Assembly: GCA_003117195.1 (NCBI GenBank)
Contig: BDSI01000075.1
Span: 310,001 to 374,000 of the forward strand
DNA from: Eudorina sp. 2006-703-Eu-15
Lineage: Eukaryota > Chlorophyta > Chlorophyceae > Chlamydomonadales > Volvocaceae
Reading direction: 5' to 3'
Length of the DNA: 64,000 bases
Part shown: one piece after another, positions 1-64,000 of the stretch
Numbering within the stretch: the first letter of the stretch is position 1
Layout of the letters: each line of letters opens with the position of its first letter
Program-made: the position numbers and the translations under genes
The notes under the pieces: model-generated
Seen by the model: only the letters and a program-made list of their open reading frames with translations
What the model was told of the DNA's origin: nothing
Database searches by the model: none

Positions 1-1349
1 TTCCCGGGGGCAAGGGCACCAACTGGAAAGAACAATGTGCCTATTTCAGATGAAGTATTCTGACCTAAATAGACGTTCGGCTAACGAAACTGTATATCGC
101 TGTTTGTCCGAAGGCGGGGAACCAGACTGGTTGACCAGGAACAAATTCGTACGGCCGACATGCCCCCTCCATATCTGACTCGACAGGCCCGAACCTGAGT
201 GAATACAACAACGCGCTGAAACGAAAAATTTACAAACTTGGACTTCGACAGCAGTCCATCACTGCAGCACTACGTCCAAGCTTAGTATCGTTGCTGCTGA
301 TTTCGCCACGGTTTCAAAATTATTTGCAAGAGATTAAGTTCCCGTGTCAATATGCATCTAAAGTTATAACGTTCATACGCTGTATGGGCTTCGCATCGAC
401 ACATGTACGTTCCTACAGTTCCGCCACAACAGCAGTGGCAGCGATTTCCCCTTTTATCAAACGTTTGTGCAGGGAGGTGGCTTTGTTACAGCATCGTGTT
501 TGGACCCGTGGGCCTGTGAGGAATTCGGGAGAGACTCACCACTGAGCACATGTTTCACGTATATTCCGTTCGATATCTTCAAGAGGGCAGTCCATAGAGC
601 CAACCTTCTACAACTCGTCAAGAACAAGGAAACGTACGGGCATGCCGTCAACAGGCCGTAACAGCTTTAGCCGAACATGTACTGCCGTGCCTTCCCCTGC
701 GCCAGGGCCCCAACCTCTGCCATTTACCCCAAGCTAAGGACGGGCTTGCACTGTGTTATACTGAGTCCATTTTACGTAATCTCCTACCCCGCATGAAACA
801 GGATGAAACAGGACGCAGGTAATTTGTATGTACGTAACCGTTACAAGGTGGACCCTTAGTCCCGACCGGGCTGGCCCTGATAGTGCGTAGGCGCCTTGTG
901 GAGGCTTGTGGTTGCAGTGTGCAAGGTTTTAGCCCCCTCAAGGCCTTACCAGCCAGTCCGAGCAGCACCTAACTATGAGAGCACCTGTTTGTGCATCGGC
1001 ATTCTTAGGACGCCTTGCCGCCTTGCTGAATATCTTGGAACCATAGACATCGCCAAGCAAAGGCCCAAGCCCAAGCAGCGCCAGTCCTTCTCAAATGCTG
1101 TTGCCCGAGATGAGGGTATCCAACACTTGCACAACCTGCGGATAGTTTGAAGGTGTGCGCGGGTGCGTGTTTGGGGCTCTCTAAGCCCACGCTGCGGTCA
1201 GCCAATACGGTACTGCGCCAACGACTTACGGCCTTGGCAGCCACATAGCCGACGACTCCCACCGGACACCGAGCATTAGCAGAGGCAATCAAAAAGCTAG
1301 AAACACCAAGAAAAGGTCCTTAAACACTAACACTCAGCCAAATATTATA
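1..1349. other. left flank without a supported gene
   Basis: No reading frame here joins into a spliced gene with convincing composition. The open frames are short and overlap on both strands. Base composition is mixed, partly AT-rich, like the other spacers in this window. It may hold 3' or 5' untranslated sequence of genes outside the window. Confidence 0.5.
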
Positions 1350-1438
1350 TTAAGGATGTTACAGCAGACCCCGCGGGTCATCGGTGACAGCCGAAGCTTC
1401 CTCACCATACACTGGCCACCATGGCGCACCGGACAGGC
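1350..1438 (+). repeat. dispersed repeat, copy A
   Basis: The segment starting TTAAGGATGTTACAGCAGAC and running through GGTCATCGGTGACAGCC and GAAGCTTCCTCA is nearly identical to the reverse complement of 58247-58303. A later GCACCGGAC word is also shared with that copy. A shorter inverted match sits at 3795-3829. Three copies in one window point to a mobile or formerly mobile repeat family; no coding capacity is seen. Confidence 0.7.
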
Positions 1439-1919
1439 TCCACAAGTGCACCGAACCACTTCCCGTGCCCACACTACCAGGGAACTACCCCGTTCCTGAG
1501 AACCAATCACGGCTAAGGATAAAGCCCGCTCAGGGGAGTTTGCCACCAGGGCGCCCCTACAGCGCCCCTGTAAGGCCAAGTATGCAGTTCTCCAGATGCG
1601 CACCTGGAGTGACACCGACCCGATGCCAGCCATCAGCGTGATCATCAGCAGGGCCTCGCGGAAGCTGCAGGGAGCGGGGACCGATGATAGCACAGCTGAT
1701 TCCATGATGGCATGTTGCGATGGAGCAGGTGCAGAGGTCCACGTGAAGTCACGCGGCCATCGGGGTTCGGTCAAAAGAGCACGCGTAACGTCGGACTGCA
1801 TTCAGGTGTGGGTTTGCGCACGCTACTGATCGCAGACGTCAGAAGCCGCGCCATGCGTTCTGACCAGAGGACTCAGGTTATGGTGAGACCGTCGAAGCAC
1901 CGTCGCGCGGCGTAGACAG

Positions 1920-1924
1920 TTACA
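1920..1924 (-). terminator. candidate poly(A) signal (TGTAA on minus strand)
   Basis: TTACA on the plus strand reads TGTAA on the minus strand, about 195 bases past the stop codon of the minus-strand gene ending at 2119. TGTAA is the usual volvocine algal poly(A) signal. Confidence 0.4.
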
Positions 1925-2118
1925 ACAGCGCGGAGGAGCCATCGCTCGACGTGGACAACAGCACCCTCTGACGGGCCCTGCAGCCCGATTCAGCGGGCGG
2001 GGCGTTGCCCGATTCGGCGGGCGTTGAAAACGCCTTGCCCACCCAGCGGATAAAACCAAGGTACCTGATAAGCACGACTGCAAAGCCAATTCCCTGGCTC
2101 AACGCCAGCGTCTTGCCC

Positions 2119-3542
2119 TCACCGGCCGCTATTGGACTGCACAACACCGTACCTGTAAAGCTCCCTGAGGAACTGCTGCCGCCGGAAGCCCAGTCCCTTG
2201 AAGCCGAAGGGATCCAAGTAAAGCGAGTAGACGCAGCGCCACAGGGTCATCAGCGCCAGCACCCCCGAGGCGGTCACGAAGGGCTCACCGATGCCTGAAG
2301 CGGCCAGCGGCATGGCACTGGCGAAGTCCATGTCCCCCACCAGCGCGCTGTGGGGCCATGAGCAAAAGTAACAGGAATGCAGGAAACGGCGGCCTAGTGT
2401 GAGACGGGGCCTGGATATGGAACGCGGTGAGTAGTGATGCACGCGTGGCCGGATGAAGAGGCGAAGGCTGGTGCCCCACGGCCCACGCATTGCCCTGGCA
2501 ATGTGCTAACGACGGGTTGCGCCTACAACCTGGTGCACACGGGCTGCTTGACGAGGGACGGTGAAATACCTATGGGGATGGACAGCACCGTCCCAGAACA
2601 CGTGCATTGCAGGTTTGGTGCTGCAGCGCATCGTGCGTGGGTAATCACGGAACGGCAGCGAGGTAAGCCTCGGGCTGAAACTAGAGCTCGGATATTGCAG
2701 CGCAGCGCCACCCGATTGGCACAAATCTCACGGCACTTGCACTTGGCGTCAAAAAGCAGCAGGCCACCCGACAGGCGGCCAGCGCAAAACACATACCCGA
2801 CACGTCCTAAAACGCACTGCCCCACGCGCATGGTTGTGAAAGGGTTGGCAGCTTCCGCTGGGCAATCTTCTCGGCTGTCGCCCGTGTTTCATTTTGCCCG
2901 ACACCCCAGCACCGTCCAGAAGCCCCGCACCGGCTCTCTACCGCTGTCGCAAGCACCAACTGCGCTGCTGCCACCGGCATAGCCAGCAACCACGTCAGGG
3001 ACGCCGTGCGCAGCGCGGAGGGCAGGTCCGCCGTGGACGCGGTGGTGTACGCGCCCACCAGCAATCCGGCGGCCACCCAGGTGCCGGTCAGAGTGGCTGT
3101 CAGGCCGCAGAACTCGCCGAAACGTGTCCAGTTGAAGGACACAGGCGCCATCCAGCCCGCGAAGTCCGGCGCCAGCACCAGGCTGGCGATCTGGCCATCG
3201 GGAAGGGACAACGGGTAACGGGTCGGATGAGAGGCAGGGGGAGTTGACCATATGGGTCCTGGGAAGCTGCGCGAACGGGTGGGCTGCCTGGGATTGGGAG
3301 AGGTGACAGAGCATACAGGTTGCGCGCATCGGCACATACGAAGGTCCAGTCGATTGCAGGGATCGGGGGTGAGGGATATTGGCGGGTGCGGTAAGCTTGA
3401 GCGACGGCAGGCCAATAACAGCGGCAAGGGTAATGGTGTGAGTGGAAAAAATGGCAGACGCAGCGCGGGTGGGGATACCCCGTGAGCCGGTTTCAGATGG
3501 GAGTGCGAGCGGCATCGGAGGACGGGGCCTCGTCTGCGCCAT
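2119..3542 (-). CDS. membrane protein, family not recognised (partial model)
   Basis: Two exons are well supported. Exon 3190-2931 starts IASLVLAPDFAGWM and ends in a split Arg codon. Exon 2347-2119 supplies the last base and continues ALVGDMDFASAMPLAASG to a TGA stop, so the phases agree exactly. The pair encodes about 160 residues with three hydrophobic stretches: around GTWVAAGLLVGAY, TWLLAMPVAAAQLVLATAV and PFVTASGVLALMTLW. A likely first exon starts at 3542 (MAQTRPRPPMPLAL, transit-peptide-like); exons between 3480 and 3190 are unresolved. The alternation of hydrophobic helices with short polar loops suggests an organelle membrane protein, which is inference. The gene lies between two inverted copies of a dispersed repeat (1350 and 3829). 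Confidence 0.55.
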
Positions 3543-3794
3543 GCTGTAGCTTCTTACTTCAAGATGAGACAATGACGATTTCACCAGGCTTCGGGCAGCA
3601 GGATGGCATACCGGCTAATTGAACCCTGCTATGCTGGCAAACATGGGACGCAGGCAGACGGGTGTAGGCAACCTGCCAGCCCTTTTGGAGCAGGTAGCCG
3701 TCGCGAAATGAGGTAGGTCGCCCATAGCTTGCAACCACAGCATCACGGTGCAGCAAGCCATGCGGTGGGGCCTACTGGGGCTTGCTCTGGTATA

Positions 3795-3842
3795 CACCGA
3801 TGATCCCGTTGGGGTCCGCTGTAACATTCATTCATTCATTCA
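3795..3842 (-). repeat. dispersed repeat, copy B, plus CATT microsatellite
   Basis: The reverse complement of 3795-3829 reads AATGTTACAGCGGACCCC and then ATCATCGGTG, matching the start of copy A at 1356 and of copy C near 58297, in opposite orientation to copy A. It runs directly into four CATT units (3825-3842). Confidence 0.55.
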
Positions 3843-5447
3843 AGCCATGGGTCACGCAGACGTCGTGCATGGACACATGTATCCCTCGCTACACGCCGAG
3901 CAGTGCCACTGAGCTCGGCGACCTGTGGGCGCCTGTGCGCGCATGTATTTCCGCAAATGTCCCACCTGCTTATACAGGCAAAAGTTCACCATTGCGACGG
4001 CGTCTCCCACAACCAACTCCGGGTTTTCAACACGGAGACGGGCGCTGCACACGTAGGATGGCCTGCATCCAGGATCCGTGCCGACGAGCCATGAGCAGCC
4101 AGCGATGTCCAAGATATCGCTAGAGGCATAAAATTGGTCTGCACCGTGGCGGTTACTGTTCTTCCTCACCATTTGCGTCCCTGCCCGTCCCCAGTGGTCA
4201 AGCCTCGATGCAGTGGCAGGACTTGATGCAAACTATGACGAGGACGCTGATAACACTTAATTGGTTGTATACGGTTGGTTTGGAACAAACGCGTGGACGC
4301 GGCAAGCATTGAGTGTGAGACAAGAAAGACCGATTTGTACGTATGGTAATGGCAAGCTTTTCAAGAAGCACAGAAATTGTTAATAACAATATCACTGACC
4401 GTATGCGCCCCAGATCAGCCTACTAGGGCTTCAGTAGGTGACAGCTCGCTAACACAATAGCAACAAAACTGCGTAATTTCTTCGACAGCATACTTAACAG
4501 AATTCACTCTTAAGTTCATAACGAAAGTCTGGTCTCTCCAGAACAGTAAGGGCAACAACTTTACAACGGCACAACCGACTACAGCAACAGCGTACATTGA
4601 AATCCCGCAGCAATGAAAAGTATGTGCTTAGCTTGGTGCATCCGACTAGAGTATCATATAATTGCTGCTCTCTTCAAAATCTCATCCAGTCACCATCACG
4701 GACGTCTAAGTACGTGCGTGCCATCTGGCTCTGTCCCCTTTTTCAGTGACTACCTTTTATTGCACTGGAACTTCGTAATCTTCCAGAATTCCTTGTTCCT
4801 TCAAGGCTTAGCTCTCCGCGAACTATTCAGTTGCCTATATCACGTTCAGCTATCCGCCAGCATCATGTCAGGCATAAAAGCATGTTTGCAACCAACGGAG
4901 GGGCCAGCGTAAGTTTTATGGGACGAGGGTTCGTCACGGGTGAGTAGTCACTTACTGGGTGCAAGCGTCGTCGCGTTGCAGGTGTGTCAGTGGTGTTTAT
5001 GGAAATATTCAAGGCAGTAGTCCTAATTGGCGAAGTAACTTCTGCGATCAAGGGAGGCTGCACCTTTCAGGCCCGAACTCGGAACTTGGTGCCACAGGAC
5101 ATGGTCTAGCGGCCTGGGATAGAGCGCCTGCTCCTCCCGAACCTGGCTTGAAGTAAGCTCCAGCATAACGCATTTATATGTTTCGGGTTTGCTGGTGCAT
5201 CGCTTTAAGCTTCGCGTACTAACCATCTGCGCCGGAGTATGCCGCTGCTTTAGGTCCCGTTCGGGTTCCACCGGAGGCAAGCTGCTGGCCTTTTACAAAG
5301 CTGGCCATGGGCCTCGGCCTCACCAGCATCAGGGCCGATGCTCACCCATATGAGCACGAATGAACCCAACCCTCACTCGCGTGCTTCCCCTTCGCCCGCG
5401 TGGCCCCCTCCCCACAGGCGACATATTGAGCAGCCATGCTCCAGCAG
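3843..5447. other. spacer, no supported gene
   Basis: Only short overlapping open frames are present. The stretch 4200-4900 is markedly AT-richer than the coding parts. An upstream exon of the gene at 5448 probably lies here, since that exon begins in mid-codon, but I could not place it. Confidence 0.4.
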
Positions 5448-7536
5448 CTATGCGGAGCCCACGGTGTTTGGCGGGCATACATCCTATTACGCGCGCCGGA
5501 CCATGGGCGATGGCAACGATTCTACCACCTATCGGCGGACGCTGAAGCAACTCCCCGAGCCCGTGCGACACGAGCGGTAAGCATCCCCAGGGTCTCCTAA
5601 AGGGCGGCTCGACAGCCTCCTTTTCCACATCGTATATCGGGGAACGCTGTAAGGGTCGACGAGCATAGGCAGGATACCGTATTTGGTCAGCAGCCTAGCC
5701 AGCGGTCCTTCCGAGGACCGAAAGCGGGCCGCACCCGTGGCGGCAACGGTAATGGTGCCGATGGCTGGAACTGCCAAGCTCGCCAGATGGGTGCTTTTTG
5801 GGTGCGTCCCGTAATAGGCGAAGGGACGGCGGCGCGAGCGTCGGGGCTGCAGAGGCTGTCTCCCTGTATCAGAAACAAGCCCCAAACGTCATCGGGCAAT
5901 ACCTCAGCTACGCCATGTAGGTCCCAACCCAAGCGCCGCGTGGTCTTAAGGAGTTCAGTAAAGGTGTTGTTGGGCTCAAGGGCGCACACGTCAATTTGGG
6001 TCGCGATGCAAGGTGGCTGCGATGACATCCTGCAACGATGCCCAAGGGCGATCCACGTAATCGTGAAGGGCCATACGGGATCTTGGTCGGTAGGGGTTTA
6101 AAAGTAAAAGCTCAGACACACCCAGCCCAAAGGCGACAAATACTTACCAACGATAAGTACCGGTACCTGCAAGGCAAAGGAGGAAACCCAAGCGAAAGCA
6201 AAGAAGGCGCGCCACCACCGGCGGCGTGCAAAAACTCGAAAGAGCAGCATGCAACCCAAACTCAACCCCGGATGATTACCTAGAATGAAGAGCACGGTAG
6301 GGTGTCCCCGGGGGCAGCGTGGAGGGTATGGCTGGCCTAAGAAGGTCAGTCAGCAGCGCCCCTGCGTGTCTGCCCTGCCCACGTTGGTTGGAGCGATGTG
6401 GCAGTTTGCTCGGTTTGACCTTGGGCGTGGGACTGTACGTCGGAATGGACAGCGGACGCGCGAACGGCTGTGTGTTTGGTGCGCCCGACTGTTTCAATTC
6501 TAGATAGTGGCCCGTCAGGCCCCATTTCCACGGCTACTTGAATGTTTGGCCCTGCTTGCCACGCCTCAGAATGCGGGTCGGACGAAGGAAGTTCCCGGTG
6601 TGGTGGTGTTGATAGTTGCTAGGTGGTGGTGTTGATAGGTTCTGAGTTACCCGGGGCACAACGGGGCGTGGGGCTTGGGCACGTATGGCCCCGTGAGTGG
6701 TTCTGGCCCTGGTCAGCTGTGGCAGTCCGCGTGGGTGTGGCAGCTGGTGGTCTTGGTAACTGGGTCAGGCATTTGGCCCCAGGCATCAGTGTGGGCAATG
6801 TGCGGCGTGTCACGGTGCCCCCATACCAAGGGTGGGTTGACCTCTTGAGACGGCGTTACTGACCACAGGAACAGCAGTTGCTGCGCGCCTGCGCCTCACT
6901 GCCGGCGTCCGCAATGGAGCGTCGCGGTAGCGGGTTACCGGCGGGTCAAGAGAGCCGGTGCCTTGGAGTCGCCGCTCGCCCCGCACACCCTCGCCGCCTC
7001 ACGTGCTGCCGCCTTTGCCACCACCGCCCGCCCCGCTGCCCTGCAGGCCTGAGGGCAAGCGCAGCATCCCGGAGCCATACGGAGCCATGCCGCCGGCGCC
7101 CCGCGGCACCAAGCCGCCGCCTGACGAAGTCCGGTACCGGACCGCGGGGACGATGCAGGAGCCGCCGCTGCCGCGCCTCGGCCGCCCTGAGGGCATCAAT
7201 GGTCTTCGGGAGACGGACAAGGAATGTCAGTTTGAGGCGACGTTGGGGCGCAAGATCCGAGTGGGGCAAGAGAGCTACCGGGGTCTGGGCCGGGCGGGGG
7301 ACCGCAGCCTTGTGTGCGGTGCTTCTGCGCGCGTTGAGGACGATCCGGGGTTCTTCCGGTCCATGAAGGACCCCCCGACCTTTGTGCGCTTCTGCAACAG
7401 CCTGCCGCCCAAGCCGGCGGTCAGCCCGCACCAGCGGCGGGAGGAGGGCGCGCGCCGTCAGGCGGAGCAGGAGCGGCGGCGCGAGGCGACGCTGGTGTCA
7501 ACGCTCACGATTGAGGGTGTGCCGGATGATGATTGA
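5448..7536 (+). CDS. unrecognised protein, at least two exons, 5' end unresolved
   Basis: An exon at 5448-5576 (YAEPTVFGGHTSYYARR ... LPEPVRHE, donor GTAAGC) ends after two bases of an Arg codon. The exon at 7047-7536 (acceptor CTGCAG) supplies one base and continues PEGKRSIPEPYGAM, so they can join in frame as HER-PEGKR. The last exon encodes about 162 residues: a Pro/Arg-rich start, a middle around FEATLGRKIRVGQESYRGLG, then a charged QRREEGARRQAEQERRRE helix and an acidic end, DDD-stop. Further exons may lie in the 1.47-kb gap. Tyr/Arg/Pro-rich soluble proteins of this look are common among flagellar-associated proteins, but that is only a compositional hint. The start is not identified. 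Confidence 0.5.
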
Positions 7537-8342
7537 GCGGTTGCGGGTAGTGCTCTTGAGACATTGGTTTAGGATGCGGGTGTGGGATGCGGGTGTGGCA
7601 GGTGCATGAGCGAAAGTGAAGACCTTGGCAGGACGGCGGTCGGGAGCTTGCCAAAATGCGATGTTTGCTTTTTGTGCATATGTAGAAGAGGAGGACAGAG
7701 GAGAACCGTAGGCAGAGAACATCAAACAACGACAGGATTGTTGGAGTGTGCTGCTGAAAGCAGAGAGTGAAACAGAGTACTTTGCTGGGGTTACCCGGTA
7801 GTTTTGGTCGTGGTTGGCTGGCGGATGTCACTGGCAGTGCAAGTTTAAGGTGTTGCGGCGGTGACGCACTCGGCACGTATCCCGGGCTCCCCCACGGTCC
7901 CAAGATGGTGGGAGTGCCGTTGGCGCAGGGGTACTCCGTTCAAGATATCTGCTTAAGCAAGCTGCCTCAATCTCATTACCAATCAGTCGTGCTGGTGGCT
8001 GACGAGATTACAGAATGCGTACGACACCCGACACCGTTGAATCTGTCGGCTCAGTGCTATGCGAGTGACCCGGATCGCAGGAGCTTCGATGTACCAGTTA
8101 TGTTCTAAATCAGAATTTTTACTGCTTACTACCTGGTACACATGTTGTCAGCCTAGGTACAAGTCTTATTTCGAGCGTGCAAAAGCCGCAAGTCACAGAC
8201 CAGTTGATAGGTTAAGCGGATATTATCAGTAATTTGCTCTACAAATTTAAGTGTGTACCCATTAACCGCGGCGTCCTTTTTGCTCCGGGGAAATAGTTTG
8301 TGTCACATACGCCGGGCCAGTTCTTGCTATCGCTGGCTGGGC
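7537..8342. other. intergenic spacer between two plus-strand genes
   Basis: It holds the 3' untranslated part of the gene ending at 7536 and the promoter side of the prenyl synthase starting at 8343. No TGTAA signal, repeat or reading frame of note was seen. Confidence 0.4.
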
Positions 8343-11300
8343 ATGAGTATCAGAAAAGCAGCATGTCAAGGCGGGATGCTTGGAGCGGTTTTGGCCTCGT
8401 CTTGCAGCGCGGGTAAGGCTGTTGGCGTGGCGGCATGGTGCCATCAGCTCGTCAGGCGGGGCTGCTTTTTGTGGCCGCAGGCTGTTCGACGTCGGCAACG
8501 AGCAATGCACAAACATTAGTGAGTTCTGCGCACCAGGCGACCTCGCTTTCGTTGGGGAAGCGACTGCAACAGTTCTTTGCTTTTGTCGCAGGGTCGCGCT
8601 TTGCATAGAATGTTCCTCACGGCAGCGGTGCCCCAAGGATACATTCAGGTGTGTGCATCGTAAATTGTCCACTCAACTGGATGCCATGCGGACAGCCTCG
8701 GCTAAGCCAGCTGAACACCCCCCCTCCCCCCAACAAAAACCTTGGGTCGCCAAACAACGGCGCAGACCTGGGCCGAGGTGCGGGGCCGGCAGGTGGAGCC
8801 CTTCAGCGTAGTGCAGCAAGAAGTCGAAATAGTTTCAGAGCGCCTACGCCACAGCGTCTCCACCGGCATCCCCGCGCTTAAAACCGCGGCCGAGTACTTC
8901 TTCCGGCACGGCATGGAGGGCAAGCGGCTGCGCCCCACACTGGCGCTGCTCATGTCCTCGGCGCTCTCCCCTTCGGCGCCCCCGCCCGAGTACCTCCAAC
9001 CGGACCTACGCCCCGCGGAGGAGCACGCTCCGGAACTGCGGCGGCGGCAGCAGCGCATCGCCGAGATCGCGGAACTGATCCACGTGGCCTCCCTGCTGCA
9101 TGATGACGTCATTGATGACGCCGAGACGCGCCGCGGCGTGATGTCGCTGAACGGCGTCATGGGCAACAAGACGGCCATCCTGGCTGGGGACTTCCTGCTG
9201 GCCCGTGCGTCGGTGTCCCTGGCGGCCCTGCGCAACTCGGAGACGGTGGTGCTCATGTCGCAGGTCCTGGAGCACTTGGTGTCCGGGGAGATCATGCAGG
9301 TGGGTCTGCAGAGCCTGGCGGCTGAGCACGGAGCGGGGCGGGGCCCGGGCGGGACTGGACGGGCTGTTGGGCACGCTTGCGGTACGAGAGATGTGCGGCG
9401 TGCCGTGCCGGACGTGCTCTGTGTGCGCGTGCGGCCTCCTCACCCGCGCCCGTCCCCGAACCCCGACCCAGATGACCGCCACCACTGAGCAGCTCCTGGA
9501 CCTGGACCACTACATGGCCAAGACATACTGCAAGACGGCGTCGCTGATGGCCAACAGCTCGCGCTCCATTGCAGTGCTGGCGGGCACGACGCCCGAGGTG
9601 AGCTGGTCATTGAGGCGGTGGCACCTGGACACCAGCGCGTCCCAATTTTTGTGTGGACCCTGAGCGTCTGAGGCGTGAATCCTATGACGAGCCCGAGTCT
9701 GAGTCTCCCAGCGATTGCAGGATAACAAATCACTGATTTGCATTCCTGTCGGCCCCCTGGCACGCGCTGCAGGTGTGTGACATGGCCTGGAGCTACGGCC
9801 GCCATCTGGGGCTGGCCTTCCAGGTACGCCCTGGGCAGGCGCCGAGCCGGCCGGACGGACTATGCGGATCGCACCCACGATATCTGAGCTGCGAGAAATG
9901 CGTGTTTGGGGGGCGTGGACCGGCCCATCTTCGTCACCCTTCCGGAGGAGCCAGGCAGGCCATTGCCTCATCAGGCTTCTCAAGGCTTCCCTGGCTGGCT
10001 GACCCATGGCCACGAACACGATCTGCTGTGAGCTGTGCACGGCCCCGCCCGTGTCCTGCAGGTTGTTGACGACTTGTTGGACCTGACGGGCAGCTCATCG
10101 GTGCTCGGGAAGCCGGCCTTGAACGACCTGCGGAGCGGACTGGCGACCGCGCCGGTGAGCTGTCCGCGGGCCGCGTGGGTGCTAGCGGCAAATGGTGCGA
10201 AGAAGCGGGATGTGGGGTCGCCTGAAGAAGGGACAGGGTGTCCGGGTGACATGAGCGACACAGCGCTGGCCGGAGCGTACCATGCTTGGGTTTCTGCGAG
10301 CCCGGAAGGCGTTTGAGCACATTAAAAGAGAATTCCCAAACGTCGCGGCCCCATCGCTGGGGATGTGCTGGTTGAGAAAACGTTGAGGCGCAGCGTGTGC
10401 CAAAGCTACCGTCTCGGTGTCCTAAGGCCAGGCGAGGTCGTCACAGCGGTGCATCGCGGCAGCTCCTTACACAACCCGCCGGGGAGCACAGTCTGGAGCG
10501 TGGAGACAGCAGTGATAGAAATGGTGGGGGTGCCACGCACGCTGAGCAGGGAGTCGCCCACACATTGAGCAAGGCACCTCAGGTTTGGGCCTTCGGAAAT
10601 AAGGTTTCGTATTCCAGTAGTCGCGCGGCGTCAAGCGGGTTTTGCCACCGCCACATGGTTTTTTAACGCTTCCTTGGTGCCCCGCCACTGACCTCTACGC
10701 GTCCCACGGCCTGTCATTCCACTCGGTCGCATGATTGGTCCGTCTGCACGGGCACGCGTGCCGCAGGTGTTGTTCGCAGCACAGGAGGAGCCCCAGCTGA
10801 AGCCGCTGATCCTGCGGCGATTCAAACATGAGGGCGACGTGGCCTTGGTGAGTCCCAACAAGATGGCCCTCGGCGGGGGAAGGGCGTGATGGGGCGACGC
10901 GGTGAAGCCAGGAAATGCCTTCCGTTGCGCACGAGCACCGCCCGGGCAGCCGCGCAGGCCCACAATTTGCCTCCAATTGCTATGTGTTGCACTGACCTCC
11001 GGCTCGCCTCTGGTTCGCTGTCGGTGGGCGCAGGCGATGTCGCTGATTCAGCGGACACAAGGACTACGGCGGGCGGAGGAGCTGGCGGCGCACCATGCCA
11101 AGATGGCAGCGGAGATGGTGAGCGCGGTTTCGGGCGGGAGGATTCGGAGCGCACACACGAGGTGGGGATGGACACAGCAGTGCTCATGATCGGGGGGGAA
11201 ATATTGTGGGTGCAGACTGGGGCTCATCGCATCCTGTGTTGAGAGACTGGAAGGGTAGGACCTTCTAGAGATGACGGCTGCCTCAGTGTCTGTTGCGCGC

Positions 11301-11690
11301 CACTCCTGACATGATTTAGGTTGCGCATTCCATCACCCGGCCATGGCCCGTGCGGGTACATCGAAAATGGCCGCACGGTTGCTTCCTGGATGGTCTGAAC
11401 CGGGGGGCGCACCTGACCTGTCGTGTCCAATATCATCACCTCGTCGTGGAGCCCGTTCCGCATTCCACTTGCAGCGCTTTCCAACCCTGAATTGGTTCGC
11501 CGCTGTGCCAACAGTTGCAATGACGCGGACCTTTGTAGCGCGTGCGTTGCCATCACGTTGCTGCTGGTGCTTTGTGCTGTGTCATCCGACGCAGATCCGC
11601 TGCCTGCCGGCGGCGCAGTCAGACCACGCGGAGATAGCCCGGGAGGCGCTCATACAGATTACTCACAAGGTGCTCACACGCAAGAAGTGA
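8343..11690 (+). CDS. polyprenyl (solanesyl-type) diphosphate synthase, likely organellar
   Basis: Trans-long-chain prenyltransferase that condenses isopentenyl diphosphate onto an allylic primer to make the quinone side chain. Ten exons join with consistent phase: 8343-8412, 8481-8518, 8592-8648, 8766-9299, 9472-9597, 9773-9823, 10062-10154, 10767-10847, 11034-11117, 11595-11690; about 409 residues. The first three exons encode an Ala/Ser/Arg-rich presequence (MSIRKAACQGGMLGAVLA). The core shows GKRLRPTLALLM, the first Asp-rich motif LLHDDVIDDAETRRG, GNKTAILAGDFLLARA, KTASLMANS and the second Asp-rich motif VVDDLLDLTG, and ends ALIQITHKVLTRKK. Spacing and ends resemble plant SPS3/COQ1-type enzymes, so ubiquinone synthesis in mitochondria is the best guess. 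A plastoquinone role cannot be excluded. The acceptor of exon 4 could instead be the CAG ending at 8795. Confidence 0.93.
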
Positions 11691-13560
11691 GCCCCTTTTC
11701 TTCGGAGGTCGGGAAACCCCTCCAGGCCAGACCCTGTTATAACTCGGGCGTAATCGCGCTGAGTCTGTGCAACCGTGGATGGCATGCGCGGCGCCCTGTT
11801 TCGGCATCGGGCTGAGCCTCGGGGCCGGGAGGGGCCGAACGCAGCGCTGGGATGGTTGAGTGGCGGGGCGCACATTGATTGATAGGGTGCCGCGGGGTGG
11901 ATGTGTGCTGGCGTTGAGCTGAATCGGGTCAAGGTATGGGTGTTGCAAAGCTGGAACGGGCCGCATGCGCTGACGCGTCCATTACAGACACGAACCTGTA
12001 CAGGGATCTGACAGCAAGCATAACTCCAGTGATGCAATGTACAGGGAGCTTCCGATTCTGGGTGGCCCACGGTCGTGTGAACGGCCCGGCAATGACTTTC
12101 TGGAAATTACCTTGCAACCAGATTGGCCGAGCGCGCTGCTACGTGGGCTTCCACATGCGGGGCGTGGGTCGTCCGCTGCATGTCTTCCTCGTTGCGCAGC
12201 AGGCTCCCATTGCTTCCTGGTCGGCCATGCAACGTCAATGGGGAGGTTCAGGACGGCCTGGCCGAATCCCTCTGTACGACAGGTGTACGATTTTTATCAT
12301 AATGACGCGTTCAGGGACTTCAAATGATGGATGCCTGCAATTTGATTTGGGTTTTCTGTCGTACAGTGCCGAACCGATCGTGATGCCGGGGGATCGGGCA
12401 GGTATTACGAATACGCAGTCGCCGAGGTGCGGCTTACCGACGTGAGGTAGCAGGTTGCCGTTCGGTGTGTGTCATTCTTCGGTGCGGCGGACGCGGTGCT
12501 TTGATATACAAATTGTGAACGTGGGTGGAGTGTTGCGAGTGCTGACCTGGACAGATTGACTGGATACGTTTTTACTGACTTCACGTCTCGTCCGTCTAAC
12601 GGCGCAGCCGCACTGGCAAGGGTCATACGGATATGTGGTGTGAACAATTTTGATCTGCGCCCGCCTCCTCCTCGCCCGCCCGAGGGCCCCGCGCCGCCGC
12701 CCGGGTCCGATGCCTGGCCCCCGGCGTCATCCGGCTAGCATTGTTCCCTGTCCGTTGCCTGCCGGTGCAGGAAGGTGGAAGGGGCGGGACGCGGGAGCGA
12801 GCATAGCGTCCCACTGGAGCTGGGGAAGCGATGTGCCAATCGACAGCCGTGCGCGTTGGGTCCAGGGGTCCAAACCGCAAACTGGGATCGCGAATGGACG
12901 TGTCTGAGCCGCGGGTGCCGGGAAGGGCCCGGATGACGCGCGAATAGGCAGTGAGGTGGGGTCTGCGGCGCAGGCAACCTGCGGCATGGTCCGCTGAATC
13001 ACGGAGTAACAAACAGTTTTTGACAACAGGGGGTTCCTCAGTGTCACGAGCCTACATCCCTGACCATCAGAGTCTTGTCGAGAAGCCAAGAGCAGGTTTG
13101 CCACGCCCTGGCCGTTGTTATTGTACGGATGGAGACACAAGCCAGTGACCATGGCCAGTAGCCGTTATTTAGGGTGGTGCATGACCCAACTCTGATGGAC
13201 AGCTCTTGCATCGGGTCTCGTGTTACCTTGCGAGCTCTGTGCCTGGCTATGGGCTTACGTCCAAACGCATACCTTAGTACTGGCCCCCCAACGTGGTGGG
13301 GCGTGGTGGGGCACTTGATGCTAGGCGTGATATGATACGGCAAAAGGAAGTCAGGTTCTAGTTAGACGCGCGAATCCACACTAACGACAACTGCCGGACG
13401 TAAGGCAACACGTACTACCACTCCTAAGCCATTTACACACGAATTTTTTAACATCGTATGCTGATGCTCTAATTGGATGCCATCCTATTTTATACGCTGA
13501 GCAACAACCCGCAAGCCATGGAACATTGATCGGGGTTTCACCTTAGGGTATGTAATAACG
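11691..13560. other. intergenic spacer
   Basis: It lies between two plus-strand genes. Open frames on both strands are short, Arg/Pro-rich shadows. It contains short GTGGGGC repeats near 13290-13315 and AT-richer DNA at 13340-13560 just ahead of the auxilin start codon, which is where the promoter should lie. No transcribed feature is supported. Confidence 0.4.
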
Positions 13561-16500
13561 ATGTCAGCTTCTGCAAGGAAAAATGACCCATTCCATTTCG
13601 ATGAGATTTACAAACAGGCAGGGGTCGAGGACCTTTTTGTTAAGAAGACGATGGGCGAGCTAAAACAGAAGCAGCCCACTGCGCCAGCGCCCTCCGCATC
13701 ACGTACGTAACCTACTCAGATAGTCACTACTAATGGGATGTGGGTGGTTAAGTTGGTTCCCTGCCCTTCCTCGACCCATCCAACCTTGTAGCTGTTCGGC
13801 CAGCTGCTGCGACGCCAGCGCCGAGGCCCGCACCCAATGCCGCCAACTTCGACCTTGATTTCCTGGGTAAGCTTGCATATCGTTTCTCCTCGAAGGCCGA
13901 CCGCAGTAATGCCTGGGGACACTAAAGGACCTTCACCTTCCCTTCTCCGTCTTCCCTTCGTCCCCACTAGCCACCATCGCCACACCCGGTGGAACACCTC
14001 ATAACCTCTCCAAACCCAGCAGCGCATCAAACCTAACTGCCGCTTCGTCAACGTCGTCGTGGCAGCAGCCGCAACCGCAGCCGCAGCTGCACCAAGCACC
14101 CCGTCAGCCCCCAGTGAAGGCCCCTCCACCACAGAAGGCGCTGGATGACCCTTTCGCACTCTTCGAGGAGCTTCCGGGGGCAGCACCGCCACAGAAGCAC
14201 GTGCCCCCGCCGGCTCCAGTGCGACTGGGCACGGGTGGAAGCGATACACTCCTGGACTTTGACGAAGTTGCAGGTAGGACGCGGCATGGGGCCCCTGACA
14301 TGCCGTCTGGGTCACCACCAGGGTTTGAACGTCATCAGTCAACCAGCCGGGGCCGTAGCGGATAGGGCACATGGCGCGGAGATGGCACGACCGGCTTGGT
14401 TGCATGAGGTCCTTCGGGCGACCCAGTTGGCATTGCCCCCCCGCATCATCGACCGTGCCGCGTCGGTGCTCAGGGCCTGGTGGCGAGGGATGCAACTCCT
14501 TGCGCAACATCACTTTTACCAGCAGCGCCCTGCTGCCTGTAGGTGGCCCGCCCGCCGCCGCTGGCCCAGCCGCGCCGTCCTTCTCTCTGCTGTCCCCCAC
14601 GGGACCGCCCCCGCGCCCGGCGGCGCCACCAGCCCAGCCTCCCCCTCAGCCGCATCCACCATCACCGCCACCGCCACCGCAGCAGGTTCAGCCGCTATCA
14701 CAGCCCACATTTCAGCATCAACAGGCACCGGCAGCACCTGCACCGGCTGCAGCCCCAGCGCGGCCGCTCGCACCGGCGGCGGAAACACGAGCAGCATCGT
14801 CTCCGCCGCCTCCCCCGGACTATGCCGATCATATGCAGCACCGACCGGCTCCCCCGGGGCCTGCAGACATGCCGGCGGGGCCCGCCGGCCGCGACCTGCC
14901 CGTTTCCCGAGGCCCCGTCCCCTCAGTTGTGCCCCCCGTGACAGCCACAGACTACCACGCACCGCAGGCACCCCACCACCCACGTGCTGAGCAGACCCCG
15001 CAGGCGCACGCTCAGGCGCACCCGCCGCCGCATTCCTACGAAGAGCTGTCCTACGGGCCGGAGGGCTCCGAGCCCTCCAATTCCTCCAACCCGTCCTTTA
15101 CCTGGTCTCACGCGCCCTCGGGCAGCGGCATTTCCGGGTACCTGAAGGCATTCGGCAAGAAGGCCGTGCGGGCGGCCAAGGCGGGCTTGGCGCAGCTGGA
15201 GCAGGCGCTGGAGGGGATCGACCAGCCGACCCATGGGACGCAGCAGCACCAGCACCAGCAGCACTACCCGCAGGGCGGCCAGCGCGTGACGTCCACCCAG
15301 GGGGCTGGGCGGGGCAGGAGGTGTGTGCGTTGATGGGTGGGCTGGAGCCAGAAGGGATTCGTAACGTCCTTGCGCCACGTGAAGTACTCTCCTTGTACGA
15401 GGGTGGCGTCGGTAACCAGGATAGAACGGGTGTTGCTACCGGGAAGCGGTATGATGACTTGGGGCACATGGGAGAGACGGCGAGGGCGGGATGAGCACGT
15501 GCCGTTGGAATCGGCATGTGGGTCGGTGAGGGAGGTTGTTGGTGGAAGATAGTTACGGAGTTACAGACAGAAAATACGGGTGCAAAGTGGGAGCGGCTGC
15601 AGACAGGAGAGGGACGTAAGGTGGGGGCCGGTCGCTCTTGCAAAGGCGCCAGGCGGCATCGTGTGAGCTGCGGCTTCCCCTGACTGACCCGGGTGGCACT
15701 GACCGGCATCCGGCTGCAGCCCGGGGGCCCCCTTGCGGTGTTGTGGACTTATGAACGCGAGGCAGGGTATTCGCGCGGCATCGGTGCGCGGGGTGGCCCG
15801 GGCCTGGCTCGCAGCTGAGCGGGAGGGGCGGGTGGAGAAGGTTCATTCGCAGCATCCGGGAATAGGATAGTGGGGTGAGCGGACGGCTCAGCCTCAGGCT
15901 TCATGCAGCCCGTGGCAGGTCTACTAGCCCAGCCCAGCCCAGCCCGACCGTCCGCCCTCACGGTGCCGCTGTCCCCTCCCCCTCGTCCTGTCGCCGCGCG
16001 CCAGTGACCCTGACCCGAACGATGTGAGCAACGATGAGGCGCTGGCCTGGGCGGTGCGGCTGGCGGACCTGCCGCCCCACGCGCAGCAGCAGACACTGGC
16101 ACAAGTGAGTGCGGAGGGCGGAGGGAGCGGCGCCCGCAGCCTCCTCGGGACGGACGGGCTGGACCCGTGGGGGTCTGACGGGTTCGGACCTGAGGGCGGC
16201 TCTCCAGCGGATCCCTTCCAACGATGGGCGACCTACCGTAGTCAGGGCTGGTCAGGGACCTGCCTGCGCCCTGCGGCGTTCGCGGCGATCCGAAAGTCAT
16301 GTCATGACGGGGCGGTCCGTGCCAGGGTGAACTGAGTCATCGCCCGGGATGCCGCTCCGGCCGAGGTGCCCCTCGTGATCCTCCTGTCGCGGCCGTGCCG
16401 CCCTCGACTCTCCTCGCGCTGGCCGGGCTGCCGCTGTGTGCAGATGGCGACTCCGCTGCGGAGGAGGGTGATCGAGGTGCTGCGGGAGCAGGTCCGAGCC

Positions 16501-19111
16501 GAGCATTCAGCCGTGGCCCCCGGGGCAAGCCCCACCGCCCCTTCTGACCTCGGCGCCGGGCCGGGTCACGGCGCGGCGACGGCCGCGCCGGCACCACCGC
16601 CGCAGGTGAGCAGCCAAGGAGCCTCGAGGCCGGCGTCGCGGCCAAACTCACAGGACGGTGGCCCGCCGCTCGTGCAGCAGGGCAGCGGACCCGTGGGACG
16701 GCCGGCGCCAGCGGCGGCAACAGCAGCGGCAACAGCGGCGGCGGCGGCGCCGCCACCGCCGCCACCGGCGACGTACAGCGACGCCGTGCAGCACCCAGCG
16801 GCGGCGCCGCCGCCGGCTGTGCCGCACGCAGACTTGTTGGGTTTCGGCAGTGGCGACCTGCGCTCCCCGCCTGGCGCTGCTGCGGCCTCGACGGCACCGG
16901 CGGCGGCAGCTGCCATCCCCAAATCTGCACCGGTCGTGGAGGACCTCCTGGGCTTCGGTGACGACGGCCCGTCATCGGCGGCGCGGCCCGCAGGTGCGAC
17001 ACCGACGGCACCGCCTTCGTCGGGACGCGCGGCCGCACCCGCGGCCCCCGCCGCCGCGCAGGCGCCGCGGCCATCGCCGCCATCGCCGCCCCCGCCGCCA
17101 ACGGCGGCTGCGGTGCACGTGGACGACATGGACGACTTCTTCTCCGGCGGCGGAAAGCCCGCGCCGGCACCCAGCGGCGGCAGCGCCTCGATGCACGGGA
17201 GCTCCTCCGCACCCAACCTGGGCACGGCGCGCGCGGCCGGCGGAGGCGGAGGCGTGGGCGGAGGCGGGGGCGGAGGCGGCGGAGGTGGTGTTGGGAACAG
17301 CAGCAGCGCGGCGGCGCTCGCGGACATGCTGCATGGCAGCGACGACGAGGGCGGCGCCGACGTGGACGTGTCCGGGTATGCGGACCTGTACAAGGGCGAG
17401 GCGGGTGCCGCGGATGAACCGGAGCTGCGCCGGCGGCTGCGCGCGCAGGTGCGGGTGCGGGTGCGGGTGCGGGGATGTTGCTGCTGCAGCTATTGAGGAC
17501 GAGGGCGTCGGGTCGGGTGGCAGGGCTTTGCAGCTGGTTGCGTTAACGTGCGGCTCAGTCGGAGTCGAGGCCGTGCGCGGCTGTGAACGCCTGTGGTGGG
17601 TGCAAGCACTCTTGAGCGGCACTATGAGAGGGGAATCATCGGGCATTCGGTGACTGCCCATTCGGTGACTTTTCGCGGGTTCGCTGTCCTTGTTGATACA
17701 AGGGGAGTTTACACGGCGAGTTCAGTTTTGGTCGTGCTTCGTCACTGCACGACAGCCCACGTGGGGCGCACGGCGCCTTGGGTTTTGAGGCCATATACCG
17801 TAGTGTCGCATCCCTCGTCGGGCATTACACCTGACGTGTTCACCTGACGGCTGTGTTGGCAAACCGCTGGGCATGCTGTGCCTGGGTGTGGTGTTGCACC
17901 GGTCGTGTGGGTCTGCGGCGTGCGCAGCGCGAGGCGGCCAAGCACGCCAAGATGAAGGCGGCCCTGGCTGAGAAGCTGGCCAAGGACGCGGAGGAGGTGG
18001 CGAGGCGGGAGCAGCAGGTGGCGCTCAAGGACCAGTACAAGGCGGACATCGAGGCCTGGAAGAACAAGAACAAGGTGAGACCGAACCACGAGGCTCCTTG
18101 GCCATGGAGGGCGGCAATTTTACAACGACAATTGGGGGCGGCCCCTACGGGGATGAATGACCCGAGGCCCCGGCGGCCCTGCGACGGGCCCCGCCATTCA
18201 CCCTGCGGACATATGCGGTTACGCCAGGATGAGGCCTCAGCGCATCCGCGTGATCTGGGTCGCGGGCCGACCCGCATCGGTCAGTCCGGCCGGCGGTCCG
18301 GCCCTCACACCTGACGGAGCTGCCACCCAGGCCGCCAGGGACTGCGTCGCACTGCCACCAGCCCCCCCTCCGTGCCCCGTGAACCGGGGATCCTATTCCT
18401 GCTTCCTAGGGCTCAACCCTGCAACCTGTGACCCGCAAGAGTAATCTCCCTCCGCCGTCGCAGCCGCCGGCTCCCCCCGCACCGCGTGAGGGGTAAGCCG
18501 GCGGCTGCATCTGCACCCCTGCCCCGTTCCCCCCTCTCACCCTTTGCTCTGGCAGCAGCGCAGTTTGAATATGCCTACCAATGTCCTACACCCCCTCTTC
18601 CCTTCTCCCCCCCCCCCATGATGCCAGGGCAACATCCGGGGTCTGCTGGGCTCCCTGCACACGGTGCTGTGGGCGGACAGCGGCTGGGCGCCCGTCAGCG
18701 TGGGGGACCTGCTGGAGCCCTTGCAGGTGCGCCCAGGGGCCGGGGGGGACACCAGGGGGGCCCACCAGGGCCGATGCTGCGGCGCTGCCCCGCGCCACGG
18801 CGTGGCCGCTCGTGGGCCCAACCCCGGAGTTGTACCCAGCGCCTCCCCGGGCCCCTTCCATTGCTCCACTACACTGTGCTCCCACAACCACGACCATGTC
18901 CACTCCAACGGCTGCCTGTACCGCTTCCTGAGGCCTGAGGCCTGCTCGTCCTCCCTCCCTGCTGTGACTGCAGGTCAAGAAGGTGTACATGCGCGCCAAC
19001 CTGCTGGTGCACCCGGACAAGGTGCGGCAGCGGAGCGGCACCGCGGAGCAGGTGGCCATCGCGGACATGGTGTTCGACACGCTCAAGGACGCGTGGAATG
19101 CGTTCAGGTAG
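13561..19111 (+). CDS. auxilin-like J-domain protein (clathrin uncoating)
   Basis: It recruits Hsp70 to clathrin-coated vesicles for coat removal. Nine exons join in phase: 13561-13702, 13792-13866, 13971-14273, 14543-15320, 16005-16104, 16444-17448, 17928-18074, 18628-18726, 18974-19111; about 928 residues. The C-terminus is a typical auxilin J domain: a charged helix (REAAKHAKMKAALAEKLAKD), IRGLLGSLHTVLWADSGW, VKKVYMRANLLVHPDKVRQR with the HPD motif, and VFDTLKDAWNAFR at the very end. The long middle is Pro/Ala/Gln/Gly-rich and disordered, with adaptor-type motifs: NDPFHF near the start, DDPFALFEELP, and two DLLGFG boxes. A short helical patch (ALAWAVRLADLPPHAQQQ, next exon VIEVLREQV) precedes the second disordered part. 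No kinase or PTEN-like domain is present, as in plant auxilins. Exon 6 contains runs of Gly and Ala codons. Confidence 0.9.
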
Positions 19112-20982
19112 CGCAGTGCAGCGCCGCGGCAACGTAGAGGCATCGTTGCAGCATGGGTCGGCGGGGCCCTGCTGGTCTCTGATCTGGGGAGGGAGAGCGA
19201 GGAGCGGCTGAGGAGAGCGTGGCTTTGGCGCTGGAGTGGGAGAACATAGGAAGCAGCAGCAGCACGGCAGTGCGCAGCTGGGCGTGGTGGGTAGACTTCC
19301 TCCGTGCTGCACTTACCTCGGATTGGTGCTGTGCGGAGCGGTGCGGTGCGATGCGGTTTGGCACATGAAACGCTTGAGCACAGCCACTGCATGCACCGCT
19401 GCGTTTAGACGGAGGCTCAGCGACTGGGGGCCCCTGCGACGCGTACGTTTGCGGTCTCGCTAAACGAACCAAGAGCACAGCCCGGAAGTGCTTGTGGGCG
19501 AAGGTCTGGGACTGGCGGTAAGGCAGGCCAGGGGGCCTTACGTAGTTAGGCTGCGAGACCGCAGGCTAGGAGGACACGACATGGACTCATGTAACTGAAA
19601 TGCGGTGAGGAACGAAGGGAAGGAGGAAGTGAAGATGTGCGCAGGCACTCTGGTATATCTTCGAGGTGCGGTGTCAGGTATTCGGTGTGCCTGGATGCGC
19701 TGCATGCCGAGCGGCGAACATGAGAGACAGTGCGGGTGACATGTTTGATAACTGCGTGCCTGGTTCTGGACGCGCAGGGGGGTGCGGGGTGGGGCGAGGT
19801 GACACGGCCGCCCAAGGACATGACGCGCCTGAGCACGGCATGCGGTAATGCACAGCGGTGTCCTCTGATGCCGGAGCCACAAAACGCTTGTGTGTTACTG
19901 TGTATTTAGTGAGAAACCCGCCATGAACCGCCCAGGCCCATCTACTGACCAAAACCTGCGACGTGTGCTACTGTGTGTGTCCATCGGGCGGTGGTCAGAC
20001 ACCCAGGCGCGTTCCTGTGACGGAGCCTCCCGGCCGGTATGGTCATCAGGACATGGCCCTCGACCGCGAGATCGTGTCCTCGTGCGTCGTTGCGGGTATG
20101 CGGTGTCTTTGAGCGGCGTCATGGGCCGCCAAAAGTGCGCGCGCGGATTAAAATCCTCCATGTGTCCTGAACCCGGGGGAATACGCCATGCCGCATACCG
20201 GGCCAACTCGTAGGAATAAAATAATATGCTGTCTGGAGTTTGATAAGCCGCCGAGCGGTATGAGCCAACCGCCCCAGCCGCGGCACCCGTTCAAAAAGTC
20301 AGCCGCATCCTTCATGCCGGTCTTTCCCTGGGGACATCCAAGGACACGGAGAGATACCACACGTCCGTGGACAAAAGGGCGGCACGGAGTTTGCGCTCGC
20401 TGCAATCCTGCAACATTCCGCGGCCCCGCGCTGTTGGCCACTCAATCCGTCCTTCACCACCGCAGCAAGAGGCGTCCTCATCTGCAGCTCTACACCGCCG
20501 GGTCGCCGGCATCGCCATCCTCCGAGTTAGTGCTGCCCGCCGCACGTCCCTGTGGCGGCGAGACCGTCGCTTACCGATGTACCTCTGCTCCACATACCTG
20601 TCCAGTCACCCACCGCCCGCGGCCGTTCCCCTGAAACCCAGGCCTTGGACAAATGCGCCGTCCCAGCACCGCCTCCTCCGTCTGCCCCCCCGTTCCCCTC
20701 TCCGTCGTAGCCAGCCCCGGGGTGTGTCTGGGCTGTTTCCCCTGTGCCAGCCCCGAACCCCCACCTTCCTGGCTCCCACGTCCACAGGCACAGGCACCCA
20801 TCATGCTGCTCCCCTGAAAGCCATAAGCACGCCCGCCCGCACACCACTGGGGCTGGGTGGTTCGGGCGGGTTCTCGCTGAACACCACCGGCAGCTACTTC
20901 AAACCGCTCAAAACACCCCAGCAGCAGCACTGTTGCGCTTTCTCCGCTCAGTAACACGGCAGCACGCGTGCCTCCACACCGC
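19112..20982. other. spacer between convergent genes
   Basis: Stop codons of the plus-strand auxilin gene and the minus-strand Tim44-like gene face each other across this 1.9 kb. It should be mostly 3' untranslated sequence. Long open frames here on both strands are low-complexity shadows with no phase-consistent partners. Confidence 0.4.
19590..19594 (+). terminator. candidate poly(A) signal TGTAA
   Basis: TGTAA lies about 480 bases past the auxilin stop codon, a plausible length for a volvocine 3' untranslated region. Confidence 0.4.
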
Positions 20983-22680
20983 TCAATACCAGGCGACCAA
21001 CTTCCACGGGCAATCCAGGCTCTCCGCCGGGCCCTTGGGCAGCGGGCCCCGCGCCAACAACCAAGTGCCCCACCGCCGCACCGGCAAAGTGAACTCCTCC
21101 GCCCTCTCGCCGCCTGCCGACCCACCCAGGCCTCCCCAGCCGGCCCCCCCCTCGCCGTCCGCGCCGCCGCCCACACGCCTGTACGACACTTCCATTCTCA
21201 CGTCCAGGTACGCTGCGGCCACCAGCCAGGACTTGGAGAGGTGGGGCTGCAGGCTGGCCGCCCAGGCGGGGTCAAAGGCGCGGACCGACTCGGGGCCCCA
21301 CAGGTTCCCGCCCGCCAGCGTCGCCTGTCGCACGGTCGCGGTCACGGCCGTCACCTCCAACCCGTACTCTTCGCGCAGCCGCCGGCGGTCGCGCTCCACT
21401 GCCTCCACCGCCTGGCACAGTCACCGGTAGCAGGGTAGAGTGGGTGCGAGTGGGTGGGAGCGGGGCGTCGCTGTCGCTGTCGGCGGCCAGGCTGTCACAG
21501 CGGTGCCGTGGTGCTCACAACCCAGTCACCCACCCAACGAAAGGCCGGCCACCCGCTCACCTACAAAGCCAGTCATCCACCCAACCCAGAACCCACCAAG
21601 CCAGCTGGCCACTGCCAGCCAGCCGGCGACCCCACCTACCCACTTACCTGAGTTTGGGTTTTTCTTCTTCACCCACCGAGGCCGGGGCACCCCCTGACTC
21701 ACCCTGGGAGTGCACATACGCGCCAGCGCCTCCGAGTCTGAGGCCGCCACCGCCTCGTAAAAGACGGGGACCGCCTGCGCCACCGAATCCGCGAACTCGC
21801 CCGCGGTGAAGCTGTGGTCCACCTCGTCCCGGATCATGCCATCCGTCAGCGTCGCCACCAGCGGCCACAGCAGCGACACGCCCGCGCTCCACACCGGCGC
21901 GAACGCCGCGCCCGTCAGCCGCGCCGCGGGATTGTCGTACAGGAAGCTCCAGGCGCGGTCGGGCCCGCGCAGGAAGCCGCCGTGGCCCTGCAGTCCCTCG
22001 AACGCGTTCAGGCGCATGCCCTCCTCGATCATGGGCTGCATCTGCCGTACTCGCTCGTCCCGCCAGAACCGGTGGTACGCGTGCACGTTGTCCGGCGCTC
22101 CCTCCCCCTCCTCATCCTCCGCCTCGTTGCCGTCCCCTCGCCCCTTGCCGTCCGGCTCCGAGCTGCGAGCCGGCCCGGGCTTGGGATCCGGTCCTTTGGG
22201 CCCGCCGTCCGGTGGGTTACCGTCGCCTCCGCCACCGCCGCTGCCGCGGCTGGCAGCGGAAGCTGCAGCGCGACGATCCGCAGGTGATGAAGAAGGCGAA
22301 GAGGATGATGATGTCGAGGAGGATGCTGGATCGTGCTTTGCGGCGGTTTCGGAGCTGCCTGCGCTCGCTTCAGCGGGTTTAGATGAGGCGGGCGAGAGCC
22401 CGGGCGAGCGGGAAGTGGAGGGCGTCCCCGGAGGTGGCGGCGCTGCGGCGGAGGCGGGTGTCCGCGGGGCCCCCGGGTCCGCGGCGGAGGATGGTCCTGG
22501 GGCTGGGGGCTTCGCTGTGGATGGCGCTGGCGCTGGGTGCGGAGGAGGCGGATCGAGGGACCGGGAGGCTGGCGTGCCCGGCGGGGGCGGCTGCGAGCCC
22601 GCTGGCCATTGCCCTGGCAAAGAAGAGGGGCCCTGGGATGCAACGTCCGGGGATTGGGGGGCCGGGCGGGGAGGATTCAT
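20983..22680 (-). CDS. Tim44-like-fold protein candidate with long disordered N-terminus
   Basis: Exon 22680-21703 ends ...ARMCTPR at an AGG|GTGAGT donor. Exon 21411-20983 starts AVEAVERDRRRLREEYGLEV and ends PWKLVAWY-TGA, phase 0 on both sides. Residues 1 to about 195 are Pro/Ser/Gly/Ala-rich; an acidic patch (NEAEDEEGEGAPDN) precedes the folded part. That part has HRFWRDERVRQMQPMIEEGM, an amphipathic stretch around SLLWPLVATL, FADSVAQAVPVFYEAVAASD and, in exon 2, VAAAYLDVRMEVSYRRV and EFTLPVRRWGTWLLARG. The helix-then-curved-sheet pattern ending in a Trp-rich strand resembles Tim44/mL45-like domains (matrix import or mitoribosome). This is pattern recognition only. The frame stays open upstream to 22938, so an earlier start is possible. 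Confidence 0.65.
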
Positions 22681-23750
22681 GAGAGTGAGCAGAGAGCACC
22701 AACCAAATAAAAAGGGCACACAGCCTGGTTGGCCGCAGCCAGAACTCCGCCAATACGGATGTAAGCCTAGCAAGTCCGGTGCCAGGACGCGCCAGGGAGG
22801 CGGGGAGACGGGGTAAGGCGCAAGCCGGAGCATCCCCGAACTATCCTCCAGGGCCCGTGTATCGCCACACATCTCGCAGCCGGGGCTGACGCCGACCGGG
22901 GCAGCAACCCTTGGCCATCGGGGAGACCACCGGAGCACTCCGCTATTGAGGAGGGGAGGGGCGTACCACTGGATCCGTGTGCCCCAGCGTTGAATGATAT
23001 AGGTCGGCCTTGCATGGCGCGGTGGAAACAGACGACCTCATACCCCAACAGCACAAGCGTTCTCACAGGCAGCCTAAGCGGCCCCTCGCGTGCCCAGCAT
23101 GTGGCAGTGTGGTATATGAGCTTGTGGTTAATGAACTGAGTGAGCCGGCTGTCGGTCTGGCCAACCCCTGTCCACTCACTCGGGTGGGAGTCTCGTCCGC
23201 TCCCGCCATATGCCTGACAGCGGACATGCCCCATACGCTTTGGGGGATTGCGAATCGGGTTTGAGCAGCCAGAGAACTCGGAGGCTCCGCCGACACACCC
23301 CACATCAGCCGCGCCAGTACTCTCCCTCCCCCACGTTGAACAAACGCCATATTTGGTTCAAGAGAATGTCCCGAGCGAAATGGTGAAAGCTGATGCCTGC
23401 CCTCTGGCACGGACCGTAGAGCAAAGTATGTTTCCACACCAACATATGATGTGTGGCAGATCGCAAGCAATTTGTAAAGCACGCTATTAGTGATGCGGCT
23501 GAATATGGCGATGAGATTCAACGATGTTTGGTATGTGGCCGAGGCTGTACACGCACGCGTCACCAAATGGGATCGACCACCCGCAAAATTACGCGCAATT
23601 GTGCAAGAATAATATAAAGATTTTTCACGAAGATTATGCGTTGCTTGAAGCGTCAATTGTATATGGCCGTTCCAACGTCAGCTATGCGTTCGGCGATGAC
23701 TTGAACCATGTGTAGCTAGTGGGTAGCCCTGAAAGTGATTGTCATATCTC
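22681..23750. promoter_or_regulatory. shared upstream region of two divergent genes
   Basis: This 1.07-kb spacer separates the start codons of the minus-strand gene at 22680 and the plus-strand dehydrogenase at 23751, so both promoters must lie here unless an upstream exon was missed. The right part (23440-23720) is AT-rich. No TATA-like site could be assigned with confidence. Confidence 0.45.
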
Positions 23751-26700
23751 ATGATGTTGAAGCCGCTGCCGCCGGCCGTGCAATCGCACCAGCCACAGCA
23801 AGGAGCGTTGGGCAGCCGAGGCACCTGGCCTGCGCCAAGCTGCAGAGGGCAACGACCATGCACACAGACGCGATCAAAAATTAACTTGGCGCTGCATGGA
23901 GGCCGCGCTGCTGTGGCCCGTGCTGAACCTGCAGTGCAGGCGTTTAAGCCGACGGAAACCCGGCCGTCAAGCCTGGCCACAGCGAACGGTGTGCCGCCGG
24001 AGCCCTCAATTAATTCTCCAGTGGCAGAAGGCGAGCTGATGCTACCAGAACCAGAAGAAGTCGTCCCCGAGTCTGGCGTCCTCAGCGATGAGGCGTTGCG
24101 CAACTTGGACGAATACCGGCGCGTGGAAGCGTACAGCGCAGCCGTTTCTAGCAGCAGCAGCGTCAGCGTGACCAATTCAAATGGCTTCGCGTACTCCCCG
24201 GCGCAGCGCAACCAGATACGCGAGTCGTGGGACACGCTCATGCGCTGGTCAAAGTTTTTTCGCACGCGCAAGCTCACCGGCAGCCCGCTGCAGATGGCGA
24301 AGAAGGTCGCCATCTTTGGCGGGGGATCCTTCGGCACAGCCATGGGGTGCGCCCTCGCGCGCCAAAAGCCCGACCTGGAGGTGGTGCTGCTGGTGCGCGA
24401 CCCCTACCTCTGTAAGGACATCAACACGCTGCACGAAAACACAAGATACTTGGCGGTGAGACACGGAAGAGGGGCTTTAGGGGACAAAACGGTGTCTGGC
24501 ATCACAGATCGGTGCGTCGGTATTACCAGAGACCAGCCAGACCCAGTACGGCCGACGACCCGAAGTGCAGTTCGCCCGGACACAGGGCTCGGGGGCACAT
24601 CGACCGTTCGCTATCTGGACCTCTGGGTGGGACGCAGGGGGTAAGGAGTTGTAGGAGGTAAGGGGTCGCTGGAGGTAAGGGGGGGTGTTTGAAGCGCGTG
24701 GTGGTCATGGCGGTTCCGGTGGTGGTGCCGTAGTCAGCGGTGACGATGCTGGCCGAAAGCTGATGTATGAGTGTTATGGGAAACCCGAGCCGCGAGAGAG
24801 GACGCTAGCGGATGTGGGTGCGTGCGTGTTCGACCCGCCTGCTTCCATTTGTCCCCGGGAGGACGGCGCTGCGTCGGCCCTCGGGGAACTGTGTGGCAAC
24901 AAGGCGGGCGGCCCCCTGCCCCTCCCTTCCGATCTCCTCCCCGCTCACCAACCCCCTCTCCCCCTTCTCAGGGCTTCAAGATGCCGCCCAACGTGCGCGC
25001 CACCACGCTCGCCTCGGAGGCCATCATCGGCGCGCAGTACGCCGTACACGCCGTACCCGTACAGTCCTCCCGCGCCTTCCTCCACGCCATCAAGGAGGTG
25101 CTTCCCGCCAACGTGCCCATCATCTGCGTCAGCAAGGGCCTGGAGGTGGGCTCGGGGCAGATGATGAGCGAGCTCATCCCCAGCGCGCTGGAGCGCAAGC
25201 AGCCCGCAGTGTTCCTGTCGGGGCCGTCCTTCGCGCGGGAGGTGATGCAGAACCGGCCCACGGGGGTGGTGGCGGCCTGCAAGGACGGCAAGCTGGCGCG
25301 GACGGTGCAGGGGCTGTTCGCCAGCCCCACCATGCGTGTTAACATGACGACGGATGTGGTGGGGGTGGAGATCTGCGGGGCGCTGAAGAACGTGCTGGCC
25401 ATCGCGGCGGGGATCGTGGAGGGGATGGACCTGGGGCACAACGCGCTGGCGGCGCTCGTGGCGCAGGGCTGCGCTGAGATCAGGTGAGGACGAGGGCTGG
25501 GCGCTTGCGAAGTGGTGGGTAGGAAGGGCGGCCCCACCTTGCCGGGACGAGGGCGGGGAGGGGGTGCAGGGTGGCGGAGGGGGGAAGTTCAAAGGCGGCG
25601 GGACCTCAAAAGCAAAGCGATGAGTTAGGGAGGAGGGACAGGTGCAGTGAGGGGCTGAGTCGGGCTAGGCTGGGCGAGGAGGGGTGACATGGAGGTGGAG
25701 GTGGAGGTGGCGGCCACCGAGTCGGCAGCGATGGGGCGATGAGAAGGGTTGGGCGGGCGGGTCGGATTCCGGTAACGCGGATATGATTGCCAAAGCGCGA
25801 GTACAGCACAAATGCACATGGCATGGGGACTGATCGTGGTGGATGGTGGTGGCGGTCAGGGATGTAGCTTCATCCGTGGCAAGGGCCCACTGCGACGGTG
25901 TGCGGGGCGGGGTTATCAGGTGCGGGCCGGATGGGGCCCCGGTGGTGGATGAGCGCTGCTCTGGACGGCGTGTGCCGAGGGCGTCATTGGAGGACTGAGC
26001 CGCGAGATAGGAGGAATTCAGCCGCGCGCGCGTGTGACGGCGCCCGCATCATCGCCTGCATCTGCGTGTGGATCGGGGCATGTCGCGCACTGAAGCCAGT
26101 AGTTCGCTACACCCTTCTCTTGGTTTTTATTTTCTTTGCAACCATCGTCTCCCCTCCTCTGCTCCCTCCGTGCAGGTGGCTGGCGGAGAAGATGGGCGCC
26201 AAGCCCACCACCATCTCGGGGCTGTCGGGTCTGGGGGATATCATGCTCACCTGCTACGGGGACCTCTCGCGCAACCGCTCCGTGGGCATACGGCTGGGGC
26301 GGGGGGAGAAGCTCGAGGATATCCTGGCGTCCAGCTCCCAGGTGGGGAGGGGCCGGTTGGGGGATCGGGTGGGTGGGTGGGCTAGAGGGGGAGAAAGGCA
26401 GGGGAGTTGGAGACGCGGAGTTGGTTGGACTGTGCACAGGAGATGCGGCGGGCTGGGGCCAGGGACGAAAACAGGTACGGTGAGGAAAGAGACGGGGTCG
26501 GAGTGGGAAGTTCCAGGGACAAGGGAAGGTGGGCGTTGCGTTGGGCGGGCTTGCAGCGGCGCCGCTGCCGCTGCGGTCAGTAGAAGGCCGCTCCCTCGCG
26601 GCCTTGCCACCGCTGTACAGAGCCCACGAGCCAAGTTGGTCAGCGCTCAGCGGGGGTTCACCGGCGGGGGGTGATGAGGAAGTACACGTGGTGTCCCTTC

Positions 26701-27565
26701 GCGGCGGCCGTGGGCTGAGCGACCCGCTGCTGGTGCTGGTGCGGGTACGGGTGCGGGTGCGGGTATACCACTCCCTAATTCCTTCCCCACTTTGCGGCTG
26801 CTGTGCTTGGGATGCTGGTCTTTGGCCATGGCACCCGGCCGCACTTGTGATACCGGATTGTGAACATCTTGTTGTGTTGCAGCCAGACGCCTGGGCGATG
26901 AGAGGGAGGGACGAGGGAGGGGGGAACAAGAGGGGGAGAGGTAGGGAGCAAGCCAAGAAGGAAATCACGGGAATGGGGATGGGTGTCTGAGGAGCGGGGC
27001 AGCTCGACAGAGGACCATTCTCGGCGTCCCGGGCACACGGCGCCGAATGTGCTGGCTGCTGGTTAGGGCGTTGCCGCAGTCGCATTCGCGTTCGGGGCCC
27101 CGGATGGGCACACGGCGGCGCATTTGTGGACCATGGCATGGGCGAGATGACGGATTTCGCTGACGCTGTCGTTCCCAGCTCGACGGCGCGCCGCCCCCAA
27201 TTCACCCTCCGCGCCGCCCCTCGCGTTCCCGCCTGCACACCTCGCACCGGACGGACGCTGCGGGCCATCCGCGCTGGCTCTCCAGTGCCTGCTTGCTTTG
27301 GCTGCTCATCACTTGAGTCAACTCCTACTGTACCATCGCATCACGCACCCTGCACTGGCCACCTCACATCTCACACGACGGTGTCTCTCACCCCGCGCAG
27401 GTCGCCGAGGGCGTGGCCACCGCGGGTGTGGTGGTGGGCCTGGCCCGCAAGTACCGGGTCTCCCTGCCCGTGCTGACGGCGGTGGCTCAGGTGCTGGACA
27501 ACAACCTCACCGCCCGGGAGGCCGTGTTCCACATTATGGACCTGCCGCAGATAGAGGAGGCATGA
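23751..27565 (+). CDS. plastid NAD-dependent glycerol-3-phosphate dehydrogenase (SFD1/GLY1 type)
   Basis: It reduces dihydroxyacetone phosphate to glycerol-3-phosphate, the backbone for plastid glycerolipids. Exons 23751-24455, 24972-25483, 26176-26341 and 27401-27565 join in phase to 514 residues. Residues 1 to about 65 look like a transit peptide ([20 protein letters not shown]). A conserved helix ([20 protein letters not shown]) precedes the Rossmann motif [16 protein letters not shown]. Then come [40 protein letters not shown], the catalytic-Lys region [36 protein letters not shown] and the end MDLPQIEEA. The pre-Rossmann helix and the ending are those of the land-plant SFD1/GLY1 enzyme. 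There is no N-terminal phosphoserine-phosphatase-like domain, unlike the bifunctional glycerol-forming GPDs known in Chlamydomonas. ATG 23751 is followed directly by a second ATG. Confidence 0.95.
26728..26765 (+). repeat. GGTGCG microsatellite in dehydrogenase intron 3
   Basis: Imperfect run of GGTGCGGGTACGG-type units in the last intron of the dehydrogenase gene. A similar GTGCGG run follows the exon-6 donor of the auxilin gene at 17449-17475. Confidence 0.6.
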
Positions 27566-27713
27566 GGGAGGAAGGGAGGGAGGGGGTTTGAGCGGGGCGA
27601 ACATCCGCCTGGCCCGGCCTAACCCGGCCGCAGGAGCGTGGATAGCAGCGCCAAGGGCCCATCTGGAGGAGGGGCTGCTGCACCGATGTGATCGCAATAC
27701 GGGAGTCATCTCG

Positions 27714-27739
27714 CCTCACCTCACATCACCTCACATCAC
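27714..27739. repeat. short CTCACATCAC tandem repeat
   Basis: About two and a half units of CTCACATCAC downstream of the dehydrogenase stop. Confidence 0.5.
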
Positions 27740-29206
27740 CGCGGGGAAGGCGCCCACCCCACCAGGCCTTTGGGTCGCCTCAAGCCTCACCTGAGGGGCC
27801 GCTCTGTGGGGGTCTGGGCCGCCGCCTCGCGGAACTGGTACATCTGACTTGGCCTGACTGGGGGTTGATGGGAGCGGGAGCACCCTGGCGCCGGGGGCCA
27901 ATCAACCGGTTGGGCATCGGACTGACGGGTCCGGAAGGACGATCGAGGAGGGAAAGGGGCGTGCATTGCAGCCGGGCCTGAAAAACGGGCCCTCGTACGT
28001 AACGGTGACCAGTTTTATATCCCCATTAGAAGTGACGCTGCGTTTGGTGCGTCGGAGGCAGGGCAAAGGGTTTGACCCTCGATCGAGAGGTTGCCGCGGC
28101 AGGCGGGTGCGGCCGGTGAGACGGTCGGGAGCCTCAGCTTCTTCACGCTGAACAGCCCGAGCCCGGAAGGGGCTCCGTGACCGGCCGGGAGGCTCAAGGA
28201 CGGCGGTCGGCCCAGGCCGTAGCCCGGCGACATTAATGGGGGCCCGGGCCGGGCCGCGGCAGAAAGCTTGCATCAGTTGCAAGTGTGAAGGGCCGTTGCT
28301 CGGTACGACTAGTACGGTATTCGCTGTGGATGGTATTTATCTGGCGGCATGGCGGAGGCGGGGATGTGGTGGAGTCCTGCGAGCGAGGCAACCCCCACCA
28401 GGAGCATGGCACCCCTGTCTCTCAGCGACCTGTCAGGTTGGGTCGCGGACCCTAGGGGCGGTTCTCATTGCGTTGGGGTTGGAGTGGGGTGAGGTGGGGT
28501 GGGGTGGGAGAAACGGCTGTGCGCCCGTGGTAGGCGGCATACATCGCCCTCCCGCTGATCGGGGTGCAGCAGCATTGCCACCCTCTATCTATACGCTGTT
28601 GCGAGGCGTGTGTGGGCCCCATTCGGATCCACAACCCGGGACAGCGATCGAACCTCCCTGGTCTGTCGGGTGGCATCCAGGTGAGCTGCGCCATGCGCCA
28701 TGCTGTGTGGCGGGACGTCGCTGCTGCGGGTTGCGGCGCGTGTGAGAGGAGCGAGGGGATGAGGGGAGGAGCGTAACCCCGGATTGGACGAGCGCACTGA
28801 GATAGAGAGGGAGAGTCGGGCTTAACGCATGACGGTTATTGGCACTTCGCTGTTCGTTACCCTGGGCATAGCCGGCATGGCTGGGGCCCGCCCACAGCCG
28901 CCGATCCCGAGGGAAAGGTCATGGGTTGGCGCAGTGAATCCTGGCAGCCCTGGACAGCGCAGTGTCAACTGCACGATGCGGCCAGGCCAGCCGCATTGCA
29001 TCGAGCGGGTTGTTGGCTGCTGCCGCGTGGGCTGTCAAGTTCTGGCATGGCCTGGCGGCGAGCGGACGTACCGTTGGTGTGCTTGAATGACACCGGTCGT
29101 GTCCAGTGACGGAGAGTACCAGGTGACACTGTGGCTTGATGGGGCGACCCTTCCCCCGCGCTACATTGACCGTCCGTACGTCCATTCATCTAGCTAGTCC
29201 ATCTGT

Positions 29207-29590
29207 AAGACCTAAAGGAGAATCCCGCCCGCGGATGCTCAGGCATCGGGCTTACACACTCCCTCCTTACGACAATCCGTTCTCAGTGCACCCATTGGGA
29301 GTTTGGGACACCCTACCGTTACCGGTTTTACCAGATTAGCACGGGTTCGCACCGTCCTTGATCCACCACATAAGTGCCGAAGATTGCTGCACCAGGGATC
29401 GAACCACCAATCGTAATCCGCCACAGCACTGTTCTCGATATCCAATGTAAGACCTAAAGGCTAATCCCACGGATGCTCAGGTACGTACCGGGCTTACACC
29501 ATCGATCCCATCAGTGCTGAAGAGGGTGCGCTCGCCATCATTCCCACCCACCGTCAATCCGGAGTTCCGAACAAGGATTCGGTGGTGTGG
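29207..29590. repeat. diverged direct repeat, unit about 240 bp
   Basis: The word TGTAAGACCTAAAGG, followed by AATCCC, GGATGCTCAGG and CGGGCTTACAC, occurs at about 29207-29256 and again at 29447-29500. The second unit is truncated or more diverged. On the minus strand the first unit contains GGTTCGATCCCTGG (29391-29404), which fits a Pol III B box. A second GGTTCGCACC-type word lies at 29344 on the plus strand. This suggests a tRNA-derived SINE or a decayed tandem insertion; no complete tRNA fold was found. Confidence 0.45.
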
Positions 29591-30478
29591 GGGGTGGGCG
29601 GGGGTGCCGAGCCAAACATGCCGGCCCTGTACCTTTTCGCCTAGGACGCATTACTCCTCGGTACATATTTGTATCATCCCGGAACAGACAGCTTGCTTGT
29701 AGTTCAGGGGGTAGGGTGCGTCTGGAGGGGGGGCACGCTGAAGCCCTCCCCCCCACAACGGCAACCAGACAAGGGGTCGGAACCGATGAAAGCATGAAGC
29801 GCCTGGACCCTATTATGTATCGGTACATTTGTACACACGAACAAGGCAGCCTGGTTTTCATCCATCTCAGGGAAATCGTTTCCGAGGGTCGCCAGCTTCT
29901 CATGACGCCCCCGGTAGTGGCGCGCGGCGGTAATGGCGACGACCAGGCGTCGCGACTTGCACAGCACGGCACGCACAGCACGAAACTGGTAGGTCGAACT
30001 ACACAATCAGTAAATCTGAGATAATGAATAACATTACAATGCTAAAGGCCTATGAGGTATGTCTCAAGCAAGCCTGAAGCTACAAATTGCACGATCTGCC
30101 GTACTCGGTACGCGAGGTGGAAGGGTGAGTCTGCACAATGCATGAAGGCTCACCGGGGTAGCGCAGGTGCCATCGCTGACATAACGCGGTCCAGGTCCGA
30201 GTCCTGACTACACCCATTACTATGATGTTCTGACATTTAGCTTGGTGCAACGCACGGTCCATAGCTTCCGCTTGCGTGTCAGGAGCCCTAAGGCAAACCT
30301 GTAACGAACACAGTGCGGTGGTGGCCCCGTGTGCGGCGCGCGATCGAGTAGAAGCCCTGGCGGCAGACGCTCGTGCGGCCGCTGTTCGACCACGAATGGC
30401 GCATATGCTGATCCGCTGCAGGCTGGGCAGCGGAGTCCGCTTCCGCCGCCCCGCGACTGGGTTACGGCATCTGCCCCA

Positions 30479-30565
30479 ATGGCGCAAGCCGAGCAGCTGG
30501 CCAGCCCCGCCAACAATCTGATGAGTTCCTTGCTTGAAAACTTGCCACGGGTTGTGGCTGGATGA
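30479..30565 (+). CDS. small open frame, possible exon
   Basis: The frame MAQAEQLASPANNLMSSLLE...VAG-stop has clean amphipathic composition. It is followed at 30623-30681 by another frame reading TELVYLFGVIIICALGTAV-stop, which looks like a membrane helix. I found no donor/acceptor pair joining the two in phase. They may be exons of one small gene, or chance. Expression is unknown. Confidence 0.2.
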   Translation: MAQAEQLASPANNLMSSLLENLPRVVAG

Positions 30566-31206
30566 GGTAGTCAGGCTTTTACCCCCCTAATGTGGGCGAA
30601 GTAACCACGCATCAATCTGCACAGCACGGAACTCGTATACCTGTTCGGCGTGATCATCATCTGCGCACTGGGCACCGCCGTGTGAAGTAAGTCGTTACAC
30701 GAGATAGCTGCACACGGAAACCGCCGTCCGGCTGCTGCTGCTGGCCGGTCATCCTCGGACCATCCGAGGGGCTCCGACACGGTCCGAAAGCGATGCGGGG
30801 TCCCGGACGCACACGGGGGGCCGGCCCCACACCCGAAATTCGCCAGGTCCCCTCCGCCCACCAGGTCATGGTTGCCCCGTATATTCGGACGCATAAAGGT
30901 GTGGCAGCGCGCGATGAGCCCACATCAGATTGCGGGAAGGGCCGCAGCACGCGATCCCGCAGCAGAAGTGAGTCTGAACTGACTCGCCCAGAGATTTACT
31001 GTGCCGCCGTCAGCTGTCCTTCGAACATAACACAACAGCCACTGCCTGGACAGTCACAAACGCCAATATGCACCTTCACACCCCACGCACCCTAGACGTA
31101 CACCTTCGACGCACGCAAGATAAGCCGTTACGCGTGCCCCTTAGCAGGAGAGGATCCCACCGCGCCACTGCCACCGCGCCACTACCACTGCCCCGCGAGT
31201 GGCACG

Positions 31207-31611
31207 TCAGTGGGCTGCTGCTGGCTTGCTGGACCCGCCGGAGAGCTGCCGTTGCCGCTCCCGCTCAACCACCTGCCGCCGGGTCCGCTGCGACATAACA
31301 TGAGGGGGAACGGGATGTAAGGAAGGAGCTGAATTCGTGCGCTACAAAGGACAGCGGCTTTACGCGCACCTCCTTCTCTCGATGAAGGCACTCGTTGTAA
31401 TCCTCCAGCCACTCCATGCACTCCTCCCGCCGAAGCTGAATCATCGGCGCCTTACTTTCGTCCATGCACTGCAATACAAGCGCGGAAACGGTTTGAAAAG
31501 CGCTGCGGCGAATGGCGTGACCTGCCACCCTCGCCTGCCCCACACCTTCAAGTAGTCCATGTACCAGTCATAGCAACGAGCAGTGCCAGTAGAAAGACCC
31601 AAGCCAGCCAT
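31207..31611 (-). CDS. mitochondrial complex I NDUFS5-like subunit (twin CX9C)
   Basis: Small accessory subunit of NADH:ubiquinone oxidoreductase facing the intermembrane space. Three exons, all phase 0: 31611-31546 (MAGLGLSTGTARCYDWYMDY, then LK), 31468-31370 (CMDESKAPMIQLRREECMEW...) and 31287-31207 (RTRRQVVERERQRQL ... AAAH-stop); 81 residues. Four cysteines form two CX9C pairs: C-YDWYMDYLK-C, split by intron 1 just before the second Cys, and C-MEWLEDYNE-C. This is the coiled-coil-helix-coiled-coil-helix signature oxidised by the Mia40 pathway. The surroundings (RCYDWYMDY and ECLHREKE) match the plant NDUFS5 pattern closely. The basic C-terminal helix is also usual. The start codon is well placed and no presequence is expected. 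It is divergent from the gene at 31901. Confidence 0.9.
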
Positions 31612-31900
31612 CGCAGCAAGCGATCTTTAGTAGCCCCGAAAGGGGTGTTTCTTCACACCGCAGGCTATATCCCGGCCCCTAACTGCAAAACCACTACACG
31701 ATATGAGCTCTATATCCTTCAGAACAGTGCGCGACGGGGGCAAACACCGAAATGGTTATCCGTACTGTGTGTATACGGCAATTGTTATGTTGTCTCTGTT
31801 GGCTCTACCCTCGTTCTCATTCACACTTGCCTGGAAGATATCATGGCTGCATCATGTTAATGAGAATATACTGTTACAGTAAACTTGTACCGCCGAGAAA
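31612..31900. promoter_or_regulatory. 289-bp bidirectional promoter region
   Basis: It separates two divergent start codons (31611 minus, 31901 plus), so both 5' untranslated regions and promoters must fit here. The DNA is AT-rich compared with both genes. Confidence 0.6.
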
Positions 31901-32997
31901 ATGTCGAGCATTACCCCGCCCCAGCCAACAGAGGATTATAAGCGACTGCAACTCATCGAGCAAGTAAGTGGAAAAAGCGGAAGGAGAACATTGAGGCAAA
32001 GGTGTCCTGCGATTTCGTGTCCGGTCGTGCAGACCCATTGGGCGCTCCAAACCTCGCCACCTCGTCCTCCCGCAGAAAGTAATATCATGTGTACAGATTG
32101 CGGCTCAAGTCACGGAGCACTTCTCCCGCGTTGGGCGGACGGCGGAGTTGGCGGGGCCTGTGCAGCAGCTGTGCGCAAAATTCATGAACACGATTGCGGT
32201 GCGTGGCAACATGCTTTGCACCCATACGTCCTCACCCCCAACCCCACCTGTCCATCAACCCAAACGCACTAACGGCCCTTTTCGCACCGTTTAAACCCCT
32301 TGAATCCCGGTTGTCATCTTTCCGGGTAGCATCTGTCGCGATCAAGCAACCCACGCCAGCACCCACGCCAGCAGCAACCCCACCACCATTCCCAAGCGGT
32401 CATCATCACAATTACGGATTCGCACCGTCAGCGCCTCTTCCGTTGACCGCGACGTTTGCGCCTCGTTTCTTTTCCACCTCGCTCCATCACTGCACCTTGT
32501 CATCGTCGTCATCCCCTTCTGGTTGCCCTCCCCAGGAAGCCCTCCAGCTGGTCAAGGAGGGCGCTGAGGCCAGCTCCGGCGACCACCGACTGCAGCTGCA
32601 CGCCTACCACAGCCTGGCCCGGGCGCATATTAATACGGAGAAGCTGCAGGTGCTCAAAATGCACCTGGACGCAATGCAGGCGGAGCTCGGGGCGGCGGTC
32701 GCGGCCGCGGGGTCGGGGCCGGACGGCGCGGACACGGCGGGGCCAGGGCCGGGGGCTGCAGGGGCAGCGGCTGCGGGCGGCAGGGGAACCCCGGACGCGG
32801 TTGGCGCGGCAGGAACGGCAGGGACGGCAAGCGGGGGCCCGGGGCTGGGCGGGGCGCCGGGACAGGGCCAGGCACAGGGAGTGGTGTGTGGGGGCGGCGG
32901 GGACGTCGGGGGCAGCGGGGAGGGGGGGCAAGGTCGAGGCGGGGGACCGGGGGCGGTATCCCCGGGGGGCGGGGGAGAAGACCCGATGATGGAGTAG
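31901..32997 (+). CDS. unrecognised 208-residue protein, helical head and Gly-rich tail
   Basis: Three exons, all phase 0: 31901-31963, 32097-32198 and 32536-32997. The N-terminal half is helical and charged: MSSITPPQPTEDYKRLQLIE, then IAAQVTEHFSRVGRTAELAG, CAKFMNTIAEALQLVKEGAE and HAYHSLARAHINTEKLQVLK, with heptad-like spacing up to about residue 107. The remaining 100 residues are almost pure Gly/Ala/Pro with an acidic end (EDPMME). A small subunit of a helical complex is plausible, but no family was recognised. It is divergent from the complex I gene. Confidence 0.75.
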
Positions 32998-33152
32998 GGC
33001 AGCGATGGCAGGGCGCTGAGCGGGGGAGGTGGATCTGATTGAATCTGGTGGTCGATAACACTGCTGTACATTCATGTCGTGGCGTCAGGGTTGGTGGCGT
33101 TGAAGTAGGGGATTGACTCGGCGATGCAGAGCATGGCGGGTGGACATCCGGT

Positions 33153-33157
33153 TGTAA
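33153..33157 (+). terminator. candidate poly(A) signal TGTAA
   Basis: TGTAA 156 bases past the stop codon at 32997, a good distance for a volvocine 3' end. Confidence 0.5.
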
Positions 33158-33216
33158 AACCTCCAGGGTCCAGGCGGACGGACAGAATGACGGACTGACA
33201 GGCAGACGGGCACCCA

Positions 33217-33314
33217 TGCGTGGACTGCAGCTGGCTGTGTGTTATTTAAGCAGGCAGAACAGGAGTGCGTGACATGCGAGGGGCTGAGTGCGTGGACTGC
33301 AGCTGGCTGTGTGT
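33217..33314 (+). repeat. 26-bp direct repeat pair
   Basis: The 26-bp word beginning TGCGTGGACTGCAGCTGGCT occurs exactly at 33217-33242 and at 33289-33314, 46 bases apart, downstream of the 208-residue protein gene. Confidence 0.7.
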
Positions 33315-35294
33315 GTATGTCGCGTTTTACGTTGTGGGTTAGGCCCTTGACGGTGTCAGTGGGAGTGGGGAGCCAGCCGATGCGGGGGGGGTTAGCAGCC
33401 TAAGAGGGGGAGGATGCCATTCAGCGGTGGCGAGCCCGGAGTGGCAATGGTGGCAACGGGCAGTCCCCGTCGCGGAGCCCCGGCGGGCGAAGTGTCGCGC
33501 AACGTATCTCCGGCCGGTGCGGCGAACAGCGATGGGCGGTGCTGCCGCACCATGCATAGCCACGCCAACGACGTGCTTCATGTTGCTCTGTTCACCAAAT
33601 CAAGTTCTGATCGCAGCGGCGGATGGCCAATGGCAAGGCTAGGCCATGCGGTATTCATCCGCTGACTGACCGCCAGCCGGCATGGATGGTGGGGGCGCCG
33701 GCTGCCGGGCTGGAGCTGGGGCCGGGGGGTAGTAACGGTTGCAGTGGGCTCCAGGGGCGGTAGTGCTGGACCAATTGCAAGGGGTTGGAGATTTGGAGTA
33801 GTCAGCTGGCGTGGAAGCGGATGCAGCCAGGACTGAATGCGTGACCAGCGTTTCAGGTGCGTCAACTGGCTAGGGGGGAGATGTCATCAGGGGGTACGGT
33901 AAACAGAATTCCAACAGAAGTCATTCGACAGAATTCGGATGATTCTTGGACCACGTTATACGGTACCGTACATGATGGCCGAGGTCCCGGCGGTACAAGA
34001 TCCTCATCGGGTCAGCCACCCGGGTCCGGGGCGCTCCACTACAGCAGGCCTCAGACCTGGAGCCCATCCAATATACATATGGTACGTCCTGGGTTTGTCA
34101 CCCTTTCGACATCGTACCACCGCCGTACATGCCGCACACATGTCAACAAACAAACATGCAGCAAAACGTATCGTCAATGTATGTTATTGTTCATGTTCGA
34201 TCTGCCAGTGAAACATTGTCATAGGTATTATATCTCCACGCATATATCGATACGGACAGCAGACGGTGTTCGGAAAGCCACCGCAATCCGAGGATCAGGC
34301 GAGGATCTGACGTCGCACTGTGCCACGTAAGCCAGACATCCCCAGGCGTACAAGTTCCTCTACAATGCTGCAAAAATCACAAAACCGCCAAGAGAAACCA
34401 ACTTCGCCCCCCAGGACCTCCCTGGACGCAAAACCCTCTTGTCTCCCACTCCCCGGTACGCACCAGCAGGCGAGCTGCGCCGCCTCCTGAGCCAAGTTCC
34501 GGCAGAGCCATGTCCAGTAACTCATCTACCATGCAGCGCAGGATGCATTTGGATACACGGCACCGCACCCGGCGGAGCCACCAGTACGGGGCAGCCGTAT
34601 GCAGGCGCTGCTGTACCCCGTACGGTGAAAGCCTCATGATAATAAGAATTGATAATAATAACGACTGTTGCGAATGGGCTGACTGGCCGGCTGACTGATT
34701 AACTCGCTGCGTCGCTGGCGGGTTTGACGGATGGGAAACCATGTCAGTGTTTTGCCGAACGAGGTGCATCCTGGCATAGCCCCAACCGGAACCCAAACCT
34801 CCCGATATGGACATGCACTGTACCTCCGCCTCCCCTTCCCCTCACACCTACGCTCCTCCCCTACCTCCTATTTCTCTTCCTCCTCCTGCGCCTCCTCCCC
34901 CCTCGGCTCCACTAACCTGCGTGCTGTCTAAGAAGTCCCTTGGAAACCCCAGACAGTCCCAAAGCCCGGGTTAGGCGGCGAGGCGCGCCCCGACAACCCC
35001 GCACCGACGGCACCGTGTCAATCATAGCCCGAGCCCGTCTCAACCTGACCAAGGAAAGCATTACCTGTTCGAGTGGGATCTTCTGTTCATGCTGTACGGC
35101 ACAGTCGGCACTTCCGTACTTTCCTCCTCCCGGCGCGCCGTCGTCAAATCGTCCGCGTCGCTCACTGTACTTCAAACCCTAGAACGACCCCAACCCCTCA
35201 TCCCACCCCATCCCATCCGCGCGCCACACGCGGCGCCATCCCAGATCCCACCCGGGGATTCCCCCTGGGTGGTGCGCCTGGTGGCCTGCACGGT

Positions 35295-35299
35295 TTACA
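35295..35299 (-). terminator. candidate poly(A) signal (TGTAA on minus strand)
   Basis: TTACA on the plus strand, 58 bases past the minus-strand stop at 35357. Confidence 0.5.
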
Positions 35300-35356
35300 C
35301 ACCCCACCAAACCCCACCAACCTTGACCACGGCCCTGCTCGTTTTCCCACGCCGCC

Positions 35357-38295
35357 TTATCGCTGTCGCGCCACCGCCCGAGGCGTCACAGGGACCCCTC
35401 CAGCGCCTCCCTGTGCCGTCCTCGCAGAGCCCGCCCCCGGGCTCAGCAACCTCGCTGACACGCCTCCCTGCCCCCCTCCTCCTCCTCCGCCCCCTCCTCC
35501 TCCACCTCCTGCCGTACCTCCGGGCGTCATCATTCCCGTGCTCGTCGCCGCTGCCGTGCCCGGCCCCGAGCTGCCCGGCACCGCCGCCATCACCGCCAGC
35601 TTGCTGATCACACTCAGGTTGAACGCCAGCGCCGCGCCCCCGCCCCCGCCTCCGCCGCCGGCGGCACCCATGCCCGCCGCACTCGGCCGCACGCTCCGGT
35701 GCCCGCTGCGGTGCCCGTGCCCGTGCCCGTGCCCGTGGCCATGTCCATGTCCATGCCCGTGCTCGCGGTCCTTGTCCCGACTGTTCTTTCCGTCGGAGCT
35801 CGCCTTCGACGCGGCGTACCTCGTACAACACGACGCAGCGAGCGGGATCGAATCCAGCCAGTTAGTTAGGTCGTTGCGCCAGGCGGAGTCATCGGCCGGC
35901 GCCGCCTCCAACGCCTCCCGCTGCCGCCGCTCCTCCGCCTCCCGCCGCTCCGCCTCCCGCCGCTCCGGGGACCAGTCCGGCGGGCCGGGTACGGCGGCGG
36001 CGGCCACCGCCACGCGCTCCGCGGCGTCGGGCAGCGGCGGCAGCCGACCGCGGTGCTGCCGCAGCTGCTCTGCCAGCGTCAGCAGGAGGTCGTACAGGGC
36101 CCTCAGGTTGAGGCGGCCGCCGGCGGGCATGTGCTGGTGGGAGGCGAAGTCCAGGGTTTCGGCCCGCTTGGGGTCGGGGTACTGGGCGGCCACGGAGACC
36201 ACGGGTCGGAACTTGAGCAGCTCCTGCTCCAGGCGGTACTTGGCCACTAGCATGGCACGGGCTTGCTGGTCGAGCCAGGTCTGGGTGGCCAGGGTCAGGG
36301 GCTGGGGGAAGGCGCAGGGGGCAAGTAGGGGCAGTGGGGGAAGTGTGGGGTAAAGTGAAAACGTGGGTTTCGAGAGTGTGGGTGGGTATAGGCGTGTCAG
36401 GCCGGTCACAGGTACCCTGGTGCGTAGCCACAGTACCGGTACGAGGACGAGGCAGGTCATAACCCCCGAGGCGCCGAGGGAGGGCAGTGCACGGCGCGGG
36501 AAGCGCAAGGAAAGGCACGTGGGCGCAAACCAGCCAACTCTCCAGCCGACCACCCACAGCTGTCTTGGCCCGCTGCAGACCCCACCCGACCGGCCGACCC
36601 GTCTCCTGGCTCACCTTGCGCAGCGTGACCTTCCTGCTCGCCACCCGTACGACAGCCCCCACGTGAAGGTCGTACTCGTCCACGGGGCCCCCCGCCGGGG
36701 TTGTCACCTCCATGTCCAACGAGATGTACGTCCTGATGGGGGGAGCAGGTGGGGAACCGGAGGGGGGGAGCCGGAGGGAGGGGGAGCCGGACAAGACAAC
36801 GGTGGTGGCGCAACAGAAATAAGGCGCGGACATACTCTCACCCGATACTACCATTGATATGTAGTGTCAAAAAACCTCGTCTACTGTCATCAAATCACAC
36901 TTTCACCGTTCATAAAGGAATAATGGACCAGGTCGCGATCAGGACCCGCAACTCAAATGGGTTGGTCGAGGCATTGTCCTCGCGGGTTATAGGCCCCCCA
37001 AGGCTACGTGCCCAACCCGCCCTCGCCGGTCTCTCCTTCCCTACTCCCCTCGCCCCACACCGGCCGCTCACCCCGCCAAACAGCGCCTCGCCGCCGTGTC
37101 GTACGTCACGTGCATGTTGATCTGTTTGGGACGGATCGGGACGGGGGGAAAGACCAGGACCACCAATGTCTCACATCAGCGGGAGGCGACATCAGAGGGA
37201 GAAGGGGGAGGCGGACACGCCGCACCAGGGCCCCAAGCCCGGCCCAGCCGGATACGGTACCCACGCAAGCCCCCCGTCCCCTTAAGTCGCACTAACCACC
37301 TCCCCGCCATGCCAGCCACGACGCCATGTCCTTAACCCGGAATCCCCCATCACCATCACAACAGGGGCGCGGGTGTGCTCAGCGGGGGCGTCAGGGCCCT
37401 CTCGCACCGCTGCACAATCCCGCGCTCCCCGTTATCGGTCGCCGGTCCCCCCTTTGCCCCGGACCTGCCCGCCCCCTACCCCCTACCCCACCCGCTGTTG
37501 TGGCCCCTCGTGCCACCACGTCTCGAATACGAGCTTGGGCGGCAGCGGCACCACCGTGAAGGGCAGCCACGTGCCGGGGAGGGCGGACCTGTGGGCGGCG
37601 GCACCGGCAGGGAGGTAGGGGAGGGGGAGGGGATGTAGGAAATGGGTCGACATTTCCATGCTGCGCTGCTGCCAGCGCAAAGGTCCGGTGAAGAATCAAA
37701 TGCACTAGGGGGGGAAAGGGAGGCAGCAATTCTTCCTGCTTGCCGGCTCCCTGGAGTCCCTCCCTGGAGCCCCTCCCACTTGTCACAGGAATACCCCCGG
37801 AGCCCTCGCCCCCCTCGCCACCACGCGCTGTGCGAGGGATTCCTCCCTTGAGGGCGCCCTGCCCCGCCCGCTCGGCCGTCTGCCGGTCCCTCTCACCCCG
37901 GCGGCGTGAAGGGCCCCCGGGGCTGCTGGTCGGGGCAGTGCGGGGAGCCCCCCAGCAGGTAGCTCGCCATCTTGCGCCGCTCCGGGGACACGGGGCCTGG
38001 GTACAGTAGCGGGCTGGGATCGAAAGGGGCGGGGGACGAGGACGAGCACAGAGGGAGGGAGGGAGGCAGGCGGTGGGGCGGGGGTGGAAATCGGGTCGAG
38101 AGCGCACGTGTGTCTGTGTTTGTGTGTGTTTATGTGCGGGTCATTCCGTCCGCGGCGTGCATCCCCGAGCTGGGTCGGTTCACGGCCCAACGTCCTGATG
38201 GGACTCACTTGGTCTTCAGGGTGCTGGGCAGCTCGTGGGCGGGCTGCGACTGCTCCACCGCGAGGCTGCCAGAGGAGCGGCGGGGAATGCTGCCT
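35357..38295 (-). CDS. unrecognised multi-exon protein with Gly-His repeat (partial model)
   Basis: Best-supported exons, 5' to 3': 38295-38209 (GSIPRRSSGSLAVEQSQPAH), about 37996-37896 (PVSPERRKMASYLLGGSPHC), about 37588-37494 (LPGTWLPFTVVPLPPKLVFE), 37121-37071 (INMHVTYDTAARRCLAG), 36732-36615 (TYISLDMEVTTPAGGPVDEY ... RKVTLRK) and 36280-35357 (TWLDQQARAMLVAKYRLEQE ...). The last two join in phase 0. Phases between some earlier exons do not match, so exons are missing or boundaries are wrong. The last exon is long: a conserved-looking part around LLKFRPVVSVAAQYPDPKRA and GRLNLRALYDLLLTLAEQLR, a charged helix rich in ERREAERREAEERR, a GHGHGHG run of about eight dipeptides, then Gly-rich sequence to TAA. 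Function not recognised. Confidence 0.55.
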
Positions 38296-39448
38296 CTGCG
38301 GCGCAGGGGGGACGTCCCCAGGGGGCGGGGGCCGAGGGCGGCAAAGGGGGGTCGGTGGGTGAGGGAGCCCAGGAGTCTCGGACGGCGTGGGGCCGCATCG
38401 AAGTCCGCGGCTGAGCCCGCGCGCGCGATGCTTAATCTGATCAGACTTTGTAATTGCGCCCAGTGAATGGCGTTCGCCCGCATGTAAAAGGCACTAGCGG
38501 TTCGGTATCGGGTCGACGAAGGTAGATAGGACTTACCGTCCTTCTTGCATGTCTCCGCACGTAAGAAATTGCTGCTTCTAGCTGTTTGGCTGAAACGTCT
38601 CTTGCTGTTGGCGAGGTAGCGAGCTAGTGTGGCTAGGTATGATGGGCAAACGTCCCGCCTCCCGTGCATCACACTGACCAGCTGATTTCACAAGCAATGC
38701 GATGAAGGTAGGCTGCTAGTCACGTCCAAGCACCTCAACAACCTCCAAGTATCTTCGTCTAAAACCTTCCTAAAGAATGCCTAAACATTGATGCATTAGC
38801 ATGATCAAGCTATTGCAGGTCATATGTGATGATGTGATGGTGCTATGGAGCGTAGGCAACGGGTGCACACGGAAAAGAGCGAGCTCGTACACCGGACTGG
38901 TTTTCTGTCGCGAGAGTTGCTGAACCAATACCACACCCCAAAGCCACACAGAGTAGAGCGCGAACATTTCCATTTTCGCTCAAAATGTTGGGGTAGAACT
39001 TCCTACTTAGGGTAGACCTTCTTGTCGAGTGTTTCGTCAACTTGCCAAATGGCCACAGATGTGCATCGCAGAGGGCATGGGCGCACCATCGAAGGGCTTT
39101 CCGTTGTCGCAGGTCAGTCGGGCAGTCGGCAGTCGGCACTATATTCGCCACAGGGCCGCGGCCTGCACAGACAGTTTCCTTTGCGCTACGTCACATACAT
39201 CAATAGCTATGGTTATAATGAGTGGAAGATTGTTTCCTCTGTGCTTTGATAGGCGCGGCGCACCTCTTACCGGCGGATGGAAAGAGCAACTCCCCGCAGC
39301 CAGCTTCGCTGCGGGGATCCTACCAGGTAACTATGGTACCATAAATTTACTTCTATATGATTATGCCTGTCTCGGGACCGTTTTTGGTTGGCGTTGAATT
39401 GGCGAGGCTTACCTGTGCCAACCTCCTTGGTTCATTCACGCTCTGCAG
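38296..39448. other. spacer between divergent gene models
   Basis: Probably contains the unresolved first exons and promoters of both neighbours. A perfect 9-bp stem (CCCCGCAGC/GCTGCGGGG, loop CAGCTTC) lies at about 39292-39316. Otherwise nothing assignable. Confidence 0.35.
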
Positions 39449-42400
39449 CAATATGTGGGGGTCATCTCAGCACCTGCAGATGCAGCATCGGGCCAGCTGA
39501 CCGCTCGTCGCAAACCGGAGGGCTTCGGGCCAAAGCTCGTGCAGGGCGATTACACCTATACAACCTCGCGGAAAAACCTCATGGTGAGCTTGTCACCTTA
39601 TTGTCTGCGCCAGAGTGTTCCTATGGTCATCAATCATTACCATTTTGCTGGCCCAACCTTGTTAACTCCGTCGTAACGCCGCGACTCTTCGCGCGCAACC
39701 CCCCGCACCCACCCGTGCGGTATCTGCCCCGCGCACGCACACAAACAGACAACAACAACAACGACCACAAACCAAAAAGAAATTTAGGGTAACTCGTTCT
39801 ACACCTGGTTTCTAACTAAATTTGCAAGTTTAGATCCGGTGAACCGGCCCCACTAGCGTTCGGAGCTCCGCGCTGCTGCGTGCAAACCTGCTGCTGTGCC
39901 TCGCGCTCACCGCACCAACGTGTCCGCCATCTCATCCCATCCCAATTCGCTGTCGCCGCCTCGCGGTATCGCCCCCAACGTGCCATTAACACCCCGTTCC
40001 ACATGCGTGGGGCCAATCTCCGCAGCCACCGCGGCGCACGCCCTTCCCGGTCGCGGCGGTGCCCTGTGAACGCCATGGCCTCCGCCCACCTCGACCTGAC
40101 CTCCCCCGCCCTCGACCTCCCCCGCCCTCCCCGTGTATTGGCTCCTGTGCCACGCATCGGTTCCCCAATCCTTACCCCGCCCTCCCCCGGGGATCTGCGC
40201 GCTTCTCCTTCGTCCCCACCCCACCCCACCCTGGGGCCCCACCTCGTGTTTCCCGGGCCCGCAGGTCTCCTCTCAGTTCGTCGGGGGCGGGTCCTTACAG
40301 CCTGGAGCCACCTCAGCCGCGCCCTCCGCCGTCCCCTCCACCACCTCCGTGGGCGCCCTCCGAGGCACCATACCTGCCATGGTACCCATGAACGCGGGGA
40401 ATATCAACACGGCGGCGTGGAAGGCGTACGGCAGCCCCAGCGCCCGGAACCATTCACGACCGCCGCTGGCGCCGTCAGCTGGCGGAGGCGGCGGAGGTGG
40501 AGGCGGCGTTGCGGGCGCTGTCGGGGGCGCCGTCGCGAGCCCGGGGTGGGTCCCACCGCAGGGGGCACGGAGTGAAGTGCATGTTTTTACTAACCCCCTC
40601 GGGGGGAAAGCAGAAGTGGCACTGGGGAGTTCAGGGCTCAGGCTGTTGTCACTGCGTGCTGTGCCGGGCTGAGGGTGTGCCTGTACGGCAGCATGCGGCG
40701 CGTCGGGAACACGCCAGAACGTCTGGATCCTGGAGCCAGCGACCCATCGAGTTTGGATCCGGATCTCAAATCCAGCGTCCTTCCGGCCTTCAGGTCCACG
40801 CATAGGCGGCATGAGCATGATGACATACGTACGACAGCTGTCCACGGGGCCCCTCCCTGTACCGAACCGCCGCCCGGTAACTCCCTTGTCACCCTCCCGT
40901 GGGCCGCGTGTACGGATTATAATGAAGGCCACCCAGAACCGCCCAGGCCCGGATACTTACCATAACCTGCGATTTATGCGCGCGCCGCCGCAGGCCCGCG
41001 AAACTGCCTCGCGTGGGCGGCTTCAAACCCCGGAGGCCACAGAGCGCCCCCGGCATGGGCGGGGGCAACGGTGGCGACCTGGGTCCCGCGATCGCAGCCA
41101 TCGCCTCTACCGTGTCGATCGGCGCGGCGGCGCGGCGCGCCGGCAAGGTGCCTGACACGGTGGACGTGGGCGTGCTGGCCGTGGAGCATGTGGATCCCAT
41201 CCGGGCCGGCAGGACGGACTCGGGCAAGATCATGTTTGAGCACACGCTGCCCACTGACCCCTACGCCAAGTATATGTGGGAGGAGCAGGCGCGGAAAGCC
41301 CGGGCCAACATGTCCCGACACATCGCCGCCATGGCGGCGGCGGCGGCCGTCAACGGCGGAAACGCCTTCCAGCACGGCGGCGGCAGCGGGTATTCGTCGA
41401 CGGCGGCCGCCGGGGCGGCGTTCGCCGCCTCCGCCACGGGCGGCAGCGGCGGCGGCGGGAGTCGGCCCGGCTCCGCGGTGCGTGGCGGCGTCAGCGGTAC
41501 GGCACAGTCGCCGTCGGCGGGGCCGACGGTGACGGGCGCGGCGGCGCTAGCTGGAGCCGCGGGGTCACGGCCGCGGTTCTGTTCGACGCCTCTGGCGGAC
41601 GTGGCACGGCAGGGAACGGATTACAAGCCGCCGACGGTGCTGGGTTTCGCGGCGCCGGACCTCACGGAGGATGGGACTATGCCGGGGCCGGGGGACCCTC
41701 GGTGGGCTTACACACGGATGGGCCGCACTCAGATCGAACGGCTCCAGAACTCGCTGAAGATGGTGTCCGTCGCGCCGTCGCGCGCCAACGCACGACCGGC
41801 GTCCGCGCCGGCGTTGGGCGGCGCCGGCGGCGCCGCCGGCGCCACCGGCACTTACGTCGCCAGCGGTCTCGGCGGCGGGCAATCCGCCGGCGTCGGCATC
41901 GGTGTCGGTACGGATAACAGCCTCGGCGGCGTCGGCGTCAGCACCGGCGTCGGCAGCCCCGAGCGCAGTCTCGCGCGCGCGGAGCTGTCCGTACTGGATC
42001 CATTTTCGGATCCGACGCAGGGCGGCACCGCCGCCGCAGTCGCCGTCGCCGCCGGCGCGGGCGGCAGCCCCCTTGCTGCGCAGCGCTCGAGTCCGATGCG
42101 GTCGGGGTCGGGGAGCGGCGCGATGCGGGCGGGGTCCAACTCCGGGTTGGTGAGGCCGGGGTCGGCGGGGCTCATCCGCCCAGCCTCTGCGAGCTATGGT
42201 CGTACAGGCGCCCTCTCAGGCAACTTGGCGCGCTCGTCCTCCCACGGACTCGGCTTGCCGCGGCCCGGCTCCGCGGGCCTTATACGACCCACTTCCGCGA
42301 GCGCCTCCGGCGCCGCCGCCATGCTTGGCGTCGGGTCCTCCGCCGCCAACTTGGCGGCGGCGATGCTGGCGGAGGCGTCGGGCTCGCCGGCGGTGCCGCC

Positions 42401-43370
42401 GGTGCGCGGCGCGTCGGCGGGTCGTACACGCGAGGCGGCTCCCAACCCACGGGTCGATCTTCGGATGTACCTGGCGGAGGCGGAGGCCGACGCGGAGGAG
42501 GACGACGAAGGTACGGAGATGCTGCCGGTGGGCGACTTGTACGACGGTGGCATGGCCGGGGCTGCCGTACCTGGCGGAGGCGTGCTGGTGGGCGCCGACG
42601 GTCTGCCGGTGCCGGCGGCGGTTCTGCAGAGCATGCCCGTGCCAGCCGACCAGCTTGCGGCGAGGCTGGCGGAGATGGTGGCGGCGGTGGCGGTGGTGGC
42701 GGCGCAGAAGCAGATCGACGGGGACGAGCACCAACCGCGTGTACGGATCGAGGAGACGGACGACGACGGAAGGGATCTGAATCTGGATCTGGCGGCGGAG
42801 AAACCAGTCAACTCGGTTCCGGAGCCCGACTTCGCTGTCGGCCGTGACTCGGTGCCGCCGGCGCCGTCTGTGGAGTCGCCGGTGGCGCCGGCGCCGTCGC
42901 TGCAGACTCGCTTCAGTCGTCCCGAAGGCGACGACGCGCTGTTGGCGTTACACGGGTCTTCCAACTTTGGCGCGCGGCGGTCGGGAAGCCACTCCGGGGT
43001 GGGAGAGTACGGCAGGATGTCAGCGCTGTACGACAACGAAGGCGGGGTCGGCGAGTGGGACAGCGGCTCAGCGCCGCCGCCGATGGAGCAGCCGCTTGGG
43101 CTGGGTGTCGGGCTTGGGCCGCGGCCTGGCAAAGGGCCCTTGGGATCTGGATCTGGGTCGTCTGGATTTGGATCTGGATCTGGATCCGGAGCCGGACGGC
43201 CGACTTCGGCGCGGCCAATGTCAGCCCGGCCAACCTCAGCGCGGCCCACATCGGCGATGCCGGTCCGCCGCAGTGGCAGCCCGGTGCGTGGCCTGGGGGA
43301 GGGCGGGCTGGACGGCGGCATGGACGTCATCATGGAGCAGTCGGAGGGGACACTGGGGGAAGACTGTTGA
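39449..43370 (+). CDS. large low-complexity protein, unrecognised, 5' end unresolved
   Basis: Exons 39449-39583, 40265-40545 and 40994-43370 join in phase (phase 0, then 2+1) to about 930 residues. Exon 1 shows ADAASGQLTARRKPEGFGPK and GDYTYTTSRKNLM. Exon 2 includes NINTAAWKAYGSPSARNHSR. Exon 3 opens LPRVGGFKPRRPQSAPG and a conserved-looking block, KIMFEHTLPTDPYAKYMWEE. It then runs through Gly/Ala/Ser-rich sequence with repeated RPGSAGLIRP(A/T)SAS units and a C-terminal array of ARP(T/M)S units, ending in an acidic tail. The Arg-Pro-Ser-Ala repeats look like basic, phosphorylatable, possibly microtubule-binding segments, which is inference from composition only. The start codon should lie upstream of 39449. 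Confidence 0.65.
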
Positions 43371-46300
43371 CGGTTGGTCGATTGCCGTACACGCACGGGC
43401 TTGACTCTGGGGGGCCCAAGCCCGCTGCAGGCGCCAAAGAAGTCGTTGGACACCAAAAACGCTGTAAGTACCGGAGCGCTAACCACCTTCAGCACACCAT
43501 CAGGCGGCTGCGCAGGATGCGCCCTATCTCGCTGTCAAACTGGAAGAGCTCCGCTCTGTCGCTGGTGGCGTCCGCGGGATGAACAGTGCCTGGGCAGCAA
43601 AAGCGATGGAGATTACCGCGGCTGTGGGGTGCGCTGCGGTGCGGCGCCGGTGCCGCACATTTTCGAACGGAGTTGTAGTACGTACGGACATGTACCATGT
43701 ACGATGTACGGCCCACACACGGGGCTGTTGTCGGACCTTCAGAGCGCTTCCACCTGCACAGCGGGTCTCTTGCGCGCTCCCACGTCATGCGTGTGCTTAT
43801 GTGAGCGTGACATGGCTGCGGCCGCCAGTTCGTCTGCACAGCTCCGGCCTGTCAGGCTGCATTGGCTGCATTGGCGCGGCTGTGGCACTGGTGCTGCCCC
43901 AGGGGCTCAAAGCCTGCTGGAGCTCGGATCGGATCGGGTCGGGTACGGCATCGCCGTGGGAGTTTTCAGCTGTGCAGGCAATGTCGGAGTCGGAAGGTGT
44001 GTGGGAGCTGTGGGCGATGGGGAGTGCGCGCTCCGCATTTTGGGACCCCAAAACCCAAAACCCCAGCGGACCCGTGTGGGGCTCTCTGTGTGTGTCAGAG
44101 GTCACCGGAGGGAGAACAGCCGGGTCGACGAGGCGCACACTGGTTGGTTCCGGAGCCATGACATGCAGGCCGGCGAAAACAGCCTCACGGTTCGCGACGG
44201 GCTCGCGCAGGATGCCGGCTGTAGTGGGCAAACCGGAGGCGAGCTGTATGCAGCAGTGTGGGTTTCAGTATTTGCGGGAAAAAACTCGTCCGCCGCGGCC
44301 ACCTCCCCGGGTCCTCAGGCTGTCATCTTGGTGGTGCCGGCATATGCTTGGGGGGATGGGGGGTTAGGCTGGTCATGGGGCCGGAGAGGCGGAGTGTTTT
44401 CCCTCGTGGCAGGACGCGCCGGCGTGACGTGACGTGCGGGGAGGGGGGTTGCCGCGCGCTGACGTTGCTGACGTGTGGATCTCACTTGCGAGCGCCGTCC
44501 CGGAGGGCGTCCTCCGGCAGCGGCTGTTGGGGTCCGCGAGATGTGCTCCGTGCTGCCTCTATGTGCGGGTGGTGACTGAGCCGCGAGACAGGAAGCCTCG
44601 TGTGAAGGCGCGCGTGCAGAACTGCCTGCAGACGGTCTTGTGCGTTTGGATGGGAGCATGTCGCGGCAAGCAAGCATTGCAGCAGGTGCGTGTCACTTGC
44701 CTCCTGATTCGCGGATTGGCATATCGCGCATGCATTCGAAATGTTTGTGGGTCCACACTTTTTGGACTGCATCGGGACACGGACGGGCGACTGGAGACGA
44801 ACGGGCGATCGGAGGATCGCTCCGGAACCCTCCGAGCCCAGCACAATGTGGGGGTGCTGCCTCCACTGGGAAGGCGTGTCCTTCACCATGATCCGGTCTG
44901 GGGGAAAGACGGCGGGGGCTGGATCAGGTGGGTGGGCGGTTGGGGGAGGGGGCATGAGTGGTCCGAGGAGTACCAAGCATTTGTGGCCTGAGGGTTGACT
45001 CCGCCACCCCGTACGGAGATCTTTATTTCCCGACATCGCAGCATCGGTACGGAGATGTACGGCAAAGTACGCCTGGGGGTCTATTGGAGCATTGATCGGC
45101 CGCGGGGGCTACACCAACGCGCGGCTTCCGAGTTGACGGGTGGCGTGTGCACTTTGGCAGAATCGGGGGCGCGAGCAAATGGAGGTGTCAACAGCGTGAC
45201 GTGTTTTTGTGTGGGTGTGTGGGTGTCAGAGAACTGAGCTGCGTGCGTGTGTGTGAGTATCAGGTGTGGGGGCGGTGAGTAGGCGCACTGAGTTGTGAGT
45301 TGCGGTTGCGGCGTTGTTGCGTTTGCCGTGGTACGGCGCGGCAGGGGAGGCGACAGGGAGGGAGGTTCGGGGCGAGGGACGCGGCGGCCTGGGGTGTGAG
45401 GTGGCTGCTTTGGGGGGCGGGCCGTTGTCCTGCCTCCGTGTGGGCGCGTGGCCAGTGGGATAAGGCGGCGACAAGAACAATCAAATGCGGACCAGCCACA
45501 AGCCCACAACAGGGCCCGACGAGTATACGTCGCGGCCCGTTCAGGGGGCGAGGATGTTCCCTGGAAAGACAGGTGGGCTTGCCGACGCCGCGTGGAAGTG
45601 GAGGGGTTGAAGGGGAGGGCAAGGTTGGCCGCGGAGGGGGAGGGGGAGGGAGAGGGCCCAATCCCTGTGTCTGTTGGGGGCCGATGGAGGGCGGGGTCTC
45701 TGGCTTTCACAATGTTGATCGCCACACGAAGAGGGGTTTGACTGATAGCAATTTGATGTTCCGGCTTGATCTGTGTTCCGGCTTGGAAAAAAACAAGCGA
45801 CCGACGGGAACGAAGCAGGTTGTGTGTGTGGGGGGGTGGGGGGATGAGGAGGGTGTTGCAGTGACTGCAGGGAGGTGCCGCCGAGGGAGGTTGAGCCGCG
45901 GGTTGGGTTTCACATGCAGGAAGGCTGGCAGAGATCGTGTTATGGAGGCAGCGTTGGTTCGCGAATGGATGACGGTGAGACCGGAGCACGAACTCTATGC
46001 GGGCTGTTGCCGACACGCACGTTCGGCAAAACATTGCAGTCTTGTGATACCCTCAAAGATGTAATCGATGGTTGATTGTGCGCAGCACCCGTGGCAGCTT
46101 GGTCAGGGTTGACTCGTTGACAGACGCGGTCGAAGTGACTGTAGTCAATCCGGGTGTGGGAAGCACGATCAGAGCGTCCCTGCCAATGGAGATTCGTTTT
46201 TGACAAAATGACATGAGCATGGTTGGGCCCCGAACTTGCTCTAGAAGCAAGCGCGCGCCCATGGGTACGAAAATTGGGACACACTTATGTATTGGCTGCC

Positions 46301-46623
46301 TAAATTCATCACTCAGTTTCATCAGCTCCAAGTCTCAATACATCTGCTGCAGTCAGTGGTATTGTGCCTTAATTCTGCTGCAGCAAGAGACCCGTTTAGC
46401 AACGTGTTCGACAGACGTTTACTCTTCCGTTCGTACGATGTCTCCACAAGCACAGCACTTCCGAAGGCGCCTATATCCATAATTATGATAGTTTTCCTGG
46501 CAATCATACATACTTGAGAGTTCCCGTCCTCACCATCAGTCTTGGCAGTCTCGATCGATGCAGCTGCTAGCAAGAGCAAATGTCGGTGACTGCACAGGAC
46601 AAGAAATATACAGAAAAGTTGCC
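43371..46623. other. spacer between two plus-strand genes
   Basis: No phase-consistent gene was found in 3.25 kb. A stretch at 44575-44675 resembles dehydrogenase-intron sequence at 25990-26095 (shared words ACTGAGCCGCGAGA and GCATGTCGCG), suggesting an old dispersed repeat. The region near 45190-45300 is GT-rich. DNA becomes AT-rich after 46100. Confidence 0.4.
43463..43467 (+). terminator. candidate poly(A) signal TGTAA
   Basis: TGTAA 93 bases past the stop codon of the gene ending at 43370. Confidence 0.5.
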
Positions 46624-49600
46624 ATGGCAGCAAGTCCTGAGCCTAAGGTAAGAGTTGCGACCGGAATGTTGATTTGAAGTGCACACAGAAAACCTGGTCC
46701 ATACCAGACATAACTCATATAATTGTTGCTTACATTTTGCGCGCTGTGAAGTTTGTGGCTCACTGGCAGTACCCGGCTTTAAGAGTACCTGGTGTGTTGC
46801 GCCGCACGACGTGGTCCACTCATGGGAAGTCTGGACCCTGCCATCCGTCTAATAACCCCCCCGTCAACGCCGCACCTTGCAAACCTTACAACTCACCCCC
46901 CCCTTTCAAACTCCCCGCACCAGCTCCGCCAACTTCAGTCAGGCCGTCATGTTGACCACCCCCTTCACCATCGGTGTCTTCATGGTCCGAGACTTCCTGG
47001 CCGCCAAACAGGGTGGCAGTGTAGAAGCGGTCGATGAGCAGCTAGTCGGGCAACTGACGGGGCTACTGGTGAGATCATGGTCTCTATTTGTACGGCAGGC
47101 AGTGCTGCCAGTTATGTTGTCTGTCTCTGCACGTCGTCACACAGTTGGTACCTTGACAACCTCGCATGTGCCGTACATATTCCAACCCCAGGCGGGCATC
47201 TTCTCCTTCTCCTCCTTCCTCACCGCCTACGCCTGGGGCTGCGCGTCAAACTACATCGGGCGCAAGGTACGTCGCACACCCCTGCTCCGGATGCAAATCC
47301 GCCGGCCCGCCTGCCTGGTTCCGGTCACATAGCTATCTGGTTTGTTTGATGGGAACCCAAATCTCCCTCCCTCCCCGCCTCACACACGGTGCCTTTCACC
47401 CCTTCGTCCCCCTCAGCCCGTCATCGCCATTGGGAACTTCGTGTCATTTGTCAGCATCCTTTGGTTCGGTCTGTCGGGCAGCTACGGCACCGCGCTGGCG
47501 GCCAGGGCCTTCGGCGGCTTCCTCAACGGAATTCTGGGGGCTTGGAAATGCATGATCGGTGAGAATTGGCCGCTTTACATCGCTGCATATGCTGCACACG
47601 TACAGTGGTAGAATGCGACCCGGTTCCCCCAACACCAATGCGATCCAAGCCTGACCCATATGGACCTCCCCCGTTGCCCAACCGGCCCCGCAGGCGAGTC
47701 CACGGCAGTGCTGCTCCAGGGCAAGTTCTTCGGCTACATGAGCTTGGCGTGGGGGCTGGGCTGCATCACGGGACCCGCCCTTGGGGGCGCTCTGTCCAGG
47801 CCGTGCAGCCGGGCGCCGCACCTGGTGCTGTGCGGGGAGCACGGACTGCTGAAGAGGAGGTAGCTACGAGTAGCTGGGGGTTAGCAGGGCGGGCAGCTGG
47901 GAGGAGCGGGCCGGGCGGCTGGGAGGGGCAGGGCGGGTATCTAGGAGGGGCAGGGCGGGTAGCTAGGAGGGGCAGGGCGGGTAATTGGGAGGGGCGGGGC
48001 GGGGAGCTGGGACCCGGGGGCTCATGGACACGGGTGGGCCCCCATGTGCGCGCGACCGCGGGGAGCTGGGGACCCATGCGGTGTGTGCTGTGATTGTACG
48101 ACCAGCGCAGTTTTGCGATTTGGGTCGAGATAGCTTCTCACTCCTGGAAGGGCGGTGACGAGAGGCCACCGTCCTGCGCCGAGCGTGCGCGCCTTGATCT
48201 CTTGGTCTTTGCTCCCGCTCGTCGCTCACCGCCCTCCGCTCTCCATACTCCATCCTCTTCAGGCCTTACTTCCTTCCCTGCGCGGTGGGCAGCCTCACCA
48301 TTCTGGCCGCCTTCCTGCTGTCGGTGCTGCTGCTGGAGGAGACCCTGCCCGCGGCCATGCAAGCCAAGGGGCTGGGGGCGGTCATCCGGCGGAGGGTGAG
48401 GCGGCGGCGGAGGGAGAGGCGCAGGCTGCTGAAACATTCGCAGCAGCAGGGAATCCGCGGCGACGGAGAGGAGGCGGACGCCGAGTCGGACGCGAGCGCC
48501 GAGACCAGCGCTCGGGAAGGCCTGGAAGTGCAGCTATCTGACGCCTTGGAGTTAGATGAACTCAAACACAAGATGTCGCGAAGGTGGCGACGGCGTGGAC
48601 GGCGGCGGCAGCAGCAGCAGCAATCGACGCCTGAGGCCTCACCGGCGGCGGCCTCACGATGTGCACTCGGCAGCAACGGCGACGCAGACGGGGAACTGGA
48701 CGCGGAGGTAAGCGGCGGCAGCCGCTTGGAGCGAGCCGCCCTGCTGCCAGGCGCGGCTGAGGCACGATCTGATGCGCTCCCTCGAGCGCTGGATCGCGCG
48801 CCCACCCACCACCACCACCACAGGTCTTCTGTACATCTGAAAGCACCTGAGCACTACGGCATCTCGCTCCGTCGCCTCGTGCTTGGGGGTGGTAGGGCCC
48901 CCGCCCGGCCCGGACTGCCCCCCGACGTGGAATCTAACGCCAGCTTCAGCACGGTTTCGGAGTTTTCGGACAGCGAGGCGAGCACCGACCCATGGGACGA
49001 TACCGACGCAGAGCACGGGCGTGGCGGACGCGGTGGCGGCGCCGGTGCTGGCGAGTCCCCGGACCGGACGCCCTCCGTGACGCGGCTGGAGGGCCTGCTG
49101 CGCCTGGCCTCCCGCACCTACATCGATTTCAACCCCTTCCGCCGCAACGGGTCACTGCGAGGCCGGCGGGAGGGATCCAACCCGCCGCAGGCAGCACCGG
49201 AAAGGCCGCCGCCGCGAGTTTCGGCCGAGCCTACGACCGCAAGCGTCGCACTCGCCGTCAGATGTCCGCCAGCAACAGCAGTAGGGGCCCAAACCGGTGG
49301 CGGGCACGGATGTGTGGAGGGCAGACCAGGAGGAGGTGTCACGACGGCGGCGAGCGGCACCATGCATGATGGCGGCGAGCGGGGCTGCGGCCGAGTCCGT
49401 GACGGCCACGGGCTGGGCGGGGACACCTGGGACGGCAGCCACGGCTGCGAGGACTGGGACAACGACCGGGGCGACACGCCGAGGGAGCCGGGGGCCGGCG
49501 GTGGCGGCGGAGGCGGCGGAAACGGTGCCAAGGACAAGCGCGCCTTGGATTTGGTTGGGGCGGATCGCCTTGCTTTGCATCCCGCCGACGGCGAGTCACA

Positions 49601-51940
49601 GCAGTCGCGTTCCGGACGTGGCGGTTGTGGCAGTGGCGGCGGCGGCGGCTGCAGGGACGGGGCGCCGCGTTGGGAGTCCAGCACCAGCAGGGCGGGAGCA
49701 GGCAGCAGCAGCGGTGCGCCGGGCCGGGTGGCTGACGGGGCGGCCGCTGAGGTCGCTGCGACAGCGCCCCTGCCGCGCGGGAGTAGTACACGCCAGCTGG
49801 CGGAATCGCCGGGTGCAGCGGGGGTGGAAGGCCAAGTCATACAGGATCCGGAGCGGACCCCGCTGCTGCAGCCGACACCCACCGCTTCCCCTAGAGCCCG
49901 AGATGGCGAACCCCAGGAGGAGGAGCACTGTGGGCAAATCCACCGAGTCGTTGAGCGGCACCCTGGGGACCACGACCAGGGTGCTTGTGCCGGTTGTGGC
50001 AGCGGGGACGGCGGCCTGGGAGATGGCGGGGGCAGTGGCGGAGGCGAAGACAGCAGCGCCCTGGAGCAGAGGGTCTCGCACCCGGCGCAACCTGGCAGCC
50101 TGCACGGCAGCGCTGCCGAGCTTTGGGGCGCGTGGGAGGGGGGAGCTGGTGGAACCGGGGACCAGGCGCGTGACCGAGGCGGCAGAGCCGGGCGTGCGGG
50201 GGCTGCGGCGGAGATGGAGGGTGGCCCGGAGACAGCCTCCGGCGCTGCCGCCGCGGTGGACGACTGCGATCCTGCGGGCGGTCAGAGTCCGCGGCGGCTG
50301 GAGAAGGGGGAGGAGCTAGGTGGCGGGGACGCCGTGGTAGAGGTGCTGCGGGACGTCGCCGGAGGGGGAGAGGAGCGGGCGCAAGCGCGGCCGTGGTACC
50401 GCTGCCGCGAGGTGCGCAACGGACGGGCTTGAGACCAGCCAGGGGCCGGGAAGGCGGTCCCCTTCGGAGAACCCAGAGATGCGTCTGCTTCTCGGCAACG
50501 AGCAGTGTGCGCCCCTGACAGTGCACACAAACGTTAGGCGGACATACCGTATTCTCCTGGGACCGTTCTCGATCGTCCCGCTCTATAATGCCCATAACGC
50601 TGCGTGTCGGCCTGTCGAGCGCGCCAATCCGCCTCGGCAACACCGCGGCAGGTTCAGCACCGCCGCGTTGACCCCGGCGACCCTCGTCCCTCCCTCCCTC
50701 CCTCCCGGGCGCAGGTCGTCCTCACAATCCTGGGCTACGGCGCCGTGGCCCTCATCTTCTGTGCGCTAGATGAGGTGTTCCCGATATACGCGTCCGCGCC
50801 GCTGGTCTCGGGCGGTCTGGGCATGCGCGAGGAGCAGCTGGCGCCGCCGCTCATGTTCTTCGGCATCATTCTGATGCCGTACAGTTTGTACGTCTACCCG
50901 CCGCTGCAGCGCCACGTGGGCACGCTGCGGCTGACGATGGTGGGGCTGGCGGTGGCGTTCCTGACGTGCTTCATGCTGCCGCTGGTGGCGGATGTGCGGC
51001 CGGCCAGCTTCGTGGGCGCCCAGGTGAGGGACCTGATGGCGCTCGGGTACAGATCGGGCCTTGCAGGGAAAATGTCGATAGATGGGGTGTCGATAGATGG
51101 GGAAGGCATGCCGGGTCGGCACTGCATGAAAGGCCGCGTCCGTCCGTCCGTCCCTATGTTCGTCCGTCCTCGGAAGGCCGACGCGCGGTGTAGCTGGTTC
51201 CCGCAGGGAAAATATTGTCGTGTCTGGGAGCTGCGGATCAGCGGTTGGCCGCACCGGCTGTTGGGTCGCGCATACGACAAAGTAGATGTACGGTCGTTCA
51301 TTGTGGACGGGATATCTTAGGACCTCGCACGCACAGCACGTTGCAACACAGGGATGGCTGCAGCCCCGCATCCCGCGTAGCTCAGATCTGGTCGCCCCGG
51401 GGGAGACTCGGGTCCCGTGTGCGGGATTGCGCCCCAGGGGCCCGGGCGGGGATGCGCCCGAGGGCCCGGGCGGACAGGGGAGGACGAAGGGCCGCCCGCG
51501 ACGGCGGGACCTGGCCCGCAGGCCGGCCGGCCGAGCATCGAACGCTGTCGTTGTCCATTTCCATTCTGACTCCAGCTGCGGGGCAGTGTACGGTATGACC
51601 TCAGCATGTCCTTAACACGCCCGGCGTGTGTTTTCTGCAGGTGCTTTTGTACGGCACCATGGTTGCCAAGGCTTTTGCGCAGTGCAGCGCCTTCACGGGC
51701 TCCATCATCGCGGTAAACGCCGCCCCCGCCCCGGAGCAGCTGGGGGCGGTGAACGGGGTGGGGCAGACCCTGGCGGCGCTGGTGCGCGGAGTGGGCCCGG
51801 CGCTGGGCGGAGTGCTGTGGTCCGTGTCCCTGGGGCTGCACTCCGCCGGCCAGCAGTTCCTCACATTTGCCATGATCGCGGGGGTCGCGGCGGCCACGTG
51901 CGGGCTGTACGCGTTCGTGAGGCTGCCTGGGATGAGGTGA
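46624..51940 (+). CDS. ZIFL-like major facilitator transporter with giant central loop
   Basis: Secondary transporter of the major facilitator superfamily. Firm exons: 46924(or 46943)-47068, 47192-47266, 47417-47558, 47694-47859, 48263-50411, 50715-51023, 51641-51940. A short first exon, MAASPEPK (46624-46647, donor GTAAGA), fits if the second starts at 46943. Helices are seen around VMLTTPFTIGVFMV, AGIFSFSSFLTAYAWG, PVIAIGNFVSFVSILWF, GYMSLAWGLGCITGPALGG, YFLPCAVGSLTILAAFLLS, then VVLTILGYGAVALIF, LMFFGIILMPYSLY, LTMVGLAVAFLTCFMLPLV, GTMVAKAFAQCSAF and FLTFAMIAGVAAATCGLYAF. The loop-2/3 signature reads WGCASNYIGRK: Asn stands where the family usually has Asp. VGQTLAALVRGVGPALGG is the usual repeat near helix 11. 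Exon 5 encodes about 670 residues of Gly/Ala/Arg/acidic disordered sequence between helices 6 and 7. The substrate cannot be read from sequence; zinc/organic-anion ZIFL proteins are the closest pattern. Confidence 0.88.
47885..48016 (+). repeat. 22-bp minisatellite in transporter intron
   Basis: Units of CAGGGCGGGTAGCTAGGAGG plus GG repeat at 47929, 47951 and 47973, with more degenerate copies on both sides, inside the intron between 47859 and 48263. Confidence 0.85.
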
Positions 51941-52886
51941 AACGGGCGGAAGAGCCAGGGTTGATCGATGACCCCGCCCTTGTTATAAACGAGGTAAGGC
52001 GACCTTGACTGTTTTATCCGCCTGCAAAGCACGCGATACCATGGATACCCCCAGAGCTGATCTGGATAACCCTCACCAGTCTGCGTATGCCGAGCTTATA
52101 TGATCTGATGGTTGCCGCCATGTCGTGTGCTTGCGTTGCACACGACTTGCACGTAGTACACCCGGACTATTAGCACTTCGCGCCGCCAGCATTGGTTGCC
52201 GTGGTGCCGTATTTTTGGTGCGTCATAGGGTTCGTCGGTGCGCGCACCGGTTCATTGGTGGGGACCTCGGTGGGGCGCAGCACTTCGCCTTGCGTGTTCT
52301 ACGGCCGTGCGTGCCTTTGCGTTGTGTTCTCCGGCCGCAGCGACGGTCAGATGAGAGCTTTTAAACGACAACTGTGGCTGAAACACAATGTCCGTAAGTA
52401 TATCGATCGTATCAGCCGAGCAGCAGTACAGATGTGTACGGCTGTTCGGTATCGACATGCGGTGGGCATTCATCCCGTGTTGCAGACGCGCAATTCTGAG
52501 GCGCCGCCTTTTGTCTTGGCGTTCTCCAGTGTGGTGGCTGGCGAAGTGTCTCTCGTCTGAATATACGCTCCAGGTGTTTCGTTTGTTTGATGTGCCGCGA
52601 GTCGCCGCCGCGTCGATCTGGAAGGGTGCGGAGGTGCGTGGGACTGTTGTGCGCTTGTGCCCCCTCCCCCTCCCCCGCGTGGAACGGTCTGAAGGACGAC
52701 GTTGCTATACATGAGTGTGTGCTCGACTGGCCTGGCCGTACCACCGTCTTACGAGGTGCCGTGCACTGGGGTAATTGCCTGCCATTTTTTTGTGCCGCGC
52801 TTTTTCTGTCCAAAGCGTTTTGATAGAGTGTTTGTTCCTGGTGGATACTGCGATTTTATCAAGATTTTATTGGCTTTGACTTGTAT

Positions 52887-52939
52887 GTGCACGGTGTTTT
52901 GCTGGGCGCTTTTGACTATTGTGCACGGTGTTTTGCTGG
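52887..52939 (+). repeat. 19-bp direct repeat pair
   Basis: GTGCACGGTGTTTTGCTGG occurs exactly at 52887-52905 and 52921-52939, downstream of the transporter gene. Confidence 0.7.
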
Positions 52940-54086
52940 ATACAGGCGGTCAGGCGCGAGGGCAAGAACCCATGCACGGCGGCGATTGTGTGTCGATTTC
53001 CGTTTGCCGATTTTGTCGCAGATAAATGGAGTGAGTCCCAAGTGTTCCACGGTTGCCTTGCTCCTGGCGCTCGGTACGTGCGCAGGAGTCCCGAGTGTCC
53101 GCCATTTGGGTCTCCCCCTGCTGCGCTGCTGGCAGGCTGGCTCAGGCTTACGGCATTTCGGGTACCTGTCGCGTCACGACCCACCGAATGCCCACCAGCT
53201 GTCCAACGGATTGTGGGTGCGTGGCAGGTTTGCCATCGGTCTAACCAAAAAGAGAGGGGAGTACGGTAACAGTAGGCTCAGCAACGGTCCAGACTTCAAT
53301 GCCTCCAAGCCAAGTTTGCGGGTAGGCTTTGGTAGCTTAGTAGGCCTAACGGCCCAGGCACTGCTCGGGGGAAGGCAGCCGCGAAACAAACAAACCACCG
53401 TCGCCACGTTTTACACCACCGGAGAACTCCGCGCTTCATACCTTTGCAGCTGCACCAGCCGCCAGGCAGCCGTGTTCCAGACGACGCACATGAAAGGACA
53501 CCAGCGCCACCCACGACGGAGGCAGCCCGATCGAGGTACCCACGGTGCCGCAAAAGGAACCGTGGCGTGACCCAAGGTATGTCCCGTGGCGTGAGCCACG
53601 CAACAAATAAGCGTGATTCAGAAGCCGTCGCCGTCGTCATAAAATCATGGGCTTCGAGGCTTTCGTCCCCCGGACAGCCCCTACTGCTCTGAGCGCCGCG
53701 CCCAAAGCGTCCACCCTCTTGGCTGGTCCGTGACCGACAGCAGCGTGGTCCCTCGTGGCCGCGCAGCTGCGCACCCGGGGGACGGGCACAGTCCGCGTCC
53801 ACACCGCACTTACTTCAAGTATCGAATTACTGTGTTAGTACGATGACGCGGACTACGCCGTACGCACACTGAACCATGCATAACGGGACTGCCTTGCCTA
53901 GCTACCGAGGAACACACAATGTTAAGGCCGCCTAAATTTCCACTCGGGAGAATATGTACGTTTATGTATGTGCATGTACCTAATTTAAGCCTCTCGACTG
54001 GCCACGATTCACAGCGGTCACGAGTCTGCGACAGCGCAGACTACGCAAAATGTTCATGCTGCGGGGTGCAGTGTTAGATGACGCAC

Positions 54087-54154
54087 TTACAGCCTGCTCC
54101 CCCGGGGCGGCCTTCTCCCCAGGTCCTCGCCGAGCACGCCCTTGCGGCGTGCTC
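54087..54154 (-). terminator. Argonaute 3' end: hairpin and TGTAA signal
   Basis: Reading the minus strand past the stop at 54311, a perfect 9-bp stem with a 5-base loop (GAGCACGCC/GGCGTGCTC, 54132-54154) is followed by TGTAA at 54091-54087, 220 bases after the stop. The TGTAA is a plausible poly(A) signal. The hairpin has no known role. Confidence 0.45.
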
Positions 54155-54310
54155 CTAAGTCCCGCCCCTTAGCGCCCTGCTGCTATAGCCCCCGCACTGT
54201 GTGTATTGCCAGCCCCCGCCTCTGCTGGTGACCCCCCCACCCTGGACTGCGTGCGTGCTCCTAGCCCCCGCCCTGGGCAGCGAGCTCCAAGCGTCCTTCG
54301 GGTTTGGCCG

Positions 54311-57300
54311 TCACATGAAGAACATCACGTTGTTCAGGTTCCGGTGAATCTGCGCGAAGCGGGCTTGCGCCGGCTCCGACGGCGCCGCTGCGGCGCCGCT
54401 GCTGGGCCCGGCGCCACCGCCACCGCCGCGCCCGCTCCGAACGGACCCGGCGTCGGAGCCGCTCTCCGAAGAGGACGACAGCTGCAACCGTGGGTGGCGA
54501 GGGGGATCCAACCCATTAAAAAGGGCGGTGAGCGGACATGCAGGTTGAGAGTGTGCTGTGGTACCTGTCGGCGACAGCTATCCGAAACGATGTCCATCAA
54601 GGCTGGTTGGTGAACTCTTGCTGCGCACACCTCCTCCTTCCTTGCAGACCGGTCCCATGGTTTCATGTTGCGCCACATCCGTACCTTACTTTCCCCTTGA
54701 TGAACAGGTCCGCCTGGCATCGACTAGCCCACCTTGCACGCCTCAGCTCCCTTCTATACCCTTGCCCCAGCTCCTTTCTACACCCTTGCGTGCCCCTATT
54801 CCAGACCCCGCAACCCACGCACCCAAATGTTTCGGGTAATCTCTTACACTTCCAATTTATCCCCTCTAAGCAACACACATGCACCCACCAGTATGGTGCG
54901 CCCACGGAAGGCGGCGCGGTCGGCGTAGTACGCTGGGGGGCAGTAGCTGACCGACCTGCAAGTGCCACGTATGACCGTGAATGACAGTCGCAGGTAAGAA
55001 AAGAGTAAAATGGTGACGTTGCAATACCACACAACAACACTACAAATATGCAGACCAACGTTTCCGTGTGCACATTGGTAGCCACAATAGCCTCGTGCTC
55101 GAAGCCCGTGCCCGGACCTGGGCCCGATGGTCCAACAAGGGGGGAAACGGGTCGCCAGACAGGTGGACCCAATCAAGCGGTTCACTCGGCAGGACATCCG
55201 TCGCCCTGATTGCGACGTGCATGTACCGCCGTGTGCACAGTGCCCATGTACGGCAATATTGCTGCAGTTGCTGTCCCACAGTATGATCTGCTGCCCTCGA
55301 ACACAATGAGCACTAAACACGTCTACTATTCGTGCACCACTAATACTCGTGCCCTGGTGATGTATGCCATCCCCGACAACCCCCCCAGCTTCACATTCCC
55401 CAGCCCACATCCACTCCTCCACTTACTTGGTGGCCCGCTGGTACAGGTAGCACATCCAGTACGTGAGCAGCTGGACACCGGACGCCCCGAAACCGATCTC
55501 ATCCACCAGGACGTGGTAGTGGGCCGGCTTGTTGGTGCCCTGACGATGGCGGGCGGGGGCGCGAAATGGGAGAGCGAGGTGCGGCAGAGGGGGACAGACC
55601 TCAAGACCAGTGTGGATAAACCGAATTGGTGAGGAATGAAGCTAATAGGATGTGCTGACTGTGTGCGCAAGGATTCCAGATTCGCTTCATGTGTGTTATG
55701 TACTAGGTTGGGTGATTATGTATCGGAAGCTGTGGGATCGGGTTAGTTGGCGGGTGGGAGAAAGTCCATTCCACAAGGGAGTTGCATGGATGCATCTTAA
55801 TGTATGATTGTCGTACTACTACAATTGCCGTACGTGGCTAGTAGCCACACCTGTGTGAGGTGCTTGACGACCGCCCTACCTGACATCCAAACCCGCCCAC
55901 ACCTACATCCACCGGCTGCTGCTCACCTGCAACCCCGCATGGCTGTTCAAGAAGAAGTCGAAACTCGCTGGCTTCACGATGCCACGGTCCACCAGCAAGC
56001 CCGGCAGGACGTTGCGCCTGCAACCGACAGCAGTACGACGGGGCGCAACAGATGCGACACTACTTGTACACACACCGGGCCGCCAACCCGCCATCGACGC
56101 ACCGTACCCACAGAAATGCATGCATACCCCGTTGTCCTCCTCCTGTTGCGTGTCGCATTCGCAATCTCGCGACCGACCCAGAAGTACAGTTGAGAACGAA
56201 AGATACCGTAGCATCACCCATCCACCACCCACTTCTGGTCCCCGGCGGAGGGATCCTCCCTGGAGGCCAGCAACCGTGTGTTGTGGTTTTTCTGCACCAC
56301 GACGAAGGTGATGTCGGGCTTGTACCCCGTGTCGAGCCCGCGGCAAGCCTGGTAGGGTCAGCAAGCAAAGCGGCATGAAGGGGATAAACTTTTCATTTTT
56401 TAAGCAAATATTCTAATCGACGCACTGCACGTAATTGGCGTACAGCAAACCCTAAAGACCCTAAAACCCCTAAACCCTAGATAGCGACCTTCCCGCGGAT
56501 ATCCGGTGTGGATGTTGCTTGATTGTCCATGTGTACCTGGGCTACCTAAGGACGCCTCGACAACAAGCATGGATTTGCTCCATGAGCTGAAGCCAGTTCA
56601 TTGGCAGTTGTGATGTGCATGCCAAACTTCTACCTCGCCACAGCTACAAGTGAACTGGCTTTTCGAGGCGTCCCTAGCCCAGGCACGTATGGATCACAGA
56701 CATTCACATCGGATATCCGCAGGAAGCTCGCTAACTACGGTTTAGGGTGTCAGTGAGCTTTCTGACAACTAGGGTCTCTATCTAGGGTTAGTTTTCGAAC
56801 GGCAAAGAGGTTCTGTACGTCTGATGTACATATGTGCCCCCCCCCGCCCCCTTCCCACTCTTGTCCACACTCGGGTGCATACTCACCCTGCGGATGGCTG
56901 TGTACTCCTTCTCCAGCACCTGCATGAACTCGCCCTCGGAGACTCCGTCCCGGTACATCAGCAGGCGATCGGGCCTCTTGCCCCTGTGCGAGGACGGAAG
57001 CAAGCAGTAGACGTCAGGTAATAAGGCCATGATAAGCTCATTTCTTGCTGGTCCATGCAAGACACCTGTAGCGCCGGGTTACAGTATCAAGTCGCCGTGT
57101 TACAACGAACACCCGATACTACCCACACATGAGCGCCGCCGCGTGCGCGGTTACCCTGGACAGGGGGAGGTTGTCTAATAGGAAAGTCACTGGCATGCTG
57201 TCCGAAGATTCTTAGTTCAAGTCCCGGCCCCCTCCCCGCCACGTTGCCAACCAACCCATTCGGCGGGTCTGTTTCCAGGCGAGCCAATAATTCTGGCGCA

Positions 57301-60300
57301 CTAGCTAGTAACCTGGATGGTGCATTAGCCGGTATAGCTGCACGACCCCCGCCCTCCCGGGTGATGGAGGATGGGTGCGCGGTCCTTGGTATGGTATGAG
57401 GTGAGGCGCGATGATGTTGTGGAGATGGCGCGATGAGATGAGAAGCGATTCCGCATCGATACAGTCTTACCTGTTCTTATTCATGAAGTCAAGCAAGAGC
57501 TCCTTTGTTGCGGCCTCCATACCCGAGATCCATTCTTGGCGGCCGGGCTGCAGCATCACCCTAGTCGACCACCGGCCCAGGGTTTGGTCCATGGACCCCA
57601 CCACCGCAGCCACGGACTGGCCAATAGGAGCCCCACCGGCATGGCCCCCCGGCGGCAAGGTGGGGTGGGAGACGTCGGCGCCCATAATCATGAACGGTCG
57701 CGCCCCGTCGCCGCCCAGGACCGGGAGGTGCCTGTGGCAGGTTGTGGTGCGCGGGGAGCCGGATCGATGCAGCGGGTTGGGGTGGGATGGGGACGTGGGT
57801 GGGGGTGTGTCCTGGCTGGTGTGTGTGTGTAAACAGCTCGGTGACGGCTTCTTCTTTGGCCCCCAAATCCCCGCATGTCTCCTCCTCGGCTTTGTACTGA
57901 ACGCGGATATGATTGTTTTATTTTTTGTTTTCCGGGAATCCCTCATCAGCATGCATATGTGCGTCCTTAGTTCCACCCCCTTTACCAAACCACACACAGT
58001 ACACAATCATGATTAGCTAGATTATCACGCACCGAAGGCCACCCAGCAGCGTTGTGTTCACGCCGCCGATCTTGCAGTTAATCTTCAAGGCGACGTTGGC
58101 GCAGTACTGCGGGTTGCCACCCTGCCGCTCAGGCGTCGCCTGGGTAAGGGTATAGTAAGGGGTACACCAGGGAGCAGGGTTACTACCATGAGTCGAGTCC
58201 GGTGCACCGTGGCGGCGCAGTTTCGTTTATGCAGTGTTTGGTGGTTGAGGAAGCTTCGGCGGCTGTCACCGATGACCCGCGGGGTCCACTGTAACATCCT
58301 TAACCCCTCGACTCATGCCTTGTTGAGGGGTATGGCCACGAGTATGGTCACGGGTATAGACGAGTGAACACAAAATACTGCACTGATATCAAGCAGTGGA
58401 GAAAGAATACGAAGTCCGCAAGCTGGTCAATGAGCCAAACTGGCAGAAACTGCCGCGAATGAAGGCTTGCATGTTTCGAACAGCATATGGTGCATGCGTG
58501 CGTTAGCTTATTACACATCCAAGACCTACTTGGGAGGTGATGGTTGCCGTACTTACATGCTTCAAGACGATTACTTGTGAGGGCACGCCCAGCTCGACGT
58601 CAGAAACGTGCTTGATTTCCCGGTACATCTCCGCGGTCGCCTGCAACAATCCAAGCAAACAAGTACACATGATACCTTCAGCAGCAGCAACAACCAGCAC
58701 GTAAATAAACAGCTATTACCAAGATTGCGAGCGTGATGAATAAATGGATTGGAATCAGAAGAGGTGCTTCACCAAGTACAACGAACCCTTCTCGCATGTG
58801 CGTACCTACCCCTACCGCCTGCATTGTATACCCACTTTTTCCTGAACGACGACCATGATAATCTGCGGCGTCCGGCCAAACACACTCTTGGCTGCCGCAT
58901 CAGCATTCCGCATGGCATTCCCGACACTGTTGCCGTGCTCCAAAGGGGGGTTTGTTGCGGCTCCCTAGTTGCGGCGTCAAGGGATCCATAAGGGGTTCCC
59001 GGAGGTCGTCGGGTCTTGAAACGTACAATCAATGTGCGTGACCATAAACACAAAGCATGATGCACGTGCATACATACAGGTTCCCTACCTAAGCTCACTA
59101 CACACGCAATCAATGGGCACTGTTGAGGCGCGCTTAAGAATACACCTGAACTTTTCGAGCTTTTCGAGGCAGCCCGGCCGTGAAACAAATTTTGCGAGCT
59201 TCGATATTATCCTCGAGACGGAACTGAGGCATACACACGCACGGAACGCAGGTATCTTAAGTGGTGCAGCCCCGGACCTGTCAGGTAGGCACAGGATCGC
59301 AGCGTGCACGCCACCACGTACACCACCAGCGTACCCAACGGCATCAATTATAGTTAAGGGGGCCTACATTGAAAAACCTTGCACCTCGTCGGCGCGCTCG
59401 CAAGAAATACTTTATTTGCGAGAATTGTCCGCCAGTCTGTCAGCATACTTGGTTTTTAGGAATTGCAACGAATTTAGGAATTTAGGAACTATTATCTAAA
59501 GACAATTCAGAACCTCGCAAAGCACAAAACCATTGTCGCGGGTTACCTCGGAATCAAGCAAACAGTTGGGTTTGAAATTTGAAATGTTTGCGAGGCACCC
59601 CGACTATCTGTATCGAGGTATCCTTGAAGGTTGCCAGGTCCTCATTATCGTCACATCACTAATAAATCCCATAAAACCCCTTGCGAATTCTTTGTTTAGG
59701 GGGGCAAACTCATTCTGACAAAATGTATTTACCCCGAAGGTCATTTTTTGTAATGTTATTCAAAAGCAAATCGTTCACATCATTCGCACATCGTTAATTA
59801 AAGGATCACATCTGAAGAGGCAATACGGATATATACCATGCCTACCTGCAGGCGGATGCCGCAGGTTTCCAGCATCCTAACCTGCTGGCGCAGGTAGTCC
59901 ATAACGCGGTGCTCCTGGGATAGGTGGGTGGAACCGGCGGGCGGGTGCGCAATGACATGCATGGGTGTATTATATATATCTGAGGCAGTTTTAGAGAGCG
60001 AGGGCCCACCATTTCGTTGTTTGTTCAAATGCGTACATACATGCATGTCCCCACGCTGCATCGACGAGGCCTTCCATCCAGTGGCGCATTACAGCTCACG
60101 CACCCTTTTGTCAATGGAGATGACAGCGACCGCCCAGGAGGAAATGGAGCCGGGCGCCACGAAGTTCACACCCCTGCCGTGCAGTATGGTACATACAGAT
60201 AGATTTTTGAAGACACGATTGACAGATGCTGGCCCCCATACAGGTCGAATGAGGATATTCTGCCCTACTGACCTGCCCGATGGATCTCGAGTAATACGGC

Positions 60301-63300
60301 AGATTACGGGGACCAATGTACGGCAAAATACGGGGACCCACATGGATGCCCATTCTGGAGCAATTTTGGGCTGGCCCAATCACACCACTGCACACATACA
60401 CCCGTGCAGCTGGCCCGTGCATGCCTTTGCATCTGGTCGAACAAATAATGCAACCCGTTCATGAACGAAAATACACAGTACCTGGACATTTTGGACAGGT
60501 ACCGTATCATTTCGTTCATGAACGGGTTGGTGCGACCAGCAGGTTCCCCCGTTCTGCACTTAATTACTCTTGATTCCGACAAACTCCTGTTGCCGCCCGT
60601 CCACTGCGACATTCCCATGCACTCACCTCAGATTCCAGGCACCCGCGGTGCCTGTCTCCACCGCCTTGTTGGACCCGTACTCCAGTACGGGAGACGGCAG
60701 CACCTGTGCTTGCACCTGCAGCATCTCCCGCTGCTGCACCTGTAGCCCCCAGCACTGCTCCTTGCCGCTGTCATGCAGCAGCTTGGACACAGCCTTCACC
60801 TGCATGGCATAAGGCAGGGCCGCCGCCGGGGGTAACAAGAGGTTGAGGGCTAAATCTGCTGCAGCATGTACATCCTCACCCAGCCAGCCAGCAGGGCGTG
60901 CGGGTGGGGGACCCGCCCGATGGCGATGCCATGCAATGCAATCCAAAAGTGCCCTGCTGCCATCGATGCTCGCGCGCCCAATGGTTTCAGCACACATTCC
61001 TTTAAGCTCGGCGTGGATGGATGGGGAGCGAACCCATTTGGAGGGGCCGGGATTGATTGATTTGAACCGGAGCTTGCTTACGCTTGCTACTCACTCGTGC
61101 TAACGTACAAGATGCTCACATTTCTGTTTATTGCTTGCTCCTTGGTCCCGGGGTCCTGTTTCGCGGCCGTGATCATCGCGGATGCCTGGTCCGCGTCCAA
61201 TTGCATGCGCCGCTGGTCGCCCAGGAGCCTGGTGCGTGCGTGTGTGTGTTGGAATAGTAGTAAGGCAGCAGGTAAGGGTGATGGCCGACCATTGCTGTCG
61301 ACTTGCATAGGAGAGGTAATGACCGACCATCAATGCTAAAACATATAGGGTCTCTAGAGCAATTCGGGTGCATGGGCTAGTTGTGGGGATTCTGCCAACC
61401 CAGTTATAATATTCGCCAAAATAATCGCGCCAACCATCGATCCACAGATGCAGTAGATAGATCATCTGTTCTACTCACGTGCAAAGCTCCGCGGGGATGT
61501 AGGTGGGGCGGTCCCGCCGGCCCACGTTGACGCAGGGCAGCCACGGCATCTTGAGGGGTCTCCCAGTGTCGCGGAAGTAGTCGGCGACGGACATATCACT
61601 GTGCGTGGGTGGATGGTGAGGGGCACAGGATGGGTGAGGGGCACAGGCGTATGTGGGCTATCCTCGGCACGCAGGCAAAGCAAACGGCCGGGGAGACAAT
61701 AAGGAATGGAGTGCTGTCGTACAGCCTCCGTCTTGCGGCAAGCAAGCGAGATACAATTATACCGTACGTAGAACGCATTAAAAGCTCTATTACTGTCACT
61801 GCCGAATGGTATGCATGCCAGATGCCGTCCTACCGTTGCGCGCTGCTGTTGAAGAAGACAGTCTTGTCGGCGCCAAGTTCGGAGAACCCCACGATAGCCT
61901 TGCGCTTTGCGCCCTTCCCCGGCAGAGGGTACTCCACCTGTCGGTGCGTGTGTTCACATGCAGCAGGCAGGGCAGGTACGTACGTAGTGTGTGTGATAGG
62001 GGATGGACGGAAGCACCCCCACCCAATGCCGTGTCGGTCATGGGAGATGGGCAAGCGCTAGGCCGTGACCAGCTGGTGCTCATCACAGTCCCAGCTCCCA
62101 GATGCGCCCAATCAGCGAAATTTTATGGAAATGGTAAGGTGCCACGCGCCGCCCGCAGCGACGTACCTTGAAGCCAATCAGCGGGCGGGTCACCGCACGG
62201 ACACGGCGGGGATCCGGCTGGGCTCCGCCTGCATAAGCAGTCTTCACCACCCCGGCGAGGTCGGTTCTCGCCGTGAAGGCGCCGAACGTCGAGTCCAAGT
62301 TGAGCGTCAGACCCGCCTCGACGACTTTAAAGGACTGGCGGCGCGCGGGTGGGTGATGAGGACACAAGCGAATCAACCAAAAGCTTGTATGTATGCGTTG
62401 CAGCAATTGGCTTTGGCTATGGCTTTCACCGGCCGACCATGTCCCATGTAAACTACATACATACATGCACGAGCGAGGAGACGCGCGCACGCTCACTAGA
62501 GACAAATGCACAGTTAGGCGGGGTTGCCCCAGGTAATCAATGTGGCCCCGGGCCATCCAGGTGTCTTTTCAGTCGGTGCGCTTGTGGCGCGTGCTGGCGG
62601 CTCGGTGCGCCTTCCGAGTGAGGCGACTGGCGAGGCGGCGGCTGTCACCCACCTACCTAGCTACGGACCCGGCGACGGCGTCTTGTCGGGCGCATGCAAG
62701 CATGATCCGAGCGTAGCGAGGTATGTAGGTGAATAGAATGTGCAGATACGCGAGTACCGAAAAGAAAAGCAAATCCTAGCTTCATCATCGCCGCGTGCGC
62801 ACGACTATGAACCGCCGTACATGCACATGCCGTACATGGTTGGTTGCCGTGTTATTACCTGCTTGACACCTTCTACGAGGTTCCACGCTCCACCGGGCAT
62901 TGCGCGAGTGTTGCCCGAGCCCATGATGAAGATGGAGCGGCCGGCCAGCACGCAGTTCCGATCGATGGCGAAAGGGTGTCGAATCGCGATGTCAACTGCC
63001 TGTACGATGTACGGACAGGTGGAACGGGTGGCGGGCGGTGGGCGGGCGGGCGGCCGGGCGGGCGATCGGGGTGCCGGATGTAACATCAAATATAAGGACG
63101 AACGAAACCCAAATAAACAACCCATCCAGCCCGGCGCCGCACGCACAGCAAATTTCCCGAAACAGCGAGGGCCCTTTCAGCGTCCCGTCTTGACCTGTCC
63201 GGGGACTGGGTCATGCCGTTTCTGTGCAGCAATTCGTATACCCGACCCTAACCCCTGGTTGGCACGCCCTCCCCGTCTTTGACGCGGGTTCTTTGTTCAT

Positions 63301-63824
63301 GGGGCCTGGCGCATCGGGCCCTCGCTGTCTCCGCCCCTCCGTTACGCCCTAATCCGTTTCGACCGAATCCCCGAAACGAATCCCCCATGCAAAGCACGCA
63401 CGACCGCCAAACAACAAGCGATGGAGAACCCCTCGCTCGGCGGTCATTCACCCATGAAACTGAATGAACGCAACGAACCAACCTGGCTCCATCCCCTTAA
63501 CAACACAATTTAATTAGCAAATCAAACATAACTGTGATTCTGTTGTCCCAACTGGCGAGCGAGGCAGCAGGCCGTAGCCGCGGTATGTATCAAGTCAGTT
63601 CCTTAACAGCGGCAACGCATCAACACGTAGCTGTACGGCGACGTACGTGTTACACCTGACCAACTCCCAACCACCGTAACCAACCAACTGTTACCTCTGC
63701 TAACGCGCTTGATGGGCCCGCACGCACACACCTGCATCGCGTCGCGGACATCCGCCTGCATAAGGCCCTCGATCATGCCGAACAGCTGGGTGAGATCCAC
63801 CGTGGCCACTAGCTTGATGTCGAC
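54311..63824 (-). CDS. Argonaute (PAZ-MID-PIWI), slicer-competent, 5' end outside window
   Basis: Small-RNA-guided silencing protein. Nineteen exons join in phase: 63824-63732, 62999-62859, 62334-62167, 61937-61834, 61598-61479, 61228-61120, 60799-60627, 60173-60104, 59914-59846, 58937-58836, 58640-58557, 58139-58033, 57731-57471, 56983-56887, 56348-56233, 56017-55927, 55539-55427, 54955-54889, 54481-54311; 751 visible residues. Linker 1 has SFKVVEAGLTLNLDS; PAZ about 105-215 (VEYPLPGKGAKRKAIVGFSE, DYFRDTG, PCVNVGRRDRPTYIPAELC). MID about 300-440 carries the 5'-phosphate pocket: MYREIK (Tyr, Lys), VPSQVIV (Gln), VALKINCKIGG (two Lys). PIWI holds the catalytic tetrad: Asp in IMGADVSHP, Glu in GRQEWI, Asp in YRDGVSEGEF, His in KPAHYHVLVDE. 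It ends CPPAYYADRAAFRGR, a Ser/Gly/Ala linker of about 40 residues, then IHRNLNNVMFFM. Chlamydomonas has several Argonautes; which one this matches cannot be told without its N-terminus. Confidence 0.96.
56449..56791. mobile_element. MITE-like inverted-repeat element with telomere-like ends
   Basis: Lies wholly in the Argonaute intron 56349-56886. The left arm (CCCTAAAGACCCTAAAACCC ... GATAGCGACCTTCC, GCGGATATCCG, TGTGGATGT, CCTGGGCTA, GGACGCCTCGA) pairs with the right arm (TCGAGGCGTCC, TAGCCCAGGCA, ACATTCACATCGGATATCCG, GGAAGCTCGCTAACTACGG, TTTAGGG). An inner pair, AAGCCAGTTCA (56590) and TGAACTGGCTT (56651), extends it. The arms are imperfect, about 100 bases each, and no reading frame is present. 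Both outer ends carry CCCTAAA-type words like plant/green-algal telomere repeats. Target-site duplication is not obvious. Confidence 0.8.
57164..57237 (+). other. tRNA-like sequence, probably not a functional tRNA
   Basis: A 74-base stretch in the Argonaute intron 56984-57470 has a perfect 7-bp acceptor-like stem (GGGGAGG/CCTCCCC), an A-box-like TTGTCTAATAGG and a B-box-like AGTTCAAGTCC at about tRNA spacing. The D and T stems do not pair properly, so a tRNA relic or SINE head is more likely than a gene. Confidence 0.3.
58187..58317 (-). mobile_element. dispersed repeat, copy C: about 131-bp MITE-like element
   Basis: It is bounded by a perfect 11-bp inverted pair (CATGAGTCGAG at 58187-58197, CTCGACTCATG at 58307-58317) inside the Argonaute intron 58140-58556. 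The reverse complement of 58247-58303 is nearly identical to 1350-1404, and its first 30 bases also match 3795-3829 reversed. No coding capacity. Confidence 0.7.
60295..60338. repeat. tandem pair of a 24-bp unit
   Basis: TACGGCAGATTACGGGGACC (60295-60314) is followed after AATG by TACGGCAAAATACGGGGACC (60319-60338), in the same Argonaute intron as the palindrome at 60433. Confidence 0.7.
60433..60539. repeat. near-palindromic hairpin element in Argonaute intron
   Basis: CAACCCGTTCATGAACGAAA (60451-60470) is exactly complementary to 60510-60529. Pairing continues inward (CAGTACCTG with CAGGTACCG) and outward (CTGGTCG with CGACCAG), giving arms of about 50 bases around a short loop near 60485-60495. 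It lies in the intron 60174-60626. Confidence 0.85.
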
Positions 63825-64000
63825 CTGCGGGGTGTACGGATGTACGGCCGAGGAGTACGGACGTGGTCGATCGTCCTCGCAGCTGCGTGGGAAGGGCTCG
63901 CTGTGGTTGGGGTTGTGTAAAGTATAGCTGTCGTACACACACACACCTCTTTTGATCAAGGGCTGACACAATAGGACACAGCTGTAGCGGGCTAGCGGCT
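63825..64000. other. Argonaute intron reaching the window edge
   Basis: The first visible Argonaute exon starts in phase 0 after an AG acceptor at 63825. No further coding sequence is seen up to the edge, which contains a (CA)n run near 63935-63946. The N-terminal exons must lie beyond 64000. Confidence 0.6.

What the first reader, a model, noticed from the sequence alone, without database searches (positions are those of the whole stretch)
54311..63824. Argonaute gene with complete slicer tetrad and 5'-phosphate pocket, fragmented into at least 19 exons
The translated exons show all four catalytic residues (Asp, Glu, Asp, His) and the Tyr/Lys/Gln/Lys/Lys guide-binding set, so this copy should be able to bind and cut. 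Established knowledge: volvocine algae use Argonautes for miRNA/siRNA silencing and transposon control.
Basis: partly seen in the sequence, partly recalled or inferred. Interest (0 to 1): 0.75.

Follow-up and report, generated by a model that had tools for sequence, protein, structure and literature searches.

The report
Second, fast-evolving Argonaute of volvocine algae

Summary
The gene is real and intact. Nineteen exons on the minus strand (63824 to 54311) are open and joined by GT-AG introns. Seven more lie beyond the window, giving a 26-exon model from ATG to stop (1,111 residues) with a glycine/arginine-rich N terminus.

One claim is wrong: the metal-binding tetrad is Asp-Glu-Asp-Asp. 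The residue aligned with human AGO2 H807 is Asp, as published for Chlamydomonas AGO2/3 and Volvox AGO3. The Tyr/Lys/Gln/Lys/Lys pocket is confirmed.

The genome has at least two Argonautes. The window gene groups with second copies of Pleodorina starrii, Volvox carteri and V. reticuliferus (99/95, 99/98; 82/89 with volvocine rows only) and evolves several times faster than the AGO3-like copy. These four lost the arginine at human R710, proposed to contact the scissile phosphate (Asn in three, Ala in one; Arg in 223 of 232 homologue rows). The 12 volvocine rows readable at H712 have Asn. In human AGO2, removing both side chains slows slicing 47-fold and eases central-mismatch penalties (PMC11893014).

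Best reading: a guide-RNA binder, predicted to slice slowly or tolerantly. I had no expression or biochemical data.

The parts
54311..63824 (-). Window part of the Argonaute gene: 19 of 26 modelled exons (end of N domain to stop codon). The gene continues upstream to 67790 in window-extended coordinates (contig C75:377790)
   Evidence: open, GT-AG introns, 1,111 aa from ATG to TGA
63732..63824 (-). exon 8 of 26 (end of N domain; an alternative in-frame splice ends it at 63728 and starts the next exon at 62995)
   Evidence: choice made by position of the C117 intron
62859..62999 (-). exon 9 (linker 1)
   Evidence: Pfam ArgoL1
62167..62334 (-). exon 10 (end of L1, start of PAZ region)
61834..61937 (-). 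exon 11 (PAZ)
61479..61598 (-). exon 12 (PAZ)
61120..61228 (-). exon 13 (PAZ/L2)
60627..60799 (-). exon 14 (linker 2)
60104..60173 (-). exon 15 (L2/MID)
59837..59914 (-). exon 16 (MID)
58836..58964 (-). exon 17 (MID)
58530..58640 (-). exon 18 (MID; 5'-phosphate pocket Tyr 58625-58623, Lys 58613-58611, Gln 58577-58575)
58033..58121 (-). exon 19 (MID; pocket Lys 58085-58083 and Lys 58073-58071)
57471..57731 (-). exon 20 (PIWI; catalytic Asp 57676-57674 and Glu 57535-57533; Tyr654 position is Met, 57484-57482)
56887..56983 (-). exon 21 (PIWI; catalytic Asp 56949-56947)
56233..56348 (-). exon 22 (PIWI; central loop Lys-Asn-His-Asn-Thr-Arg; Asn at human R710 = 56288-56286, Asn at H712 = 56282-56280)
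55927..56017 (-). exon 23 (PIWI)
55427..55539 (-). exon 24 (PIWI; contains the HYHVL motif, whose His residues are not the catalytic one)
54889..54955 (-). exon 25 (PIWI; fourth catalytic position is Asp, 54921-54919; 5'-phosphate contact Arg 54906-54904)
54311..54481 (-). exon 26, C-terminal tail and stop

Best explanation
The gene encodes an intact AGO-clade Argonaute, the fast-evolving second ('B') paralogue of volvocacean algae beside the AGO3-like 'A' copy on contig C117. Shown by sequence: N-PAZ-MID-PIWI architecture with a glycine/arginine-rich N terminus, intact 5'-phosphate pocket, metal tetrad DEDD, and Asn at the positions of human R710 and H712. Inferred: it loads 5'-phosphorylated small RNAs and silences their targets. 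Its chemistry is predicted to be weaker or more mismatch-tolerant than that of a standard slicer, because both side chains that are proposed to hold the target strand around the scissile phosphate are gone. It would then act mainly by binding, or by slow cleavage that tolerates central mismatches.
For: Intact 26-exon frame with 25 of 25 GT-AG introns. GC3 of the 958-codon, 23-exon model 80% against 54% GC in its 18 window introns, a coding signature. ArgoN, ArgoL1, PAZ, ArgoMid and Piwi above Pfam cut-offs (ArgoL2 below). Pocket and tetrad residues. B grouping 99/95 (whole protein) and 99/98 (MID-PIWI), so the gene has been kept in four species counting this one. R710 replaced in 4 of 4 B rows (N, N, A, N) and R in 8 of 8 readable A rows of 9; R in 223 of 232 homologue rows, the three N rows being B. 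Human R710A slows slicing 12-fold and R710A/H712A 47-fold with no substantial change in kon, and central mismatch penalties shrink (PMC11893014, passages).
Against: No expression or small-RNA data. The human mutants are Ala; here it is Asn, in another background. A-type volvocine AGOs already have Asn at 712, so the baseline differs, and the effect of R710 loss alone in human AGO2 is 12-fold. B support falls to 82/89 (78% of bootstrap trees) when only volvocine rows are used, and without the V. carteri row the free search did not recover the other three together (held-together tree equally likely, p-AU 0.50). Relaxed constraint without a new function would also give fast evolution.
Confidence: 0.6

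Rival explanations
1. An ordinary slicing Argonaute: the B copy does the same miRNA/siRNA-guided cleavage as AGO3, and the R710 change is tolerated or compensated.
For: Metal tetrad and 5'-phosphate pocket intact. DEDD is held to be slicing-competent: AtAGO2 has DDD and 'appears to be' active (PMC5093975, passage); Cr-AGO2/3 are DEDD (PMC6668577, section 5 read). R710A alone costs only 12-fold in human AGO2.
Against: Four of four B proteins lost R710. At sites invariant in A rows and vertebrate AGO2, B rows differ at 13-18 of 113-134 against 0-5 for eight of nine A rows left out one at a time; but the ninth, Tetrabaena, differs at 12 of 136, so this excess is not peculiar to B (MID/PIWI sites only: B 11-17 of 106-126, A 0-4, Tetrabaena 12 of 136).
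Confidence: 0.25
2. A decaying paralogue on its way to a pseudogene, with relaxed constraint over the whole protein.
For: More unique changes than C117 in each of five domains, least clearly in L2 (15 against 7); lower GC3 than the A copy (80% against 90%); the additional V. carteri AGO transcript could not be amplified in full (PMC5093975, section 6 read).
Against: No stop, no frameshift, 25 of 25 introns GT-AG; NG86 dN 0.42 and dS 0.84 against C117 over 743 codons (dS high, so rough); tetrad and pocket residues kept; kept in four species.
Confidence: 0.12
3. Not one old paralogue but separate duplications in each genus, drawn together by long-branch attraction.
For: The ingroup-only tree supports B at 82/89 and warns that the two Volvox B branches meet as long branches; one of four leave-one-out runs did not recover B. 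AU tests do not reject a clade of the four volvocacean A copies alone, or of A, Gonium and Chlamydomonas without B (p 0.27, 0.23).
Against: R710 lost in 4 of 4 B rows, and T599S in 4 of 4 B rows against T in 9 of 9 A rows (S at 599 is not rare, 41 rows of the wider set); 99/95 and 99/98 with wider sampling.
Confidence: 0.1

Closest known systems
Pleodorina starrii 'Protein argonaute-3' second copy (P0006)
   Same: Closest by tree (95/92; 87/84); 59% identity over 571 aligned columns; DEDD, and Asn at 710 and 712
   Different: Its annotated model is 618 aa and lacks the N-terminal part
Volvox carteri second Argonaute-like protein (P0022); probably the 'additional AGO protein' of PMC5093975 (my inference)
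   Same: Same B group; Asn at 710 and 712
   Different: 52.5% identity over 497 columns; the annotated model misses the MID Tyr/Lys/Gln positions and stops before the fourth catalytic residue
Chlamydomonas reinhardtii AGO3 / AGO2 (P0002; PMC6668577)
   Same: DEDD tetrad, Y-K-Q-K pocket, GR-rich N terminus, similar MSG... start
   Different: 53% identity; keeps R710, Y654 and R688; slow-evolving A type
Volvox carteri AGO3 (P0004 by my inference; PMC5093975)
   Same: DDD-type active site, AGO domain order
   Different: A-type, like C117; binds 21-22 nt RNAs with mainly 5' U; no specific product in a standard cleavage assay
Human AGO2
   Same: Aligned over 765 query residues (E 7e-110), 5'-phosphate pocket, D597/E637/D669
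   Different: H807 is Asp; R710 and H712 are Asn; Y654 is Met

Membership tests
Eukaryotic Argonaute, AGO clade | N, PAZ, MID and PIWI domains in order | tested here: met
   ArgoN, ArgoL1, PAZ, ArgoMid, Piwi above cut-off; ArgoL2 at 20.3 bits, below its 33.3 cut-off
Eukaryotic Argonaute, AGO clade | Closer to AGO than to PIWI-clade proteins | tested here: met
   chains of AGO1-4 at E 3.7e-102 or lower and argonaute 10 at 1.1e-98, against 4.8e-31 for the best Piwi chain
Eukaryotic Argonaute, AGO clade | RNase H-like tetrad DEDX | tested here: met
   D, E, D, D
Eukaryotic Argonaute, AGO clade | 5'-phosphate pocket Y, K, Q, K, K (+R812) | tested here: met
Eukaryotic Argonaute, AGO clade | Binds small RNA and silences | not testable with these tools
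   no RNA or protein data
   Asp, codon GAC 54921-54919
Slicing Argonaute with standard central loop | Arg at 710 and His at 712 | tested here: not met
   Asn at both; H712 is Asn in the 8 readable A rows too
Volvocine AGO2/3 family | Glycine/arginine-rich N-terminal extension | tested here: met
   exons 2 and 6, seen by eye; described for Cr-AGO2/3 in PMC6668577 (passages)
Volvocacean B paralogue | Groups with P0006, P0020, P0022 | tested here: met
   99/95, 99/98; weaker, 82/89, in the ingroup-only tree
Volvocacean B paralogue | Arose at the base of Volvocaceae after the split from Gonium | tested here: inconclusive
   A4+B4 clade 91/94; AU tests do not reject the alternatives

The most novel reading that the evidence does not exclude
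Volvocacean algae evolved, with their colonial body plan, a second Argonaute whose catalytic metal site is kept while the clamp on the scissile phosphate (human R710, H712) is lost and part of the tryptophan-pocket surface (positions 654, 660, 688, 694; the pocket role of 654 and 694 is recalled) drifts within the group: a dedicated slow or mismatch-tolerant Argonaute, perhaps for transposon-derived or diverging small-RNA targets, with other partners than AGO3.
Probability: 0.3. Interest if true: 0.65.

Novelty: new variant of a known kind. Interest (0 to 1): 0.42.

Why it matters
The second Argonaute of Volvox was noted in 2016, but its transcript could not be amplified in full (PMC5093975). 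A complete 26-exon model in a relative, together with the shared loss, in four species, of a residue proposed in 2024 to contact the scissile phosphate, turns 'another AGO' into a testable case. It asks whether a lineage that became multicellular split guide-RNA silencing between a conserved Argonaute and a fast-evolving, mismatch-tolerant one.

Tried and rejected
Pseudogene or assembly break: judged unlikely. Chance ORFs: rejected. A His at the fourth catalytic position: rejected.

Dicer: the RNase III family PF00636 gave 0 matches in the own genome. The search reads exon by exon, so this does not show absence; V. carteri has one Dicer. RdRP (PF05183) and a further Argonaute (query P0002) could not be searched, because the tool was unreachable. 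The only count of Argonaute loci is: seven PIWI exon matches at two loci, C75 and C117; a divergent AGO1-type gene could have been missed.

Tryptophan-pocket change as main claim: kept as a side observation. K660 and R688 are named as human Trp-site mutants in PMC11336974 (passages); the role of Y654 and L694 is recalled. In the window gene R688 and L694 are unchanged, K660 is Arg and Y654 is Met; across the homologue set position 654 varies widely. A paper search for these residues found nothing or one paper.

Relative-rate test with Chlamydomonas eustigma P0010 as outgroup: significant for three of four pairs; Pleodorina 46 against 36, p 0.32. YN00 failed. The PAZ and helix-7 rows of the residue table are not used: that vertebrate row (P0184) lacks part of PAZ, so its numbering there is wrong; I recounted on MID/PIWI sites alone. 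No match of window 48000-64000 in the plasmid collection; no tRNA found in the window. Three short tandem arrays in 53000-64000, of no evident bearing. PMC10066295 held none of four RNAi terms, and PMC5704591 (passages) and PMC11923369 (passages) did not help on function.

Structure prediction was not run: the fold is not in doubt, and I judged a spliced protein to fall outside the sequences that the tool's text accepts.
Full report
Setting. The window is contig C75:310001-374000 of an unnamed 181-Mb genome in 3,033 contigs. The Argonaute trees place it among Pleodorina and Volvox.

Gene model. A Piwi-family search finds seven exon matches at two loci, C75 (window, minus strand) and C117:192925-194820. 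I fetched DNA beyond the window and aligned both loci to a profile of nine volvocine Argonautes with a spliced dynamic program of my own, then completed the N terminus by hand from conserved motifs and splice sites. The model has 26 exons, of which 19 lie in the window (63824 to 54311); the other seven lie at 64262-67790 in window-extended coordinates. All 25 introns are GT-AG and the frame gives 1,111 residues from ATG to TGA. The start, MSGGGGGYY..., resembles the MSGRGRGGGGG... of C. reinhardtii AGO3 (P0002). Exon 8/9 can be spliced two ways in the same frame; I prefer 63732/62999 because it matches the C117 intron. The end of exon 2 also has alternatives in a repeat. Exon 5's donor (GTTTGG) and exon 7 are the weakest parts. 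Against C117, 14 of 18 window introns lie at the same alignment column and phase; a fifteenth would do so with the preferred splice choice, and three keep the phase but are shifted 6-9 columns. The copies thus arose by DNA duplication, not by retroposition (inference).

Active site. HMMER alignment to human AGO2 and a MAFFT alignment of 17 proteins place D597, E637, D669 on Asp, Glu, Asp and H807 on Asp. DEDD is the volvocine state (11 of 11 readable rows) and is published for Cr-AGO2/3 (PMC6668577, section 5 read) and as DDD for VcAGO3 (PMC5093975, passages). In the homologue set Asp stands at 807 in 41 of 230 rows and His in 187. The pocket residues Y529, K533, Q545, K566, K570 and R812 are conserved.

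What differs. The loop 709-714 is K-R-H-H-T-R in human AGO2, K-R-H-N-T-R in 8 of 8 readable A-type volvocine rows (the Gonium model lacks it), and K-(N/N/A/N)-H-N-T-R in the four B rows. R stands at 710 in 223 of 232 homologue rows; the three N rows are the window gene, Pleodorina P0006 and V. carteri P0022, and of two A rows one is V. reticuliferus P0020, the other a Tetradesmus protein. That set was chosen by similarity to the window gene, so it is not a survey of all Argonautes. PMC11893014 (passages) proposes that R710 contacts the scissile phosphate, by analogy to AtAGO10, and observes H712 at target phosphates 12-13. R710A slows slicing 12-fold and the double mutant 47-fold with no substantial change in kon, and loss of the contacts eases central mismatch penalties. 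From this I infer a slow or tolerant slicer; nothing here measures it. Position 654 (Tyr in 9 of 9 A rows) is M/Q/R/M in B, and K660, R688 and L694 vary in some B rows.

Phylogeny and rate. B (window gene, P0006, P0020, P0022) is one side of a branch with 99/95 on the whole protein (23 rows) and 99/98 on MID-PIWI (23 rows). In one search, B end branches are 0.33-0.60 changes per column, those of the four volvocacean A copies 0.04-0.08. Relative-rate counts with C. reinhardtii AGO3 as outgroup are 232 against 55 (window gene against C117), 118 against 28 (Pleodorina), 104 against 23 (V. reticuliferus) and 125 against 38 (V. carteri), each p < 1e-11. With the far outgroup C. eustigma three of four pairs remain significant and Pleodorina does not (p 0.32). 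By domain the window gene has 88 unique changes against 26 in N+L1, 21:5 in PAZ, 15:7 in L2, 52:10 in MID and 47:6 in PIWI. Gonium, Astrephomene, Tetrabaena and Chlamydomonas are represented only by rows outside B in the lists I saw (best 120 of 293, best 120 of 465), so absence of B there is not shown. An ingroup-only tree (13 rows) supports B at 82/89. Leaving out single B rows keeps the other three together in three of four runs (93/97, 92/95, 92/90); without the V. carteri row the free search missed the clade, which fits equally well (p-AU 0.50). The time of the duplication is not settled: AU tests do not reject the alternatives.

Decay or function. GC3 is 80% against 54% GC in introns. 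NG86 gives dN 0.42 and dS 0.84 between the two copies over 743 codons, with dS too high for precision. At sites invariant in A rows and a vertebrate AGO2, B rows differ at 13-18 of 113-134, and A rows left out one at a time at 0-5, except Tetrabaena at 12 of 136; on MID/PIWI sites alone B differs at 11-17 of 106-126 and A at 0-4, Tetrabaena again 12 of 136. The gene is constrained, less so than most A copies, with pocket and metal ligands spared.

Literature. PMC5093975 (section 6 read) reports VcAGO3 and one additional AGO gene whose full transcript could not be amplified; that this is P0022 is my inference. PMC4318128 (passages) put Chlamydomonas and Volvox AGOs into a plant tree, calls them highly divergent, and reports high diversity at functional sites in an additional file that I could not read; it may list the Volvox residues. 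PMC7994812 (passages) treats green-algal AGOs as 'algal-type'. Searches for Chlamydomonas + Argonaute + AGO3 + slicer (15 papers, 13 listed), Argonaute + Volvox + Gonium + Chlamydomonas (4), Pleodorina + Argonaute (2) and Volvox + Argonaute + phylogenetic + green algae + Dicer (22, 15 listed) showed no title or abstract start that describes this paralogue split or the R710 change; most listed papers I did not open, and the library is open-access only. So I do not claim that it is unpublished.

Verdict. An Argonaute gene is ordinary for a volvocine alga. The complete B model and the shared loss of R710 make it a new variant within a known family, worth a direct assay.

Noticed in passing
L010-L011 (C117:185072-195713, + strand): Second Argonaute of the same genome: 24 modelled exons, open, of an AGO3-like A-type gene with DEDD and a K-R-H-N-T-R loop, 72-81% identical to eight other volvocine A-type rows.
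   Followed up: yes
not in the window: PMC6668577, section 5: The paper says that Cr-AGO2/3 possess 'identical' DEDD tetrad residues as At-AGO1 and Hs-AGO2; human AGO2 has His at 807, so the wording is not exact.
   Followed up: partly
P0020, P0022 (V. reticuliferus, V. carteri B copies): The public models are partial: V. reticuliferus starts about L2 and V. carteri lacks part of MID; both end before the fourth catalytic residue, so they look mispredicted rather than broken (guess).
   Followed up: no
window 16336-17496, 21526-23037, 40926-43370, 48198-50432: Long GC-rich open frames (386, 503, 814, 744 aa) without any Pfam match; each overlaps a long frame on the opposite strand, so coding is unproven.
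   Followed up: partly
P0011 (metagenome contig, 2.4 kb): A metagenomic Argonaute with Asp at 807 joins the volvocine group on a long branch (0.98 and 0.89 changes per column): a possible unsampled relative.
   Followed up: no
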